DNA from: Halomonas denitrificans
GTDB taxonomy: Bacteria; Pseudomonadota; Gammaproteobacteria; Pseudomonadales; Halomonadaceae
Reading direction: 5' to 3'
Assembly (NCBI RefSeq): GCF_003056305.1
Contig: NZ_PYVX01000007.1
Span: 1-64,000, forward strand
Length of the DNA stretch: 64,000 nucleotides
The notes under the pieces are model-generated. The model was given only the letters and a program-made list of their open reading frames with translations, was not told the DNA's origin and made no database searches. Position 1 is the first letter of the stretch. The number at the start of each line of letters is the position of its first letter. The position numbers and the translations under genes were made by a program. This document shows positions 1-64,000 of this stretch, in pieces.

Positions 1-262
1 GGGCGAGGCGCGACCAGGCGCCGCCGTCGACGGCGGCCCGGGCGGCCGCCACGGCGACCTCGGCATCGGCGGCGTCGCAGCTCGCCACCTCGGCCAGTGT
101 CTCGCCGGTGGCCGGGTTGACGGTGGCAAGGGTCGCACCGCTCTGGGCATCGACGAAGGCGTCGTCGATATAGGCGCGGGTCTCGAGGCCTCGCTCGACG
201 GTCAGCTCGGCGGCCAGCGCCTGCCACTCCTCGCGGGTCGTCGGATGACGATCATGGCTCAT
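1..262 (-). CDS. puuC: Gamma-glutamyl-gamma-aminobutyraldehyde dehydrogenase, N-terminal part (PuuC-like)
   Basis: Only about 87 N-terminal residues lie in the window; the gene runs off the left edge. The start at 262 forms an ATGA overlap with the stop of the aminotransferase upstream, preceded by GAGGAG. The reading includes RAYIDDAFVDAQSG and TVNPATGETLAEV, the N-terminal beta-strand region of NAD-dependent aldehyde dehydrogenases. The catalytic Cys and Glu are outside the window. In the Puu pathway this enzyme oxidises gamma-glutamyl-GABA-aldehyde to gamma-glutamyl-GABA, and the neighbours puuD, an aminotransferase and puuA fit that. A simpler aminobutyraldehyde dehydrogenase is possible from the N-terminus alone. 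Confidence 0.8.
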   Translation of the reverse strand, partial: MSHDRHPTTREEWQALAAELTVERGLETRAYIDDAFVDAQSGATLATVNPATGETLAEVASCDAADAEVAVAAARAAVDGGAWSRLA

Positions 263-1662
263 GCGCGAATCTCCTCTTCTTGGTCGGCCGCGGTCGGTGC
301 CGCGGCGTCTTGGTCGGTCAGGCGGCGAACGGTCTCGTCCAGGGCCCGGCGCGCCAGGCGCACCAGTTCGTCGATCTCGTCGCGGGTGATCACCAGTGGC
401 GGGGCGATGATCATGGTATCGCCCACCGAGCGCATCACCAGCCCCGTGGCGAAGCAGATGTCGCGGCACAGATTGCCGGCCGACAGGGCCTTGTCGAAGC
501 GCTCGCCGGTGGCCGGGTCGACCAGCTCCAGCGCGCCCATCAGGCCCAGCGAGCGCGCCTCGCCGACCAGGGGATGGTCGTCGAGCTCGGCCCAGCGCTC
601 GGCCAGGTAGGGGCCCAGGTCGTCGCGGACCCGCTCGACGACGCCCTCGGCCTCCAGCAGCTCCAGGTTCCGAAGCGCCACGGCCGCGCAGGTCGGGTGC
701 CCGGAGTAGGTGAAGCCGTGGAAGAACTCGCCCCCCTCCTCGATCAGGGTCTTTGCCACGCGATCGCCCACCAGCACGCCGCCGATCGGCAGGTAACCCG
801 AGGAGAGCCCCTTGGCGATCGGCATCAGGTCCGGCTCGAGGCCGAAGTGCTGGCTGCCGAACCACTCGCCGAGGCGCCCGAAGCCGCAGATCACCTCGTC
901 GGCGACCAGCAGGATGTCGTACTTGGCGAGCACCGCCTTGACCGCCGGCCAGTAGCTCGCCGGCGGCATGATGGCGCCGCCGGCGCCCTGCACGGGCTCG
1001 GCGATGAAGGCCGCGACGTTCTCCTCGCCGAGCTCGAGGATCCGCTCCTCCAGCGCCGCGGCGCAGGCGCGCCCGAAGGCCTCCGGCGACTGATCCTGCC
1101 CTTCACCGAACCAGTAGGGCTGGCGGATATGCGTGATGCCTGGCACGCAGGGGCCTCCCTGGTCGTGCATCGGCGCCATGCCGCCCAGGCTCATGCCCGC
1201 CACGGTGGAGCCGTGATAGCCGTTCTCGCGACCGATGATCCACTGCTTCTCGGGCTTGCCCTTCAGCGCCCAGTAGCGACGCACCATGCGCAGCACGGTG
1301 TCGTTGGCCTCGGACCCGGAGCCGGTGAAGAAGACGTGGTTGATATGGTCCGGCGCCAGCGCACAGAGCTTCTCGGCGAGGCGGGCGACCGGCGGGTGGG
1401 TCGTCTTGAAGAAGGTGTTGTAGTAGGGCAGCTCGGCCATCTGCTGCGTCGCCGCCTCGACCAGCTCGCGGCGGCCATAGCCGAGGTTCACGCACCACAG
1501 GCCGGCCATGCCGTCGAGGATGCGATGGCCCTCGCTGTCATGGATATAGACGCCGTCGGCCCGGGTGATGACGCGACACCCCTCCTCGCCCAGCGCCTGG
1601 AAGTCGGTGAAGGGGTGCAGGTGGTGGGCCCGATCCAGGGCCTGACACGCTTGAGTCTGCAT
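259..1662 (-). CDS. spuC: Class III aminotransferase, putrescine/polyamine--pyruvate type (SpuC-like)
   Basis: 467 residues, full length for a PLP-dependent class III (omega) aminotransferase. The start at 1662 is chosen because CGGAGAC lies just upstream; longer readings lack one. Visible motifs: TGSGSEANDT near residue 113 (PLP phosphate binding), LLVADEV with Asp255, and the Schiff-base lysine Lys284 in PIAKGLSSG. The family moves the amino group of putrescine, spermidine or cadaverine (or their glutamyl forms) to pyruvate, giving aminoaldehydes that the next gene, an aldehyde dehydrogenase, would oxidise. It lies 25 nt downstream of puuD and overlaps puuC by 4 nt, so the three are almost surely one operon. 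Substrate choice within the family cannot be fixed from sequence. Confidence 0.88.
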   Translation of the reverse strand: MQTQACQALDRAHHLHPFTDFQALGEEGCRVITRADGVYIHDSEGHRILDGMAGLWCVNLGYGRRELVEAATQQMAELPYYNTFFKTTHPPVARLAEKLCALAPDHINHVFFTGSGSEANDTVLRMVRRYWALKGKPEKQWIIGRENGYHGSTVAGMSLGGMAPMHDQGGPCVPGITHIRQPYWFGEGQDQSPEAFGRACAAALEERILELGEENVAAFIAEPVQGAGGAIMPPASYWPAVKAVLAKYDILLVADEVICGFGRLGEWFGSQHFGLEPDLMPIAKGLSSGYLPIGGVLVGDRVAKTLIEEGGEFFHGFTYSGHPTCAAVALRNLELLEAEGVVERVRDDLGPYLAERWAELDDHPLVGEARSLGLMGALELVDPATGERFDKALSAGNLCRDICFATGLVMRSVGDTMIIAPPLVITRDEIDELVRLARRALDETVRRLTDQDAAAPTAADQEEEIRA

Positions 1663-1687
1663 GATGCGTCTCCGTTGTCGCGGCCCC

Positions 1688-2455
1688 TCAGGCCGGCGAG
1701 TGCTCGGGGCGGGCCTGGCGCTGCGCACAGGCCCCGGCGAAGGCGGTGAACAGGGCGTCGTAGAGCGGATGCTCACGGGGACGCCACTCGGGGTGCCACT
1801 GCACCGCCAGGGTGAAGGCCGGCGCGTCGGTGACCGAGATGGCCTCGATCAGGCCGTCCGGCGCCACGGCCTCGGCGGTGAGGCCCTCGCCGAGTCGCGC
1901 GATGCCCTGCTGGTGCAGGGAGTTCACCCGGGCGTGCCGCTCGGGATAGAGCGCCGCGAGGCGCCCGCCCGGGAGGATCTCCAGGTCGTGGCAGGGGGCG
2001 TACTGGGTCTCGCGGTCGCCGTCCGGCTCGCGGTGGTCGAGCCTGCCCGGCACCTTCTGCACCGCCTGGTGGAGGCTGCCGCCGAAGGCCACGTTGAGCT
2101 CCTGGAAGCCGCGGCAGATGCCCAGCAGCGGCAGCCTCAGGTCCAGTGCCACCGGCACCCAGGCCAGGGCCGCGGCATCGCGGCTCCGATCGTCGCGGGT
2201 GTTCTCCGGCTCGCGCTCGGCGCCGTAGCGCTGCGGGACCACGTTGGTGTAGCTGCCGGTCAGCACCAGGCCATCCAGGCGCGCCAGCAGGGGCTTGATG
2301 TCCGCCCCCTCGACGGTCTCCCAGACCGGCAGCACTACCGGTTCGAGACCATACTCCCGCAGGGCGGTGAGATACTTGTCGGTCACCATGTGCGCGGGGT
2401 GGCCCTCCACCTCGCGGCGACAGGCGATCACCCCCACCAGGGGTCGAGTCGGCAT
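1688..2455 (-). CDS. puuD: Gamma-glutamyl-GABA hydrolase (class I glutamine amidotransferase fold)
   Basis: 255 residues, close to E. coli PuuD in length and pattern. The class I glutamine amidotransferase triad is intact: nucleophile Cys114 in LGICRGFQELN, and His221 and Glu223 in VQWHPEW. The N-terminus RPLVGVIACRR is typical of the peptidase C26 family. It hydrolyses gamma-glutamyl-GABA to glutamate and GABA in the cytoplasm, the last step of the glutamylated putrescine route. It is first in the leftward operon and divergent from puuA, so both probably share control from the 217-nt gap. The start has AGGAGGC just upstream. Confidence 0.9.
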   Translation of the reverse strand: MPTRPLVGVIACRREVEGHPAHMVTDKYLTALREYGLEPVVLPVWETVEGADIKPLLARLDGLVLTGSYTNVVPQRYGAEREPENTRDDRSRDAAALAWVPVALDLRLPLLGICRGFQELNVAFGGSLHQAVQKVPGRLDHREPDGDRETQYAPCHDLEILPGGRLAALYPERHARVNSLHQQGIARLGEGLTAEAVAPDGLIEAISVTDAPAFTLAVQWHPEWRPREHPLYDALFTAFAGACAQRQARPEHSPA

Positions 2456-2574
2456 GGCAGCCTCCTTGAAAGCGTCAGCGTCAGGGTTGTTATGCTTTGC
2501 TCAACATAGCGCGGTTGATTAATCTTGCCAACCCGCGCGACGCCATTCGCGAGAGAGACAAACGCAATAGCTTG

Positions 2575-2580
2575 ATTATA
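2575..2580 (-). promoter_or_regulatory. Candidate -10 box for the puuD operon
   Basis: A perfect TATAAT on the minus strand in the AT-rich puuD/puuA divergent gap (2456-2672). The -35 position (about 2598-2603) reads CGGCTT, a poor match, so activator dependence is possible. On the plus strand a TTGACA at 2645-2650 could be a -35 for puuA, but only AAAGAT is found at the -10 position, and the transcript would then begin downstream of the ATG at 2673. Confidence 0.4.
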
Positions 2581-2711
2581 CTGAACAACTTACAGAAAAG
2601 CCGATCATGGTGTTATCGGAAATACCGCATCAGACGTAAATTATTTGACAACACCGGACGGTTCGGCCAAAGATGACCACAACGCCAACATCCAAGAAAA
2701 CAGGTGTCATC

Positions 2712-4088
2712 ATGCCGCCCCTTCCCGTCGACGAAGCCCGTGACTTCCTGGATCGTCACCCCGACATTGCCAGCATCGACCTGCTGATCAGCGACCTCAA
2801 CGGCGTGCAGCGCGGCAAGCGCATCCCGCGCGAGAACCTGGAGAAGGCCTATCGCGACGGCATCAACCTGCCCGCCTCGGTGTTCGCCCTGGACATCCTC
2901 GGCAACACCATCGAGGAGACCGGACTGGGGCTCGTAAGCGGCGACGCCGACAGGGTCTGCCGCCCGGTGCCGGGCACCCTGATGCCGAGCCCCTGGCTGC
3001 GCGACGGCCGCCAGGCCCAGCTGCTGATGACCATGACCGAGGCCGACGGCGGCCCCTACTTCGCCGACCCCCGCCAGGTGCTGACCCGGGTGCTCGAGCG
3101 CTTCGGCCGGGCGGGTCTGACGCCGGTGGTCGCGGTGGAGATGGAGTTCTACCTGGTCGACCGAGCGCGCAACGCCCTGGGCATGATCCAGCCGCCCTGC
3201 TCGCCGGCCAGCGGCGAGCGCGCCACCCACAGCCAACTCTACTCGATCAGCGAGCTCGACGAATACGCCGACTTCCTCGAGGAGATCCAGGAAGCGGCGC
3301 GCCTTCAGGCCCTGCCGCTGGATACCGCCCTCAAGGAGTGCGCCCCGGGGCAGTTCGAGATCAACCTGATTCACTGCGACGACGCCCTGGCGGCCTGCGA
3401 CAGCGCCGTGCTGCTCAAGCGGCTGATCAAGGGCGTGGCGATCAAGCACGGCTTCGAGGCCACCTTCATGGCCAAGCCCTACGGCGGGGAAGCCGGCAGC
3501 GGCACCCACGTGCACATCAGCCTGCTCGACGAGGCGGGCCGCAACGTCTTCGCGGCCGAGGACCAGGACCCGCTGGGCACGCCCCGCCTCCGTGAGGCCG
3601 TGGCCGGACTGCTGGACCTGATGCCGGCCTCCATGGCGCTGTTCGCCCCCAACCTCAATGCCTTCCGCCGCTTCCAGCCGGGCCTCTACGTGCCCATGGC
3701 CCCGACCTGGGGCTACGACAACCGCTCGGTGGCGGTGCGCATCCCGTCGGGCCCCAACGCGGCGCGACGCCTCGAGCACCGGGTGGCCGGTGCCGACGCC
3801 AACCCCTACCTGCTGATGGCGACGCTGCTGGCGGCCATCGACCATGGCCTGCAGCACCGGCTCACGCCGCCGCCGGCGATCGAGGGCAATGCCTACGACC
3901 AGGTGGCGCCCAGCCTGACCAACAGCTGGAGCCAGGCGCTGGACCTGCTGGAAGGCAGCGAGGTGCTGGCCGAGGCCCTCGGACGCGACTTCCTCCACGT
4001 CTTCCTGGCCAACCGCCGAGCCGAACGCGACCAGGCCATGCAGGCGGTCAGCAAGCTGGAGTACGACTGGTACCTGCGCCACGTCTGA
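2712..4088 (+). CDS. puuA: Gamma-glutamylputrescine synthetase (glutamine synthetase family)
   Basis: 458 residues from ATG 2712, which has CAGGTG seven bases upstream; an in-frame ATG at 2673 (471 residues) has no ribosome-binding site. The protein matches the PuuA pattern throughout: ISDLNGVQRGKRIP, PASVFALDILGN, VAVEMEFYLVD (metal-binding Glu), ATFMAKPY, SGTHVHIS (ATP/metal His), FQPGLYVPMAPTWGYDNRS and EHRVAGADANPYL. It ligates glutamate to putrescine using ATP, committing putrescine to the glutamylated pathway. It faces away from puuD and is followed after about 160 nt by a small reading frame and an NhaC-type antiporter. Other glutamylamide synthetases are possible, but neighbours support putrescine. 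Confidence 0.88.
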   Translation: MPPLPVDEARDFLDRHPDIASIDLLISDLNGVQRGKRIPRENLEKAYRDGINLPASVFALDILGNTIEETGLGLVSGDADRVCRPVPGTLMPSPWLRDGRQAQLLMTMTEADGGPYFADPRQVLTRVLERFGRAGLTPVVAVEMEFYLVDRARNALGMIQPPCSPASGERATHSQLYSISELDEYADFLEEIQEAARLQALPLDTALKECAPGQFEINLIHCDDALAACDSAVLLKRLIKGVAIKHGFEATFMAKPYGGEAGSGTHVHISLLDEAGRNVFAAEDQDPLGTPRLREAVAGLLDLMPASMALFAPNLNAFRRFQPGLYVPMAPTWGYDNRSVAVRIPSGPNAARRLEHRVAGADANPYLLMATLLAAIDHGLQHRLTPPPAIEGNAYDQVAPSLTNSWSQALDLLEGSEVLAEALGRDFLHVFLANRRAERDQAMQAVSKLEYDWYLRHV

Positions 4089-4247
4089 TCCCGGCGCGGC
4101 CTATCGGCCCCGACACTTTCCCCGAGCACTCCCATGACCGATGACCCCGGCGCCCCCGCCGGCGGTCGTCCGGGCCGCCCCGTGTCGGTCCGGTGACACC
4201 CCTCACCCTCAAAGCCACCAACCCAACGCCAACAAGGGAGCCCTGCA

Positions 4248-4346
4248 ATGACAATCACAACCCCCCTTGCCCCGGCCCATGCCGACCCAACCACTCTCCC
4301 CGATACGCCCGGCGCCGCACCGCTGCGCGAAGGGGGTCGGCCATGA
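4248..4346 (+). CDS. Possible 32-residue leader peptide overlapping the NhaC-type antiporter
   Basis: An ATG at 4248 is preceded at 4234-4239 by AAGGGAG, a strong ribosome-binding site. It reads MTITTPLAPAHADP to LREGGRP, 32 residues rich in Pro, Ala and Thr, and its TGA at 4344-4346 overlaps the antiporter ATG at 4343 as ATGA. That arrangement suggests translational coupling. I recognise no family. It may be only a chance frame in the upstream region, since the antiporter has its own AGGGGGT site inside this ORF. Confidence 0.4.
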   Translation: MTITTPLAPAHADPTTLPDTPGAAPLREGGRP

Positions 4347-5827
4347 GCCAGTCCACCCACCCCTTCGCCCCCTCGCTGCCCGCGCGACGCGGCACGGGCC
4401 GCACCCTGACGCTGATGCTCGCCGTGCTCGCCACGGTGGTCGGCCTGACGCTGACCCACCGGTCCGGCACGGACTTCGGCTGGATCAGCCTGGTGCCCTC
4501 GCTGATCGTGCTGGTGGTGGCCATCGCCACCCACCGCACCCTCGAGGCCCTGGCGATCGGCGCGATCTCCGGGCTGATCCTGCTCCAGCCGGAGGACTTC
4601 GTCGGCGAACTGGCCGATATCTCGCTCTCGGTGATGATGGACGAGACCATCGCCTGGCTGATCCTGGTCTGCGGCCTGATGGGCGGCTTCATCGCCATGC
4701 TCGAGAAGTCGGGCTGCACCCTGAGCTTCAGCCACTTCATGACCCGGCTGGTGAAGACCCGCCGCCAGTCGCTGCTGAGCACCGCGGCGCTGGGCGTGCT
4801 GATCTTCATCGACGACTACCTCAACGCCCTGGCCACCTCGGCGGCGATGAAACGCCTCACCGACCGCTTCGGCGTCTCCCGCGAGAAGCTCGCCTACATC
4901 GTCGACTCCACCGCGGCGCCGATCTGCATCCTGGTGCCGCTCTCCACCTGGGCGGTCTACTTCGCCGAGCTGCTCGAGACCAATGGCGCGACCGAGAGCG
5001 CGGGCATGTGGCTCTACATCCAGTCGATCCCCTTCATGCTCTACGGCTGGGTGGCCATGGGCCTGGTGCTGCTGGTGGCGATCGGCATCATGCCCGACAT
5101 CGGACCGATGAAGGCCGCCGAGGCGCGCGCCAAGGGCGGCCAGCCGATCCCCGACGACGCGCCCGATGTCGCCCTCGGCGAGGACGACGTGCCCCGTACC
5201 CGTCCGTGGGTCGGCGTGATCAACTTCCTGGCGCCGATGGCGGTGCTGATCGGCGCCAGCGCCTGGTTCGAGATCGACCTGCTCAAGGGGGTGATCGTGG
5301 CGATCATGTTCACCATCCTGCTCTACCTGATCCAGCGCCTGGCCACCTTCGCCACGCTGATGGACGCCATCATGGACGGCTTTCGCACCATGATGCTGCC
5401 GCTGGCCATCGTCGCGGTGGGCTTCGTGCTGCGCGAGATCAACGACCAGCTGGGCATGACCGCCTTCATGATCGACGCCCTGACGCCCCACCTGACGGTC
5501 GCCCTGCTGCCGGCCATCGTGTTCCTCTCCATGGCCGTGGTGGTCTTCGCCACCGGCTCCTCCTGGGGGGTGTTCGTGATCTCGATCCCCATCGTGGTGC
5601 CTATCGCCCAGAGCATGGGCGCCCCGATGCCGCTGGTGGTCGGCGCGCTGCTCTCCGCCTCGAGCTTCGGCAGCCACGCCTGCTTCTTCTCCGACTCCTC
5701 GGTGCTCTCCTCCCAGGGCAGCGGCTGCCAGCCGATGCAGCACGCCCTCACCCAGTTCCCCTACGCGCTGATCGGGGCCGGCGTCACCGCGCTGGGCTTC
5801 CTGGCGCTGGGCTTCCTGTTGACCTGA
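4343..5827 (+). CDS. NhaC-family Na+/H+ antiporter-like membrane transporter (polyamine cluster)
   Basis: 494 residues; start at 4343 after AGGGGGTCGGCC. About 11-12 hydrophobic segments are visible, with the family patterns VCGLMGGFIAMLEKSG, FIDDYLNALA, VDSTAAPICILVPLSTW, FATGSSWGVFVI and SSFGSHACFFSDSSVLSSQGSGC. These place it in the NhaC antiporter family (PF03553 type), whose members include Na+/H+ antiporters and amino-acid or amine exchangers. Beside puuA a role in putrescine or amino-acid exchange is the better inference than pH homeostasis. A second copy of the same family is at 8169-9644. A strong hairpin follows the stop. Confidence 0.8.
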   Translation: MSQSTHPFAPSLPARRGTGRTLTLMLAVLATVVGLTLTHRSGTDFGWISLVPSLIVLVVAIATHRTLEALAIGAISGLILLQPEDFVGELADISLSVMMDETIAWLILVCGLMGGFIAMLEKSGCTLSFSHFMTRLVKTRRQSLLSTAALGVLIFIDDYLNALATSAAMKRLTDRFGVSREKLAYIVDSTAAPICILVPLSTWAVYFAELLETNGATESAGMWLYIQSIPFMLYGWVAMGLVLLVAIGIMPDIGPMKAAEARAKGGQPIPDDAPDVALGEDDVPRTRPWVGVINFLAPMAVLIGASAWFEIDLLKGVIVAIMFTILLYLIQRLATFATLMDAIMDGFRTMMLPLAIVAVGFVLREINDQLGMTAFMIDALTPHLTVALLPAIVFLSMAVVVFATGSSWGVFVISIPIVVPIAQSMGAPMPLVVGALLSASSFGSHACFFSDSSVLSSQGSGCQPMQHALTQFPYALIGAGVTALGFLALGFLLT

Positions 5828-5854
5828 AACGGCTCGGGCGTATCGCGCCCCCTG

Positions 5855-5896
5855 AACGACCGCGCCCCGGCCAGAGATGGCCGGGGCGCGGTCGTT
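5855..5896 (+). terminator. Strong hairpin after the NhaC-type gene
   Basis: An 18-bp perfect stem (5855-5872 with 5879-5896; starts AACGACCGCG) with a 6-nt AGAGAT loop. No T-run follows, so it may terminate weakly or protect the mRNA 3' end. Confidence 0.6.
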
Positions 5897-6032
5897 GGCC
5901 ACTCCTGTCGTGGGTGATGCGCGTGAAGCGTTCGGGCTTGCTGCACCACGTCTAGACTGGAAAGCCCTCATTACCATGACCGCAGAAGGAGCTTCCAGAT
6001 GCCCTCACAAAACCACGTGCTAGGCGGCAGAG

Positions 6033-6686
6033 CTATTCGAGGAGGCGCATTCCCTGCTCGATATCGGCGGCAATGGCGTTGCAGAAACCCTCCCGGTCTC
6101 CTCGGAACAGCGCCTGGGTCACGTCACGATGATGGTCATCGGCGATGCTTGATGCGCCCCAGCGAGAACCGATCTGTCGCATGCTGGGCCCGTACTGCAG
6201 CCAGAGGAGTTCGACCAGAGGCAGCAACACCCGCGAGTGGCTGCGTCGATAGATCAGGAAGTGGAAACGATGGTTACCCCGCATGTAAGCCTGCATGTCC
6301 CCCTCTGCGATGGCCATATTGATCCGCGCATCGATATCCTCGAGGGCCGACAGATCATCGCCGGTCAGCCGGGGGAAGGCCTGACGGGAGACTTCGGTCT
6401 CTAGACTCTTGCGCGCAAACAGCACCTCGTGAAAGCGTTCACGACTCAGCTCGGGGACACGGATCTTGCGGCTGTCGGAGAACACCAGCGCCCCCTCCGT
6501 CACCAGCCAGCGCACGGCCTCACGGGCGGGCATTGCACTGGTACCGTACTCGGTGGCGATACGGCGGATCGAGATCAGGTCTCCCGGCGCAAAATCTCCT
6601 TCGCAGAGCCTCGTCCTTAGCGCTCGATGCAGTCGGGTGGCGGCGGTATCCGGCGAGAATCCTTCGCCCTGTTTCGGTTGCTCCAT
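6033..6686 (-). CDS. GntR-family transcriptional regulator (FadR/FCD subfamily)
   Basis: 217 residues. The N-terminal winged helix (about 15-80) shows RLHRALRTRLCEGDFAPGDLISIRRIATEYGTSAMPAREAVRWLVTEG read in pieces; the C-terminal FCD domain has the metal/ligand pattern ARKSLETEVSR, NHRFHFLIY and DDHHRDVTQAL. FCD regulators bind small carboxylates or amine-derived acids and usually repress a divergent operon. Here the divergent operon is oxidase-antiporter-oxidase (6833-11070), with a perfect palindrome in between. Base composition here is visibly less G/C-saturated than in the flanking genes, suggesting a different history. Confidence 0.85.
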   Translation of the reverse strand: MEQPKQGEGFSPDTAATRLHRALRTRLCEGDFAPGDLISIRRIATEYGTSAMPAREAVRWLVTEGALVFSDSRKIRVPELSRERFHEVLFARKSLETEVSRQAFPRLTGDDLSALEDIDARINMAIAEGDMQAYMRGNHRFHFLIYRRSHSRVLLPLVELLWLQYGPSMRQIGSRWGASSIADDHHRDVTQALFRGDREGFCNAIAADIEQGMRLLE

Positions 6687-6788
6687 CGGTTTGCCATGTC
6701 GTCGTCATACACCCCACCAGCATACCCCAAACAGACGCCGCCGCGGTTCCATCGGTCACCGGCTTGCCTCCACCGCAAGGCCTTGCTA

Positions 6789-6814
6789 GTGTGATCACAG
6801 ACATGTGATCACAC
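6789..6814. promoter_or_regulatory. Palindromic operator between gntR and the oxidase operon
   Basis: GTGTGATCAC at 6789-6798 and its exact reverse complement GTGATCACAC at 6805-6814, separated by AGACAT. Each half also contains the palindrome GTGATCAC. It ends 18 bases before the ATG at 6833, a position suited to repression. I infer it is bound by the adjacent GntR protein. Confidence 0.7.
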
Positions 6815-6832
6815 TTTACAGCGAGCACTATC

Positions 6833-8122
6833 ATGGCCTCATCGCGCCCTCCTTCCTACTACGCCGCATCCATCATCGAGGAATCCGACTACCCCGTCCT
6901 GGAGGGCGACCACCGCGTCGACGTCGCCATCGTGGGAGGTGGCTTCACGGGCGTGGCCACGGCCGTCGAGTTGAGCGAGCGGGGCTATCGGGTGGCGTTG
7001 ATCGAGGCGAACAAGATCGGTTGGGGAGCCAGTGGACGCAACGGCGGACAGGTCACCGGCAGCCTCTCCGGCGAGGATGCCATGCGCCGCCAGATGCGTC
7101 GCACCCTGGGCGATGACGCCGCCGACTTTGTCTGGGACCTCCGCTGGCGAGGCCAGCGCATCATCCGCGAACGCGTCGAGAAATACGCCATTCCTTGTGA
7201 CCTCAAGCACGGCCATCTCCAGGCGGCCTACAAGCCAAGCCATCTGACAGCGCTTAGACAGGACTATGCGGCCTCCCAGGACCACTGGATCGGGGAACAT
7301 GTCCACTGGCTGGACAAGGCAGCGGTCGAAGACGTGCTCGGCACGCGGCTCTACCATGGCGCGATTCGCAACGACTACAACATGCACCTCCATCCGCTGA
7401 ACCTTTGCCTGGGCGAGGCCCGAGCAGCGGCAAGCCTGGGGGCCAAGATTTTCGAAGCGTCACCGGTAAGGGAGATCGTGCATGGCGAATCCCCGGCCGT
7501 CATCGGCGAACACGGCCGCGTTCAGGCCGATAGCGTGATCCTGGCCGGCAACGCCTACCACCGCCTCGAGCACCAGCGGCTTGGCGGCAAGCTCTTCCCC
7601 GCCTCACTCGGCATCGTCACTACCGCCCCGCTGGATGAGGCCACCGCCAACGCCATCAACCCCCAGGACCTGGCCGTCTACGATACCCGCTTCGTGCTGG
7701 ACTATTACCGCCTCACCGCCGACCGGCGGCTGCTCTTCGGTGGCGGTGCCAACTACTCGGGACAAACGTCAGACGACATCGCCGCCGAACTGCGCCCGCG
7801 GCTGGAGCACACTTTCCCGCAGCTCGAGGGCGTGGCGCTCGACTTCCAGTGGCAGGGACTCGCCGGGATCGTGATCAACCGCGTACCGATGCTCGGCAAG
7901 CTCTCTCCCCACGTCTACTACGCCCAAGGCTACTCCGGACATGGCATCGCCACCTCGCACCTCGTCGGCGAGATCCTCGCCGAGGCGGTCGACGGCAGCA
8001 TGCGGGCATTTGATGCCTTCGCCAATGTCCGTCACTGGCGAGTGCCTCTCAGCGACCGTCTCGGCAATACCCTGCTGGCGGCCGGCATGTGGTACTACCA
8101 ACTGCTGGAGCGCCTGCGCTGA
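6833..8122 (+). CDS. FAD-dependent amine oxidoreductase (PuuB/DAO family)
   Basis: 429 residues. The FAD dinucleotide fold is at 31-60 (VAIVGGGFTG, residues 31-40), followed by GWGASGRNGGQV (the DAO isoalloxazine loop), LHPLNL, DYYRLTADRRLLFGGG and the C-terminal YYAQGYSGHGIATSHL. These are the signatures of gamma-glutamylputrescine oxidase and relatives, which oxidise an amine to an aldehyde, releasing ammonia and peroxide. It is first in a GntR-controlled operon, 46 nt before an NhaC-type transporter. The real substrate is unknown; a non-putrescine amine is likely because two other PuuB-like genes exist nearby. Confidence 0.85.
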   Translation: MASSRPPSYYAASIIEESDYPVLEGDHRVDVAIVGGGFTGVATAVELSERGYRVALIEANKIGWGASGRNGGQVTGSLSGEDAMRRQMRRTLGDDAADFVWDLRWRGQRIIRERVEKYAIPCDLKHGHLQAAYKPSHLTALRQDYAASQDHWIGEHVHWLDKAAVEDVLGTRLYHGAIRNDYNMHLHPLNLCLGEARAAASLGAKIFEASPVREIVHGESPAVIGEHGRVQADSVILAGNAYHRLEHQRLGGKLFPASLGIVTTAPLDEATANAINPQDLAVYDTRFVLDYYRLTADRRLLFGGGANYSGQTSDDIAAELRPRLEHTFPQLEGVALDFQWQGLAGIVINRVPMLGKLSPHVYYAQGYSGHGIATSHLVGEILAEAVDGSMRAFDAFANVRHWRVPLSDRLGNTLLAAGMWYYQLLERLR

Positions 8123-8168
8123 CCGCCACCACCACCCTCAACACAATGACAACATCGAGGAGGTCTCC

Positions 8169-9644
8169 ATGGAAGTGAACGACGAGGTGATCAAGCAGGG
8201 CGCTCGCCCCTGGCACCGCGGGATGGTCATGATATTGCTGGCTGGCGCCTTGGCGGCGATCGTCAGCGCCAGCGGTGTCGAATCCATCGACGGGCCACTG
8301 ATCCTGATCCCGACAGGACTCGTTCTGCTGCTCGCACTATGGTCCAGGCGCGCGCTGGAACCGCTGGTGTTCGGTGCCTTCGCCGGCACCCTGATGATGG
8401 ATCCCACGAATGCGCTGAGCAGCCTCTCCGGGAGCCTGATGGACGTGATGACCGACGAGGATGTCGCCTGGGTCATCATGGTGTGCGGCCTGATGGGCAG
8501 CATCATCGCCCTGCTGCTGAAATCGGGCTCGTCCCAGGCCTTCGCCCGAGCCATGATGCGCTATACCACCGACAAGCCCCGCGCCCTGATGGGCTGCTGG
8601 TGCATGGGGATCGTGCTGTTCGTCGACGACTACCTCAACTCGCTGGCCGTGGGCACCTCGATGCGCAGGATCACGGACCACTTCAAGACATCCCGCGAGA
8701 TGCTGGCCTACGTCATCGACTCCACGGCGGCACCGATCAGCGTCCTGATCCCCATTTCCACCTGGGCCGTCTTCTTTGGCGCTCTCATCGAGAAGAACGG
8801 CGTCGCCGCGGATGGTCAGGGCGTGATGACCTACATCCAGGCCATTCCCTTCATGTTCTACCCATGGATTGCCGTGGCCATGGTGCCGCTGGTCATCTAC
8901 GGGAAGCTCCCGCTGATCGGGCCGATGAAAAACGCGGAACGTCGCGCCGAACAACAGGGTCAATGCGTGCCCCCGGGGGCCGAGCATATCGACGAGGACA
9001 TTGCCCACCTCGAGGCGGATGCCAAGCACAAGGGCAGCGTCTGGTCCTTCCTGCTTCCCATGGCCTCGCTGGCCTTCTTCACCTGGTGGTTCGACCTGGA
9101 TTTCCTGATGGGCATCTTCGTCACGCTGGCCGGGATGATCGTTTCCTTCATCGCCCTGAAGAAGCTGTCCGCCAACGAGACGTTCGACAATATCCTCGAG
9201 GGCTTCAAGTCGATGATCGATGCCCTGGCCGTCCTGGTAGCGGCCTTCCTGTTCAATGAGGTCAACACGGCGCTGGGCCTCAACGAATACATCATCACCA
9301 CGGTAGAACCGCTGATCTCCGCCGAGCTGTTGCCCTTCATCATCTTCAGCATCATGGGCTTCGTGTCCTTCGCTACCGGCTCGAACTGGGGCGTGTTCGT
9401 GATCATCCTGCCCATCGTCGCCACCCTGGGACACAACCTGGGGGCCGACATGACGCTGGTGATCGGCGCCACCCTGTCGGCCAGCACCTTCGGCAGCCAT
9501 GCCTGCTTCTATTCGGATGCCACGGTACTGACTTCCCAGGCCAGCGGCTGCACCCCCTTCCAGCACGCCTTCACACAGCTGCCCTATGCGGCACTGGCGG
9601 GCATCCTGGCCGCCGGCGCCTACCTGGCCCTGGGGTATCTGTGA
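8169..9644 (+). CDS. Second NhaC-family antiporter-like transporter
   Basis: 491 residues from ATG 8169, preceded by GAGGAGGTCTCC. It has the same layout as the protein at 4343-5827: VCGLMGSIIALLLKSG, FVDDYLNSLAVG, VIDSTAAPISVLIPISTW, FATGSNWGVFVII and STFGSHACFYSDATVLTSQASGC. About 11 membrane segments with a charged cytoplasmic loop near 260-290 (EHIDEDIAHLEADAKHKG). Sandwiched between two flavin oxidases under a GntR regulator, it most likely moves the amine or its acid product in exchange for Na+ or H+. This is inference; family members differ widely in substrate. Confidence 0.82.
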   Translation: MEVNDEVIKQGARPWHRGMVMILLAGALAAIVSASGVESIDGPLILIPTGLVLLLALWSRRALEPLVFGAFAGTLMMDPTNALSSLSGSLMDVMTDEDVAWVIMVCGLMGSIIALLLKSGSSQAFARAMMRYTTDKPRALMGCWCMGIVLFVDDYLNSLAVGTSMRRITDHFKTSREMLAYVIDSTAAPISVLIPISTWAVFFGALIEKNGVAADGQGVMTYIQAIPFMFYPWIAVAMVPLVIYGKLPLIGPMKNAERRAEQQGQCVPPGAEHIDEDIAHLEADAKHKGSVWSFLLPMASLAFFTWWFDLDFLMGIFVTLAGMIVSFIALKKLSANETFDNILEGFKSMIDALAVLVAAFLFNEVNTALGLNEYIITTVEPLISAELLPFIIFSIMGFVSFATGSNWGVFVIILPIVATLGHNLGADMTLVIGATLSASTFGSHACFYSDATVLTSQASGCTPFQHAFTQLPYAALAGILAAGAYLALGYL

Positions 9645-9660
9645 ACGAGGAGACCTCGCC

Positions 9661-11070
9661 TTGAACGACGTTCCCCTAAGCAACTTCTGGTCCGACAGCG
9701 CTCCCGACGACTCCGACCCACGCCCCGCCCTGACCGGGCACCACGAGGCCGATGTGGCGATCATCGGCGCAGGCTTCACCGGGCTGTGGACCGCCTACTA
9801 CCTGAAGAGCCTGTCGCCCGGCCTGACCATCCGGGTGCTCGAGGGTGAGCGCGTCGGTCACGGCGCATCCGGCCGCAACGGCGGCTGGGTGATCGGCAGC
9901 CTCGCCGGCTTGTCGCGGCTCGTCGAGGGCCTTTCTCGCGATGAGCGAAGGGCCTGCTGTCGGATACTGGCCGACAACGTGGATGCCATCGGCGCCACAC
10001 TGGCCAAGGAGAACATCGAGGCACAGTTCCACAAGGGAGGCGCCATCTATGCAGCGGCCCGATACCCGGGCCAGGAAGCGATCCAGCGAGCCTATCTCGA
10101 GCATCTCCATGCACTCGGCCACCCCGAGGAGGCATGCTACTGGCTGGACGCCGCCGAACTCGCGGAGAAGGCACGCTTCCGCAATGCGCGCGGCGGCGTA
10201 TTCCAGCGAGACTGCGCGACGGTGCACCCCCTCAGGCTGCTACGAGGATTGGCCCGCACGCTCGAGACCATGGGGGTGACCATTCATGAGCGGAGTCGCG
10301 TTCGGTCCCGCCACCCCCGAGGGGTAACGACGGACTCGGGCCACCTTCGCACCGAGCTCACGGTCAGCGCCACCGAGGGCTATTGCGCGGGGCTCCCGGA
10401 GATGCGGCGCTACGTGCTCCCCGTCCAGAGCCTGGTGGTCGCCACCGAGCCACTGTCGGCATCCTGCTGGGCCGACATCGGCATGGCCGGCCGACCGGCC
10501 TTCGCCGATGCCAGCCGCCTGGTCAACTACGGACACCGCACTGCCGACGATCGCCTGCTGTTCGGCGCCAGAGGCAGCTACCGGCTTGGCGGCCGCCCCA
10601 TGATGAACCAGGCGATTCCGGCGAGTGCCGTGACATGGCGTCGTGACCTCCTCACGGACCTGTTTCCGGCCCTCGGGGAGGTCAGGATCACCCATGGCTG
10701 GGGAGGATCGCTGGGCCTGTCACGCCGCTTTCGTCCCCATGCGCTCCTGGACCGCGCCAGCGGCCTGGCCACTGCCGGTGGCTATGCCGGCGAAGGGGTC
10801 GCCGCCTCCCACCTCTTCGCGCGCACGCTCGCCGACATGATCCTGGAACGCGATACCGACCTGACGCGAATGCCTTGGGCGATGGATGAGACCCACCCTT
10901 CGCGTGGCTTGAGGCGCTGGGAACCCGAGCCCTGCCGCTGGCTGGCCGCACAGCTGATCGGCCTGAGCTATGCGGGCGAGGAGGCGCTGATGCAGCGTGA
11001 CCGCTCGCTGGGCATCGTCCGGCCCACCCTGACGAGGCTGAACGATACCTTCGCGTCGGTCATCGAGTGA
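9661..11070 (+). CDS. FAD-dependent oxidoreductase (DAO family), second oxidase of the GntR operon
   Basis: 469 residues if started at TTG 9661, which has GAGGAG eight bases upstream and begins LNDVPLSNFW (read as Met); an upstream in-frame ATG at 9586 lies deep in the transporter gene. FAD motif GAGFTG at 36-41, then GHGASGRNGGWV and a C-terminal GGYAGEGVAASHL. It is more distant from PuuB than the oxidase at 6833: it keeps HPLRLL but has a longer C-terminal tail (ending TLTRLNDTFASVIE). Likely oxidises an amine or N-methylated amino acid; substrate unknown. The stop is 28 nt from the convergent gene at 11098 with no obvious terminator. Confidence 0.78.
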   Translation: MNDVPLSNFWSDSAPDDSDPRPALTGHHEADVAIIGAGFTGLWTAYYLKSLSPGLTIRVLEGERVGHGASGRNGGWVIGSLAGLSRLVEGLSRDERRACCRILADNVDAIGATLAKENIEAQFHKGGAIYAAARYPGQEAIQRAYLEHLHALGHPEEACYWLDAAELAEKARFRNARGGVFQRDCATVHPLRLLRGLARTLETMGVTIHERSRVRSRHPRGVTTDSGHLRTELTVSATEGYCAGLPEMRRYVLPVQSLVVATEPLSASCWADIGMAGRPAFADASRLVNYGHRTADDRLLFGARGSYRLGGRPMMNQAIPASAVTWRRDLLTDLFPALGEVRITHGWGGSLGLSRRFRPHALLDRASGLATAGGYAGEGVAASHLFARTLADMILERDTDLTRMPWAMDETHPSRGLRRWEPEPCRWLAAQLIGLSYAGEEALMQRDRSLGIVRPTLTRLNDTFASVIE

Positions 11071-11097
11071 GCGCATTGTAGCGTCGTGCAAGTGACC

Positions 11098-11652
11098 TCA
11101 ACTGTCCGCGGCCACGGTCTGCTGCCACTGGGGCCGCCCCTCCTCGAGCAGCACCCGGTCGCCCTGGGGCCGATGGTCCAGGCGCGTGGTCTGGACCACC
11201 TCGCCGTGACGCCAGGTCACCTCGTAGCCCGTGGTCTCCTGACTGGTATCGACCACCGTCTCGCACTGGCGCTGGGTGGTGGTGGTCGTCTGGCCGGCCT
11301 CGACGCGACGCTGCACCTCGCGGCCCGCCAGACCGCCGCCGATGGCGCCCGCCACGGTGGCGATCTTCTTGCCGCTGCCGCCGCCCACCTGGTTGCCCAG
11401 CAGGCCGCCGACGATGGCGCCGGCCGCCGTGCCGACGACGCTGTGCGGGTCGCGGGTCGGCGCCTGCTGCTGCACCACCACGTCGCGACACACCTCCCGC
11501 GGGGTCTCCACGGTGCGGGTCAGGGTCTCGACGTTGGTGATCTGGGCGTACTCGGGCCCGCGCTGCGCGTCCTGGACCTGCCAGGCCCCGAGGGCGATGC
11601 CGCCCAGCCCCAGCACGGCCAGGGTGGAACCCACCACGATCGACTTGCTCAT
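11098..11652 (-). CDS. Glycine-zipper 2TM envelope protein
   Basis: 184 residues with AGGAGG before the start. A short hydrophobic N-terminus (residues 4-24, VVGSTLAVLGLGGIALGAW) looks like a signal anchor. Residues 74-110 (GTAAGAIVGGLLGN to GAIGGGLAG) form a glycine zipper as in the SlyB/17-kDa antigen superfamily. The C-terminal half has a small domain with conserved Cys and a TTRLDHRPQGD stretch as in many gammaproteobacterial glycine-zipper proteins. Role: probably outer-membrane or envelope integrity. It is not functionally tied to its neighbours. Confidence 0.75.
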   Translation of the reverse strand: MSKSIVVGSTLAVLGLGGIALGAWQVQDAQRGPEYAQITNVETLTRTVETPREVCRDVVVQQQAPTRDPHSVVGTAAGAIVGGLLGNQVGGGSGKKIATVAGAIGGGLAGREVQRRVEAGQTTTTTQRQCETVVDTSQETTGYEVTWRHGEVVQTTRLDHRPQGDRVLLEEGRPQWQQTVAADS

Positions 11653-11772
11653 CTTTCACCTCCTGGAGGACGCGGCTGCGCCTCATGACGGTCACGGTCA
11701 CCGGGAGATGCGTGACGAAAAAAAGGGTGCGATGGCGAGGGACGCCTCCTGCGCCCCTCGCGGATCGCCCCC

Positions 11773-11778
11773 AGTATA
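11773..11778 (-). promoter_or_regulatory. Candidate -10 box for the glycine-zipper gene
   Basis: TATACT on the minus strand, about 120 bases upstream of the start at 11652. The matching -35 region reads TGATGT, a weak match. The rest of the 245-base gap (11653-11897) shows no other feature. Confidence 0.3.
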
Positions 11779-11897
11779 GGGTGCCGGCTCGCCGGACATC
11801 AGCACCGCCCCGCAGGTTTCACAATCCCTGACTCGCTGTCGGCAGACGACGACAGCCGGGCGCCACCACCCGGCCGGCGTCGCGCGGCACGATCGGA

Positions 11898-13094
11898 TCA
11901 GCCCTTGGGGATGTCCTTGCGCGGATCGTGGAACGGCTTGGGCACCACCACCGCCTCCTGCATGCCGGTATTGGCCTCGATGCGCAGCGGCGTGCCGAGC
12001 TCGGCATGGGAGATCGGCACCATGGCATAGCCGATGTTGCGCTCCTGGCGCGGCGAGCGGGTGGCCGAGGTCACCTTGCCGATCAGCGCCCCGCTGCTGT
12101 CGTGGACGGGGAAGACGTCGATCATCGAGCCGTCGGTGAAGTAGCCGATGCTCGGGCCGTCGATCTCCACGCCCACCAGCTTGCGCGAGACGCCCTCGGC
12201 CTTGATGCGCTCCAGGGCGGCGCGCCCGACGAAGTCGTCGTCGCCGCGCAGGTCGACCATCCAGTCGTAGCCCATGCCCACCTCGAAGGGATTGGTGTCG
12301 TACCAGATGTCGCAACCGAAGGCGAGGATGCCGCCCTCGATGCGGCGGATGTGGCAGGGGCCGATCACCTGCATGCCGTGGGGCCGCCCCGCCTCGAAGA
12401 CCCGCTGCCAGAGGGCCTCGCCGTAGCGGGTCGCCTCGCGCAGGTAGATCTCGTAGCCGATCTCGCCGGAGTAGCCGGTCCGCGAGATCACCACCGACAT
12501 GCCGTCGAGCTCCGCCTCCATGAGGTGGTAGTAGGGGATCTCCAGCACCCGCTCGCCGAACAGGTCCACCATCACCGGCTTGGCGTTGGGTCCCTGGACC
12601 TGCACCGGCGCCACGTCGATCTCGCGGATGGTGACGTCCAGGCCGGCGTGGTAGGCGAGGCCCTGGCACCACAGCAGCACGTCGCTGTCGGCCAGCGACA
12701 GCCAGAAGCGGTTCTCCTCGATGCGCAGCAGCACCGGGTCGTTGATGATGCCGCCGTCGTCCGCGGTGACGAAGACGTACTTGCACTGGCCGACCTGGCA
12801 GTGGCGCATGTCCCGCGGCACCAGTCGCTGGGTGAAGGTGAAGGCGTCGGGGCCTGAGATCTCGATCTGGCGCTCCACGCCCACGTCCCAGAGGGTGACG
12901 CCCTGCACCAGCGCCCAGTACTCGTCGACGGGGTCGGTGTAGAGGCGCGGATGGTAGTGGTGGTTGTAGACGCTGTACTTGCGCACCCCGTGGCGCCGCG
13001 AGGCGTAGAAGAACGGCGACTTGCGGATCCGCGGATAGAGCAGGATCTCCGGTGCCGTCTGGGTGTGGTCGATGCGTTCGATGACCTGGGACAT
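11898..13094 (-). CDS. GcvT-family methyltransferase resembling DMSP demethylase (DmdA-like)
   Basis: 398 residues from ATG 13094, preceded by AGGAGAGACG; an upstream GTG is in frame but lacks a site. The protein follows the GcvT/DmdA fold: VYNHHYHP, LWDVGVERQIEISGPDA, LVPRDM, NDPVLLRI, FWLSLADSD, VQGPNAKPVM, SRTGYSGEIGYEIYL, FEVGMGYDWMVDL. The WDV-ERQ-I-GPDA and SPRDM-like segments resemble DmdA, which moves a methyl group from DMSP to tetrahydrofolate, more than they resemble glycine-cleavage T-protein. It is divergent from a dimethylglycine dehydrogenase-like gene and close to formate-THF ligase, so the acceptor is presumably tetrahydrofolate. The methyl donor could be DMSP, betaine-derived or another methylated osmolyte. 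Confidence 0.78.
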   Translation of the reverse strand: MSQVIERIDHTQTAPEILLYPRIRKSPFFYASRRHGVRKYSVYNHHYHPRLYTDPVDEYWALVQGVTLWDVGVERQIEISGPDAFTFTQRLVPRDMRHCQVGQCKYVFVTADDGGIINDPVLLRIEENRFWLSLADSDVLLWCQGLAYHAGLDVTIREIDVAPVQVQGPNAKPVMVDLFGERVLEIPYYHLMEAELDGMSVVISRTGYSGEIGYEIYLREATRYGEALWQRVFEAGRPHGMQVIGPCHIRRIEGGILAFGCDIWYDTNPFEVGMGYDWMVDLRGDDDFVGRAALERIKAEGVSRKLVGVEIDGPSIGYFTDGSMIDVFPVHDSSGALIGKVTSATRSPRQERNIGYAMVPISHAELGTPLRIEANTGMQEAVVVPKPFHDPRKDIPKG

Positions 13095-13408
13095 GATCGT
13101 CTCTCCTGTGCTGATGCGAGGCCCTGCCAAGCGGCCTCGAGGCGGATGCCGAAAGGCCGTTCATGCCCTCGAAGCTAGTCCCCCGCGCCTGCGCCCACGG
13201 CACCAGCGGCGACCGCCACTTTGGTCCCAGCGACACCGCACGCCGCTTTCCCGGCGCCGGCCGCCGCGGGACGCCGACGACGGCCGCCGCGGGACGCCGA
13301 CGACGGTCGCCGCGGGACAAGAACCGGTCGGCCAGAGCAAACGGGCGCCGGCGGCCTGGCTTATGGTGAAGCCAGAAGCGTCGAGCCCATCGGCATCGGA
13401 GAGCGGCC
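13095..13408. other. Divergent intergenic region with tandem repeat
   Basis: 314 bases between the DmdA-like gene and the dehydrogenase fusion. It holds the 23-bp tandem repeat at 13259-13318 and presumably both promoters. I saw no convincing gene, tRNA or convincing -10/-35 pair; longer frames through it read as low-complexity Arg/Pro sequence. Confidence 0.6.
13259..13318. repeat. 23-bp tandem repeat, about 2.6 copies
   Basis: Units at 13259-13281 and 13282-13304 are identical (begin GGCCGCCGCGGG, end CGCCGACGAC); a third partial unit 13305-13318 differs by one T. It lies about 90 bases upstream of the gene at 13409. Confidence 0.8.
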
Positions 13409-15976
13409 ATGACAACACTACCCAAGCACGCAGACGCGGTGATCATCGGCCAGGGCGGCATCGTCGGCGCCTCGGTGGCCCACCACCTGATCGAACTGGG
13501 CTGGACGAACCTGGTGGGGCTCGAGAAATCCGCCATCCCCTCGGACATCGGCTCGACCTCCCACGCATCCGACTTCTGCTACATGACCGCCCACGACAAG
13601 ATGTCGTGCTACACCACTACCTACAGTCGGGAGTTCTACGAGCGCCGGGGGCACTACCAGCGGATCGGGGGGCTCGAGATCGCCCGGGTCGGCGACGAGG
13701 CGCGCCTGGCGGAGCTCAAGCGCAAGGTCACCTCGGGCAAGGCTTTCGGCACCAACGCGCGGCTCATCGGCCCGGACGAGGCCGTCGAGCGCTTCCCGCT
13801 GCTCGAGCGCTCGCTGGTGCTGGGCGGCCTCTGGGACCCGGACGCCGGGCTGGTGGTGCCCCGCTCGCAGCGGGTCGCCGGCGAGCTGATCGAGGAGGCG
13901 GTGGCCTCGGGCCACCTCCGGGCCTTCGCCGACACCCCGGCCATCGACATCGACGTCGAGGACGGCCGGGTGCGCGGCGTGATGACCGCCCGCGGCTACA
14001 TCGCCACCCCGGTGGTGATCGTCACCTCGGGGATCTGGGGACCGATCCCCGCGGCCATGGCCGGCGTCAGCCTGCCGCTGATGCCGGTGGAACACCCGCT
14101 GATGTTCTTCGGCCCCTTCGATGCCTTCGCCGGCACCGGGCTCGAGATCGGCTATCCGCTGCTGCGCGATCAGGGCAACTCGGCCTACCTGCGCGACACG
14201 GGCGATCCCCGGAGCACCGAGGGCGGCCAGATCGAGTGGGGCTACTACGAGGCCCACTCGCCGCGCCTGGTCGCCCCCACCGACATCCTCGAGCGCGAGC
14301 AGGCCAGGCTCTCCCCCTCCATGCGCGACCTGGAGATCGACCAGGTGATGGCGGCCTTCGAGCGGGCCGTCGAGCTGACCCCGGTGCTCGGCGAGCTGGG
14401 CTGGGACGAGAAGCACTCCTTCAACGGCCTGCTCTCGGTGACCACGGACGGCGGCTCGCTGGTCGGCGAGGCGCCGGAGACCCGCGGCCTGTGGCTGTGC
14501 GAGGCGGTCTGGGTCAAGGACGGCCCCGGCATGGGCAAGGTGCTGGCCGACTGGCTGACCCATGGCCGACCGACCCTCGACCCCCACGGCATCGACATCG
14601 CGCGCTTCTACCCGGTGCAGAAGACCCCGCACCACGTCGTCGGGCGCTGCCGGGAGATCGCCATGAAGATCTACGACCCGCCGGTGCATCCCCGGGAGCC
14701 CTTCGCGAGCGGCCGCAACCTGCGCCGCAGCCCCTTCTGGCCCCGGGAGGAGGCCCTCGGCGGCCACTTCATGGAGGTGGTGGGCTGGGAGCGGGCCCAC
14801 GGCTATGCCGCCAACGAGGCGCTGCTGGAGCGCTACGGCGACCGCGTGCCGGAGCGGCCCGACGAGTGGGACGCCCGCCACTTCTGGCGCGTCTCAAACG
14901 CCGAGCATCTCGCCCTGAGCGAGGGCGTGGGCATGATCAACCTCTCCCACTTCGCCATCTTCGATATCGACGGCCCCGATGCCGAGGCGCTGCTGGAGTA
15001 CCTCTCGGTGGCGCGGGTGGGCGGCGAGACGCCGCTCGGCAAGGGGATCTACACCCACTTCCTCGACGCGGCCGGCGGCGTGCACTCGGACCTGACCATC
15101 GTGCGCCTCGCGCCGGACCGCTTCCGGGTGATGTGCGGCGGCGACACCGGCCATCGCGACCTCATGTGGATGACCCGGATGGCCGATGAGCGCCGGCTGA
15201 CGCGCCTGCACGTCGAGGATCGCACCGACAGTCTGGCCACCCTGGGGCTCTGGGGCCCCGAGGCGCGGCGCACCCTGCAGGCACTGGCCGACGAGCCGGC
15301 GGCGCTGGAGGACGAGGCCTTCCCCTTCGCCACGGCCCGGGAGATCCGGGTGCGGGGGATACCGATCTGGGCCTTTCGCATCTCCTACGTCGGCGAGCTG
15401 GGCTGGGAGCTCTACCTGCCGTTCAGCTACGGGCTGACCCTCTGGGACCTGCTCTTCGAGCAGGGCGTGACGCCGGTGGGCATCGAGACCTACGCCAACA
15501 GCCGGCGCCTGGAAAAGAGCCTGAGGCTGCAGAACGTCGACCTGCTGACCGAGTACAACCTCCTCGAGGCGGGCCTGGCGCGCCCCAGGGTCAAGCCGCT
15601 GGAGTTCCACGGCAAGGCCGCCTACCTGGCCCAGCGCGAGCGCCATCAGCAGCCGGCCTACCTCTGCACCCTGACCATGTCGGCGCACCACGACGCCCGG
15701 GGCGTGGCCCGCTACCCGGTGGGCCACTCGCCGATCCTCGACCCACAGAGCGGCGAGGTGCTGGTGGACGCCCTGGGGCGGCGCTCCTACGTGACGAGCA
15801 TCGCCTACGGCCCGTCGGTTCAGAAGATCATCGCCCTGGGCTACCTGCCGGTCTCCCACGCCCGAGTGGGCCAGGCGCTGACCATGGAGTACTTCGGCGA
15901 GCACTATCCACTGACTGTCGAGGCGGTGGGCTATCGCGCCCTCTACGACCCTGACAACCTGCGCCCCCGAGGCTGA
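13409..15976 (+). CDS. Dimethylglycine/sarcosine dehydrogenase-like FAD oxidoreductase fused to GcvT domain
   Basis: 855 residues, the usual length for dimethylglycine dehydrogenase fusions. Residues 1-400 are a DAO-type FAD domain (VIIGQGGIVG at 11-20); 400-470 match the linking FAO domain; from about 490 (HFWRVSNAEHLALS) a GcvT folate-binding and C-terminal barrel domain follows. In canonical enzymes the covalent-flavin His sits in TWHAAG; here it is GSTSHASDF with His52 kept but Trp replaced by Ser. The expected reaction is oxidative demethylation with capture of the C1 unit by tetrahydrofolate. The altered motif and the DmdA-like neighbour suggest a different N- or S-methylated substrate. 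GGAGAG precedes the start. Confidence 0.8.
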   Translation: MTTLPKHADAVIIGQGGIVGASVAHHLIELGWTNLVGLEKSAIPSDIGSTSHASDFCYMTAHDKMSCYTTTYSREFYERRGHYQRIGGLEIARVGDEARLAELKRKVTSGKAFGTNARLIGPDEAVERFPLLERSLVLGGLWDPDAGLVVPRSQRVAGELIEEAVASGHLRAFADTPAIDIDVEDGRVRGVMTARGYIATPVVIVTSGIWGPIPAAMAGVSLPLMPVEHPLMFFGPFDAFAGTGLEIGYPLLRDQGNSAYLRDTGDPRSTEGGQIEWGYYEAHSPRLVAPTDILEREQARLSPSMRDLEIDQVMAAFERAVELTPVLGELGWDEKHSFNGLLSVTTDGGSLVGEAPETRGLWLCEAVWVKDGPGMGKVLADWLTHGRPTLDPHGIDIARFYPVQKTPHHVVGRCREIAMKIYDPPVHPREPFASGRNLRRSPFWPREEALGGHFMEVVGWERAHGYAANEALLERYGDRVPERPDEWDARHFWRVSNAEHLALSEGVGMINLSHFAIFDIDGPDAEALLEYLSVARVGGETPLGKGIYTHFLDAAGGVHSDLTIVRLAPDRFRVMCGGDTGHRDLMWMTRMADERRLTRLHVEDRTDSLATLGLWGPEARRTLQALADEPAALEDEAFPFATAREIRVRGIPIWAFRISYVGELGWELYLPFSYGLTLWDLLFEQGVTPVGIETYANSRRLEKSLRLQNVDLLTEYNLLEAGLARPRVKPLEFHGKAAYLAQRERHQQPAYLCTLTMSAHHDARGVARYPVGHSPILDPQSGEVLVDALGRRSYVTSIAYGPSVQKIIALGYLPVSHARVGQALTMEYFGEHYPLTVEAVGYRALYDPDNLRPRG

Positions 15977-15984
15977 CGCGACCC

Positions 15985-16011
15985 GGCCGGGGGAGCGACG
16001 CTCCCCCGGCC
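15985..16011. terminator. Bidirectional hairpin between convergent genes
   Basis: A 12-bp perfect GC stem (GGCCGGGGGAGC, 15985-15996, with 16000-16011) and a GAC loop, between the stop at 15976 and the convergent stop at 16051. No T-run. Confidence 0.6.
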
Positions 16012-16050
16012 ATGCCCCGCCCTTTCGAGACGCTTAGACCCGACGGGCCA

Positions 16051-17106
16051 TCACAGCTCCTCGACCCGCGGCGCGTCCGGACGCTCCTCGCCCGGTACCA
16101 GGCCACCCTCGCGATCGCTGCGCCGCAAGCGCTCCCGGCTCGGGGAGTGGCCGAAGCGGTCGTGATAGCACTTGGTGAAGTGCGGCGGCGAGATGAAGCC
16201 GCAGGCCAGGGCCACGTCGGTGATCGGCATGTGGGTCTGGCGCAGCAGCAGCCGCGCGCGCACGAGACGCAGCTCCATGTAGTACTTCAGCGGCGGACAG
16301 CCCACGTAGCGCTGGAAGAGCCGCTCCACCTGGCGACGCGAGAGGTTGGCATAGCGGGCCAGCTCGTCCAGGGAGAGCGGCTCCTGAAGGTTGGCCTCCA
16401 TCAGCGTCGCCAGCTCCTCGAGCTTGGGATGGGTACGACCGAGGCGCACCCGCAGCGGCGTCCGCTGGCGATCGCCCACCTCGCGGATCCGCTCGTGGAT
16501 GAATTCCTCGGCGATCGCCTCGGCCAGCGCCAGGCCCTGCTGCCGGCCGATCAGGGTCAGCATCATGTCCAGGGGCGCGATGCCCCCGGAGCAGGTGTAG
16601 CGGTCGCGGTCGATGACGAAGAGCTGCGGGGTGAAGGTCACCGCGGGAAACAGCAGCGCCTCGTGGATGCTCGAGATATGCTCCCAGTGCAGGGTGCAGC
16701 TGTAGCCGTCGAGGACTCCGGCCTGGGCGAGCACGTAGCCGCCGGTGCAGACCCCGCCCAGCGGGATGCGCCGCCGGGCCAGCCGGCGCAGCCAGGCGAG
16801 GGTGTCGCGGTCGCAGCAGTCCTGGACGTCGACGCCGGCGCACACCAGCACCAGGTCCAGCGACAGCCCGTCCTCCATGGCGCAGTCCACCGCCATGTCG
16901 AGGCCGCTGCTGCTGCGCACGGGACGACCATCGGGACTCACCAGATGCCAGGTATAGAGCCGCCGGTCGGCGAGGTGGTTGGCCATGCGCAGCGGCTCCA
17001 GCGCCGAGGAGAAGGCCAGCAGGGAGAACCCCGGCAGCAGGACGAAGCCGAAGTCGTGGTGCTCCTCGTTCGGGGCATGCCGGTTCGGGGAATGCAGGGA
17101 TTCCAT
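16051..17106 (-). CDS. gbdR: GlxA-type AraC-family regulator (GbdR-like)
   Basis: 351 residues. Residues 15-200 are a DJ-1/PfpI (class I glutamine amidotransferase-like) domain: FGFVLLPGFSLLAFSSALEPLRMAN, GGVCTGGYVLAQAG. Residues 235-335 are the AraC double helix-turn-helix: LSLDELARYANLSRRQVERLFQRY and ITDVALACGFISPPHFTKCYHDRFGHSPS. This architecture is that of GbdR/CdhR, which sense glycine betaine, dimethylglycine or carnitine and activate demethylation genes. Location next to the dehydrogenase/GcvT fusion supports control of that module. The symbol is tentative; CdhR-like and other GlxA regulators share the fold. Confidence 0.75.
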   Translation of the reverse strand: MESLHSPNRHAPNEEHHDFGFVLLPGFSLLAFSSALEPLRMANHLADRRLYTWHLVSPDGRPVRSSSGLDMAVDCAMEDGLSLDLVLVCAGVDVQDCCDRDTLAWLRRLARRRIPLGGVCTGGYVLAQAGVLDGYSCTLHWEHISSIHEALLFPAVTFTPQLFVIDRDRYTCSGGIAPLDMMLTLIGRQQGLALAEAIAEEFIHERIREVGDRQRTPLRVRLGRTHPKLEELATLMEANLQEPLSLDELARYANLSRRQVERLFQRYVGCPPLKYYMELRLVRARLLLRQTHMPITDVALACGFISPPHFTKCYHDRFGHSPSRERLRRSDREGGLVPGEERPDAPRVEEL

Positions 17107-17374
17107 CGCGCGCCCTCCTCACCGTGGTCGCCTACCTCGACTCTAGTCAGAGACTCGTCCGCGCAACAGCGTCGCGACCGTCGCCTCGACGACTCGCCCT
17201 TTGCTCGCGGCGGCGCGCCCCACCCGACGAGGCCCGCCGTTCGGCCTCGACATGTCGCTGCGACCAAGCCCGCCGGCGCCGACGGGCAAGTCCCTGGCCA
17301 GGCGGACACGAATACTGAGATTATGGACGTTGGACGCCCTCGACGTCCCGGCGGATGATCCAGGAGACGTGGCG

Positions 17375-19108
17375 ATGACGAGCCAACCGCACGACCTCGA
17401 CCGGGCGCAGGCCCGGATGCCCGACAACCTCACGATCGCCCGCGAGGCGCGGCTCTGGCCCATCGAGGAGATCGCCCACCGCCTCGGCGTGCCCGGCGAG
17501 GCGGTGGAGCCCTACGGGCGGGGCATCGCCAAGCTGGACCTCGCCGCCGCCGACGCCCTGGCCCAGCGCCCCCGGGCGCGCTACGTGGTGGTCTCGGCGA
17601 TCACCCCCACGCCGCTGGGCGAGGGCAAGACCACCACCGCCATCGGCCTCGTCCAGGGCCTCCAGCAGCTCGGCCACGCCGCCACCGTCACCCTGCGCCA
17701 GCCCTCCCTGGGGCCGACGCTCGGGATCAAGGGCGGCGCCGCCGGCGGGGGCTACAGCCAGGTGTTGCCCATGGAGCGCATCAACCTGCACCTGACCGGC
17801 GACATCCATGCGGTCTCCGCCGCCCACAACCTGCTGGCGGCGATGATCGACAACCACCTCTTCCATCGCCTGGGCCGCGACCTGGACCCGCAGACGATCA
17901 CCTGGCCGCGGGTGATGGACATCAACGACCGCGCGCTGCGCCATGTCGTCACGGGACTCGGCCCGCCCGCCGACGGCCTCCCCCGCCAGGGCGGCTTCGA
18001 GATCACCGCGGCCTCCGAGGTGATGGCGATCCTCGCCCTCGCGACCTCGCTTGCCGACCTGCGCCGCCGCCTGGGGCGCATCCGGATCGGCACCACCCAC
18101 GACGGCGAGCCGGTCACCGCCGAGGAGATCGGCGCGGCGGGGGCCATGGCCGTGCTGCTCAAGGAGGCGATCAAGCCCAACCTGCTGCAGACCCTCGAGC
18201 ACGCGCCGGCGCTGATCCATGCGGGCCCGTTCGGCAACATCGCCCACGGCAACTCCTCGATCGTCGCCGACCGCATCGGCCTGCACGGCGGCGACTACCT
18301 GGTCACCGAGGCGGGCTTCGGGGCCGACATGGGGGCGGAGCGCTTCTTCAACATCAAGTGCCGCGCCTCGGGGATGACGCCGGACGCGGCGGTGCTGGTG
18401 GTGACGGTGCGCGCCCTGAAGTTCCACTCCGGGCGCTACGCCGTGGCGCCCGGCCGGCCGCTGCCCGCGGCGATGCTGGCGGAGAGCCCCGAGGACGTGC
18501 GCGCGGGCGGCGCCAACCTGGTCAAGCAGATCGACAACCTGCGCGCCCACGGCGTCACCCCGGTGGTGGCGATCAACGCCTTCCCCGCCGACCATGCCAG
18601 CGAGCACGCCGCGATCCGCGACATCGCCGAGGCCGCCGGGGTGCGGGCCGCGGTCTCGACCCACGTGCGCGACGGCGGCCTCGGCGCGCTGGAGCTGGCC
18701 CAGGCCGTGGCCGAGGCCGCCGAACAGGGCAGCGACTTCCACCTGCTCTACCCCGACGAGCTGCCCCTGGACGCCAAGATCGAGCGCATCGCCACCCGCC
18801 TCTACGGCGCCGCCGACGTCGCCTTCAGTCCCGAGGCCCGGCGTCAGCTCGAGCGCTACCAGCAGCAGGGCCAGGGCCACCTGCCGGTGTGCATCGCCAA
18901 GACCCACCTCTCGCTGTCGTCGGACCCGACCCTGCGCGGCGCCCCCAGCGGCTGGACCCTGCCGGTGCGCGAGGTGCGCCTCTCCGCCGGGGCGGGCTTC
19001 GTCTACGCGCTGTGCGGCGACATCCGCACCATGCCGGGGCTCGGCCGCGACCCGGCCGCCGCGCACCTCGACATCGACGACCACGGCGAGATCACCGGGC
19101 TGTTCTGA
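17375..19108 (+). CDS. fhs: Formate--tetrahydrofolate ligase
   Basis: 577 residues from ATG 17375, preceded by CAGGAGA at 17361-17367. The ATP-binding loop TPLGEGKTTT is at 79-88, followed by RQPSLGPTLGIKGGAAGGGYSQV, DIHAVSAAHNLLAAMIDNH, FGNIAHGNSS, EAGFGADMGAE, and the C-terminal GDIRTMPGL. It makes 10-formyl-THF from formate, THF and ATP. Beside methyl-group oxidising genes it most likely returns formate derived from demethylation to the folate pool. It is divergent from the GbdR-like regulator across 268 bases in which I see no clear promoter. Confidence 0.93.
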   Translation: MTSQPHDLDRAQARMPDNLTIAREARLWPIEEIAHRLGVPGEAVEPYGRGIAKLDLAAADALAQRPRARYVVVSAITPTPLGEGKTTTAIGLVQGLQQLGHAATVTLRQPSLGPTLGIKGGAAGGGYSQVLPMERINLHLTGDIHAVSAAHNLLAAMIDNHLFHRLGRDLDPQTITWPRVMDINDRALRHVVTGLGPPADGLPRQGGFEITAASEVMAILALATSLADLRRRLGRIRIGTTHDGEPVTAEEIGAAGAMAVLLKEAIKPNLLQTLEHAPALIHAGPFGNIAHGNSSIVADRIGLHGGDYLVTEAGFGADMGAERFFNIKCRASGMTPDAAVLVVTVRALKFHSGRYAVAPGRPLPAAMLAESPEDVRAGGANLVKQIDNLRAHGVTPVVAINAFPADHASEHAAIRDIAEAAGVRAAVSTHVRDGGLGALELAQAVAEAAEQGSDFHLLYPDELPLDAKIERIATRLYGAADVAFSPEARRQLERYQQQGQGHLPVCIAKTHLSLSSDPTLRGAPSGWTLPVREVRLSAGAGFVYALCGDIRTMPGLGRDPAAAHLDIDDHGEITGLF

Positions 19109-19175
19109 GCGGGCATTCCGGGGCCTGCGTGGACATCACGGGGCCTGATCTGAGCGGGCGTTACAAGGCGAGCAG

Positions 19176-19199
19176 CGGGAGGCGGACGCCCGCCTCCCG
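19176..19199. terminator. Hairpin between fhs and the convergent alcohol dehydrogenase
   Basis: Perfect 10-bp stem CGGGAGGCGG / CCGCCTCCCG with an ACGC loop, just before the minus-strand stop at 19204. Just upstream the phrases TGAGCGGGC and CGGGGCCTG each occur twice (19107-19170). Confidence 0.55.
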
Positions 19200-19203
19200 T
19201 GGA

Positions 19204-20349
19204 TCACAGGCAGCGCTGGAACAGCGTCCGCAGGTCCTCGACGGTCAGCGGCACCGGGTTGCCGCCGCAGCTCGGGTCCCGGATGGCCATCTCGGCCAGC
19301 TCGTCGATGCGCTCGGGGGTAGCGCCGAGCTCGGAGAGGGTGCGCGGGATGCCCATGCGGTCGTTGAGCTCCTGCACGAAGGCCCGGAAACCGTCGAAAC
19401 CGCCCTCGATGCCGAGGTAGGCGGCCGCGCTGTCGAAGCGCTCGCGGATCGCCTCGGCGTTGAAGTCGAGCACCGCGGGCATGCAGATCGCGTTGGTGGT
19501 GCCGTGATGGGCGTTGAAGACTGCGCCGATGGGGTGGCTCATCGCATGGATGGCGCCGAGCCCCTTCTGGAAGGCGGTGGAGCCCATCATCGCCGCGCTC
19601 ATCATGTGCGCCCGGGCCTCGAGGTCGGTGCCGTCGGCGTAGGCGCGGGGCAGGTACTCCTTGACCAGCCGCATGCCCTCCAGGGCGATGCCCTGGCTCA
19701 TCGGATGGTAGTGCGGGCTCGAGAAGGCCTCCACGCAGTGGGCGAAGGCGTCGAGCCCGGTGCCGGCGGTGATCGCCCGGGGCATGCCCACCGTCAGCTC
19801 GGGGTCGCAGAGCACCACCCGGGGCAGCACCCTGGGGTGGAAGATGATCTTCTTCTCGTGGGTCTCGGCGTTGGTGATGACGCTGGCCCGCCCCACCTCC
19901 GAGCCGGTCCCTGCGGTGGTGGGCACCGCGACGATGGGAGCGATCGCCTCGGCATCGGCCCGGGTCCACCAGTCGCCGATGTCCTCGAAGTCCCATACCG
20001 GGCGCGTCTGGCCCGACATGAAGGCCACCATCTTGCCGAGATCCAGCCCCGAGCCGCCGCCGAAGGCGATGACTCCGTCGTGGCCGCCCGCCCGGAAGGC
20101 CGCAACGCCCGCCGCCAGGTTGCGCTCGTTGGGGTTGGGATCGACCTCGGCGAAGAGCGCGCGGCCCAGGCCCGCGGCCTCGAGGACGTCCAGCGCGGCG
20201 GCGGTGATCGGCAGGTCGGCAAGCCCGCGGTCGGTCACCAGCAGCGGCCGCGCCATGCCCGCCTCGGCGCAGGCGTCGGGCAGCTCCCTGAGGCGCCCCG
20301 CGCCGAAGCGGATGGCGGTGGGATAGGTCCAGTTGCCGGTCAGCGTCAT
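19204..20349 (-). CDS. Iron-containing alcohol dehydrogenase
   Basis: 381 residues, standard for the group III Fe-dependent alcohol dehydrogenase family. Visible: GGGSGLDLGK (NAD binding, 97-106), PTTAGTGSEVGR, TAGTGLDAFAHCVEAFSS and the metal histidines in HAMSHPIGAVFNAHHGTTNAI. Oxidises a primary alcohol to an aldehyde. It is the last gene of a leftward run GS-like ligase, aldehyde dehydrogenase, alcohol dehydrogenase, spaced by 30-35 nt, so I infer an alcohol-to-aldehyde-to-acid sequence on a glutamylated amino alcohol. Exact substrate unknown. Confidence 0.85.
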   Translation of the reverse strand: MTLTGNWTYPTAIRFGAGRLRELPDACAEAGMARPLLVTDRGLADLPITAAALDVLEAAGLGRALFAEVDPNPNERNLAAGVAAFRAGGHDGVIAFGGGSGLDLGKMVAFMSGQTRPVWDFEDIGDWWTRADAEAIAPIVAVPTTAGTGSEVGRASVITNAETHEKKIIFHPRVLPRVVLCDPELTVGMPRAITAGTGLDAFAHCVEAFSSPHYHPMSQGIALEGMRLVKEYLPRAYADGTDLEARAHMMSAAMMGSTAFQKGLGAIHAMSHPIGAVFNAHHGTTNAICMPAVLDFNAEAIRERFDSAAAYLGIEGGFDGFRAFVQELNDRMGIPRTLSELGATPERIDELAEMAIRDPSCGGNPVPLTVEDLRTLFQRCL

Positions 20350-20379
20350 GTCGTCACCCTCTTCAGCTGGTTGTTGTCT

Positions 20380-21765
20380 TCAATCTGTTGTCGTTTTCTT
20401 CAGGTAGTAGGACTTGGGCCGCGTGAGGTTGTGGTAGCCGATCACCGAGAGGCTGCCGCCGCGCCCCGTCTGCTTGCAGCCGGTCCAGCACAGGCCCGGG
20501 TCGAGGTAGTCGGCGCGGTTCATGAAGACGGTGCCGGTCTCGACCCGGTCGCCGACGCGCTGGGCGCGATCGAGATCGGCGGTCCAGAGGCTCGCCGTCA
20601 GGCCGAAGGGGCTGTCGTTCATCAGCCGGATCGCCTCCTCGTCGCCGCTCACCCGCATGATGCCGACCACCGGACCGAAGCTCTCGTCGCGCATCACGCG
20701 CATGTCGTGGGTCACCTCGGTGAGGATCTGCGGGGTCAGGTAGGCGCCCCCGTCGTCGGCGGGCTTGCGGGCGATATGGGCCCTCGCCCCGTCGGCCAGG
20801 GCCTCGTCGATCTGGGCGCGCACCTCCCGGGCGAAGCGGACGTTGGCCATCGGCCCGATGTCCGTGCCGGGGTCCAGCGGGTCGCCCAGGGTGTAGGCCT
20901 CGACCACCGCCACGGCCCACTCGACGAAGGCGTCGTAGAGGGACTCGTGGACGTAGATGCGCTCGATCCCGCAGCAGCACTGCCCGGAGTTGAACATCGC
21001 GGCGTCGACCAGGGTCGCGACGGCGGCCTCGAGGTCGGCATCCTCCATGACGTAGCCCGGGTCCTTGCCGCCGAGCTCCAGGCCGAGGCCGGTGAAGGTG
21101 CCGGCCGCCGCCCGTTCCATGGCGCGCCCGCCGCCCACCGAGCCGGTGAAGTTGACGAAGTCGAAGGCGCGCTCGGCGATCAGGGCGGAGGTGGTGTCGT
21201 GGTCGAGGAAGACGTTCTGGAACACCGCCTCGGGCACGCCGACGGAGTGGAAGGCCCGCGCCATGCGCTCGCCGACCAGCAGGGTCTGGGTGGCGTGCTT
21301 GAGCAGCACGCTGTTGCCGGCGATCAGCGCCGGGGCCACGCAGTTGATGGCCGTCATGTAGGGGTAGTTCCAGGGCGCCACCACCAGCACCACGCCGTGG
21401 GGCACGCGCTTGATGTAGCGCTTGACGGTGGCGTCCTCGCCCACCGCGATATCGGCCAGCGCCTCCTCGGCGATGGCCGCCATGTGGCCGCCGCGCTCCT
21501 CGACACCGCCGAACTCGCCGCCGTAGCGCACCGGGCGGCCCATCATCCGCGCCAGCTCCGGCACCACCTCGTCGTTCATCGCCCCGAGCGCGGCGATGCC
21601 GGCGCGCACCAGCTCGATGCGCTCCGCGAGGGGCCGGTCGGCCCAGTCATGCTGCGCCGCGCGGGCCCGGTCGGCGGCCTCTCGGGCGGCCTCGGTCGAG
21701 AGCGCGTCGCGCTCGGCAAACACCGACCCGTCGATCGGCGAGATACATCTCAGCGTATGACCCAT
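20380..21765 (-). CDS. NAD(P)-dependent aldehyde dehydrogenase
   Basis: 461 residues from ATG 21765 (CAGGAGAGG upstream). Family motifs: VVAPWNYPYM, FTGSVGGG, LELGGKDPG (general-base Glu) and NSGQCCCGIERIYV, in which the catalytic Cys lies in an unusual triple-Cys run. The C-terminus RGGSLSVIGYHNLTRPKSYYLKK is typical of succinate-semialdehyde-like members. It acts between the ligase at 21801 and the alcohol dehydrogenase at 19204 and probably oxidises the aldehyde made by the latter. Shorter N-terminus than the betaine aldehyde dehydrogenase at 56394, and not closely similar to it. Confidence 0.85.
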   Translation of the reverse strand: MGHTLRCISPIDGSVFAERDALSTEAAREAADRARAAQHDWADRPLAERIELVRAGIAALGAMNDEVVPELARMMGRPVRYGGEFGGVEERGGHMAAIAEEALADIAVGEDATVKRYIKRVPHGVVLVVAPWNYPYMTAINCVAPALIAGNSVLLKHATQTLLVGERMARAFHSVGVPEAVFQNVFLDHDTTSALIAERAFDFVNFTGSVGGGRAMERAAAGTFTGLGLELGGKDPGYVMEDADLEAAVATLVDAAMFNSGQCCCGIERIYVHESLYDAFVEWAVAVVEAYTLGDPLDPGTDIGPMANVRFAREVRAQIDEALADGARAHIARKPADDGGAYLTPQILTEVTHDMRVMRDESFGPVVGIMRVSGDEEAIRLMNDSPFGLTASLWTADLDRAQRVGDRVETGTVFMNRADYLDPGLCWTGCKQTGRGGSLSVIGYHNLTRPKSYYLKKTTTD

Positions 21766-21800
21766 GGTCCTCTCCTGTTGGTGCCCGCTCGCCGCCGGCG

Positions 21801-23180
21801 TCATGAGCGCTCGAAGCCGCGCGCCACCTCGTAGTCGGTGACCACGCGGGCGAAGTCCTCGAGCTCCACCTCGGCGGCCCGGGCGTAGTGGTCGATCACC
21901 GCGTCGCCCATGGCCTCGCGCAGCATGGTCGACCCGGCGAGGGCCTCCCGGGCATCGCGCAGGCTCTGCGGGATCAGCCCCGACTCCCCCTCGTAGGTAT
22001 CGCCCTCGGCGGGCGGCGGCAGCACCAGCCGCTCCTCGATGCCCTTGATGCCGGCGGCCAGCTGCCCGGCGATGGCCAGGTAGGGGTTCAGGTCCGAGCC
22101 GCCGATGCGGCACTCGATGCGCACCGCCTGGGTACCCTCGGCGCAGAGGCGAAAGCCCGCGGTGCGGTTGTCCACCGACCAGACCGTTCGCGTGGGCGCG
22201 AAGGAGCCCTTCTGGAAGCGCTTGTAGCTGTTGACGTAGGGGGCGAGGAAGTAGGTGAAGTCGGGCGCGTACTTCAGAAGCCCGGCCAGGTAGTGCTGCA
22301 TCAGCGGCGACATGCCCCGCGCCTCGCTGTCGTCGAAGAAGGCGGGGACGCCCTGCTGCCACAGCGACTGATGGATGTGGGTGGAGCTGCCGGAGTGGTC
22401 GTGGTGCCACTTCGGCATGAAGGTCACCGCCCGCCCCTGCTGCCAGGCGATCTCCTTGGTCGCGTGCTTGGCGATGGTGTGGTAGTCCGCGGTGTCCAGC
22501 GCCCCGGCGTAGCGGATGTTGAGCTCCTCCTGCCCCGACCCCGCCTCCCCCTTGGTGCCCTCCACGGGGATCCCCGCCGCATGCAGGTGATTGCGCAGCG
22601 GGCGCAGCACGTGCTCCTCCTTGGTGGTCTGGAAGAGGTGGTAGTCCTCGTTGTAGCCGCTGATCGGCTGCAGGTCGCGAAACCCCTCCTTGCGGAGCTC
22701 GTCGAGGGGCTTCTCGAACAGGAAGAACTCCAGCTCGGTGGCCATGATCGCCTCGAAGCCCAGTCGCTCGAGGCGCACCAGCTGGCGCTTCAAGATGGCC
22801 CGCGGCGCATGGGCCACCGGCTCATGGGTGTGATGGTCCAACACGTCGCAGAGCGTCATGACCGTGCCCTCGAGCCAGGGCACGGGCCGCAGCGTGGCCA
22901 GGTCCGGCTTCATGATGTAGTCGCCGTAGCCCGCCCGCCAGGAGGTGCTGGCGTAGCCGTCGGGCGTTTCCATCTCGAGGTCGGTGGCCAGCAGGTAGTT
23001 GCAGCAGTGCGTCTCCTCCCAGCCATGCTCCACGAAGTGACGGGCGTGGAGCCGCTTGCCCATCAGCCGTCCCTGCATGTCGACGATGCACACCAGCACC
23101 GTGTCCACTTCACCGCTGTCCACCTGAGCCCTCAGGGCCTCGAGAGCCGCGAGGGCCTCCCTCGTCAGCGCGTTGGTCAT
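21801..23180 (-). CDS. Glutamine synthetase-like gamma-glutamylamide ligase
   Basis: 459 residues, the length of type I GS-like ligases rather than of housekeeping GlnA. Motifs: IVDMQGRLMGKR, MATELEFFLFE, GQEELNIRY, HHDHSGSSTHIHQS, APYVNSYKRFQKGSFAPT, SVDNRTAGFR and RIGGSDLNPYLA. It lacks the GlnA adenylylation loop as far as can be read. Such enzymes ligate glutamate to amines (putrescine, ethanolamine, isopropylamine). It heads the set with the aldehyde and alcohol dehydrogenases and follows a TRAP transporter, so the amine probably carries a hydroxyl group, for instance ethanolamine. That is inference. GAGGAAG precedes the start. Confidence 0.82.
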   Translation of the reverse strand: MTNALTREALAALEALRAQVDSGEVDTVLVCIVDMQGRLMGKRLHARHFVEHGWEETHCCNYLLATDLEMETPDGYASTSWRAGYGDYIMKPDLATLRPVPWLEGTVMTLCDVLDHHTHEPVAHAPRAILKRQLVRLERLGFEAIMATELEFFLFEKPLDELRKEGFRDLQPISGYNEDYHLFQTTKEEHVLRPLRNHLHAAGIPVEGTKGEAGSGQEELNIRYAGALDTADYHTIAKHATKEIAWQQGRAVTFMPKWHHDHSGSSTHIHQSLWQQGVPAFFDDSEARGMSPLMQHYLAGLLKYAPDFTYFLAPYVNSYKRFQKGSFAPTRTVWSVDNRTAGFRLCAEGTQAVRIECRIGGSDLNPYLAIAGQLAAGIKGIEERLVLPPPAEGDTYEGESGLIPQSLRDAREALAGSTMLREAMGDAVIDHYARAAEVELEDFARVVTDYEVARGFERS

Positions 23181-23269
23181 ATCTCGGCTTCCTCACTCGG
23201 TCGCAATGACGGGGCATGGGGCCCCTACTCCGGCGCCGTGCCCCGGCGGGTGCCGGGGCACGGGGCGAC

Positions 23270-24322
23270 TCAGGCCTCGCCGTAGCGGTAGGGGCGGCCG
23301 GCCTTGCGCATGTCGGCGTTGTACTGCTTGAAGATCTCGACCACCCGCGCCTTGGTCTCGGACTGGGCGGCGATCTCGTCCCAGAACACCTGGGCGGCCT
23401 CCTCCACCCGGTCCCACTCGGCATCGGGGATGGTGGTCAGCTCGAGCTTCTCGCCGTGCACGCGCAGCCGCGCCTCGCCGCCCCAGTACCAGTGCTGGCG
23501 GTAGTAGTGGGACTGCTCGCAGCACACCTCGAAGAGCAGTTTGAGATCCTCCGGGAGCTCGTTCCAGCGCTCCATGTTGACGAAGAAGTGGCCGATCCAG
23601 GCGCCCGAGATGTTGTTGGTGAGGAAGTAGTTGGTGACGTCGGCCCAGCCCACCGTGTAGTCCTCGGTGATGCCCGACCAGGCGATGCCGTCGAGCTCGC
23701 CGGTCTGCACGGCCACCTCGATGTCCTCCCAGGGCAGGGTCACCGGCACCACGCCGAACTGCGACAGGAAGCGCCCCGCGGTGGGGAAGGTGAAGATGCG
23801 CTTGCCCTCCAGGTCCTGGAGGCTTCGGATCGGCTCCTTGGTGACGAAGTGGCAGGGATCCCAGGCCCCGGCGCTGACGTGCTTGACCCCGACCCTGGCG
23901 TACTCCTCCTCCCAGATCTCCTTGAGCCCGTACTGGTGAAAGAGCACCGGCACGTCGAGGCTGTAGCGCGAGCCGAAGGGGAAGTAGCCGCCGAAGACGG
24001 TGACCTCGGTGGGCGAGGCCATGGAGTCGTCGTCGGACTGAACGGCATCGATGGTGCCGCGCTGCATCGCCCGGAAGAGCTCGCCGGTGGGCACCAGCTG
24101 ATCGGCATAGTAGAGCTCGATCTGCATGCGGTCCCCGGCGATGCGGTTGAACAGGTCGATGGCCGGCTTGGCGACGTGTTCGGCCAGGGCCGCGCCGGCG
24201 TAGGTCTGCATGCGCCACTTGATGGTGGGCTCGGACGACGACTGGGCCATGACCCGGGAGGCCAGCGGCGCGATGGCGGCACCGGCCGCGGCGTTGATCA
24301 GAAACTTGCGTCTTGTTGTCAT
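23270..24322 (-). CDS. dctP: TRAP transporter substrate-binding protein (DctP type, Tat signal)
   Basis: 350 residues. The N-terminus TTRRKFLINAAAGAAIAPLASRVMA is a twin-arginine signal (Tat export), quoted here in full context as residues 2-26. The DctP fold is seen in YYADQLVPTGELFRAMQRG, FPFGSRYSLDVP and LPWEDIEVAVQTGELDGI. In most DctP proteins the substrate carboxylate is held by an Arg in a DLKG-KIR motif; here the segment is DLEGKRIF, with Phe177 at that position. It sits just downstream of dctM with a 120-base gap. Ligand unknown; the altered motif hints at something other than a simple carboxylate. Confidence 0.85.
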   Translation of the reverse strand: MTTRRKFLINAAAGAAIAPLASRVMAQSSSEPTIKWRMQTYAGAALAEHVAKPAIDLFNRIAGDRMQIELYYADQLVPTGELFRAMQRGTIDAVQSDDDSMASPTEVTVFGGYFPFGSRYSLDVPVLFHQYGLKEIWEEEYARVGVKHVSAGAWDPCHFVTKEPIRSLQDLEGKRIFTFPTAGRFLSQFGVVPVTLPWEDIEVAVQTGELDGIAWSGITEDYTVGWADVTNYFLTNNISGAWIGHFFVNMERWNELPEDLKLLFEVCCEQSHYYRQHWYWGGEARLRVHGEKLELTTIPDAEWDRVEEAAQVFWDEIAAQSETKARVVEIFKQYNADMRKAGRPYRYGEA

Positions 24323-24442
24323 TGTGTCGCTCTCCTGGTGGTGATACCGGATGGTGCGTGGTGGCGGCCCCTGGCGAGGCTCTCGTTGTTGTGGCTGGCG
24401 TCGGTGTCGGCGGCCGTCGACGGCCCGGCCCCCTTCCCCATA

Positions 24443-25765
24443 TCAGTGCCCATAAATGTAGCCCGGAAGCCAGAGCGCGATCTGCGGAAAGAGCATCACC
24501 AGGCTCAGGGCGAGGGTCATCACCAGCACGAAGGGCAGGATCGACCGGTAGATGTCGCGCAGCCCAATCTGGGGCGGCGCCATGGCGCGCATCAGGAAGA
24601 GGTTGTAACCGAACGGCGGCGTCATGTAGGCGATCTGGGTGGTGATGGTGTAGAGCACGCCGTACCAGATCAGGTCGAAGCCCAGCGCCTCGACCAGCGG
24701 CACGTAGAGCGGCGCCACGATCACCAGCATGGCGGTGTCGTCGAGGAAGGTGCCCATGACGATGAAGCTGAGCTGCATCAGGATCAGGATCATCCAGGGC
24801 GAGAGCCCCAGGCGCTCGGTGAACAGGTCCTCGATCGCCTTGACCGCGCCCAGGCCGTCGAAGATGGCGCCGAAGGCGAGCGCCGCCAGGATGATCCACA
24901 TGAACATGCAGGAGATGGCCAGGGTCTGGCGCACCGAGACCTCGAACACCCGGCGCGTCATGCGCCCCTTGAGGGTGGCGGCCAGCAGCGCGGTGGTCGC
25001 GCCGACGGCCGAGCTCTCGACCAGCGAGGTCCAGCCCTTGACGAAGGGGACCATCATCACCGCGAAGATCATCAGCGGCAGCAGCCCCGCCCGCAGCAGG
25101 CGCAGCTTCTCGGCCCAGGAGACGTCGCGCTCCTCGACGGGCAGCACGGGCCCCAGGGAGGGCTGCAGGCGACAGCGCACGTAGATGTAGATGATGAAGA
25201 GCGTCGCCATCATCAGCCCCGGCAGCACGCCGGCCAGCCACAGCTGCCCCACCGGCTGGCGGGCGATCATGGCGTAGAGCACCAGCACCACCGAGGGCGG
25301 CACCAGGATCCCGAGGCTCGACCCCGCCTGGATGACGCCGGTGACCATGATCTTGTCGTAGCCGCGACGCAGCAGCTCGGGCAGGGCGATGGTGGCGCCG
25401 ATCGCCATGCCGGCCACCGACAGCCCGTTCATCGCCGAGATCAGCACCATCAGCCCGATCGTGCCGATGGCCAAGCCCCCTCGCACCGGCCCCATCCAGA
25501 CGTGGAACATCCGGTAGAGGTCGTCAGCGATGCGGCTCTCCGAGAGCACGTAGCCCATGAAGATGAACATCGGCAGGGTCAGCAGCGGGTACCACTTCAT
25601 CAGCTTCATCGCCGAGGAGAAGGGGATGTCGACCCCGCCGGTGCCCCACAGCAGCACCCCCGCCAGGGCGCCGACGAAGCCGATCGCGCCGAACACGCGC
25701 TGACCGGTGAACAGCATCAGCATCATCGAGCCGAACATCACGATGGCGATCATCTCGTAAGGCAT
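24443..25765 (-). CDS. dctM: TRAP transporter large permease (DctM type)
   Basis: 440 residues from ATG 25765, which overlaps the DctQ stop as ATGA; longer upstream readings are out of context. About 12 hydrophobic segments; DctM-family phrases include PLLTLPMFIFMGYVLSES, SAMNGLSVAGMAIGA, QAGSSLGILVPPSVVLVLY, MGTFLDDTAMLVIVAPLYVP and MTPPFGYNLFLM. It forms the Na+- or H+-coupled channel of a tripartite importer with DctQ and DctP. Confidence 0.9.
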   Translation of the reverse strand: MPYEMIAIVMFGSMMLMLFTGQRVFGAIGFVGALAGVLLWGTGGVDIPFSSAMKLMKWYPLLTLPMFIFMGYVLSESRIADDLYRMFHVWMGPVRGGLAIGTIGLMVLISAMNGLSVAGMAIGATIALPELLRRGYDKIMVTGVIQAGSSLGILVPPSVVLVLYAMIARQPVGQLWLAGVLPGLMMATLFIIYIYVRCRLQPSLGPVLPVEERDVSWAEKLRLLRAGLLPLMIFAVMMVPFVKGWTSLVESSAVGATTALLAATLKGRMTRRVFEVSVRQTLAISCMFMWIILAALAFGAIFDGLGAVKAIEDLFTERLGLSPWMILILMQLSFIVMGTFLDDTAMLVIVAPLYVPLVEALGFDLIWYGVLYTITTQIAYMTPPFGYNLFLMRAMAPPQIGLRDIYRSILPFVLVMTLALSLVMLFPQIALWLPGYIYGH

Positions 25766-26361
25766 CAGTCGATCACCCCGCGCAGGCGGCCGATATCCCG
25801 GAAGAACTCGGCGAGGGCTTGAAGGATCATCAGGAAGACCCCGAGGCAGAGGATGGTCTTGATCGGCCACAGCCAGGGCCGCCAGGCCGTCGGGCTGCGC
25901 TCCAGGAAGCCCAGCGCCTCCCCCGCCGCCGACGGCCCCTGGGTGAAGAAGGTGCCGACGAGGTCGAGGAAGAATCGGAAGGGTTCATCCCCGAAGTAGC
26001 CGAGGGAATAGGCCGTGGACACCAGCCCGCCGTAGAGCAGCACGCCGAGGTAGAAGATCAAGAAGCAGACCGTGATGGCGTCGACCCAGGCCTTGGTCCG
26101 CGGGCTCCAGTCGCCGTAGAAGAGGTCCATGCGCACGTTGGAGCCCAGCTGGATCGAGTAGGGCCCGCCCAGCACGAAGTAGGCCACCATGACGAACTGC
26201 GCGGTCTCCAGGGTCCACATCGAGGGGGTCAGGAACGCCTTGGAGGCCGAGGACCAGAGCAGCACGCCGATCAGCACGAAGATCAGGTACATCGCCATGC
26301 GGCCGATGGCGCGGTTCATGGCGTCGATGGCAGTGATGTAGCCGAGGATGAGCTTAGGCAT
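25765..26361 (-). CDS. dctQ: TRAP transporter small permease (DctQ type)
   Basis: 198 residues from ATG 26361, which overlaps the TAA of the upstream hydrolase gene and has GGGGAGG nine bases before it; an ATG at 26370 has no proper spacing. Four hydrophobic segments around a DctQ core (LETAQFVMVAYFVLGGPYSIQLGSNVRMDLFY). Between segments three and four is a longer loop than usual (about 45 residues, EPFRFFLDLVGTFF to SPTAWRPWLWP). Same operon as dctM and the hydrolase. Confidence 0.85.
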   Translation of the reverse strand: MPKLILGYITAIDAMNRAIGRMAMYLIFVLIGVLLWSSASKAFLTPSMWTLETAQFVMVAYFVLGGPYSIQLGSNVRMDLFYGDWSPRTKAWVDAITVCFLIFYLGVLLYGGLVSTAYSLGYFGDEPFRFFLDLVGTFFTQGPSAAGEALGFLERSPTAWRPWLWPIKTILCLGVFLMILQALAEFFRDIGRLRGVID

Positions 26362-27151
26362 CGGACACATCCTCCCCGAGGCGGAACTCGGTGCCGAGGC
26401 TCGCCAGCGCCGGCGCGATCAGCCGATAGAGCTCCCCGGCGAGAGCCCGCTGCGCCTCGGCGGTGGCCAGCAGGTCGTTGCGCACCTCGATCATCACGTT
26501 GGCCAGGCCCTGGCCGATGCCGTGCAGCTTGAGGGAGTGGGTGACGCCGTCCTCGGGCCCGTAGGGATCGTTGCGACGAATGCACCGCCGGGGCAGACGG
26601 TGGGCCTCGGCCAGCATCGCATCGGCCAGGCGCCGATCGGCATCGTGGAGGATGCCGATCTCGACCTCGCGGCGCTCTCCGTGAAAGCTCGGCGTGAAGC
26701 TGTGGATGGTGATCAGCACGCTTGGGAGGGCGCGCGCCCGGCGCTCGGCCAGCACCTCCGTCACGGCCGCGCAGAACGGGCGGTAGACCGCCTCGACCCG
26801 GGCTTCGCGCTGCGCCGCGTCGAGGCCGCGATTGCCCGGCACGTCGATCACCTCGACCCGCGCCGGCATGGCGCTTTCCGCTTCGGGGGGCCGGTTGCAG
26901 TCGTAGACCAGCCGCGAGATGCGACTCGCGATCAGGGGGGCATCGAGCCGCTCGGAAAGCGACAGGGCCACCCCCCGGGCACCGGGGTCCCAGGCGGCGT
27001 GGCTGCGCCGGTGCGCCGGGTCGAGGCCGAGCCCCCGATAGCGGGCGGGAATGTGGTGCGAGGCGTGCTCGCACAGGATGACCACGGGGCCGTGACCGTG
27101 CCGGTGACGGATCTCGACGCTTGGGGACGACGCATCGCTTGCGCTTGACAT
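26354..27151 (-). CDS. N-formylglutamate amidohydrolase family protein
   Basis: 265 residues. Family motifs are clear: VVILCEHASHHIP near residue 23, HAAWDPGARGVA, SRLVYDCNRP, TIHSFTP and IGILHDADRR, with the His/Glu/Asp metal-binding pattern. N-formylglutamate amidohydrolases hydrolyse N-acyl-glutamates to glutamate. There is no histidine-utilisation gene nearby; instead it is coupled to a TRAP transporter and lies near a gamma-glutamylamide ligase. I infer it may release glutamate from the end product of that pathway. It is divergent from the RpiR regulator and its own start has GGAGGAG upstream. Confidence 0.8.
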   Translation of the reverse strand: MSSASDASSPSVEIRHRHGHGPVVILCEHASHHIPARYRGLGLDPAHRRSHAAWDPGARGVALSLSERLDAPLIASRISRLVYDCNRPPEAESAMPARVEVIDVPGNRGLDAAQREARVEAVYRPFCAAVTEVLAERRARALPSVLITIHSFTPSFHGERREVEIGILHDADRRLADAMLAEAHRLPRRCIRRNDPYGPEDGVTHSLKLHGIGQGLANVMIEVRNDLLATAEAQRALAGELYRLIAPALASLGTEFRLGEDVSDA

Positions 27152-27299
27152 CTGGGCTCCTCCACGCTCCTGTAAAGATATAGACGCGTGAAAGTCAGTG
27201 TGTCAATATTTCTTCAGAGCCCGTGTCAACGCTGCTTCGCCACGCGCCGCGGCGCCTGGGAACGGCGACCACGCGGGGCATACCGGGAAGGAAAACGCC

Positions 27300-28178
27300 G
27301 TGACGACCCTCGACTCCGGCGCCACCGTGCGCGCCCTGATCCGCCAGCACTACCCGGACCTGACGCCGTCGGAGCGCAAGTTCGCCGACGCCCTGCTCGA
27401 CAACTATCCCGCGGCGGGGCTGGCCTCGATCACCATCGTGGCGAGCAACGCCGGGGTCTCCTCCCCCACCGTGGCCCGCATGGTCAAGAAGCTGGGGTTC
27501 AAGGGCTATCCGGAGTTTCACAAGGCGCTGCTGGGCGAGCTGGAAGCGAAGGGTGTCGGGCCCACCCAGCGGCGCGACAACTGGTCCGCCGAGGCGCCGG
27601 AGACCCACCTGCTGAACCGCTTCACCCAGGCGGTCACCACCAACCTGCAGCTGACCTTCTCGCACATCGAGACGGCGCGCTTCGATGGGGCGGCCCGCCA
27701 GCTGGCCGAGGCCGAGCGGCGCCTCTACATCGTCGGCGGACGCATCACCCAGGCGCTGGGCGACTATGCCTTCACACACTTTCAGGCGGTGCGCCCCGGG
27801 GTCACCCAGCTGACCTCCTCCTCGGGCACCTGGCCGCACTACGTGCTCGACATGCAGCCGGGGGACACCCTGCTGATCTTCGACATACGGCGCTACGAGA
27901 CCAACCTGCTGCGCCTGGCGGAGATGGTGAAGCAGCGCGGCGTGGCCATCGTGCTGTTCACCGACCAGTGGGGCTCGCCGATCTCGTCGCTGGCCGACTT
28001 CACCTTCCACTGCTGGGTCGAGATTCCCTCGGGCTGGGACTCCAACGTCTCGATCATGATGCTGCTGGAGACCATGATCGCCGCCGTTCAGGAGCAGCGC
28101 TGGCCCGAGGCGCGGGAGCGCTACGAGCGCCTGGATGAACTGTTCGACATGACCCACTTCTTCCGCAAGTTCAGCTGA
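27300..28178 (+). CDS. RpiR-family transcriptional regulator
   Basis: 292 residues from GTG 27300, which has GGAAGGA at 27287-27293; the upstream GTG at 27198 would add a basic, low-complexity tail. N-terminal helix-turn-helix (LTPSERKFADALLDNYPA, SITIVASNAGVSSPTVARMVKKLGF) and a C-terminal SIS domain (LYIVGGRITQALGDYAF, GDTLLIFDIRRYE). SIS regulators bind sugar phosphates or amino compounds. It is divergent from the hydrolase/TRAP operon and likely controls it. The 148-base gap contains AT-rich sequence but no unmistakable operator. Confidence 0.85.
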   Translation: MTTLDSGATVRALIRQHYPDLTPSERKFADALLDNYPAAGLASITIVASNAGVSSPTVARMVKKLGFKGYPEFHKALLGELEAKGVGPTQRRDNWSAEAPETHLLNRFTQAVTTNLQLTFSHIETARFDGAARQLAEAERRLYIVGGRITQALGDYAFTHFQAVRPGVTQLTSSSGTWPHYVLDMQPGDTLLIFDIRRYETNLLRLAEMVKQRGVAIVLFTDQWGSPISSLADFTFHCWVEIPSGWDSNVSIMMLLETMIAAVQEQRWPEARERYERLDELFDMTHFFRKFS

Positions 28179-28203
28179 GCGCCTCACGTCGAGCGAGGCG
28201 CTC
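28177..28203. terminator. Hairpin between convergent genes
   Basis: Stem GAGCGCCTC / GAGGCGCTC (28177-28185 with 28195-28203) with a 9-nt loop, overlapping the RpiR stop and followed by a minus-strand stop at 28218. Confidence 0.55.
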
Positions 28204-28217
28204 GGGCGGGCCCCGCC

Positions 28218-29510
28218 TCAGACCCCCAGGCGGTCGCGCACCTGGTAGTACCAGGCGCCGACGGCAGAGAGCGGCACCCGCAGCATCCGCCCGCCGGGGA
28301 ACGGCAGGTGCGGCAGGCCGGCGAAGGCGTCGAAGCGCGCCTCGCGACCGGTCATCGCCTCGGCGATCAGGCGCCCGGCCAGGTGGGTGCAGGTCACGCC
28401 GTGGCCGGAGTAGCCCTGGGCGTAGTAGACGTTGTCGTTGAGCACCCCGAACTGCGGCAGCCGGTTGAGCGTCATCAGGAAGGTGCCGCTCCAGGCGTAG
28501 TCGACCCGCACGTCCGCGAGGCCCGGGAAGGTCTTCTCCATCTTGGGCCGGATCACCGCCTCGATGTCGGCCGGGTCCTGGCCGCCGTAGTTGACGCCGC
28601 CGCCGTAGATCAGGCGGTTATCGGCGGTCAGCCGGAAGTAGTCGAGCAGGTAGTTGCAGTCCTCCACCGCCAGGTTGTTGGGCAGCAGTGCCCGGGCCCG
28701 GTCCTCGCCCAGCGGCTCGGTGGTGATGATCTGGGTGCCGCAGGGCATCGACTTGCCCTCCAGCGCCGGCATGATGCCCTGGTGGTAGGCGTTGCCGGCC
28801 ATCACCACCCGCTCGGCCCGCACGCATCCTTGAGGCGTGGAGAGACGCACCGGCTGGCCGTGCTCGACGGCCGTCACCGGGGTGTGCTCGTAGATCACGC
28901 CGCCCAGGGACTCCACCGCGGCGGCCTGGCCCAGCACCAGGTTGAGCGGATGCAGGTGGCCGCCGGAGTGGTCGACCAGCGCGCCCACGTAGCGATCGGA
29001 GGTCACCTCGCGCTTGACCGCCTCCCCCTCCAGCAGCTCGAGCTCACGGTGGCCGTAGCGCTCCCAGAGCGCCTTGTGATCGCGAAGCCCCTTGAACTGC
29101 TTCTGGTTGCAGGCGGCGAAGAGGTTGCCGTCGCGCAGGTCGCAGTCGATGCCGTAGCGGGCGATGCGCTCGCGAATGATGCGATTGCCCTCGAAGGCCA
29201 TGTCGCCCAGCGCCCGGGCGGTCTCGTCGCCGTACTTCGCCTCGATCACGTCCATGTCGCGGCTGTAGCTGTTGACGATCTGGCCGCCGTTGCGCCCGGA
29301 GGCGCCGAAGCCGACTCTCGCCGCCTCCAGCACCACCACCCGGTGGCCCTGCTCGGCGAGGTGCAGGGCCGCGGAGATGCCGGTGAAGCCGGCGCCCACC
29401 ACGCACACGTCGCACGCGATCTCGCCCTCGAGGGACGGGCGCGCCGGGGCGGGGTTGGCCGAGGCGGCGTACCAGGATGCCACGTGCTCGGTAGCGGGTG
29501 AGTCGCTCAT
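28218..29510 (-). CDS. puuB: Gamma-glutamylputrescine oxidase-like flavoprotein
   Basis: 430 residues from ATG 29510, which has GGAGG seven bases upstream. FAD fold VVGAGFTGISAALHLAEQG near residue 37, GFGASGRNGGQIVNSYSRD, LHPLNLVLGQA, DYFRLTADNRLIYGGGVNYGG and YYAQGYSGHGVTCTHLAG, all typical of E. coli PuuB. Expected reaction: oxidation of gamma-glutamylputrescine to the aldehyde with release of ammonia and peroxide. It lies directly downstream of the polyamine ABC operon but behind a terminator, so it is likely transcribed on its own. Two more PuuB-like genes in the window make the exact substrate uncertain. Confidence 0.85.
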   Translation of the reverse strand: MSDSPATEHVASWYAASANPAPARPSLEGEIACDVCVVGAGFTGISAALHLAEQGHRVVVLEAARVGFGASGRNGGQIVNSYSRDMDVIEAKYGDETARALGDMAFEGNRIIRERIARYGIDCDLRDGNLFAACNQKQFKGLRDHKALWERYGHRELELLEGEAVKREVTSDRYVGALVDHSGGHLHPLNLVLGQAAAVESLGGVIYEHTPVTAVEHGQPVRLSTPQGCVRAERVVMAGNAYHQGIMPALEGKSMPCGTQIITTEPLGEDRARALLPNNLAVEDCNYLLDYFRLTADNRLIYGGGVNYGGQDPADIEAVIRPKMEKTFPGLADVRVDYAWSGTFLMTLNRLPQFGVLNDNVYYAQGYSGHGVTCTHLAGRLIAEAMTGREARFDAFAGLPHLPFPGGRMLRVPLSAVGAWYYQVRDRLGV

Positions 29511-29582
29511 GAAAGCCTCCAGAGTGGATATTTTATTCAACCATTTTCCCCATGATACGAGGGCTTTCACCGGAAAGGCAAC

Positions 29583-29592
29583 TACCATGGTA
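29583..29592. promoter_or_regulatory. Short palindrome upstream of the PuuB-like gene
   Basis: TACCATGGTA at 29583-29592 is a perfect palindrome, 73 bases upstream of the start; TGATAC at 29553-29558 and GTATCA at 29590-29595 also form an inverted pair. The surrounding sequence is unusually AT-rich. A regulator site is plausible but unproven. Confidence 0.35.
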
Positions 29593-29604
29593 TCAAATAA
29601 TCAA

Positions 29605-29636
29605 CACACAAAAACGCCGGGGGAAGCCCCCGGCGT
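29605..29636 (-). terminator. Rho-independent terminator of the polyamine transport operon
   Basis: Perfect 10-bp stem ACGCCGGGGG / CCCCCGGCGT with AAG loop (29614-29636), followed on the minus strand by TTTTTGTGTG. Located 23 bases after the stop of the gene at 29660. Confidence 0.88.
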
Positions 29637-29659
29637 GCTCGGCAACGGCCCCGCGGGCC

Positions 29660-30736
29660 TCAGCGACTGCGCGCCTCGCTCCACAGCTCCTGGAGCAGCT
29701 GCAGCTCCTCGCCGCTCACCGAGGGCGTGAAGCGCAGGCGCGCCCGGTCGGCCTCGTCGGGCATCACCGGCGGCTGGCGCAACGCCGCGTCCACCATCGG
29801 CAGCGCGGCCGCGTTGGGCGTGGTGTAGAAGTTGTAGTTGGCGAGCTGCGCGGCCACCTCGGGGCGCAGCAGGTACTCGATGAAGGCCCGGGCGGCCTCG
29901 GGGTTGGGCGCACGGGCGGGGATCGCCAGCACGTCGACCCAGCGCTGGGAGCCCTCCTCGGGGATGAAGAAGCCCAGCGAGCCGTAGGTCGCGGGGTCCT
30001 CGGCGCGCTTGGCGGCAAGGTCGCCGTTGTAGGCGATGCCGGCCCGGATCACGCCGCTGGCGACCTGCTCGATGGCCGCCGTGGCGCCGACGAAGCCCAC
30101 GAAGTTGTCACGCTCGCGGGTCTCGATGACCAGCCTCGCCGCCTCCACCCAGGGCGCCTGGCCCACGCAGTCGAACCCGGCGCCCTGGAAGGCGCAGGCG
30201 GTGCCGAAGGTGAACTGGGCATCGCCTTGGAGCAGCGCGAAGGGGTAGTCGGCGTTGACCGTCGGGTCATAGAGCAGGCCCCAGCTGGGGTCGGGGTCCG
30301 GCCAGGTCTCGGTGTCGTAGACGATGCCGGTCGCGCCCCACAGGTAGGGCACGGTGTAGTCGCCGCCGGGATCGAAGCTCGGCGCGCGAAACTCCTCGAG
30401 GATATGGTCGTGGCCGGCCAGGGTCTCGCCGGGTGGGGTCAGCGGCTGGATCAGGCCGGCCTCGATCAGGCGCGGGACGAAGTAGTCGGAGGGCACGATC
30501 AGGTCGTACTGGGCGTCGCCTCCCGCGGTCAGCTTGGCGAAGAGCTCGGCGTTGGCATTGTAGTAGTTCTGCACCACCTCGAGCCCCGTCTCCGCCTCGA
30601 AGGCCTCGATGATCGCGGGGTCCATGTAGCTGGACCAGTTGAACAGCCTGAGCTTGCCCTCGTCGGCCGCCGCGGCGGCACTCACTGTCAGCAGGCCCAG
30701 GCCGGCAAGCGCCACGGCGTATCTGGGTATCGGCAT
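29660..30736 (-). CDS. Polyamine ABC transporter substrate-binding protein, second copy (PotD/PotF family)
   Basis: 358 residues from ATG 30736, which has GGGAG at correct spacing (GTG at 30742 does not). Signal peptide 1-24 (AVALAGLGLLTVSAAAAA). Polyamine-binding family patterns: LRLFNWSSYMDPAIIEAFEAETG, DLIVPSDYFVPRLIEAGLI, YLWGATGIVYDTE and NYNFYTTPNAAA. It is 73 bases downstream of the ligase gene in an operon that already has another binding protein (32234-33298), with which it shares the same layout but limited identity. Probably widens the range of polyamines taken up. Confidence 0.88.
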   Translation of the reverse strand: MPIPRYAVALAGLGLLTVSAAAAADEGKLRLFNWSSYMDPAIIEAFEAETGLEVVQNYYNANAELFAKLTAGGDAQYDLIVPSDYFVPRLIEAGLIQPLTPPGETLAGHDHILEEFRAPSFDPGGDYTVPYLWGATGIVYDTETWPDPDPSWGLLYDPTVNADYPFALLQGDAQFTFGTACAFQGAGFDCVGQAPWVEAARLVIETRERDNFVGFVGATAAIEQVASGVIRAGIAYNGDLAAKRAEDPATYGSLGFFIPEEGSQRWVDVLAIPARAPNPEAARAFIEYLLRPEVAAQLANYNFYTTPNAAALPMVDAALRQPPVMPDEADRARLRFTPSVSGEELQLLQELWSEARSR

Positions 30737-30809
30737 CGTCACTCTCCCTGATGATCTTCCCGGCGCGCCGGGCGGCGCGCCCTCTCGGCCCCGGCCGGGC
30801 CGCCCTTGC

Positions 30810-32177
30810 CTAGACGCGCAGCAGCAGGTGCTCGCGCTCCCAGGAGCTGATGACCTGGAAGTAGGCGCGGTGCTCGGCGCGCTTGACCGCCAGGTAGCTG
30901 TTGACGAAGCGCTCGCCGAGGATGTCGGCCAGCGGCTTGCAGTCGTGGAGCAGGTCCAGCGCCGGGCCGATGTCGTCGGGCAGCTTGTTGCCGCCGGACC
31001 AGGCGGAGCCGACCATCGGCGGGCGCGGCTCGAGCCGGCCCAGCATGCCGAGGTAACCGCAGGCCAGCGAGGCCGCCATCACCAGGTAGGGATTGGCGTC
31101 GGCCCCGGCCAGGCGGTTCTCCACCCGGGTCGCCTCGGGGGAGGAGACCGGCACGCGCAGCCCCACGGTGCGGTTGTCCATGCCCCACTCGACGTTGATC
31201 GGCGCCGAGCCACTGGTCTCGGTGCGCATCAGCCGGCGGTAGGAGTTGACGTTGGGCGCCAGCAGCGGCATCACCGAGGGCAGGTAGCGCTGCTGCCCGC
31301 CGATGAAGGCGTGGAAGAGGCGGCTGGGCTGGCCCTCCTCGTCGGCGAAGACGTTGTGCCCCTCCTTGCTGTCGAGCAGGCTCTGGTGGATATGCATGGA
31401 GCTTCCGGGCTCTCCCGCCATGGGCTTGGCCATGAAGGTAGCGTACATGCCGTGACGCAGCGCCGTCTCGCGCAGGGTGCGCTTGAACATCACCACCTGG
31501 TCGGCCAGGGCGAGCGGATCGCCGTGCTGGAAGTTGACCTCCATCTGGCCGGCGCCCTCCTCGTGGATCAGGGTATCCAGGTCCAGGTTCATGGCGTCGC
31601 AGTAGTCGTACATCTCCTCGAAGAGCGGATCGAACTCGTTGACCGCGTCGATGGAGAACGACTGGCGGCTGCTCTCCTGGCGTCCGGTGCGGCCGATCGG
31701 CGGCTCCAGGGGATAGTCGGAGTCGGTGTTGGTCTTGACCAGGTAGAACTCGACCTCCGGGGCCACCACCGGCGTCCAGCCGCGGGCGGCGTAGAGGTCC
31801 AGCACGCGCTTGAGCACGTAGCGCGGCGCCAGCTCCACCGGCTCGCCGGTCAGGTAGAAGCAGTCGTGGATGATCTGCGCGGTGGGGTCCTCGGCCCAGG
31901 GCACCGGGTAGATGGCACTCGGGTCGGGCACCAGCTCCATATCGCGCTCGGCGGGGTTCCAGAAGCGGATGTCCTCGTCGTCGGGATAGCCGCCGGTGAC
32001 CGTCTGGATGAAGATCGAGTCGGGCAGCCGTGGGCGGCCGCCCTTGAGGTACTTGGCGGCGGGCATGATCTTGCCCTTCAGGATGCCCGTCAGGTCGGAG
32101 ACCAGGCACTCGACCTCGGTGATGCCGTGGTTCTGGAACCAGTCGTTGAGGAGCGGCTGCTCCTGTCGGTTACTCAT
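30810..32177 (-). CDS. Gamma-glutamylpolyamine synthetase-like (glutamine synthetase family)
   Basis: 455 residues from ATG 32177, preceded by AAGGAAG. Motifs: LVSDLTGILKGKIMP, VVAPEVEFYLV, GQMEVNFQHG, YATFMAKPMAGEPGSSMHIHQS, APNVNSYRRLM, WGMDNRTVGLR and RLAGADANPYLVMA. It resembles PuuA and the Pseudomonas SpuI group, which glutamylate putrescine or spermidine. It sits between two polyamine-binding protein genes in a polyamine ABC operon, so it most likely acts on an imported polyamine. It differs clearly from the puuA at 2712 and the ligase at 21801, making it the third family member in the window. Confidence 0.85.
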   Translation of the reverse strand: MSNRQEQPLLNDWFQNHGITEVECLVSDLTGILKGKIMPAAKYLKGGRPRLPDSIFIQTVTGGYPDDEDIRFWNPAERDMELVPDPSAIYPVPWAEDPTAQIIHDCFYLTGEPVELAPRYVLKRVLDLYAARGWTPVVAPEVEFYLVKTNTDSDYPLEPPIGRTGRQESSRQSFSIDAVNEFDPLFEEMYDYCDAMNLDLDTLIHEEGAGQMEVNFQHGDPLALADQVVMFKRTLRETALRHGMYATFMAKPMAGEPGSSMHIHQSLLDSKEGHNVFADEEGQPSRLFHAFIGGQQRYLPSVMPLLAPNVNSYRRLMRTETSGSAPINVEWGMDNRTVGLRVPVSSPEATRVENRLAGADANPYLVMAASLACGYLGMLGRLEPRPPMVGSAWSGGNKLPDDIGPALDLLHDCKPLADILGERFVNSYLAVKRAEHRAYFQVISSWEREHLLLRV

Positions 32178-32233
32178 GGGATCTTCCTTGCTCGGGATGG
32201 CGAGCCCCCGGCCCGTTGCCGGGGGCCCTTCGC

Positions 32234-33298
32234 TCAGCGCGACTGGACCTCGGACCACAGCTGCTGGAAGGTCTGCAGGGCCTCACCCTCGAGGCTCGGG
32301 GTGAAGCGCAGTCGCTCCATGTCGGCCTCGCTCGGCTGGACGGGGGGCTTGGTCAGCACCTCGTCGAGGTAGGGCGTGGCGGCGGCATTGGGGCTGGCGT
32401 AGTAGTTGTAGTTGGAGAGCTGGGCGCCGATCTCGGCCTCGAGGATGAAGTCGATGAACTTGTGCGCCATGTCCGGATTGGGCGCCTCAGAGGGGATCAG
32501 CATCGAGTCGACCCACATCTCGGCGCCCTCGTCGGGAATCATGAAGTCGAGGGTGGCGAAGGAGTCGGGGTCCTCCTCCTTGAAGAACAGGTAGTCGCCG
32601 TTGTAGGAGAGCCCCACGTGGGTCACGCCGCGGGCCAGCTGCTGCAGCGCGGGGGTGCCGTCGGTGAAGCCGCTGAAGGTCTCGCGGCCCTTGGTCTCGA
32701 TGAGCAGCCGGGCGGCCTCCTTCCAGGCGTTCATGTCGGTGCAGTCGTAGCCATGGCCCAGGTAGGCGCAGGCGCCGCCCATGCTGACCTGGCCGTCGCC
32801 CATCAGCGCGAAGGGGTGGTCGGGATTCACCTCGGGGTCGAACATCAGCGACCAGCTCTTGGGCGCCTCGGGGAAGGTCTCGGTGTTGTAGACGATCCCG
32901 GTGGTGCCCCACTGGTAGGGGGCCGTGTACTCGGCGCCGGGGTCGAAGGCCGGGTCCTGGAACTGCTCCATGACGTTGTCGAGATTCTCAAGCTTCGACT
33001 TGTCGAGCTTCTGCACCAGGCCGGTCTGGATCAACCGCGGCACGTAGTAGTTGGAGGGCACGATGATGTCGTACTGGGAGACCCCGCCGGCGTTGAGCTT
33101 GGCGAACATCTCGGGCAGCGAGTTGAAGTAGTTCTGCACCACCTCGACATCGTAGCGCGCCTCGAAGGCCTCGATGATCTCGGGGTCCATGTACTCGGTC
33201 CAGTTGAACAGGTAGAGCTTGTTCTCCTGGGCCTGGGCGCTGCCGGCGAGCAGCAGGCCGCCCAGGGTCAGCGCCAGGATCTTCTTGTTGTTGGTCAT
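32234..33298 (-). CDS. Polyamine ABC transporter substrate-binding protein (PotD/PotF family)
   Basis: 354 residues with signal peptide 1-23 (KKILALTLGGLLLAGSAQAQ region). Binding-protein patterns: LYLFNWTEYMDPEIIEAFEARYD, DIIVPSNYYVPRLIQTGL, YQWGTTGIVYNTE, GLSYNGDYLFF and NYNYYASPNAAATPYLDEVL. Aromatic and acidic residues that line the polyamine site in PotD/PotF (Trp in FNW and YQWG, Asp in DIIVPS) are present. It follows potC by 38 bases and precedes the ligase by 56. Confidence 0.9.
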   Translation of the reverse strand: MTNNKKILALTLGGLLLAGSAQAQENKLYLFNWTEYMDPEIIEAFEARYDVEVVQNYFNSLPEMFAKLNAGGVSQYDIIVPSNYYVPRLIQTGLVQKLDKSKLENLDNVMEQFQDPAFDPGAEYTAPYQWGTTGIVYNTETFPEAPKSWSLMFDPEVNPDHPFALMGDGQVSMGGACAYLGHGYDCTDMNAWKEAARLLIETKGRETFSGFTDGTPALQQLARGVTHVGLSYNGDYLFFKEEDPDSFATLDFMIPDEGAEMWVDSMLIPSEAPNPDMAHKFIDFILEAEIGAQLSNYNYYASPNAAATPYLDEVLTKPPVQPSEADMERLRFTPSLEGEALQTFQQLWSEVQSR

Positions 33299-33336
33299 GT
33301 CGACTCTCCTCGTTTCCCGCGGGAAGGTGTGCCGGC

Positions 33337-34134
33337 TCAGGCGGGCCGGCGACGGCTGAACAGTAGGCTCATGATGGCAGCGATGGCCACCGCACCGATC
33401 ATCAGCGTGGCGATGGCGTTGATCTCGGGGGATACCCCCTTCTTGATGGCGCCCCAGATGTAGATCGGCAGGGTCGCGCTCTCGGGGCCGGCGGTGAAGA
33501 AGCTGATCACGAAGTCATCCACCGACAGCGTAAAGGAGAGGAAGAACGCCGAGATCAACGCAGGCTTGATGGTCGGCAGCATGAAGTGGACGACCCGCTT
33601 CACCGGCGAGGCATAGAGGTCCTTGGCGGCCTCGAAGAGCGTCGGGTCGAGCCCCACGAAGCGCGAATATACGATCAGCGCGACGAACGGGATCTGGAAG
33701 GTCACGTGCGCGATGATCATGGTGCCCAGTCCCGGCTGCAGCAGCCCGGTCAGGCGATGGATCTGCACGAAGAAGGCCATCTCCGAGATGCCGAAGACGA
33801 TGTCCGGCAGCACGATGGGCAGGTAGATCAGCACGATCAGCCAGCCGAGCTTGCGGTGGCGATGGCGGTACATGCCGTAGCCGATCAGACAGCCGATCCC
33901 GAGCGCGATCACCGAGGAGCTGATCGCCAGCACCAGGCTGTTGGCGAAGGCCGAGAGGATCTCCTCGTTGCCCATCAGCTGGTGGTACCAGCGCAGCGAG
34001 ACGCCGGTGAAGCTGGCCGCACTGTTGGCGGCGTTGAAGGAGAACAGCACCACCACCGCCAGCGGCAGGTAGAGAAACGCCAGGGTGGCCCACCAGAAGG
34101 CGGTCAGGCCGCGATGCAGGGTCCGCTTTCTCAT
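33337..34134 (-). CDS. potC: Polyamine ABC transporter permease (PotC/PotI type)
   Basis: 265 residues, six hydrophobic segments. The cytoplasmic EAA loop reads EAAKDLYASPVKRVVHFMLPTIKPAL, here given for residues near 165-190. Start at 34134 overlaps the stop of the partner permease by 4 nt (ATGA). C-terminal end is short and basic (LLFSRRRPA). Pairs with the next gene to form the channel. Confidence 0.9.
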   Translation of the reverse strand: MRKRTLHRGLTAFWWATLAFLYLPLAVVVLFSFNAANSAASFTGVSLRWYHQLMGNEEILSAFANSLVLAISSSVIALGIGCLIGYGMYRHRHRKLGWLIVLIYLPIVLPDIVFGISEMAFFVQIHRLTGLLQPGLGTMIIAHVTFQIPFVALIVYSRFVGLDPTLFEAAKDLYASPVKRVVHFMLPTIKPALISAFFLSFTLSVDDFVISFFTAGPESATLPIYIWGAIKKGVSPEINAIATLMIGAVAIAAIMSLLFSRRRPA

Positions 34135-35054
34135 ATCACTACCTCCTCGCCGCCACCCAGGCGCTTGCCGATGCGACGCATGGCGAACAGCCCGATGAAG
34201 GTGGCGATCAGCATCAGGATCGCGCCGGCCGCGCCGAGCGGCCAGTTGGCGCCGCCGGCGAACTGCGTGGCCACCAGGTTACCGAGCATCATGCCCTTGC
34301 CCCCGCCCAGCAGCTCGGGGATCACGTACATGCCGAAGGCGGGGATCGCCACCAGCACGATGCCGGCCAGAAGTCCCGGCAGGGTCTGGGGGAAGACCGC
34401 ATGCCAGAAGGCGCGCACCGGCGAGGCGAAGAGGTCCTGGGCGGCCTCCACCTGGGCGGTATCGAGCTTCTCGAAGGCGGCGTAGAGCGGCAGCACCATG
34501 AAGGGCAGGAAGTTGTAGACCAGGCCCAGGGTGACCGCGAAGCTCGAGGGGTAGAGCCCCATGTTGGGGGCGATCAGGCCCAGGCTCTCGGCGAGGCCGG
34601 AGAGCGGCGTGCCGGGGGCCAGCAGGTTCATCCAGCCGAAGGTGCGGATCACCTGGTTGGTCCAGCTCGGCACCACCACCAGCAGCAGCATGATCGGCCG
34701 CCACTTCTCGCGGCAGGTGGTGATGTAGTAGGCGATCGGATAGGCCACCAGCACCACCAGGCCCGTGGAGACGGCGGTCTGCCACAGCGAGCGCAGCAGG
34801 GTATAGAGGTTGCCCGGGCTCCAGCCCAAAAAGCCGAAGCCCGCCAGGCGCTCGAACGACTCCAGCGACAGCGGCATCTGCGGCAGGCCGTAGGGGCCGT
34901 TGGTCATGAAGGCCACGCCCATCAGGTAGGCGCCGGGCAGCACCAGGAAGATCACGATCCAGACCGCCCCGGGGGCCACGGTAAACAGCAGGTGGCGCGC
35001 CTCGCGCACCATGGCGCGGCTGCGGGCGGACGGCATTACACCGGTATAGGCCAT
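34131..35054 (-). CDS. potB: Polyamine ABC transporter permease (PotB/PotH type)
   Basis: 307 residues, six hydrophobic segments after an N-terminal cytoplasmic stretch. EAA loop EAAQDLFASPVRAFWHAVFP is visible near residue 213. Lies 10 bases after potA and overlaps potC by 4. The shorter of the two possible N-termini is not preferred, since GGAGACGAG sits right before the ATG at 35054. Confidence 0.9.
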   Translation of the reverse strand: MAYTGVMPSARSRAMVREARHLLFTVAPGAVWIVIFLVLPGAYLMGVAFMTNGPYGLPQMPLSLESFERLAGFGFLGWSPGNLYTLLRSLWQTAVSTGLVVLVAYPIAYYITTCREKWRPIMLLLVVVPSWTNQVIRTFGWMNLLAPGTPLSGLAESLGLIAPNMGLYPSSFAVTLGLVYNFLPFMVLPLYAAFEKLDTAQVEAAQDLFASPVRAFWHAVFPQTLPGLLAGIVLVAIPAFGMYVIPELLGGGKGMMLGNLVATQFAGGANWPLGAAGAILMLIATFIGLFAMRRIGKRLGGGEEVVI

Positions 35055-35064
35055 GCTCGTCTCC

Positions 35065-36192
35065 TCATTCGCTCAGGGTGACCAGGTCGTCCGGCGCCAC
35101 CGTGACGGTGACCCGGTCGCCCACCTCGGGCAGATGCCGGCCGCGGTTGTTGAGGGTCGCCTGCAGGGTGGTGTCGCCGATCTCCAGCCGATACTCGGCG
35201 TGGCTGCCGCGGTAGAGCCGCTCGGCGACCACGGCGGGCAGGTGGTTGTCGCCCGCCACCTCGCCGGGCAGCAGGTCGAGGGTCTCGGGGCGGATCAGCA
35301 GGAGATCGCCCTCCCCCGCCTCCTCGGCGGCGAGTTCGCCGAGCGCGGTGGTGAGCCGGCCGCCCTGCCGGGCGGTGACCGGGTAGAGGTTGTCGTGGCC
35401 CATGAAGCGCGCCACGAAGGCGTTGACCGGGCGCTCGTAGACCTCCCGGGGCGGCCCGACCTGCTGGATCACGCCGCCGTTGAGCACGGCGATGCGATCC
35501 GACATCACCATCGCCTCCTGCTGGTCGTGGGTGACGAAGACGAAGGTCATGCCGAGGCGCTTCTGGACGCGCAACAGCTCCACCTGCAGCTGGCTCCTGA
35601 GCCCCGCGTCGAGCGCCGAGAGCGGCTCGTCGAGCAGCAGCACGTCGGGCTCGCAGACCAGGGCGCGGGCCAGGGCGATGCGCTGGCGCTGACCGCCGGA
35701 GAGCTGGTCCACCCGCCGGTCGACGAGATCGCCGAGCTTGATGAAGTCGGCGATCTCGTCGACCTTGGCATTGCGCGCCGCGGCGGCCATGCCGCGCATC
35801 TTCAGCCCGAAGGCCAGGTTCTCGCGCACCGAGAGGTGCGGGAAGAGCGCGTAGGACTGGAAGACGGTATTGACGCTGCGCCGGTGAGGCGGCACCTCAG
35901 TGATGTCCCGGCCGCCGATCGCCAGGCGGCCGTCGTCGGCCTCCTCGAGGCCGGCAAGGATGCGCAGCAGGGTGGTCTTGCCGCAGCCCGAGGGGCCGAG
36001 CAGGGTGAAGAACTCGCCGGCCTCGATGGTCAGGTCGACGCCGTCCAGCGCCACGGTGGTGCGCCCGAAGCGCTTGTGCAGGCCCTGCATCTCGATGGCC
36101 GACGCCTGGCGCGCCGCCTCGCCCTCGGCCGTCGCCCCTGACGGGCGGGGATGGGAGGCGGCGACGGCGTCCGCCGTGATGGTCTCGTTCAT
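35065..36192 (-). CDS. potA: Polyamine ABC transporter ATP-binding protein (PotA/PotG type)
   Basis: 375 residues. Walker A GPSGCGKTT, Q-loop QSYALFPHL, signature LSGGQRQR, Walker B VLLLDEPLSALD and switch His in VTHDQQE are all present in the first 240 residues. The C-terminal 100 residues form the TOBE_2 domain of sugar/polyamine-type ATPases. Follows the PuuB-like oxidase by 30 bases and precedes potB by 10. GAGAGGG precedes the start. Confidence 0.92.
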   Translation of the reverse strand: MNETITADAVAASHPRPSGATAEGEAARQASAIEMQGLHKRFGRTTVALDGVDLTIEAGEFFTLLGPSGCGKTTLLRILAGLEEADDGRLAIGGRDITEVPPHRRSVNTVFQSYALFPHLSVRENLAFGLKMRGMAAAARNAKVDEIADFIKLGDLVDRRVDQLSGGQRQRIALARALVCEPDVLLLDEPLSALDAGLRSQLQVELLRVQKRLGMTFVFVTHDQQEAMVMSDRIAVLNGGVIQQVGPPREVYERPVNAFVARFMGHDNLYPVTARQGGRLTTALGELAAEEAGEGDLLLIRPETLDLLPGEVAGDNHLPAVVAERLYRGSHAEYRLEIGDTTLQATLNNRGRHLPEVGDRVTVTVAPDDLVTLSE

Positions 36193-36222
36193 GGGGTGCC
36201 CTCTCGGTTCTCGTTGGCCCGG

Positions 36223-37515
36223 TTACAGCCGGTCCCGCAGTTGATAGTAGTGGGTGGCCAGCACCAGCAGCGGCTTGCGCAGCAGGCGGCCACCGGGAAA
36301 GCGGCGATGGGGCATGGCCGCGAAGACGTCGAAGCGCTCGCGCTGCCCGGCGATGGCATCGGCCAGCAGCTGGCCGGCGAGCCCCGCCAGCGCCATGCCG
36401 TGGCCGGAGTAGCCCTGGGCGTAGTAGACGTTGCGGCCCAGCCGGCCGAAGTCCGGCGCCCGGTCCAGGGTGATCGCCACGTCGCCGCCCCAGCGATACT
36501 CGATGGGCACGCCCTCGAGCACCGGGAAGATACGCGCGATCTTGTCGTCCATGCGCGCCTCGAGGTTGCGTGGCTCGCGGCCGTCGTAGCTGACCTCGCC
36601 ACCGAAGATCAGGCGGCGATCGGCGGAGAGCCGGTAGTAGTCGAGCACGAAGTTGGCGTCCGACAGGGCGTCGTTCTTCGGCAGCACCTGGGCCGCCTGG
36701 GCCTCGCTGAGCGGCGCGGTGGCGATCATGTAGTTGGCGGCGCGCATGATGCGCCCGGAGAGCTCCGGCACCAGGCCCGCCTGGTAGGCGTTGGTGCCGA
36801 GCACCACGCTGTCGGCGACCACCCGCCCCTGGGCGGTGATCACCGTGGCCGGCTCGCCGCGGCGAAGCTCGACGACGGCGCTGTGCTCGTGGATGGACAC
36901 GCCGGCACGGCGCGCCGCCCGGGCCAGGCCCAGGGTGTAGTTGAGGGGATGGAGGTGGCCGCCCTCGGCATCGAAGAGCGCCGCCGGGTAGGCGTCGCTC
37001 ACCACGTGCTGCCGCAGGGCGTTGCCCTCGAGCAGGGTGAGGGCCGAGTAGTCGTAGTCGCGGGCCATGCGCTCGCCGAAGGCCTCGAGCTCGCGCACGT
37101 GACGTGGCTTCACCGCGGCGTGCAGGTAGCCCCAGGCGAGCTCGCAGGGAATGTCGTGTCGCTCGATCAGGGAGGCCGTGAGGCGCACCGCCTCGCGGCT
37201 CATCTCCCAGATCTCCCGGGCACGGGCCCGGCCCAGCGCCTTCTCGACGGTAGCGATGTCGGTGCCGAGGCCCGGCAGGATCTGGCCGCCGCTGCGCCCC
37301 GAGGCGCCGTGACCGATCTCGCCGGCCTCGAGCAGCACCACCGAGTAGCCCCGCTCGGCCAGGTGCAGGGCCGCCGAGCAGCCGGTGATGCCGCCGCCGA
37401 TCACGCAGACATCCGCGCGTTGCTCGCCCTCGAGCGGCGGGCAGTCGCCGAGTTCGACGGCGATGGAGGCGCGATACCAGGACGCCGGATGCTCCGGCCG
37501 AGGCGGGATCGTCAT
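36223..37515 (-). CDS. PuuB-like FAD amine oxidase, first gene of the polyamine transport operon
   Basis: 430 residues. FAD fold VCVIGGGITGCSAALHLAERG near residue 36, GHGASGRSGGQILPGLG, LHPLNYTLGLA, DYYRLSADRRLIFGGEVSYDG and YYAQGYSGHGMALAGLAG. Note RSGG where the other copies have RNGG. It heads the seven-gene run oxidase-potABC-binding protein-ligase-binding protein, so import, glutamylation and oxidation are encoded together. Its promoter must lie in the AT-rich 37516-37834 gap. Confidence 0.85.
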   Translation of the reverse strand: MTIPPRPEHPASWYRASIAVELGDCPPLEGEQRADVCVIGGGITGCSAALHLAERGYSVVLLEAGEIGHGASGRSGGQILPGLGTDIATVEKALGRARAREIWEMSREAVRLTASLIERHDIPCELAWGYLHAAVKPRHVRELEAFGERMARDYDYSALTLLEGNALRQHVVSDAYPAALFDAEGGHLHPLNYTLGLARAARRAGVSIHEHSAVVELRRGEPATVITAQGRVVADSVVLGTNAYQAGLVPELSGRIMRAANYMIATAPLSEAQAAQVLPKNDALSDANFVLDYYRLSADRRLIFGGEVSYDGREPRNLEARMDDKIARIFPVLEGVPIEYRWGGDVAITLDRAPDFGRLGRNVYYAQGYSGHGMALAGLAGQLLADAIAGQRERFDVFAAMPHRRFPGGRLLRKPLLVLATHYYQLRDRL

Positions 37516-37834
37516 ACGAGAACCTGTCTGTTGTGCGCGGTGCGCTGATTATTGTTGGTGGGGACGAGCAGGTGAGCTCGACCCGGCAGGCTCAGTGTGG
37601 CACCAGCACCACGATGGCTGTCAAGTATTTGGCACCTTGAAAGCGAGGATATTTAACGCAAGACCAACGGGTCGACTCGCAATAAAAATGCAAGAAGCTG
37701 TTTTTAAAGGGTATATAGGCAGGATTAGGCGCGGGAGTCGCGGAGGGAAGGCGCGAGGCAGCGCGCGCGTGACGTCAAGTAATCACCATCACTCGGACCC
37801 TATCGCCCGCGGCGAGGACCACGGGCGGCGGCGC
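37516..37834. other. AT-rich intergenic region, promoter of the polyamine operon
   Basis: 319 bases between the first gene of the polyamine operon and the moeB stop, with marked A/T runs at 37621-37730 against the GC-rich surroundings. A minus-strand TTGACA lies at 37619-37624, but the -10 position reads GCCACA, so I cannot name a firm promoter. A TTGGCACCTTG resembles half a sigma-54 element without the second half. No gene-like frame is convincing. Confidence 0.45.
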
Positions 37835-38584
37835 TCAGCGCCCGGCGCAGACCGGGCAGGCGGGATCGCGCGGCACCCCGAAGTGGCGCCACTGGCCGGT
37901 GAGGCCGTCGAAGGTGGAGAGGCCGCGATGGGGGGTGCCGGCACCGCTGACGAGCTTGATCGCCTCCAGCGCCTGGAAGCTGCCGATCAGCCCCACCAGC
38001 GGGGCGATCACGCCGTTCTCGGCGCAGCGCAGCTCCTCGTCGCCCTCCTCCCCCGGCGGGTAGAGGCAGGCGTAGCAGGGGCCGTCCGGGTCGCGCGGGT
38101 CGAAGACGGCGAGCTGGCCGGAGAAGCGGATCGCCGCCCCCGACACCAGCGGCACGCCGGCCGCCCGGCAGGCGGCGTTGATGGCGTAGCGGCTGGAAAA
38201 GCGGTCGGTGCAGTCGAGCACCACGTCCGCCTCGCCGGCCTCCCGGGCGAGGGCCTCGCCCTCCAGGTGGTCGTCGATCGCCCGGACCGTGCAGCCGGGA
38301 TTGAGCGCGAGCGCCGCCTCGCGGGCCGACTCGGCCTTGTTGCGCCCGATGTCCGCGGTGGCGTGGGCGATCTGGCGCTGCAGGTTGGAGAGCTCCACGT
38401 CGTCGGCGTCGGCCAGGGTCAGCCGGCCGAGGCCCGCGGCTGCCAGGTAGAGGGCCACCGGCGAGCCCAGCCCCCCGGCACCGATCACCAGGGCGTGACC
38501 GGCCAGCAGGCGCTCCTGGCCGTGGATGTCGACCTGTTCGAGCATGATCTGCCGGCTGTAGCGCAGCAGGGACTGATCATCCAT
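37835..38584 (-). CDS. moeB: Molybdopterin-synthase adenylyltransferase / ThiF-type E1-like enzyme
   Basis: 249 residues from ATG 38584, equal in length to E. coli MoeB; a GTG at 38596 overlaps the lrp stop and would add four residues. ATP-binding HALVIGAGGLGSPVALYLAAAG, LADADDVELSNLQRQI, LDCTDRFSSRYAIN, and the structural zinc pairs CYAC and CPVC. It adenylates the C-terminal Gly-Gly of MoaD (or ThiS). The absence of a rhodanese domain agrees with MoeB. Nearness to prmC and prfA is common in gammaproteobacteria. Confidence 0.88.
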   Translation of the reverse strand: MDDQSLLRYSRQIMLEQVDIHGQERLLAGHALVIGAGGLGSPVALYLAAAGLGRLTLADADDVELSNLQRQIAHATADIGRNKAESAREAALALNPGCTVRAIDDHLEGEALAREAGEADVVLDCTDRFSSRYAINAACRAAGVPLVSGAAIRFSGQLAVFDPRDPDGPCYACLYPPGEEGDEELRCAENGVIAPLVGLIGSFQALEAIKLVSGAGTPHRGLSTFDGLTGQWRHFGVPRDPACPVCAGR

Positions 38585-38592
38585 GGCGGGGG

Positions 38593-39093
38593 TCACTTTT
38601 CCTCGAACTCCTCGATATCGGGCACGTGGAGGCTGAAGCTCTCCTTGACCTCCTCCATCACCACGTAGCTCTTGGACTCCTTCACTCCGGGCAGGGTCAG
38701 CACCACGTCGCCGAGCAGCTGGCGGTAGGCGGACATCTCCGGAATCCGGCACTTGAGGATGTAGTCGAACTGCCCGGAGACCAGATGGCACTCCTGGATC
38801 TGCGGCAGCTTGGCCACGGCGCGGCGAAACTCGTCGAACACCGCCGGCGACTGGGTCTCCAGGCTGATCTCGACGAACACCAGCAGGTTGGCCTTGAGGG
38901 CGCGCGGGTCGAGCAGCGCCTTGTAGCCGCGGATGATGCCGGCGCGCTCGAGGCGCTTGACGCGCTCCAGGCAGGGCGTGGTGGAGAGCCCGACCTGGGA
39001 GGCCAGGTCGACGTAGGAGATGCGGGCGTTGTCCTGGAGGCAGCGCAGGATCTTGAGGTCGATGCGGTCGAGCGAGCGGGTCTTGGCTTTCAT
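38593..39093 (-). CDS. lrp: Leucine-responsive regulatory protein (Lrp/AsnC family)
   Basis: 166 residues, nearly the length of E. coli Lrp and strongly alike in pattern: DRIDLKILRCLQDNARIS, VGLSTTPCLERVKRLERAGII, LVFVEISLETQSP, QECHLVSGQFDYILK, LPGVKESKSYVVMEEVKES. N-terminal helix-turn-helix and C-terminal RAM ligand domain. This is probably the global Lrp rather than a local AsnC-type regulator. It lies between prmC and moeB and its stop overlaps a possible GTG start of moeB. Confidence 0.88.
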   Translation of the reverse strand: MKAKTRSLDRIDLKILRCLQDNARISYVDLASQVGLSTTPCLERVKRLERAGIIRGYKALLDPRALKANLLVFVEISLETQSPAVFDEFRRAVAKLPQIQECHLVSGQFDYILKCRIPEMSAYRQLLGDVVLTLPGVKESKSYVVMEEVKESFSLHVPDIEEFEEK

Positions 39094-39242
39094 TGTCGTT
39101 GGGATGCCGATCTGGAGGAGCTTTCACGCCGTCGCGACAGTACGATCACCTGTAAAACACCCCACCTCGGGGGCCTCGATGGGCGTCACGCATGCAAAGG
39201 CGACGAGTCGTGGCGTTTTTTTCTGTTAAGAGATGTACCACA

Positions 39243-40112
39243 TCACGGCCGTTCGCCTCCAGTCCCCCCATCAACTCGCCGCCCCAGGCTGACCCGCGGC
39301 TGGCCGCCCAGGTCGACGCGGCTCGCCACCTCGGCGTAGCCCGCGGCCTCGAGCACCGCGCACACCGCCTCGGCCTGCGCGAAGCCGTGCTCGAGCATCA
39401 GCCAGCCGCCGGGGCGCAGGTGGCGGCCGGCCTCATGCACCAGGTGGCGCAGGTCGGCGAGGCCGTCGTCGGCCGCCACCAGGGCGCTGCGCGGCTCGAA
39501 GCGCACGTCGCCCCGGGCCAGGTGCGGGTCGTCCGCGGCGATGTAGGGCGGGTTGGAGACGATCAGGTCGAAGCGCTCGTTGTCGGTCGCCAGGGCGGCG
39601 AACCAGTCGCTCTCGGCGAAGGCGGCGTTGGCGATGCCGAGCCGCTCGGCGTTGCGGCGCGCCAGCGCCACGGCCTCGGGGCGGATATCGACCCCGAGCA
39701 CCGACCAGCCGGGCCGCTCGCTGGCAAACGCCAGGGCGATGGCGCCGGTGCCGGTGCCCAGATCCAGCAGGCGCCCGTCGGGGCGCGTGGCGCGGGCCAG
39801 GGCCGCCTCGACCAGGCACTCGGTATCGGGCCGGGGGATCAGCGTATGCGGCGAGGTGGCAAGCGCCAGCCCCCAGAACTCCCGCTCGCCGGTCAGGTAG
39901 GCGATCGGCTGGCCCTGGGCGCGGGCCGCCACCAGCGCCTCGAAGCGCGCCCGCGCGACGGTGGGTGCCTCGCGATCGCCCCAGGTGTAGAGCCAGGTGC
40001 GATCCACCCCCAGCGCGTGGCAGAGCAGCACCTCGGCATCCAACCGCGGGCTCGGCGAGCCGGCGGCGGCGAGCCGGGCGGCGGCGCGGGCCAGCAGGTG
40101 ATCGAGGCTCAT
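39243..40112 (-). CDS. prmC: Peptide chain release factor N5-glutamine methyltransferase
   Basis: 289 residues. SAM-binding [16 protein letters not shown] near 115-130 and the amide-methyltransferase signature NPPY at 187-190 ([12 protein letters not shown]). N-terminal helical domain with [11 protein letters not shown]. Methylates Gln in the GGQ motif of release factors. Overlaps prfA by four bases (ATGA), so the two are translationally coupled. Confidence 0.92.
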
Positions 40113-41203
40113 CCGGCGTCCTGCTGCAGGGCCGCCAGCTGCTCGGCCTGGTACTCATGGATCAGCGGCTCGACCACGTCGTCGAGCTGCTCGCCGCTGA
40201 CCACCTCGTTGAGCTTGTAGAGCGTCAGGTTGATGCGGTGATCGGTGACCCGCCCCTGGGGGAAGTTGTAGGTGCGGATGCGCTCGCTGCGATCGCCGGA
40301 GCCGACCAGGGAGCGCCGCGCATCGGCCTGCTGCTGGCGCTGGCTGGCCACCGCCGACTGCTTGAGACGCGCCGCCAGCAGCGACATCGCCTTGGCGCGG
40401 TTCTTGTGCTGGCTGCGCTCCTCCTGGCACTCCACCACCACGCCGCTGGGCAGGTGGGTGATGCGGATCGCGGAGTCGGTGGTGTTGACGTGCTGGCCGC
40501 CGGCGCCGCTGGAGCGGAAAGTATCGACCCGCAGGTCGCCAGGGTCGATGTCGATGTCGCCGACCTCGTCGGCCTCGGGCATCACCGCCACGGTGCAGGC
40601 CGAGGTGTGGATGCGGCCCTGGGACTCGGTGGCCGGCACGCGCTGCACCCGGTGGGCGCCGGACTCGAACTTGAGGCGCGCGTAGACGCCCTCGCCCTTG
40701 ACCCGGGAGATGATCTCCTTGTAGCCGCCCTGCTCGCCGTGGCTGGCACTGACCACCTCGACCTTCCAGCCGTGCTGCTCGGCGTAGCGGGAGTACATGC
40801 GGAACAGGTCACCGGCGAACAGCGCCGCCTCGTCGCCGCCGGTGCCGGCGCGGATCTCGAGGAAGACGTTGCGGCGATCGTCGGGGTCCTTGGGCACCAG
40901 CAGCTGCTTGAGCCGCACCTCGAGGGCCTCGAGCCGCTCGCGCCCCTCGTCGCGCTCGAGCTCGGCCAGCTCGCGCATCTCGGCGTCGGCATCGCCCAAG
41001 AGCTGCTCGGCGGAGGCGATGTCGGCCTCCACGCCGAGATACTCGCCCCAGGCCTCGACCAGGGGTTCGAGCTCGGCGTATTCCCGCGAGTAGTCGCGAA
41101 AGCGGGTCTGGTCGCTGATCACCTCGGGCTCGGCCAGCAGGGCGGCAAGCTCCTCGAAGCGCTCGATGAAGGCATCGAGGCGCTGGCGCAGGGTGGCTTT
41201 CAT
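40109..41203 (-). CDS. prfA: Peptide chain release factor 1
   Basis: 364 residues. The stop-codon recognition tripeptide region PAT is at 190-192 and the catalytic GGQ at 235-237 ([14 protein letters not shown]). RF1 rather than RF2 is shown by PAT in place of SPF and by context next to hemA. Lies nine bases downstream of hemA. Confidence 0.95.
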
Positions 41204-41212
41204 CGGCGCATC

Positions 41213-42481
41213 CTATCGGGAGTGGTCGGTGGATTCATCCAGCAGCAGGGTCGAGGCGGCCTGGAGCAGGTCGTGCTGCTCCTCGGAGGCCGCGTCGCGC
41301 ATCGCCACGGTGGGGCGATGCAGCAGGCGGTTGGTGAGCTGGTGGGCCAGCCGGCGGATCACCGCCTCGGGGTCCTCGCCGCGGGCCAGGCGCGCCAGCG
41401 CCTGCCGCTCGGAGAGCTCGCGAAGGACCTGGCCGCGGGCGCGCACGTCGCGGATCAGCTCGCCGCCGCTGCGGATCCGCCGCTCGTGCTGCCAGTTGCC
41501 CACGCCGTGCTCGATCAGCGACTCGGCCTGGTCGGCCGCCACCTGGCGATGGCGGCGATTCTCCTCGATCACCTCCTGCAGGTCATCGACGGTATAGAGG
41601 AAGACGTCGGCGAGCTCCCCCACCTCGGGTTCGATGTCCCGGGGCACGGCGATGTCGACCATGAAGACGGGGCGGTGGCGGCGCTTCTTCAGCGCCCGCT
41701 CGACCATGCCCTTGCCGAGGATCGGCAGCGGCGCGGCGGTGGAGGAGATCACGATGTCGGCCTCGACCAGGGCGTCGGGGATCGCATCGAGGGTGATCGC
41801 CTGGCCGCCCAGCGGACCGGAGACCACCTCGGCCCGCTCGCGGGTGCGGTTGGCCACGGTGAGCTGGCGCACCCCGGCCTCGTGGAGGTGGCGCGCCACC
41901 AGCTCGATGGTCTCGCCGGCGCCGATCAGCAGCGCCCGGGAGCGGCTGAAGTCGCCGAAGATGCGGCTGGCCAGGTTGACCGCCGCATAGGCCACCGACA
42001 CCGGGTTGCGGCCGATGCCGGTCTCGGTGCGCACCTGCTTGGCCACGGCGAAGGTGTTCTGGAACAGGCACTCGAGCTCGCCGCCGAGGCTGCGCGCCTG
42101 GCGGGCCGACTGGTAGGCATCCTTCAACTGGCCGAGAATCTGGGGCTCGCCGAGCACCATGGAGTCGAGCCCCACGGCCACGCGCATCAGGTGGCGCGCC
42201 GCCTCGTTCTCGCGATAGTGATAGGCGCAGCGGGCGAGGTCCTCGACCTTCAGGCCGTGGAAGCGGCCCAGCCAGTCGAGGATCTCGCCCTCGCCGCCGG
42301 ATCCGGTAGCGCAGTAGAGTTCGGTGCGGTTGCAGGTGGAGAGCACCGCCGCCTCGTGCACCTCCGGCAGGGCACGCAGCTCGGCCAGCGCCGACTCCAG
42401 CTGGGTGGGCGAGAAGGCGACCTGCTCGCGCACCTCGATGCTGGCGGTCCGGTGATTGATTCCCAGGGCAAGAAGCGTCAT
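41213..42481 (-). CDS. hemA: Glutamyl-tRNA reductase
   Basis: 422 residues. Catalytic Cys50 in LSTCNRTELY at the E. coli position, substrate-binding GLDSMVLGEPQILGQ, and NADPH domain ALLIGAGETIELVARHLHEAG. First enzyme of C5-pathway haem synthesis. First gene of the hemA-prfA-prmC operon and divergent from a TPR lipoprotein gene, the usual gammaproteobacterial order. Confidence 0.95.
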   Translation of the reverse strand: MTLLALGINHRTASIEVREQVAFSPTQLESALAELRALPEVHEAAVLSTCNRTELYCATGSGGEGEILDWLGRFHGLKVEDLARCAYHYRENEAARHLMRVAVGLDSMVLGEPQILGQLKDAYQSARQARSLGGELECLFQNTFAVAKQVRTETGIGRNPVSVAYAAVNLASRIFGDFSRSRALLIGAGETIELVARHLHEAGVRQLTVANRTRERAEVVSGPLGGQAITLDAIPDALVEADIVISSTAAPLPILGKGMVERALKKRRHRPVFMVDIAVPRDIEPEVGELADVFLYTVDDLQEVIEENRRHRQVAADQAESLIEHGVGNWQHERRIRSGGELIRDVRARGQVLRELSERQALARLARGEDPEAVIRRLAHQLTNRLLHRPTVAMRDAASEEQHDLLQAASTLLLDESTDHSR

Positions 42482-42568
42482 GCGTTCGGCATCTTCGCGA
42501 GTCGTGGTTCCGGCAAGGGCGACATGGTGATATCCGGCGGCGCGGACCGCCCATCCTCGAAGCGCCGC

Positions 42569-42577
42569 ATTCTAGCA
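42569..42577 (-). promoter_or_regulatory. Extended -10 promoter of hemA
   Basis: Minus strand TGCTAGAAT, an extended -10 element, 88 bases before the hemA start. The -35 is poor, as expected for an extended -10 promoter. Confidence 0.55.
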
Positions 42578-42626
42578 CAGGCCTGCCGCCGGAGGCGCCC
42601 CGACATGCCGTGACGGGGATCACGCT

Positions 42627-42654
42627 TTGCCCGACGGGGTCGAGCCGTTATGCT
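42627..42654 (+). promoter_or_regulatory. Candidate promoter of the TPR/lolB/ispE operon
   Basis: TTGCCC at 42627-42632 and TATGCT at 42649-42654, 16 bases apart, ending 29 bases before the ATG at 42684. Confidence 0.5.
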
Positions 42655-42683
42655 GGCGGCTCGGCCTCCAGCACGAGACGCGC

Positions 42684-44480
42684 ATGCCCCGCGGACCCCA
42701 CCCCCGACTCTCTCGCCACGCGCCCCTGGCTCCCCTGGCGCTGGCCCTCCTGCTCGCCGGCTGCCAGGGGCTGCCGGGGGCCTCGTCGGCCGCCGAACCC
42801 GCGCGCGATCCGCTGGCCGGGGCGCCGCCGATCACCCGGGGCCTGGACGCCACGGGCCTCGCCGGCCTGCTCGAGGCGGAGCTGGCCGGCCAGCGCAGCG
42901 ACTATACCCGTGCCGCGCGGGGCTTCCTCGAGGCCGCCGAGCGCTACGACTCCGTCGCCCTCGCCGAGCGCGCCACCCTGGCCGCCCGCTTCAGCGAGGA
43001 TCCCGCACTGCTCGAGGAGGCGGCGCAGCGCTGGCAGGGCCTGGCGCCCGGCAGCGACGCCCCGTCGCGGCTGCTGGCGAGCCTCGCCCTGCAGCGCGGC
43101 GACTGGGCGGCCGCCCTGGGCCACCGCCTGGATGCGATCGAACAGGCCGCCGGCGACCAGGACGCGAGCCAGGCGCTGCTCGGGCTCGCGGAGGGCGCGC
43201 TGGACGCCGGAGCCGAACCGGCCCCGCTGCTCGATCGCCTGCGCACCCACCTGGCGCGCACCCCGGCCTCGGCAGCGAGCCGCGTCGACGCCGAGCTCGC
43301 CACCGCCCTGCTGGAGGCCGCCGCGGGACAGCCGGCGGCGGCCGAGGGCCGCCTGGCACGGCTCGCCCGGCAGGCCCCCGAGCGACCGGAGCTGTGGCAC
43401 CTGCGGGCCCGCCTGGCGCTGGAGGCCGAGGCCCCCGCCGCGGCGCGCGACTACGCCCGCCGCGGCCTTGCGGTGTCGCCCGGCGACCCGCGGCTGATGC
43501 TGCTGCTGGCCCGCACCGAGCTCGCGCTGGGCAGCGTCGCGGCCGCCGAGGAGGCCATCGAGGCGCTGCTCGCCGAGCACGGCGACGATCCCGCGCTGCG
43601 CCTGGGGCTGGCGCGGCTGTTCCTCGAGCACGATCACCTGGCGCCGGCGCGCCGGCTGCTGCTGCCACTGGCCGGCGACGATGACGCCCCGCCGCTGGCC
43701 TTCCTGCTGCTCGGCGCCATCGCCGAGGAGCGCGGCGAGGTCGGCAACGCCCTCCTCTATTACCGCCAGGTGCCGGAGGGCGAGCAGTTCCTGCCGGCGC
43801 GAGTGAACGCGGCCAGGATGCTCATGGAGGCCGACCGCCGGCTCGACGCCCGCACCTTCCTGCGCCTGGAGCGCCTGCGCCACGCGCCCTACGAGAGTGA
43901 GCTGGTCGCCGTGGAGGTCGAGCTGCTCGACGAGGCGGGCCTGAATGATCAGGCCGACGCCCTGCTCGACAGCGAGCTCGCGCGGCGCCCGGACGACGAG
44001 CAGCTGCGCTACCAGCGCGCCATGCGCGCCTTCGCCGAGGGCGACCTGGCGGCCATGGAGGCCGACCTGCGCCACCTCATCGAGCACGACCCGGACAACG
44101 CCACCGCCCTCAATGCCCTGGGCTACACCCTCGCCGATGCCGACATCGAGGGGCGCCTGGACGAGGCGCTCGCGCTGATCGAGCGCGCCCACGCCCTCGC
44201 GCCGGACAACCCGGCCATCCTCGACAGCCTCGGCTGGGTCCACTATCGCCGCGGCGAGCCCGCCCGCGCCCTGCCCTGGCTCCGGCGCGCCTGGGCGGCG
44301 ATGCCCGACCAGGAGATCGCCGCCCACCTGATCGAGGTGCTCTGGGCACTGGGCGAGAAGGCGGAGGCCCGCGCCCTGCTCGATGAGGCCCGGGCGCGCT
44401 TCGAGACGCGCCCGCTGATCGACGAGCTGCTGCGGCGCCGCCCCGAGCTGCTCGAGACGGGCGCGGCGAGCTCGCCCTGA
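42684..44480 (+). CDS. TPR-repeat outer-membrane lipoprotein
   Basis: 598 residues from ATG 42684; the earlier ATG at 42627 would put 19 residues ahead of the lipoprotein signal and falls before the likely transcription start. Signal with lipobox LLLAGC, Cys27. The remainder is alpha-helical and holds several TPR units, the clearest being ALNALGYTLADADIEGRLDEALALIERAHALAPDNPAILDSLGWVHY as read across residues 475-520. Such a protein stands upstream of lolB in many Pseudomonas and Halomonas genomes. Function unproven; probably envelope protein assembly. Confidence 0.82.
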   Translation: MPRGPHPRLSRHAPLAPLALALLLAGCQGLPGASSAAEPARDPLAGAPPITRGLDATGLAGLLEAELAGQRSDYTRAARGFLEAAERYDSVALAERATLAARFSEDPALLEEAAQRWQGLAPGSDAPSRLLASLALQRGDWAAALGHRLDAIEQAAGDQDASQALLGLAEGALDAGAEPAPLLDRLRTHLARTPASAASRVDAELATALLEAAAGQPAAAEGRLARLARQAPERPELWHLRARLALEAEAPAAARDYARRGLAVSPGDPRLMLLLARTELALGSVAAAEEAIEALLAEHGDDPALRLGLARLFLEHDHLAPARRLLLPLAGDDDAPPLAFLLLGAIAEERGEVGNALLYYRQVPEGEQFLPARVNAARMLMEADRRLDARTFLRLERLRHAPYESELVAVEVELLDEAGLNDQADALLDSELARRPDDEQLRYQRAMRAFAEGDLAAMEADLRHLIEHDPDNATALNALGYTLADADIEGRLDEALALIERAHALAPDNPAILDSLGWVHYRRGEPARALPWLRRAWAAMPDQEIAAHLIEVLWALGEKAEARALLDEARARFETRPLIDELLRRRPELLETGAASSP

Positions 44481-44563
44481 TGACCGCCGCGCGCCTCACG
44501 GCGCCAGCCGCCACATAACCTGACGCCACGCCCTCTCACCGAACGCACATCACGGAACGCCCC

Positions 44564-45175
44564 ATGACGCACCTCCCGCGACTGCTGCTCCTCCTGCTCG
44601 CCCTCGCCCTGCTGGCCGGCTGCGCCGGCCGGGCGCCCGCCCCCGACGGCGAGCGCGCCGCCGGCCAGTGGGAGGCGCAACGAGAGCGCCTCAAGGAGCT
44701 CGACACCTGGCTGCTAGCCGGCAAGGTCGGCCTGCGCACCCCCGAGGACTCCACCAGCGCCACCCTGGACTGGAGCCAGCACCCCTACTATTACCGCCTG
44801 CTGATCAGCGGTCCCTTCGGCAGCGGTCGCAGCACCCTGGAGGGGCGCCAGGGGCGCTTCTCGCTGACCACTGCCGAGGGGCGCTTCGAGGCCGAGACGC
44901 CGGAGGCACTGATGACCCAGCAGCTGGGCTGGTCGCTGCCGGTCAGCGCCCTCGCCGACTGGGTCCGCGGCCTCCCCGCCCCGCAGAGCCCCCATCGGCT
45001 GGAGCGCGACGCCCTGGGCTTCCCCCAGCGGCTCGAGCAGGACGGCTGGGAGATCGCCTATCGCGACTGGACCCGCGCCGACGGCCTCTGGCTGCCCCGC
45101 AAGATGGTGATGACCTACGGCACGCTGCGCGCAACCCTGGTGGTCACCGACTGGCGCCCCACCCTCGAGGAGTGA
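44564..45175 (+). CDS. lolB: Outer-membrane lipoprotein receptor LolB
   Basis: 203 residues. Lipoprotein signal with LLAGC, Cys20. LolB patterns: LKELDTWLLAGKVGLRTPEDSTSATLDW, YYYRLLISGPFGSG, LEGRQGRFSLTT, WVRGLPAP and LPRKMVM. Accepts lipoproteins from LolA and inserts them in the outer membrane. Four bases before ispE, as is usual. Confidence 0.92.
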   Translation: MTHLPRLLLLLLALALLAGCAGRAPAPDGERAAGQWEAQRERLKELDTWLLAGKVGLRTPEDSTSATLDWSQHPYYYRLLISGPFGSGRSTLEGRQGRFSLTTAEGRFEAETPEALMTQQLGWSLPVSALADWVRGLPAPQSPHRLERDALGFPQRLEQDGWEIAYRDWTRADGLWLPRKMVMTYGTLRATLVVTDWRPTLEE

Positions 45176-45179
45176 CACC

Positions 45180-46085
45180 ATGTCCCGCACCGCTCCCCTC
45201 GCTGTGCCCGACTCTGCACCCGGTTCTGCCCCCCGGGCCGAGTCGCTGGTGCTGCCCGCGCCGGCCAAGCTGAACCGCCTGCTGCACATCACCGGTCGCC
45301 GGCCGGACGGCTACCACGAGCTGCAGACGCTGTTCCAGTTCCTCGACGTCGGCGACACCCTCACCCTGCGCCCCCGCGCGGATGGCGAACTGCGCCTGAC
45401 GCCGCGCCTCGACGGCGTCGCCGAGGCGGACAACCTGATCCTGCGCGCCGCGCGCCTGCTGCAGGCCGAGAGCGGCCGTCGCCTGGGCGCCGACATCCAC
45501 CTCGACAAGCGCCTGCCCATGGGCGGGGGGCTCGGCGGCGGCAGCTCGGATGCCGCCACCGCCCTGCTCGGCCTCGACGCCCTCTGGGGGCTCGGCATGC
45601 CACTGGCCGAACTCGCCCGCCTCGGCCTTCGCCTCGGCGCCGACGTCCCGGTGTTCGTGCACGGCCACGCCGCCTGGGCCGAGGGCATCGGTGAGCGCCT
45701 GACGCCGGTGACCCTCGACACCCCCTGGTTCCTGATCATCCACCCCGGCGTGGCGGTCTCCACGCCGGCGGTCTTCGGGGCGCCCGAATTGACACGCCAT
45801 ACCCCCCCGATTACCATGGCGCGCGCACTGCAGGGGGGAGCGGCGAGCTGGCGCAACGACTGCCAGGAGACCGTCCGGAGACACTATCCCGAAGTGGCGC
45901 GCGCACTCGACTGGCTGGCCCAGCGGGCACCGACCATGCTGACCGGCACCGGCGCCTGTCTCTTTGCCCGTCTCGAGACCGAGTCACAGGCCGAGCGTCT
46001 CCTGGCCGAGGTTCCCGAGAGTTGGCACGCCTTCACGGCGCGCGGCCTGAACCGCTCACCTCTTCATGCTGCGCTGGGTCGATGA
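45180..46085 (+). CDS. ispE: 4-diphosphocytidyl-2-C-methyl-D-erythritol kinase
   Basis: 301 residues. PAPAKLNRLLHITGRRPDGYHELQT (27-51) and the GHMP ATP loop PMGGGLGGGSSDA at 113-125; C-terminal LTGTGACLFARL. Phosphorylates CDP-methylerythritol in the MEP isoprenoid pathway. About 20 extra N-terminal residues compared with E. coli, rich in Pro/Ala/Ser, without an alternative start. Confidence 0.93.
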   Translation: MSRTAPLAVPDSAPGSAPRAESLVLPAPAKLNRLLHITGRRPDGYHELQTLFQFLDVGDTLTLRPRADGELRLTPRLDGVAEADNLILRAARLLQAESGRRLGADIHLDKRLPMGGGLGGGSSDAATALLGLDALWGLGMPLAELARLGLRLGADVPVFVHGHAAWAEGIGERLTPVTLDTPWFLIIHPGVAVSTPAVFGAPELTRHTPPITMARALQGGAASWRNDCQETVRRHYPEVARALDWLAQRAPTMLTGTGACLFARLETESQAERLLAEVPESWHAFTARGLNRSPLHAALGR

Positions 46086-46140
46086 GCCTCGCCGCCCGCG
46101 GCGACGAGACAGCACGACAACCCGGTACGGCACTGATTCC

Positions 46141-46215
<75 letters not shown>

Positions 46216-46278
46216 TTCCGACCGGAATCCCCGTCGACCCCAACCCCTGAAGACCCAACACAGCAAAGGTGGCTGCGC

Positions 46279-47220
46279 GTGTCAAAATTGATGGTTTTCG
46301 CCGGGAACGCCAATCCCGATCTTGCCCGTAAAGTCGCCGAGAGCCTGGATACCCGCCTGGGCAACGCCACGGTGGGGCAGTTCAGCGACGGTGAAGTCGC
46401 GGTCGAGATCAACGAGAACGTGCGCGGCAAGGACGTCTTCGTCCTGCAGCCCACCTGTGCACCGACCAACGACAACCTGATGGAACTGATCCTGATGGTG
46501 GACGCGCTGCGCCGCGCCTCCGCCACCCGGATCACCGCCGTGGTCCCCTACTTCGGCTACGCCCGTCAGGACCGCCGCGTGCGCTCCGCCCGCGTGCCGA
46601 TCTCCGCCAAGATCGTCGCCGACATGATGGTCAAGGCCGGCGTCGACCGGGTCATGACCATGGACCTGCACGCCGATCAGATCCAGGGCTTCTTCGACGT
46701 GCCGGTGGACAACGTCTACGGCTCGCCGATCCTGCTCGACGACATCGAGCGCCAGAACTACGACGACCTCGTCGTGGTCTCCCCGGACGTCGGCGGCGTG
46801 GTCCGCGCCCGCGCCATCGCCAAGCAGCTCAATGCCGACCTGGCGATCATCGACAAGCGTCGCCCGTCGGCCAACCAGGCCCAGGTGATGCACATCATCG
46901 GCGAGATCGAGAACCGCACCTGCGTGGTGGTGGACGACATGATCGATACCGCCGGCACCCTGTGCAAGGCCGGCGAGGCCCTCAAGGAGCGCGGCGCCCG
47001 CCGCGTGGTGGCCTACGCCACCCACCCGATCCTGTCCGGCCCCGCCGTCGACAACATCACGGGCTCGGTGCTCGACGAGGTGGTGGTGGCCGACACCATC
47101 CCCCTCGGCGATGCCGCCCGTCGCAGCGGCAACATCCGCCAGCTCAGCGTGGCCGGGCTGATCGCCGAGGCGATCCGCCGGGTCAGCAACGAGGAATCCG
47201 TCAGCGCCATGTTCCACTGA
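46279..47220 (+). CDS. prs: Ribose-phosphate pyrophosphokinase
   Basis: 313 residues from GTG 46279 with AAAGGTGG upstream. [43 protein letters not shown], and the PRPP loop [13 protein letters not shown]. Makes PRPP from ribose-5-phosphate and ATP. GTG start is the only one giving the normal N-terminus. Confidence 0.95.
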
Positions 47221-47227
47221 GGCCGCG

Positions 47228-47248
47228 CCGCCGAGCAGCGCTCGGCGG
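47228..47248 (+). terminator. Hairpin after prs
   Basis: Perfect stem CCGCCGAGC / GCTCGGCGG with AGC loop, eight bases after the prs stop, no T-run. Possibly an attenuator before rplY. Confidence 0.45.
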
Positions 47249-47358
47249 ACGGCCCGGTGAAACGAGGCGTCGGAGCAGCGCCCCACGGGGCTCCCGGAAA
47301 CGCCGCGGTCTGGTCGCGGGCCACGGCGCTTTCCTTACCTTCAGAAAGAGGCAATTTC

Positions 47359-48015
47359 ATGTCCGATTACACACTCAATGCCAGCGTTCGCAACGACCTG
47401 GGGAAAGGTGCGAGCCGCCGCCTGCGTCGTGCCAACGCACAGGTGCCGGCCATCATCTATGGTGGTGAGCAGGCGCCGCAGCCGATCGCCGTCGACAAGA
47501 CCAGCTTCTACAAGGCGCTGGAAGACGAGGCGTTCTTCTCCTCCGTCATCAACCTGTCCGTGGACGGCCAGGCCCAGCAGGTCGTGGTGCGTGACCTTCA
47601 GCGTCACCCCTTCAAGCCGCTGGTGACCCACGCCGACTTCCTGCGCGTCGATGCGACCCACGAGCTGACCCTGAACGTGCCGCTGCACGTGGTCGGCGAG
47701 GACGCCTGCGCGGCGATCAAGGACCAGGACGGCGAACTGCACCAGCTCGCCTCCGAGGTCGAGATCAGCTGCCTGCCGAAGGACCTGCCGGAGTACCTGG
47801 AAATCGACATCAGCGCGGTCGAGATGGGTACTACCCTGCACCTGTCCGACCTCACCGTCCCGGCCGGCGTGACCCTGGTCGCCCTGACCCACGGTGAGGA
47901 CCACGACAACGCCATCCTGAGCGTCACCAAGGCCAAGGTCCGTGGTAGCGAAGCAGAAGAAGGCGAAGAAGAAGCCGGTGGCGAAGAAGCCGCAGGCGAG
48001 GGCGACGCCGAGTAA
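47359..48015 (+). CDS. rplY: Large ribosomal subunit protein bL25, CTC form
   Basis: 218 residues from ATG 47359 with AGAAAGAGG upstream. Two-domain general stress (CTC) form: N-terminal L25 RNA-binding domain ([42 protein letters not shown]) and the C-terminal TL5/CTC beta domain. The end from about residue 195 is strongly acidic and Gly-rich ([20 protein letters not shown]), in keeping with halophile proteins. Binds 5S rRNA. Confidence 0.92.
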
Positions 48016-48071
48016 TCGGTCGCGCCCGGCGGGCATGTCGGAGCCTCGACGTGCCCGCTTCGTCGTCAGGA

Positions 48072-48100
48072 ATCAAGCGCCCCGGCGCTTGATTTTTTTT
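48072..48100 (+). terminator. Rho-independent terminator of rplY
   Basis: Stem ATCAAGCGC / GCGCTTGAT with a CCCG loop followed by eight T. Classic form, 57 bases after the stop. Confidence 0.92.
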
Positions 48101-48129
48101 GCCATCACGCCGCACGCGAGGAGACCGGC

Positions 48130-48714
48130 ATGAGCCAGTTGAAAGCGATCATCGGTCTGGGCAATCCCGGCGCCGACTACGAGGCCACCCGCCACAACGC
48201 CGGCGCCTGGCTGGTGCACGCCGTGGCGAGGGCGGCGGGCGGGGAGCTGCGAGCCGAGCGCAAGTTCCTGGGCCGCCATGCGCGGGTCCGGTTAGACGGC
48301 CGGGAGCTGCACCTGCTCGAGCCCACCACCTTCATGAACCGCAGCGGCGGCGCCGTGGCGGCGCTCGCCCAGTTCTTCAAGCTCGCCCCCGGCGAGCTGC
48401 TGGTCGCCCACGACGAGCTCGACATGCCTCCGGGCACGGCGCGCTACAAGACCGGCGGCGGCCACGGCGGGCACAACGGCCTGCGCGACATCATCCGCGC
48501 CCTGGGCAACGACAAGTCGTTTCACCGCCTGCGCATCGGCATCGGCCACCCGGGCGACGCCCGCCAGGTGACGAACTACGTGCTGGGTCGTCCCGGCAAG
48601 GCCGAGCGTGGCGCCATCGACGCCGCCATCGACGAGTGCCTGGCCACCCTGCCCCAGGCCATCGACGGCGACTGGGCGAAGGCCATGAACCGGCTGCACA
48701 GCTTCAAGGGCTGA
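48130..48714 (+). CDS. pth: Peptidyl-tRNA hydrolase
   Basis: 194 residues. [19 protein letters not shown] with the catalytic His22, [42 protein letters not shown] and RIGIGHPG. Frees tRNA from peptidyl-tRNA. AGGAGACC precedes the ATG; it follows the rplY terminator, so its promoter must overlap that region or read-through occurs. Confidence 0.95.
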
Positions 48715-48753
48715 GCCGCCCGACAGGCGCGACCGCTCATCCTAGCGCATCGC

Positions 48754-48783
48754 TTACGGCGCGCCGCCCTTTTCGCGTAGAAT
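48754..48783 (+). promoter_or_regulatory. Candidate promoter of ychF
   Basis: TTACGG at 48754-48759 and TAGAAT at 48778-48783, 18 bases apart, 45 bases before the ychF ATG. Confidence 0.45.
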
Positions 48784-48827
48784 GCCGGCCATTCTCCATT
48801 CCCGAATTCGCTTTCCAGGATGCTCCC

Positions 48828-49919
48828 ATGGGTTTCAACTGCGGTATCGTCGGCCTGCCCAACGTCGGCAAGTCCACCCTCTTCAATGCCCTGACCAAGT
48901 CGGGCATCGACGCCGAGAACTTCCCCTTCTGCACCATCGAGCCCAATGTCGGCATCGTGCCGATGCCGGACCCGCGCCTCGACAAGCTGGCCGAGATCGT
49001 CAAGCCCCAGAAGGTGCTGCCCACCACCATGGAGTTCGTCGACATCGCGGGCCTGGTGGCCGGCGCCTCCAAGGGCGAGGGCCTGGGCAACAAGTTCCTC
49101 GCCAACATCCGCGAGACCGACGCCATCGCCCACGTGGTGCGCTGCTTCGATAACGACAACGTCATCCACGTGGCGAATCAGGTCGATCCCGAGGCGGACA
49201 TCGAGATCATCAACATGGAGCTGGCACTGGCCGATCTGGATACCGTCGAGCGCGCCATCCAGCGCCTGGTGCGCGTGGCCAAGGGCGGCGACAAGGAGGC
49301 GATCGCCACCAAGGCGATCCTCGAGCGCATCCAGCCCCACCTGGCCGAGGGCCAGCCGCTGCGCAGCTTCGGCCTCGACGACGACGAGAAGCAGCAGCTC
49401 AAGAGCTTCGGCTTCCTGACGCTGAAGCCCACCATGTACATCGCCAACGTCAACGACGACGGCTTCGAGGACAACCCCTATCTCGACAAGGTGCGCGAGA
49501 TCGCCGCCGCCGAGGAGGCCGTGGTGGTGCCGGTGTGCAACCAGATCGAGGCCGAGATCGCCGAGCTCGAGGACGAGGAGCGCGCCATGTTCCTCGACGA
49601 GCTGGGCATGGAAGAGCCTGGGCTCGACCGGGTGATCCGCGCCGGCTACGCGCTGCTGGGCCTGCAGACCTACTTCACCGCCGGAGTGAAGGAGGTCCGC
49701 GCCTGGACGGTCAAGGTCGGCGCCACCGCCCCGGAGGCGGCCGGCGTGATCCACACCGACTTCCAGAAGGGCTTCATCCGCGCCGAGGTCATCGCCTACG
49801 ACGACTTCGTCGCCCTGGGCGGCGAACAGGGCGCCAAGGACGCCGGCAAGTGGCGCCTGGAGGGCAAGGAGTACATCGTCAAGGATGGCGACGTGATCCA
49901 CTTCCGCTTCAACGTCTGA
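48828..49919 (+). CDS. ychF: Redox-regulated ATPase YchF/OLA1
   Basis: 363 residues, identical in length to E. coli YchF. P-loop GLPNVGKST at 9-17, switch [17 protein letters not shown], the NVND motif that replaces NKxD and gives ATP preference, and a C-terminal TGS domain ([33 protein letters not shown]). Binds the ribosome and affects oxidative stress response. Confidence 0.95.
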
Positions 49920-49961
49920 GCCGCCGAAGCGCCCCGAAGGCGCTCATGGGGCCGCCGGGGC

Positions 49962-49990
49962 TTGACGGGGACGAGCCACAAGCGTAGACT
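49962..49990 (+). promoter_or_regulatory. Promoter of the first tRNA-Met
   Basis: TTGACG at 49962-49967 and TAGACT at 49985-49990, 17 bases apart, followed by a GC-rich discriminator (TCGCCCCCG), typical of stringently controlled stable RNA genes. Confidence 0.75.
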
Positions 49991-50005
49991 TCGCCCCCGT
50001 TGTTC

Positions 50006-50082
50006 GGCTACGTAGCTCAGCTGGTTAGAGCACATCACTCATAATGATGGGGTCCCCTGTTCGAATCAGGGCGTAGCCACCA
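50006..50082 (+). tRNA. tRNA-Met elongator (anticodon CAT)
   Basis: 77 bases with CCA. Acceptor GGCTACG / CGTAGCC, anticodon arm CATCA-CTCATAA-TGATG with CAT, T-arm GTTCGAATC. Near E. coli metT. It is identical to the minus-strand copy at 54459-54535. Confidence 0.95.
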
Positions 50083-50089
50083 GACACCG

Positions 50090-50123
50090 AAAAGCCCGCC
50101 TGGCTCGCCAGGCGGGCTTTTTT
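50090..50123 (+). terminator. Rho-independent terminator of tRNA-Met
   Basis: 14-bp stem AAAAGCCCGCCTGG / CCAGGCGGGCTTTT with CTCG loop and TTTTTT end; can also act in reverse. Confidence 0.92.
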
Positions 50124-50184
50124 CGTTGGGCGCGTGCGACGCCGCGAGGGCCGGCGGGACCGTGACCCCGCCGGCCCTCGTCGC

Positions 50185-51483
50185 TCAGGGCAGCTCGGCG
50201 CGATTGACGAAGGCGGTCAGCGCCCGCACCAGATACTCCACGTCCCGGGCGCCCGCGGTCTCGCGAATCGAGTGCATCGCCCACTGGGGCGCACCGACGT
50301 CCAGGGTCGGCACCCCGAGCTCGGTGGCGGTGATCGGGCCGATGGTGCTGCCGCACCCCATGTCGGCCCGGGTCACGAAGGTCTGCACCGGCACCTCGGC
50401 CTCACGGCACAGGTCCCGGAACAGCGCCGCGGTGGCGCTGTTGGTGGCGTAGCGCTGGCTGGCGTTGACCTTGATCACCGGCCCGCCGTTGAGGGCCGGG
50501 CCGTGGGCGGCGTCGTGCTTGTCCTGGAAGTTGGGATGCAGGGCGTGGGCGTTGTCGCAGGAGATCAGCCGCGAGGCCTGGATCAGGCGGATGAAGCCCT
50601 CCTCCCCCGCCTCGCCGAGCTGGGCGTTGACCCGGCGCAGCACGTCGCCGAGGAAGGGCCCCTGGGCGCCGCAGGCGCTGGCGCTGCCCACCTCCTCGTG
50701 GTCGTTGGCCACCAGCACCGCGCCCTGACGGCCGTCGCTCTCGAGCAGCGCCTCCAGGCCGGCGAAGCAGGAGAGCAGGTTGTCGAGGCGGGCGCTCGCG
50801 ACCAGCTCGCCCTCGACGCCGACCCGCGCCGGGGCCTGCATGTCGCGAAACGCCAGCTCGAAGTCGAGCACCTCGACCTCGCTCAGGCCGTGCTGCTCCT
50901 CGAGCCACTGACCGAGCAGCCGTTCGAGATCGGGGCGGCCGCCACCCTGCAGCAGCACCGGGGCCATCTCGGTCTGTGCATTCATGGCACGACCGTTGTT
51001 GGCCTCGCGATCCAGATGGATGGCGAGGCTCGGGATGATCGCCACCGCGCGCTCGACGTCGAGCAGCACGCCCTCGATGCGGCCATCGGCGTGGCGCACG
51101 TGCACCCGACCGGCGAGTCCCAGGTCGCGATCGAACCAGGGCGCCAGCAGCGCCCCGCCGTAGACCTCGACCCCCAGCTGCAGCCAGCCCGCCGCCGACT
51201 GAGCGGCATTGGGCTTGAGACGCAGCCCGGGGCTGTCGGTATGCGCGCCGATCAGGCGCAGGGCGTCGAGACGCTCGCGGGGCAGCTGCAGGGCGACGAT
51301 CGAGGAGTCGTTGCGGGTCACGTAGACCCGCTCTCCGGGCGTGAGTCGCCAGGTCGCGGTCTCGTCGAGACGCCGGAAACCGGCGGCCTCGAGCCGCGCG
51401 GCCATGTTGGCCGTGGCGTGCCAGGGCGTGGGAGATCGATGCAGGAAGTCGAGCAGGCGCTCGAGGCGGGCATCCTCGGACAT
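50185..51483 (-). CDS. apeB: M18 family aspartyl aminopeptidase
   Basis: 432 residues. Zinc-binding and catalytic patterns GAHTDSPGLRLKP, LSCFAGLEALLE, VANDHEEVGSASACGAQGPF, SCDNAHALHPNF and TRADMGCGSTIGPI. Cytoplasmic tetrahedral dodecamer in known members, cleaving N-terminal Asp/Glu. Single gene, divergent from prc with AT-poor spacer. Confidence 0.9.
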   Translation of the reverse strand: MSEDARLERLLDFLHRSPTPWHATANMAARLEAAGFRRLDETATWRLTPGERVYVTRNDSSIVALQLPRERLDALRLIGAHTDSPGLRLKPNAAQSAAGWLQLGVEVYGGALLAPWFDRDLGLAGRVHVRHADGRIEGVLLDVERAVAIIPSLAIHLDREANNGRAMNAQTEMAPVLLQGGGRPDLERLLGQWLEEQHGLSEVEVLDFELAFRDMQAPARVGVEGELVASARLDNLLSCFAGLEALLESDGRQGAVLVANDHEEVGSASACGAQGPFLGDVLRRVNAQLGEAGEEGFIRLIQASRLISCDNAHALHPNFQDKHDAAHGPALNGGPVIKVNASQRYATNSATAALFRDLCREAEVPVQTFVTRADMGCGSTIGPITATELGVPTLDVGAPQWAMHSIRETAGARDVEYLVRALTAFVNRAELP

Positions 51484-51516
51484 GGAATTCCTCTATCGCG
51501 GGGCGTTTCGGGGGTC

Positions 51517-51543
51517 TTGACGACACGGCCAAGCTGCTACAAT
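51517..51543 (+). promoter_or_regulatory. Promoter of prc
   Basis: TTGACG at 51517-51522 and TACAAT at 51538-51543, 15 bases apart, 84 bases before the chosen start. Confidence 0.6.
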
Positions 51544-51626
51544 GGCACGTCTGTCCATGCAACTCGACGGCCGGGTCGAGGTCTGGATGAAGAGTGAGTG
51601 TACACGAATCGGGGAGTGCTTCATCG

Positions 51627-53693
51627 ATGAGCCTGTTAGTCACCCTTGGGCGGGCCGCGGTGCTGGGCCTGTTGCTGGCCACGCCGCCGGCCCTGGCCAG
51701 CCTCGAGCCGAGCGATGAGCAGCGCCAGGCGGCCACCGAAGTGGCGGAATCGCTGCGCTACGGCCACTACGCCGACGTGAGCCTCGACGACGCCTGGTCG
51801 CAGCGCGCCTTCGAGCGCCTGCTGGACATCCTCGATGGCCAGCGCGCCTACCTGCTGGACCGCGACGTGGCCGCCTTCAGCGACCTGCGCACCGGCATGG
51901 ACGAGGCGCTCCTCGATGCCGAACTGGCGCGCCCCTTCGCCCTCTACCAGCGCTATCACGAGCGCGCCGAGGCGCGCCTCGAGTGGCTGCTGGCGCGGCT
52001 CGACGAGGGCCTCGACTTCCGCTTCGACAGCGACCAGCGCCTGGAACTGGAGCGCGAGGACAGCCCCTGGGCCGCCAACGAGAAGGCGCTGGACGAGCTG
52101 TGGATGAAGCGGCTCAACAACGCCGCCCTCAGCCTGACCATCAGCGACCAGGACCCCGAGCAGGTGGAAAGCACCCTGCGCCAGCGCTACGAGGGGCAGC
52201 TCTCGCGCCTGCGCCAGACCAACGCGGCCGATGTCTTCGGGCTCTTCATGGCCGCGGTGACCGGCAGCGTCGACCCGCACAGCGAATACCTCTCGCCGCG
52301 CCAGGGCGAATCCTTCGACATCCAGATGCGCCTCTCCCTGGAGGGCATCGGCGCCCTGCTGCAGGCCGACGGCGAGTTCGTCAAGGTCTCGAGCCTGGTG
52401 GCCGGCGGCCCGGCCGAGCGTGACGGTGCCCTCAAGCCCGCCGACCGCATCATCGGCGTGGGCCAGGAGGATGGCGAGATCGTCAACGTGGTGGGCATGC
52501 GCCTCGACGACGTGGTCGACCTGATCCGCGGCCCCAAGGGCTCGGTGGTGCGCCTCGACGTGGTGCCCGCCCAGGCCATCGACATGAGCCGCTCCACGGT
52601 GATCGACATCACTCGTGACACCGTGGACCTCGAGGACCAGGCCGCCCAGGGCGAGGTGATCGAGGTCGAGCGCGAGGACGGCATGCACCGCCTCGGGGTG
52701 ATCGAGATACCGACCTTCTACGTCGACTTCGACGCCTGGCAGGCCGGCGAGGAGGACTTCCGCAGCACCACCCGCGACGTGGCCCGCGAGGTCGAGCGCC
52801 TCCAGGCCGAGGGCGTCGAGGGGATCGTGCTCGACCTGCGCAACAACGGCGGCGGCGCCCTGCAGGAGGCCAACTCGCTGATCGGGCTCTTCATCGATCG
52901 CGGCCCCACCGTGCAGGTCCGCGACGCCCGCGGGCGCATCAGCCTCTACGGCGACACCGAGAGCGGCGCCCTCTACGACGGCCCCCTGGCCGTGCTGGTC
53001 AACCGCCTCTCGGCCTCGGCCTCGGAGATCTTCGCCGGCGCCATCCAGGACTACGGCCGCGGCCTGGTGGTCGGCACCGACACCTTCGGCAAGGGCACGG
53101 TACAGACCCTCAACGAGCTGAGCCACGGCGAGATCAAGCTGACCCGCGCCAAGTTCTATCGCATCTCCGGCGAGAGCACCCAGCACCGCGGCGTGGAGCC
53201 GGACATCGACTTCCCGAGCCTGATCGACCCCGAGCTGATCGGCGAGAGCAGCCTCGACAACGCCCTGCCCTGGGACACGGTGCGCGAGGTGCAGTACCGC
53301 ACCTACGGCGAGCCGCGCCGCTACCTGGAGACCCTGCGCGCCCGCCACCTCGAGCGCGCCGAGCAGCAGCCGAACTTCCACTACCTCGAGCGGCGCTCCG
53401 AGCTCGCCCGCCAGCTGCGCGAGCAGCACACCAGCGTCAGCCTCAACCGCGAGCAGCGCCAGCGTGAGGTCGAGGCGCAGGAAGCGGAGCAGCTGGCCCT
53501 CGAGAACGAGCGCCGCCGCGCCCTGGGCCTGGAGCCGCTGGAGCACTGGACCGACGCCCGCGACGAGGACGAGACCGCGAGCGAGGACGCCGACGATGCG
53601 CCGATCGACCGCGCCCAGATCCTCGAGACCGCCCAGATCCTGCTGGACTATCGCCAGCTGGAGGACGGCTGGCACTACGCGGAACTCAACTGA
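51627..53693 (+). CDS. prc: Carboxy-terminal (tail-specific) protease Prc/Tsp
   Basis: 688 residues from ATG 51627 (GGGGAG upstream); a GTG at 51594 would add 11 residues before the signal. Signal peptide 1-25 (LLVTLGRAAVLGLLLATPPALA, cleaved before SLEP). PDZ domain near 225-320 (RLSLEGIGALLQADGEFVKV), S41 protease domain with the serine in SASASEIFAGAIQDYG and lysine in FGKGTVQTLNELSHGEIKLT, C-terminal DUF3340-like region, coiled and charged. Periplasmic protease of SsrA-tagged and other proteins. Confidence 0.93.
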   Translation: MSLLVTLGRAAVLGLLLATPPALASLEPSDEQRQAATEVAESLRYGHYADVSLDDAWSQRAFERLLDILDGQRAYLLDRDVAAFSDLRTGMDEALLDAELARPFALYQRYHERAEARLEWLLARLDEGLDFRFDSDQRLELEREDSPWAANEKALDELWMKRLNNAALSLTISDQDPEQVESTLRQRYEGQLSRLRQTNAADVFGLFMAAVTGSVDPHSEYLSPRQGESFDIQMRLSLEGIGALLQADGEFVKVSSLVAGGPAERDGALKPADRIIGVGQEDGEIVNVVGMRLDDVVDLIRGPKGSVVRLDVVPAQAIDMSRSTVIDITRDTVDLEDQAAQGEVIEVEREDGMHRLGVIEIPTFYVDFDAWQAGEEDFRSTTRDVAREVERLQAEGVEGIVLDLRNNGGGALQEANSLIGLFIDRGPTVQVRDARGRISLYGDTESGALYDGPLAVLVNRLSASASEIFAGAIQDYGRGLVVGTDTFGKGTVQTLNELSHGEIKLTRAKFYRISGESTQHRGVEPDIDFPSLIDPELIGESSLDNALPWDTVREVQYRTYGEPRRYLETLRARHLERAEQQPNFHYLERRSELARQLREQHTSVSLNREQRQREVEAQEAEQLALENERRRALGLEPLEHWTDARDEDETASEDADDAPIDRAQILETAQILLDYRQLEDGWHYAELN

Positions 53694-53983
53694 TCACTGA
53701 CGGATGCGCGGCGAGACATCGCCGCCCATGACGACGACGCCGGCCCGAGAGGCCGGCCGTCTTGCCATCCAGGGCATGTCCTGCCCGGCGCTCGCGACGG
53801 CGCCATGCCGGCAAGAAAACAGGCAGGCTCAGGAGCACCCTCGGCACGGACCGGGCGGCGCAGACGCACCACGACACGAGCGACCGCGAGCGAAGGACGC
53901 AGCGACGGCGAGAAGATCGAAAACGATAAGGTCAGGAAAGCAGAGAGACGTCTAGGCGAAGGTGGGGCGACGCCAGACAACAT
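53694..53983. other. Intergenic region between prc and the tRNA-Asn genes
   Basis: 290 bases. A 7-bp stem GCCGGCC / GGCCGGC at 53739-53757 with a CGAGA loop could end prc transcription. Nothing else found; the frames in it are low-complexity Arg-rich. Confidence 0.4.
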
Positions 53984-54059
53984 TGGCTCCCCGAACAGGA
54001 CTCGAACCTGTGACCCAATGATTAACAGTCATTTGCTCTACCAACTGAGCTATCGGGGA
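53984..54059 (-). tRNA. tRNA-Asn (anticodon GTT), copy 3 in transcription order
   Basis: 76 bases with CCA. Acceptor TCCCCGA / TCGGGGA, anticodon loop CTGTTAA with GTT, T-arm ACAGG-TTCGAGT-CCTGT. Identical to the copy at 54106. Confidence 0.95.
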
Positions 54060-54105
54060 ACGATGCGGATGTTGCGAAGGGATGCGGCAGGCAGCTAGGA
54101 GCGGT

Positions 54106-54181
54106 TGGCTCCCCGAACAGGACTCGAACCTGTGACCCAATGATTAACAGTCATTTGCTCTACCAACTGAGCTATCGGGGA
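54106..54181 (-). tRNA. tRNA-Asn (anticodon GTT), copy 2
   Basis: 76 bases, identical to 53984-54059; separated from it by 46 bases of unrelated spacer. Confidence 0.95.
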
Positions 54182-54239
54182 ATGACCGCTTGCCACATGG
54201 TGTTCGTCGCCGCGCGTCGCGAGACACGCCGAGCGAAGT

Positions 54240-54315
54240 TGGCTCCCCGAGCAGGACTCGAACCTGCGACCCAATGATTAACAGTCATTTGCTCTACCAA
54301 CTGAGCTATCGGGGA
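54240..54315 (-). tRNA. tRNA-Asn (anticodon GTT), copy 1, T-stem variant
   Basis: 76 bases, differing from the other two only by a base-pair swap in the T-stem (A-T to G-C, GCAGG / CCTGC). First in the transcript after the promoter at 54337-54364. Confidence 0.95.
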
Positions 54316-54336
54316 ATGACCTCGAACACGGGGCGT

Positions 54337-54364
54337 AGTATACGGATCGGGCTCGCAAGGTCAA
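54337..54364 (-). promoter_or_regulatory. Promoter of the tRNA-Asn triplet
   Basis: Minus strand TTGACC and TATACT, 16 bases apart, followed by discriminator ACGCCCCG. Close to consensus with the GC-rich discriminator of stringent stable RNA promoters. Confidence 0.82.
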
Positions 54365-54412
54365 GTCGTGAATGGCATCTCGGTGTCCACGAGGACCGGC
54401 GGGCGCCCAACG

Positions 54413-54448
54413 AAAAACGCTCGCCGGGCCGAGGCCCGACGAGCGTTT
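54413..54448 (-). terminator. Rho-independent terminator of the second tRNA-Met
   Basis: Outer stem AAACGCTCG / CGAGCGTTT (54415-54423 with 54440-54448) around an inner GC stem, ending on the minus strand in TTTTT. It separates tRNA-Met from the tRNA-Asn unit. Confidence 0.85.
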
Positions 54449-54458
54449 CTGCATGTCC

Positions 54459-54535
54459 TGGTGGCTACGCCCTGATTCGAACAGGGGACCCCATCATTAT
54501 GAGTGATGTGCTCTAACCAGCTGAGCTACGTAGCC
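54459..54535 (-). tRNA. tRNA-Met elongator (anticodon CAT), second copy
   Basis: 77 bases, identical in every base to 50006-50082 but on the opposite strand. Loop CTCATAA with anticodon CAT. Confidence 0.95.
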
Positions 54536-54545
54536 TTTTCAAAAG

Positions 54546-54569
54546 GTTGCCCGGCCAGGGCCGGGCAAC
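54546..54569 (-). terminator. Hairpin downstream of the choX-like gene and upstream of tRNA-Met
   Basis: Stem GTTGCCCGGC / GCCGGGCAAC with CAGG loop, followed on the minus strand by CTTTTG. It can end the choX-like transcript. It lies between the candidate tRNA promoter (54578-54606) and the tRNA. Confidence 0.65.
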
Positions 54570-54577
54570 GGGGATGA

Positions 54578-54606
54578 ATTATGCACGCGGGCCGGCGTCA
54601 TGGCAA
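54578..54606 (-). promoter_or_regulatory. Candidate promoter of the second tRNA-Met
   Basis: Minus strand TTGCCA (54601-54606) and CATAAT (54578-54583), 17 bases apart, between the choX-like stop and the hairpin. Confidence 0.55.
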
Positions 54607-54620
54607 GCCCGCTTGAGCAC

Positions 54621-55586
54621 TCAGCTCTCGATATCGAGCGCGTCCTTCACCGCCGGCAGGCCCGGCTCGCCGTCGCGGGTCGTGACGCCCTCGAGCCAGG
54701 TCTCGAGCACCGCGGGGTTGGCCTGCAGGTAGGCGCGGGCCGCATCGCGGGGATCCTCCCCCTCGTCCATGATCTCGCCCATCAGCTGGTTCTCCATGGT
54801 GAGGGTGAAGCTGAGGTTCTCGAGCAGCGCGCCGACGTTGCTGCACTCCTCGACGAAGCCGCCCCGGGTGTTGGTATACACCGTGGCGCCGCCCAGGTTC
54901 GGCCCGAAGTAGTCATCGGCCCCCGAGAGGTAGGCCATGTCGTAGTTGGTGTTCATGGGATGCGGCTCCCAGCCGAGGAACACCATCCAGGTCTCGTCGG
55001 GGGTGCGGGCGCTCAGCTCGGCCAGCATGCCGGCCTCGCTGGAGTCGACCAGCGACCAGTCGCCGAGGCCGTAGGCGTCGTCGTCGATCATGCCCTGGAT
55101 CAGCTGGTTGCCGTCGTTGCCGGCCTCGATGCCGTGGATGTTGCTGTCGAACTTCTCGGCATGCTCGGCGAGGTCGGTCACCGAGGTGACGCCGGCGTCG
55201 TGCACGTACTGCGGCACCGCCAGGGTGTACTTGGCGCCCTCGAGGTTGGCGCCCAGGCGATCGACGCTGCCATCCTCGACGTAGGGGTCGCTGATCGAGG
55301 CCATGGAGGGCATCCAGTTGCCCAGGAAGACGTCGAAGTCGTCGTTCTTCATGCCGGAGTAGGCGATCGGCACCGAGACGGTGTCGATGCGGGTCTCGTA
55401 GCCCAGCGCCTCGAGCACCTCGGTGGTCAGGGCGGTGGTGGCGGTGATGTCGGTCCAGCCGACCTCGGCGAAGCGCACCGTCTCACAGCTCTCGGCCTCG
55501 GCGGCCTGCAGCGGGGCCACGGCGAAACCGAGGGCGGCGGCGCCGACACCGAGGGCGGTTTTGCGATTCAGGAGGGTCATGGTCAT
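54621..55586 (-). CDS. choX: Choline/betaine ABC transporter substrate-binding protein (OpuAC/ChoX type)
   Basis: 321 residues from ATG 55586, which has GAGGAA eight bases upstream; the longer frame to 55655 overlaps the regulatory gap. Signal peptide with basic start and cleavage after PLQAAEA. OpuAC patterns: ETVRFAEVGWTDITATTALTTEVLEALGY, FDVFLGNWMPSM, MVFLGWEPHPMN and DDYFGPNLGGA; aromatic residues (Trp in GWTD, GNWMP, GWEPHP) match the choline cage. No permease or ATPase gene is next to it, so it must work with components encoded elsewhere. Divergent from betI with a shared regulatory gap. Confidence 0.85.
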   Translation of the reverse strand: MTMTLLNRKTALGVGAAALGFAVAPLQAAEAESCETVRFAEVGWTDITATTALTTEVLEALGYETRIDTVSVPIAYSGMKNDDFDVFLGNWMPSMASISDPYVEDGSVDRLGANLEGAKYTLAVPQYVHDAGVTSVTDLAEHAEKFDSNIHGIEAGNDGNQLIQGMIDDDAYGLGDWSLVDSSEAGMLAELSARTPDETWMVFLGWEPHPMNTNYDMAYLSGADDYFGPNLGGATVYTNTRGGFVEECSNVGALLENLSFTLTMENQLMGEIMDEGEDPRDAARAYLQANPAVLETWLEGVTTRDGEPGLPAVKDALDIES

Positions 55587-55663
55587 GGGAGCGTTCCTCT
55601 TGTTGGACATCAAGTATAGCCACGGCGGCAGCGCCGCCGAGCCATGGAGAGTCAAACCGGACC

Positions 55664-55687
55664 TTTATTGATTGAACGTTCAATAAA
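55664..55687. promoter_or_regulatory. BetI-type operator in the choX/betI gap
   Basis: Perfect 14-bp palindrome ATTGAACGTTCAAT at 55671-55684, nested with a second inverted pair TTTATTGA (55664-55671) and TCAATAAA (55680-55687). It resembles the operator bound by BetI in bet loci. Placed 90 bases before betI and 77 before the choX-like gene, so it can control both. Confidence 0.8.
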
Positions 55688-55775
55688 GAAATGGCAAGCT
55701 ACATGGTAACCACGCCGAGTGCGTTGGGTGCAAGAACACATTGCAAGATCAATTCACGGGAGAGGAGCCACAACG

Positions 55776-56381
55776 GTGCCCAAGGTCGGAATGGAACCCA
55801 TCCGCCGCCAGCAGCTGATCAAGGCGACCATGGCGGCCATCGACGAGGTCGGCCTGGCCGACGCGACGGTGATGCGTATCGCCCGCCACGCGGGGGTCTC
55901 CGCCGGCATCATCAGCCACTACTTCGGCGGCAAGGACGGTCTGCTGGAGGCCACCATGCGCCAGATCCTGAGCGATCTGGGCGAGGCGGTGGCCGCCCGG
56001 CGCCGCGCGCTCGCCACCTCGAGCCCGCGGGCCCACCTCGGCGCGATCATCGACGGCAACTTCGATGGCAGCCAGATCACCGGGCCGGTGGCCAAGACCT
56101 GGCTGGCCTTCTGGGCCAGCAGCATGCACCGGCCGACGCTGGCGCGCCTGCAGCGCGTCAACGACCGGCGCCTGTACGCCAATCTCTGCCACCAGTTCCG
56201 CCGGCTGATGTCCCGACACGAGGCACGCGCCTGCGCCCGGGCCCTGGCCGCGCTGATCGACGGCCTGTGGCTGCGCGGCGCGCTGACGCCCGATGGCTTG
56301 GACAGCGCCGAGGCGCGGCGCCTGGCCCACGACTATCTCGACCGGCTGCTCGATACCCACGACACCCTCTCCCCTGCCTAA
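55776..56381 (+). CDS. betI: Choline-responsive TetR-type repressor BetI
   Basis: 201 residues from GTG 55776 (GAGAGGAG upstream), giving the BetI N-terminus VPKVGMEPIRRQQLIKAT as in E. coli; the ATG at 55719 adds an unconserved tail. Helix-turn-helix in ATVMRIARHAGVSAGIISHYFGGKDGLLEATMR. C-terminal ligand domain with WLAFWASSMHRP and AALIDGLWLRGAL. Represses betIBA until choline is present. Thirteen bases before betB. Confidence 0.93.
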   Translation: MPKVGMEPIRRQQLIKATMAAIDEVGLADATVMRIARHAGVSAGIISHYFGGKDGLLEATMRQILSDLGEAVAARRRALATSSPRAHLGAIIDGNFDGSQITGPVAKTWLAFWASSMHRPTLARLQRVNDRRLYANLCHQFRRLMSRHEARACARALAALIDGLWLRGALTPDGLDSAEARRLAHDYLDRLLDTHDTLSPA

Positions 56382-56393
56382 ACGGAGGCCAGC

Positions 56394-57863
56394 ATGGCAT
56401 CTTCCGCCCCCCAGACTCTCTACATCGACGGCCGCCACGCGGCCGCCACCTCGGGCGAGACCTTCCCCGTGGTCAACCCCTTCGACGGCTCGCTGCTCGC
56501 CGAGGTGCCCCAGGCCGCCGAGGCCGACGTGGACGCCGCCGTGGCCGCGGCGCGACGGGGCCAGCGGGCCTGGGGCGCGATGAGCGGCATGGAGCGCGGC
56601 CGCATCCTGCAGCGCGCCGTGGCGTTATTGCGAGAGCGCAACGACGAGATCGCCGAGCTCGAGACCCGCAACACCGGCAAGCCGATCAGCGAGACCGCCG
56701 CGGTGGATGTGGTCACCGGCGCCGACGTGCTGGAGTACTACGCCGGCCTGGCCCCGGCCCTCGAGGGCGCCCAGATCCCGCTGCGCGAGGATTCCTTCGT
56801 CTACACTCGCCGCGAGCCGCTGGGCGTGATCGGCGCCATCGGTGCCTGGAACTACCCGATCCAGATCGCCTGCTGGAAGAGCGCCCCGGCGCTCGCCGCC
56901 GGCAACGCCGTGGTCTTCAAGCCCAGCGAAGTCACCCCGCTGACCACCATGCTCCTGGCCGAGATCTTCACCGAGGCCGGCCTGCCCGACGGCGTCTTCA
57001 ACGTCGTCCAGGGCGATGCCCGGGTCGGGGAGCTGCTCACCGGCCACCGCGGCATCGACAAGATCTCGTTCACCGGCGAGGCGGGCACCGGTCGCAAGGT
57101 GATGGCGGCGGCCGGCGGCTCGACGCTAAAGGACGTGACCATGGAGCTCGGCGGCAAGTCGCCGCTGATCGTCTTCGCCGATGCCGACCTGGACCGCGCC
57201 GCCGACGCCGCGATGATGGCCAACTTCTACTCCAGCGGGCAGATCTGCACCAATGGCACCCGGGTCTTCGTCGATTGCAGCGTCAAGGCGGACTTCGAGG
57301 CGAAGCTCGTCGAGCGGGTGGCGCGCATCCGCGCCGGCGATCCCATGGACCCGTACGTCAACTTCGGCCCGCTGGTGAGCTTCGAGCACCAGGAGAAGGT
57401 GCTCGCCTACATCGCGCTGGGCCAGCAGGAAGGCGCCCGCGTGCTGGCCGGCGGCGAGGCCTGGGATCAGGGCGATTATGCCAAGGGCGCCTGGGCCGCC
57501 CCGACCATCTTCACCGACTGCACGGATGAGATGCGCATCGTGCGAGAGGAGATCTTCGGCCCGGTGATGTCCGTGCTCGCCTTCGACGACGAGGAGGAGG
57601 TGATCCGCCGCGCCAACGACACCGAATACGGCCTGGCCGCCGGCCTCTTCACCGAGGGGCTCAACCGCGCCCACCGCGTGATCCGGCAACTGGAAGCCGG
57701 CATCTGCTGGATCAACACCTGGGGCGAGTCCCCCGCCGAGATGCCGGTGGGCGGCTACAAGCAGTCCGGCGTGGGTCGCGAGAACGGCATCGAGACCCTG
57801 GCCCACTACACCCAGACCAAGTCAGTGCAGGTCGAGATGGGGCCCTTCGAGTCGGTGTTCTAG
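56394..57863 (+). CDS. betB: Betaine aldehyde dehydrogenase
   Basis: 489 residues. NAD-fold motifs, general base Glu251 in MELGGKSP and catalytic Cys285 in [13 protein letters not shown], at almost the E. coli BetB numbering. Oxidises betaine aldehyde to glycine betaine. C-terminus [29 protein letters not shown] is typical of BetB. Middle gene of betIBA. Confidence 0.95.
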
Positions 57864-57874
57864 GACGGCATGAA

Positions 57875-57903
57875 CCCCGGGAAAGTGAGGCGCTTTCCCG
57901 GGG
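57875..57903 (+). terminator. Hairpin between betB and betA
   Basis: 11-bp stem CCCCGGGAAAG / CTTTCCCGGGG with 7-nt loop, 11 bases after betB. No T-run. Could tune betA level relative to betB. Confidence 0.5.
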
Positions 57904-57910
57904 ACGGCTC

Positions 57911-57980
57911 TGCGAGGAGGCGCTGTAAACCCGTCCTTGGGCGCTACCGACGCCATCCCTGGCGTAGGGCCTCCTCTTCG
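57911..57980. repeat. Intergenic palindromic repeat, copy A
   Basis: Bounded by GAGGAGG (57914-57920) and CCTCCTC (57970-57976), containing CGCTACCG and GCCATCCCTGGC. The same internal words in the same order are found at 62546-62711. Probably a dispersed repeat rather than a gene; it fills most of the 274-base betB-betA gap. Confidence 0.55.
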
Positions 57981-58137
57981 AGCCGTCTCCGGCGCGCCTC
58001 ACGCCAAGCATCGGAGACGCCCCTCCGAGCTCCTTCCAAGATCATGTCCGGAGCACATGGCCCGCCGCGCTCCTGACCGATGAGCGGGCCGTGTACCGCT
58101 CGCCACAATACCCTTTTGACTGTTTCAGGGAGGCTCC

Positions 58138-59829
58138 ATGTCACCGTCCCGCGAATTCGACTACGTCATCATCGGCGCCGGCTCCGCCGGCAACGTGCTG
58201 GCCACCCGCCTGACCGAGGACCCCGACGTCAGCGTGCTGCTGCTCGAGGCCGGCGGCCCCGACCACCGCTTCGACTTCCGCACCCAGATGCCGGCGGCCC
58301 TGGCCTACCCGCTGCAGGGCAAGCGCTACAACTGGGCCTTCGAGACCGACCCCGAGCCCCACATGGACGGCCGACGCATGGAGTGCGGCCGCGGCAAGGG
58401 CCTGGGCGGCTCCTCGCTGATCAACGGCATGTGCTACATCCGCGGCAACGCCCTGGACTACGACGGCTGGGCAAAGCAGCCGGGGCTCGAGGACTGGACC
58501 TACGCCGACTGCCTGCCCTACTTCAAGAAGGCCGAGACCCGCGACATCGGGCCCAACGCCTACCACGGCGGCGACGGCCCGGTCAGCGTCACGACGCCGA
58601 AGGACGGCAACAACCCGCTCTACCACGCCTTCATCGAGGCGGGCCAGCAGGCCGGCTACCCGGCCACCGAGGACGTCAACGGCTACCAGCAGGAGGGCTT
58701 CGGCCCCATGGACCGCTTCGTCACCCCCAACGGGCGACGCGCCTCCACCGCCCGGGGCTACCTCGACCAGGCCAAGGGCCGGGCGAACCTGACCATCGAG
58801 ACCCGCGCCATCACCGACGTCATCACCTTCGAGGGCACGCGCGCCACCGGCGTGCGCTACGCGCGTCACGGCAAGCCCCAGGAGGTCAAGGCGCGCCGCG
58901 AGGTGCTGCTATGCGCCGGCGCCATCGCCTCGCCGCAGATCCTGCAGCGCTCCGGCGTGGGCCCCAAAGAGGTGCTCGACGAGTTCGGCATCGAGGCGGT
59001 CAAGGTCAACGAGAACGTCGGCGCGCACCTGCAGGATCACCTGGAGATGTACATCCAGTACGAGTGCACCCAGCCGATCTCGCTCTACCCAGCGCTGAAG
59101 TGGTACAACCAGCCGAAGATCGGCGCCGAGTGGCTCTTCCTCGGCACCGGCGTGGGCGCCAGCAACCAGTTCGAGGCGGCGGGCTTCATCCGCTCGAGCG
59201 ACGAGGAGGCCTGGCCCAACCTGCAGTACCACTTCCTGCCCATCGCCATCAGCTACAATGGCAAGAGCGCGGTGCAGGCCCACGGCTTCCAGGCCCACGT
59301 GGGCTCTATGCGCTCGGAGAGCCGCGGCCGGGTGCGCCTGACCTCCCGCGACCCCGAGGCCGCGCCCTCGATCCTGTTCAACTACATGTCCACCGACAAG
59401 GACTGGCAGGAGTTCCGCGACGCCATCCGCCTGACCCGCGAGATCATCGCCCAGCCCGCCTTCGACGCCTATCGCGGCCGGGAGATCTCCCCGGGGCCGG
59501 AGGTGCAGACCGACGCCGAGCTCGACGCCTTCGTCAGGGCCCATGCCGAGACCGCCTATCACCCCTGCGGCAGCTGCCGCATGGGCGAGGGGGAGGACGC
59601 CGTGGTCGACGGCGCCGGCCGGGTCCACGGCCTGGAGGGCCTGCGGGTGGTCGACGCCTCGCTCTTCCCGGTGATCCCCACCGGCAACCTCAACGCGCCG
59701 ACGATCATGCTGGCCGAGAAAATGGCGGACAAGATCCGCGGCCGCGAGCCGCTGCCGAGAAGCGATGCCCCCTACTACGTGGCGGGCGACGCCCCCGCCC
59801 AACGGGAGCCGCAGCGCCGCCTGGCCTGA
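58138..59829 (+). CDS. betA: Choline dehydrogenase (GMC oxidoreductase)
   Basis: 563 residues. FAD motif [15 protein letters not shown] at 11-25, GMC signature [50 protein letters not shown], and the catalytic His in [10 protein letters not shown] plus [16 protein letters not shown]. Oxidises choline to betaine aldehyde at the inner membrane. CAGGGAGG precedes the start. Last gene of betIBA, 274 bases after betB, an unusually long gap for this operon. Confidence 0.95.
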
Positions 59830-59851
59830 TCGACCCGCCCGGCAACCTCAT

Positions 59852-59877
59852 GCCGCCCCGCCTTCGTGCGGGGCGGC
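59852..59877 (+). terminator. Terminator-like hairpin after betA
   Basis: 10-bp stem GCCGCCCCGC / GCGGGGCGGC with CTTCGT loop, then TTG; no long T-run. Confidence 0.6.
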
Positions 59878-59943
59878 TTGCGTTGAACGGCCGGCAATCG
59901 AGGGTGAATGGAGGCAGGTCGAAGGAAAACCACATCGAGGGGA

Positions 59944-59973
59944 TTGGCTGTGGGGCGCGGGATGCGCTAGGCT
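59944..59973 (+). promoter_or_regulatory. Candidate promoter of fadE
   Basis: TTGGCT at 59944-59949 and TAGGCT at 59968-59973, 18 bases apart, just upstream of the PsrA-like box. Confidence 0.45.
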
Positions 59974-59979
59974 GATGGC

Positions 59980-59999
59980 ATTCAAACAAGTGTTCGAAT
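59980..59999 (+). promoter_or_regulatory. PsrA-like operator before fadE
   Basis: ATTCAAAC-AAGT-GTTCGAAT, one mismatch from a perfect palindrome, matching the CAAAC-N4-GTTTG pattern of the fatty-acid regulator PsrA with one change. It is 16 bases before the fadE ATG and overlaps the expected transcription start. Confidence 0.6.
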
Positions 60000-60014
60000 C
60001 CCTCGGAGCCCACC

Positions 60015-62462
60015 ATGCTGACCCTGATCCTGCTCGTGCTGGCCGTCATCGGCCTGCTCATCGTGATGCGCCGGGAGGCCGGCGCCCTGCCCGCCCTGGC
60101 CGTGACCGCGGGGCTCGGCCTCGTCGGCCTGGTGGCCGGCGCGTCGATTCTCGGCGTGCTGCTGCTCGTCGCCACCGCGGGCATCGCCGCCTGCGGCCTG
60201 CCCGCCTTGCGCACCCGCTGGCTGACACCCCGGCTCTTCGCGATGTTCAAGAAGGTCGCCCCCCGGGTCTCGGACACCGAGCGTACCGCGCTGGAGGCCG
60301 GCAGCGTGGCCTGGGACGGCGAGCTCTTCACCGGTCGCCCCGACTGGAACAAGCTGCTCGACTATCGCGACGAGGGGCTCTCCGATGAGGAGCGCGCCTT
60401 CCTCGATCACCAGTGCGGCGTGGCCGCCGGCATGTGCAACGCCTGGGAGATCGCCCGGGAACGCGCCGACCTGCCCCAGGAGCTCTGGGACTACCTGAAG
60501 CAGGAAGGCTTCTTCGGCATGATCATCCCCAAGGCCTACGGCGGCCTGGGCTTCTCGGCCAAGGCCCAGTCCCTGGCGCTGCAGAAGCTCTCGATCAGCG
60601 AGACCCTGATGGTCACCGTGGGCGTGCCCAACTCCCTGGGACCGGGCGAGCTGCTGCTCAAGTACGGCACCGAGCATCAGAAGGACCACTACCTGCCGCG
60701 CCTGGCCGACGGCCGCGAGATCCCCTGCTTCGGCCTGACCGGCCCGCGGGCCGGCAGCGACGCCACGGCCATTCCCGACACCGGGGTGGTGTGCAAGCAG
60801 CTGGTCGACGGCGAGGAGGTCCTCGGCCTCAGGCTGAACTTCGAGAAGCGCTGGATCACCCTGGCGCCCATCGCCAGCGTCGTGGGCCTGGCCTTCCGGC
60901 TCTTCGATCCCGACCACCTGCTGGGCGACGAGGAGGATCGCGGCATCACCCTGGCGCTGATTCCCCGTGAGACCGACGGCATGGAGATCGGGCGTCGCCA
61001 CCACCCCATCGGAAGCCCCTTCCTGAACGGCCCGATCAAGGGCCACGACGTCTTCGTACCGCTCGATACCATCATCGGCGGGCCGGAGATGATCGGCCAG
61101 GGCTGGCGGATGCTGGTCGAGTGCCTCTCCATCGGCCGCTGCATCACCCTGCCCTCCGGTGCCACGGGCACCGCCGGCTACGCCCTGGGCTGGAGCGGCG
61201 GCTTCGCCCGGATCCGCCGCCAGTTCAACGTGCCGGTGGCCGAGATGGAGGGCGTCCAGGAGCCCCTGGCACGCATGGCCGCGCTGGCCTACGTCTCCCG
61301 GGCCGCGGTCTACCAGACCGCCAACACCATCGACCACGGCGAGAAGCCGGCGGTGCCCTCGGCGATCCTCAAGAGCCAGCTCACCGAGTTCCAGCGGGTG
61401 ATCCTTGGCGACGCCATGGACATCCACGGCGGCAAGGCGGTGACCCTGGGGCCGCGCAACTACCTCGGCATCGGCTACAGCGCCAACCCGGTGGCGATCA
61501 CCGTCGAGGGCGCCAACATCATGACCCGCAACCTGATGATCTTCGGCCAGGGTGCCATCCGCTGCCACCCCTTCGTGCTCGAGGAGCTGGCCGCCAAGGA
61601 CGCCGACGACCTCGCGGCTTTCGACCGGGCCTTCTTCGGCCATGCCGGGCTGATCTTCGGCAACGCCGCCCGCGCCCTCACCCAGGGCCTGGGGCTCGGC
61701 CGGCCGAGCGTGCCCTTCGACGAGATCGCCGCCCCCTACGCCCGGGACATCGCGCGACTCTCCGCCGGCTTCGGTCTCTGCGCCGACGCCGCCATGGCGA
61801 GCCTCGGCTCGCAGCTCAAGCAGCGCGAGATGCTCTCGGCACGCCTCGGCGACGTGCTCTCCAACCTCTACCTCGCCTCGATGACGCTCAAGCAGTGGCA
61901 CGAGGGTCACAAGGTCGAGGGCGAGGCGGCCCTGCTGCACTACGGCTGCCGCTTCCTGCTGGGCCGCGCCGAGCAGGCCCTGGACGAGCTCTTCGACAAC
62001 CTGCCAAGCCGCGCCCTGGGTCGCGCGCTGCGCGTCATCGTGATGCCCACGGGCCGGCGCTGGAAGCGCCCCGAGGATGCGCTGACCCGCGAGATCGCCC
62101 AGGCCGTCTCCCGGGACACCGCCCTGCGCCACTTCCTGCTCGACGCCACCTGGCAGGAGAACGACGGCAGCCGGGACAACCCGCTGGCCCGCTACAACGC
62201 CCTGCTGGCTAGCCAGGAGCGCGCCGAGGCGCTCTATCGCCGGGTCAACAAGGCCTACGCCAAGGGCGAGCTGCCGGCCGATGCGCTGCATCCGGAAGAG
62301 CGGGTCGAGGCGGCCCTGGCGAAGGGGCTGATCGACGAGGAGGACGCCACCTTCATGCAGGAGCGCGAGGCCGCGGTACTGGAGCTGCTCACCGTCGACG
62401 ACTTCGCCTACGACGCCTTCGTCACCGACAAGACCAAGGTACTGCGCCACCAGCCGGCCTGA
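60015..62462 (+). CDS. fadE: Acyl-CoA dehydrogenase FadE (long form)
   Basis: 815 residues, one more than E. coli FadE. N-terminal two hydrophobic segments (LTLILLVLAVIGLLIVM and a second near 35-65), then the dehydrogenase core: WDGELFTGRPDWNKLLDY, PKAYGGLGFSAKAQS, VGVPNSLGPGELLLKYG, PCFGLTGPRAGSDATAIPDTG, GQGWRMLVECLSIGR, MDIHGGKAVTLGPRNYLGIGY, VEGANIMTRNLMIFGQGAIRCHP. First step of beta-oxidation at the inner membrane. CTCGGAG precedes the start. Single gene with its own promoter box and terminator. Confidence 0.93.
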   Translation: MLTLILLVLAVIGLLIVMRREAGALPALAVTAGLGLVGLVAGASILGVLLLVATAGIAACGLPALRTRWLTPRLFAMFKKVAPRVSDTERTALEAGSVAWDGELFTGRPDWNKLLDYRDEGLSDEERAFLDHQCGVAAGMCNAWEIARERADLPQELWDYLKQEGFFGMIIPKAYGGLGFSAKAQSLALQKLSISETLMVTVGVPNSLGPGELLLKYGTEHQKDHYLPRLADGREIPCFGLTGPRAGSDATAIPDTGVVCKQLVDGEEVLGLRLNFEKRWITLAPIASVVGLAFRLFDPDHLLGDEEDRGITLALIPRETDGMEIGRRHHPIGSPFLNGPIKGHDVFVPLDTIIGGPEMIGQGWRMLVECLSIGRCITLPSGATGTAGYALGWSGGFARIRRQFNVPVAEMEGVQEPLARMAALAYVSRAAVYQTANTIDHGEKPAVPSAILKSQLTEFQRVILGDAMDIHGGKAVTLGPRNYLGIGYSANPVAITVEGANIMTRNLMIFGQGAIRCHPFVLEELAAKDADDLAAFDRAFFGHAGLIFGNAARALTQGLGLGRPSVPFDEIAAPYARDIARLSAGFGLCADAAMASLGSQLKQREMLSARLGDVLSNLYLASMTLKQWHEGHKVEGEAALLHYGCRFLLGRAEQALDELFDNLPSRALGRALRVIVMPTGRRWKRPEDALTREIAQAVSRDTALRHFLLDATWQENDGSRDNPLARYNALLASQERAEALYRRVNKAYAKGELPADALHPEERVEAALAKGLIDEEDATFMQEREAAVLELLTVDDFAYDAFVTDKTKVLRHQPA

Positions 62463-62481
62463 GGTTCCACTCCCCCAGGAC

Positions 62482-62511
62482 GACGCCCCGGCCAGCCGCC
62501 GGGGCGTCTTT
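62482..62511 (+). terminator. Terminator of fadE
   Basis: 11-bp stem GACGCCCCGGC / GCCGGGGCGTC with CAGCC loop and TTTATA, 19 bases after the stop. Confidence 0.8.
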
Positions 62512-62545
62512 ATATTCCCTCATTGATGTTTCCCCGGAGCGCCGC

Positions 62546-62711
62546 GGCAGGTCATCGAGAGGGCGCTGCGAATCCCTCCCTGTACGCTACCGCTGCCCAG
62601 CTTCGCTCTCGCATTCTGCTCCGCTTGAAGGGCCGGTGCTGGCCATCCCTGGCCAGCCCGTTCGCAGCAATCCTCCTCTCCCATGGCATAGGCCCCTCTC
62701 TCTGACCTGCC
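62546..62711. repeat. Intergenic palindromic repeat, copy B
   Basis: Ends in an exact inverted pair GGCAGGTCA (62546-62554) and TGACCTGCC (62703-62711). Inside are GGCGCTG, CGCTACCG (62585-62592), GCCATCCCTGGC (62642-62653) and CTCCTCT, in the same order as copy A but with an extra segment of about 50 bases. No reading frame in it looks real. Confidence 0.55.
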
Positions 62712-62738
62712 CCGTCGCCCCTATCCCTCGGCGAATCG

Positions 62739-64000
62739 CTACAGCGGCCAGACGATCAGGATCATCGGGATCGCCACCGCCATCACCACCAGTGTCAGCG
62801 GCAGCCCCAGCCGCCAGTAGTCGCCGAAGCGGTAGCCGCCCGGGCCCATCACCAGGGTGTTGGACTGGTGGCCGATGGGCGTGAGGAAGGCGCAGGAGGC
62901 GCTGATCGCCACTACCATCAGGAAGGGATCCAGGGAGACACCGAAGCCCTCGGCGAGGCTCGCCGCGATGGGCGCCATCAACAGTGCCGCCGCGGCGTTG
63001 TTGATCACGTTGGAGAGCAGCGTGCAGAGCAGGAACAGCCCCACCAGGGTGGCCACCATCGGCCACTCGCGCCCCAGGGCCAGCAGGGTCTCGGCGATCA
63101 GGGCGGCCCCGCCGCTGGTCTCCAGCGCCTGGCCCACCGGGATCATCGCCCCCAGCAGCACGATCACCGGGCCGTCGATGGCCTGGTAGGCCTCGCGCAG
63201 CGACAGCACGCCCACCAGCAGCGACACCAGTGCGGCGCCAGTCAGGGCCACCGCCGAGGGCACGAGGTCCAGCACCATGGCGATCACCGCCACCGCGAAG
63301 ATGGCCACCGAGACCGCCAGCAGGCGCGGCTGGCCCAGGGTCAGGTTGCGGCTGGCCAGCGGCAGGCAGCCCAGGGTGGTGAGACTCTCGCCGATCTCGC
63401 CCTCCCCGCCCTGCAGCAGCAGCACGTCGCCGGCCCGGAAGCGGATATCGCGCAGGCGCTGGTTGAGGCGGCCGCCGTCCCGGGCCACCGCCACCAGGTG
63501 CAGGCCGAACTGGTTGTGCAGGCGCAGCTGGGTGACGGTGCGGTGGATCATCATGGAGTCGTTGCGCACCACCGCCTCGACCAGCTGGAGGCCCTCGGTA
63601 TCCACTGCCGTGCGCTTCGACTCCTCCTCCTCGCCCGACGTCTCCCCGGCCGGCTCGGCCTCCCGGGGCTCGTCCGGCGCCTCGCCCTCCTGCGCCTCGT
63701 CGTCCGAGGGCGGCTCCGGGCCGACCACCAGGCCCGCCTTGTCCTCGATCAGCTTCATCTCCTCGGGGCCGGCCTCCACCAGCAGGATATCGCCCTCGTC
63801 CAGGGTACCGTGGAAGGCGTGGCCGGCATGGCGCTTGTCGCCGCGCACTACCGCCAGCACCGGGATAGTCTCCTCCAGGGCCTGGTGCAGGTCGCGCAGC
63901 GACCAGCCCACCGCCTTGCCCTCCTCGGGCACGCGCAGTTCGACCAGGTAGTGGGCGGTATCGAACATCTCCTCCCGGGAGGCCTTGCCGGCCCGCTGGG
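62739..64000 (-). CDS. SLC13-family permease with TrkA-C domains (N-terminus outside window)
   Basis: The frame stays open to the right edge, so the start and N-terminal membrane part are missing; an internal ATG at 63968 is probably not the start. Visible part, about 420 residues: two TrkA-C (RCK_C) domains (ETIPVLAVVRGDKRHAG to DEGDILLVEAG, and LRLHNQFGLHLVAVARDGGRLNQRLRDIRF), split by an acidic linker, then at least five membrane segments with the SLC13 phrases LLSNVINNAAAALLMAPIA and CAFLTPIGHQSNTLVMGPGGY. Family members carry dicarboxylates, sulfate or similar anions with Na+. Substrate unknown. Confidence 0.85.
   Translation of the reverse strand, partial: QRAGKASREEMFDTAHYLVELRVPEEGKAVGWSLRDLHQALEETIPVLAVVRGDKRHAGHAFHGTLDEGDILLVEAGPEEMKLIEDKAGLVVGPEPPSDDEAQEGEAPDEPREAEPAGETSGEEEESKRTAVDTEGLQLVEAVVRNDSMMIHRTVTQLRLHNQFGLHLVAVARDGGRLNQRLRDIRFRAGDVLLLQGGEGEIGESLTTLGCLPLASRNLTLGQPRLLAVSVAIFAVAVIAMVLDLVPSAVALTGAALVSLLVGVLSLREAYQAIDGPVIVLLGAMIPVGQALETSGGAALIAETLLALGREWPMVATLVGLFLLCTLLSNVINNAAAALLMAPIAASLAEGFGVSLDPFLMVVAISASCAFLTPIGHQSNTLVMGPGGYRFGDYWRLGLPLTLVVMAVAIPMILIVWPL

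Follow-up and report, generated by a model that had tools for sequence, protein, structure and literature searches.

Gene content and organization of the locus

Positions 19204-28178 of the window, by which we mean the whole stretch of 64,000 nucleotides of Halomonas denitrificans DNA analysed here, hold eight genes with intact open frames, seven of which read leftward on the minus strand, with the gene for an RpiR-family regulator diverging from them on the plus strand (Table 1). Neighbouring genes of the minus-strand run lie no more than 120 bases apart, or overlap slightly; those for the two TRAP permeases, DctM and DctQ, abut at 25765, and the DctQ gene overlaps that of the FGase-family hydrolase at 26354-26370. 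A preceding sequence-only reading had described this gene set and layout, and both are borne out by the intact frames and the Pfam matches.

Table 1. Genes and control element of the locus, with the evidence for each assignment
Feature	Position	Strand	Basis
Iron-containing alcohol dehydrogenase, GETADH-type, predicted gamma-glutamylethanolamide dehydrogenase	19204..20349	-	Pfam Fe-ADH E 2.1e-47; same position as MED193_10056
Aldehyde dehydrogenase, GAADDH-type	20380..21765	-	Pfam Aldedh E 5.5e-115; same position as MED193_10051
GS-like ligase, ETAGA-type, predicted ethanolamine gamma-glutamylase	21801..23180	-	Pfam Gln-synt_C E 3.4e-94; closest solved relative 5dm3
TRAP substrate-binding protein, EtoX-type, ethanolamine predicted	23270..24322	-	Pfam DctP E 8.2e-19; identity to 4uab/4xf5; Phe177
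TRAP large permease, EtoW-type	24443..25765	-	Pfam DctM E 8.8e-67
TRAP small permease, EtoV-type	25765..26370	-	Pfam DctQ E 7.9e-15
FGase-family hydrolase, GGAH-type, predicted gamma-glutamylglycine amidohydrolase	26354..27151	-	Pfam FGase PF05013 E 8.7e-43
Inverted repeat, candidate RpiR operator over promoter region	27171..27216	.	Arms 27171-27186 and 27201-27216; conserved in halomonads
RpiR-family regulator	27300..28178	+	Pfam HTH_6 E 5.4e-17, SIS E 7.5e-19; divergent RpiR in relatives

Judging from its sequence, the aldehyde dehydrogenase most likely starts at the ATG at 21765 (461 aa), inside an over-long frame that reaches 22410; at loci L047 and L045 its relatives have lengths of 461 and 460 aa, respectively. 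The regulator likely starts at a GTG at about 27300, the listed frame that opens at 27198 being too long. For the alcohol dehydrogenase, the ligase, the hydrolase and the regulator, no NCBIfam equivalog model scored above its cut-off among the matches listed, and the same holds for the aldehyde dehydrogenase among the 25 of 44 matches listed, so that curated models name the enzymes and the regulator only generically. This may explain why the gene set looked undescribed. Scanning of 19000-19300 revealed no terminator-like site 3' of the last operon gene. Beyond the regulator, the operon is adjoined at 28218-36192 by a cluster for polyamine-type uptake that has a GS-like ligase of its own, and an FAD oxidase gene at 28218-29588 neighbours the operon and lies outside it.

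Conservation of the operon and of its control region

A scan of named genomes with the binding-protein alignment A1 returned at least 536 relatives, of which only the best 80 were kept, and the resulting counts thus favour close relatives. Gene presence at these loci was scored by tblastn (E 1e-8), taking the best match per gene at most 7 kb from the binding protein. All eight genes occur in the same order and orientation at 60 of these best 80 of at least 536 loci, among them loci of Halomonas, Chromohalobacter, Roseovarius, Phaeobacter, Stappia and Roseibium, and because so many loci share order and orientation a chance arrangement is not an issue. The sequence-only reading had suggested checking whether the gene set is conserved as one unit across Halomonas and Rhodobacterales, and this is confirmed. 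One or more genes are missing from 15 of the best 80 loci, some of which lie on short contigs. At the five others (L091, L092, L093, L107, L123) the TRAP genes stand alone with no enzymes found within 7 kb, an observation that runs against the interpretation given below.

In a sample of the host family, a binding-protein match with E of at most 1e-60 was found in 35 of 151 genomes (own genome included, one match per genome, with at most 13 first-look candidates scored per genome). The loci compared are the other 34, the own genome being left out. Nine of them carry the full eight-gene operon, and two (L044, L045) possess transporter, ligase, aldehyde dehydrogenase and alcohol dehydrogenase and gave no FGase or RpiR match; the arrangement of the window, with RpiR, FGase and its type of ligase, is here called version A, and a ligase 77-87% identical to that of the window is present at 11 of the 34.

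The inverted repeat between regulator and operon has arms spaced 30 bases start to start. It was compared in the window and 22 further halomonad loci, which gives 23 rows with 16 distinct sequences, and in all 23 the left arm is exact and the right arm has at most two mismatches. Among eight alphaproteobacterial rows (the comparison covered loci up to L096), four (L085, L086, L090, L096) have the right arm with no more than two mismatches, whereas the left arm fits none, with four or more mismatches in each. Searching the genome with at most one mismatch to the arm pattern gave three matches, two of which are these arms, and searching the window with at most two mismatches gave two matches where 0.07 were expected. 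As the pattern was derived from the arms, its presence proves nothing, and the evidence lies in its conservation and its rarity elsewhere. We regard the repeat as a candidate RpiR operator overlapping the operon promoter. A sigma-70 scan of 26900-27500 detected no promoter at the scan thresholds; by eye, the minus-strand sequence of the right arm shows a TTGACA, followed 18 bases on by a weak second hexamer, TATATC, in the left arm. A terminator-like site called at 27183-27204, within the repeat (0.2 expected in the scan of 26900-27500), is provisionally discounted because this is a divergent promoter region. A limited literature search, mostly of titles and abstracts, found no prior description of the conserved repeat.

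Substrate and proposed route

The binding protein is identical to PDB chain 4uab at 301 of 324 aligned residues (715 bits), and a second PDB entry, 4xf5, has the same chain sequence; the solved relative that follows these two scores 81 bits. We take 4uab to be Csal_0678 with ethanolamine. The carboxylate-binding Arg (SiaP Arg-147) is absent from the binding protein, which has Phe177 instead; this residue aligns with an Arg of 4yzz, another TRAP binding protein, and does not vary across the 35 rows of the family alignment. Because the Arg is missing, a carboxylate was rejected as substrate of the TRAP importer. According to PMC4646407, this Arg selects carboxylates in TRAP binding proteins, Phe is the commonest substitute where it is missing, and Csal_0678, which lacks it, binds ethanolamine. 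By its sequence, the window's binding protein falls in the ethanolamine clade.

The closest solved match of the ligase is 5dm3 (905 bits, the next one scoring 547 bits), which is presumably the ligase neighbouring Csal_0678. For the hydrolase, the only solved relative found is 2odf, Atu2144. A search for EutB, the large subunit of ethanolamine ammonia-lyase, gave no match in the Halomonas denitrificans genome (99.98% complete, 13 contigs); of 14 controls, E. coli alone matched. The cobalamin-dependent eut route therefore appears to be missing from this genome.

An ethanolamine pathway with these functions has been published. In Phaeobacter sp. MED193 the genes MED193_10021 to 10056 encode, in rising locus-tag order, RpiR, GGAH (gamma-glutamylglycine amidohydrolase), EtoV, EtoW, EtoX, ETAGA (ethanolamine gamma-glutamylase), GAADDH (gamma-glutamylacetaldehydeamide dehydrogenase) and GETADH (gamma-glutamylethanolamide dehydrogenase) (PMC10132767, 2023). 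The same source ties them to the pathway of Chromohalobacter salexigens and A. tumefaciens and credits a 2015 paper with demonstrating it; PMC6529630 attributes the C. salexigens pathway to works of 2015 and 2016. For C. salexigens and Streptomyces the same steps with the products glycine and glutamate are given (PMC6529630, PMC9397018), those after the first being a prediction in S. coelicolor according to these two papers. In the portions of the cited literature on which we draw, no in vitro activity of the ligase, dehydrogenases or hydrolase from Chromohalobacter or Phaeobacter was found.

We are highly confident that the operon in the window is the one already described for ethanolamine gamma-glutamylation in Chromohalobacter salexigens and Phaeobacter, with ethanolamine as the most likely substrate and glycine and glutamate as the most likely products. 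Ethanolamine would be captured by the EtoX-type binding protein and imported by the TRAP permeases, and the GS-like ligase would use ATP to join it to glutamate. The iron-containing alcohol dehydrogenase and then the aldehyde dehydrogenase would oxidize the glutamylated alcohol to the aldehyde and on to gamma-glutamylglycine, from which the FGase-family hydrolase would release glycine and glutamate. Control of the operon is probably exerted by the divergent RpiR protein via the inverted repeat at 27171-27216. We infer the enzyme activities in Halomonas denitrificans and the operator of the regulator. A scheme of import, glutamylation, oxidation and hydrolysis to glutamate and glycine without an amine oxidase had been suggested by the sequence-only reading, and it agrees with the published pathway (PMC10132767, PMC6529630, PMC9397018). 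The same reading called the pathway undescribed, which does not hold in view of the 2015 and 2016 works cited for C. salexigens (PMC6529630) and the 2023 study of Phaeobacter (PMC10132767); its proposal of an amino alcohol as substrate fits and can be narrowed, most likely, to ethanolamine.

It is very unlikely that another small amino alcohol, L-alaninol (yielding alanine) or 3-aminopropanol (yielding beta-alanine), is the physiological substrate of the same chemistry and ethanolamine a secondary one. Such a preference would be in keeping with 4xf5, which we take to hold 2-amino-1-propanol in a chain of the same sequence as 4uab. It would also be in keeping with the Phaeobacter binding tests, as the compounds listed for EtoX are phosphorylated analogues and phosphocholine, other amino alcohols not being among those listed (PMC10132767). 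However, EtoX binds ethanolamine with a Kd of 7.9 uM, and proteomics of Phaeobacter showed that phosphorylethanolamine raises the hydrolase, EtoX, the ligase and both dehydrogenases (PMC10132767). EtoX is also up without phosphate (fold 2.14; PMC10132767), and its level is thus not a pure ethanolamine signal.

A role of the ligase on a diamine or on ammonium, in a Puu-like pathway or in nitrogen assimilation, with its neighbours adjacent by chance, has an almost negligible probability, even though the adjoining polyamine-type uptake cluster has a GS-like ligase as well. In an alignment with GlnA, the aligner also placed an Asp of the ligase at what we take to be the ammonium-binding Asp. However, the ligase reaches 191.9 bits with the curated model for putrescine ligases (PuuA type; cut-off 650) and 240.6 bits with that for GlnA (cut-off 429.15), is below the type III GS cut-off too, shares 27.8% identity with the genome's best GlnA candidate, and keeps company with the TRAP transporter and the dehydrogenases in halomonads and Alphaproteobacteria. 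Both a plain glutamine synthetase role and a Puu-like diamine role were rejected on the strength of these family cut-offs and the conserved context.

A sister operon and comparison with known systems

At 23 of the 34 family loci a related importer is paired with a different ligase and hydrolase, which is a further observation against the ethanolamine reading of the window's operon. In this arrangement, version B, the binding protein is 65-74%, the aldehyde dehydrogenase 50-54% and the alcohol dehydrogenase 51-55% identical to that of the window, and the ligase merely 32-36% identical to that of version A. RpiR and FGase gave no match at any of the 23 loci. Instead, three proteins of L047 find matches at all 23, namely its LysR protein, its ligase and its class-I glutamine amidotransferase, and it was on these three that the searches behind the version B family assignments were run; at L068 the stretch ends within the amidotransferase match. 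The LysR match is located ahead of the transporter at 19 loci and between binding protein and ligase at four (L054, L066, L067, L068). No prior description of this sister operon was found in a limited literature search, mostly of titles and abstracts, but a Streptomyces figure legend names a glutamine amidotransferase (PMC6529630), and the pairing seen in version B may thus have a precedent. We lean towards a modular pathway, in which ligase, gamma-glutamyl hydrolase and regulator are exchanged as a coupled set around the same importer and dehydrogenase families. The function of version B is one that we infer; if it also degrades ethanolamine, two unrelated hydrolases serve the last step of one pathway.

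Ethanolamine derives from phosphatidylethanolamine, a major membrane lipid. About 5 to 10% of bacteria in the ocean are reported to carry the gene for its importer (PMC10132767). The pathway is already in print, and the window holds an ordinary, well-conserved and widespread member of it rather than a new one; recognizing the operon as known keeps it from being counted as a discovery. It provides a clear example from the halomonads, in a genome where no cobalamin route was detected, and the conserved candidate operator and the sister operon add to this modestly and in a testable way.

The putrescine pathway of E. coli, Puu, proceeds by gamma-glutamylation, oxidation and hydrolysis. It uses the oxidoreductase PuuB (table in PMC9397018), whereas the operon in the window is without such a gene. 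For the GlnA4 cluster of Streptomyces coelicolor the same chemistry, from gamma-glutamylethanolamide to glycine and glutamate, has been proposed, but the cluster differs in that a short-chain dehydrogenase and, as orf5, a glutamine amidotransferase appear in its figure legend, together with a putative transporter whose type is not given, while the main text assigns the last step to SCO1615 of the formylglutamate amidohydrolase family (PMC6529630). The sources thus disagree on the S. coelicolor hydrolase. The eight functions of Phaeobacter sp. MED193, compared by published gene names (PMC10132767), are those of the window read from 28178 down to 19204, in the same order, the difference being that the host of the window is a halomonad. 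Another Phaeobacter, at locus L100, possesses all eight genes, with identities of 82% (binding protein), 66% (ligase), 73% (aldehyde dehydrogenase) and 75% (alcohol dehydrogenase). Four Chromohalobacter loci (L073, L074, L076, L078) likewise hold all eight genes in order, and with the Csal_0678 region of C. salexigens, compared via 4uab on the assumption made above, we saw no difference.

Surroundings of the operon

The inverted repeat between the FGase and RpiR genes is kept in all 23 halomonad rows and has few occurrences elsewhere in the genome; it is a candidate RpiR operator. A formate-tetrahydrofolate ligase gene, possibly linked to glycine use, lies at most 7 kb away in four of 80 named loci (L069, L070, L071 and L075, all Halomonas by title; the best 80 of at least 536 relatives) and is found in 2/34 family loci (L035, L037).

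Features beside the ethanolamine operon and in a related locus
Feature	Position	Setting
Further GS-like ligase	2673-4088	
FAD oxidase-like genes	6833-8122 and 9586-11070	with the 2673-4088 ligase
Formate-tetrahydrofolate ligase	17201-19108	convergent to operon
Inverted repeat, 16-base arms	27171-27216	between FGase and RpiR genes
Polyamine-type cluster	28218-36192	adjoins operon
Another GS-like ligase	30810-32258	within polyamine-type cluster
Sister operon, clearest example (L047)	about 2443-11633 in L047	minus strand

Other GS-like ligases

The further ligase has gamma-glutamylputrescine synthetase as its top match, with a score well below that model's cut-off. The polyamine-type cluster also encodes an FAD oxidase, two PotD/PotF-like binding proteins and PotB-, PotC- and PotA-like proteins; among the matches listed, its proteins fall under the curated cut-offs.

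Related importers and a sister operon

At five of the 80 named loci (L091, L092, L093, L107, L123), the TRAP genes are of the ethanolamine type and neither a ligase nor a dehydrogenase match turned up inside 7 kb; the importer may serve a different route there. A sister operon, present in 23 of the 34 halomonad loci (L046-L068), combines LysR, ALDH and Fe-ADH with a TRAP importer related to that of the ethanolamine operon. Its ligase shares just 32-36% identity with the ligase of the ethanolamine operon, and a class-I glutamine amidotransferase takes the place of the FGase. It looks like a parallel ethanolamine route in which ligase, hydrolase and regulator have been exchanged.
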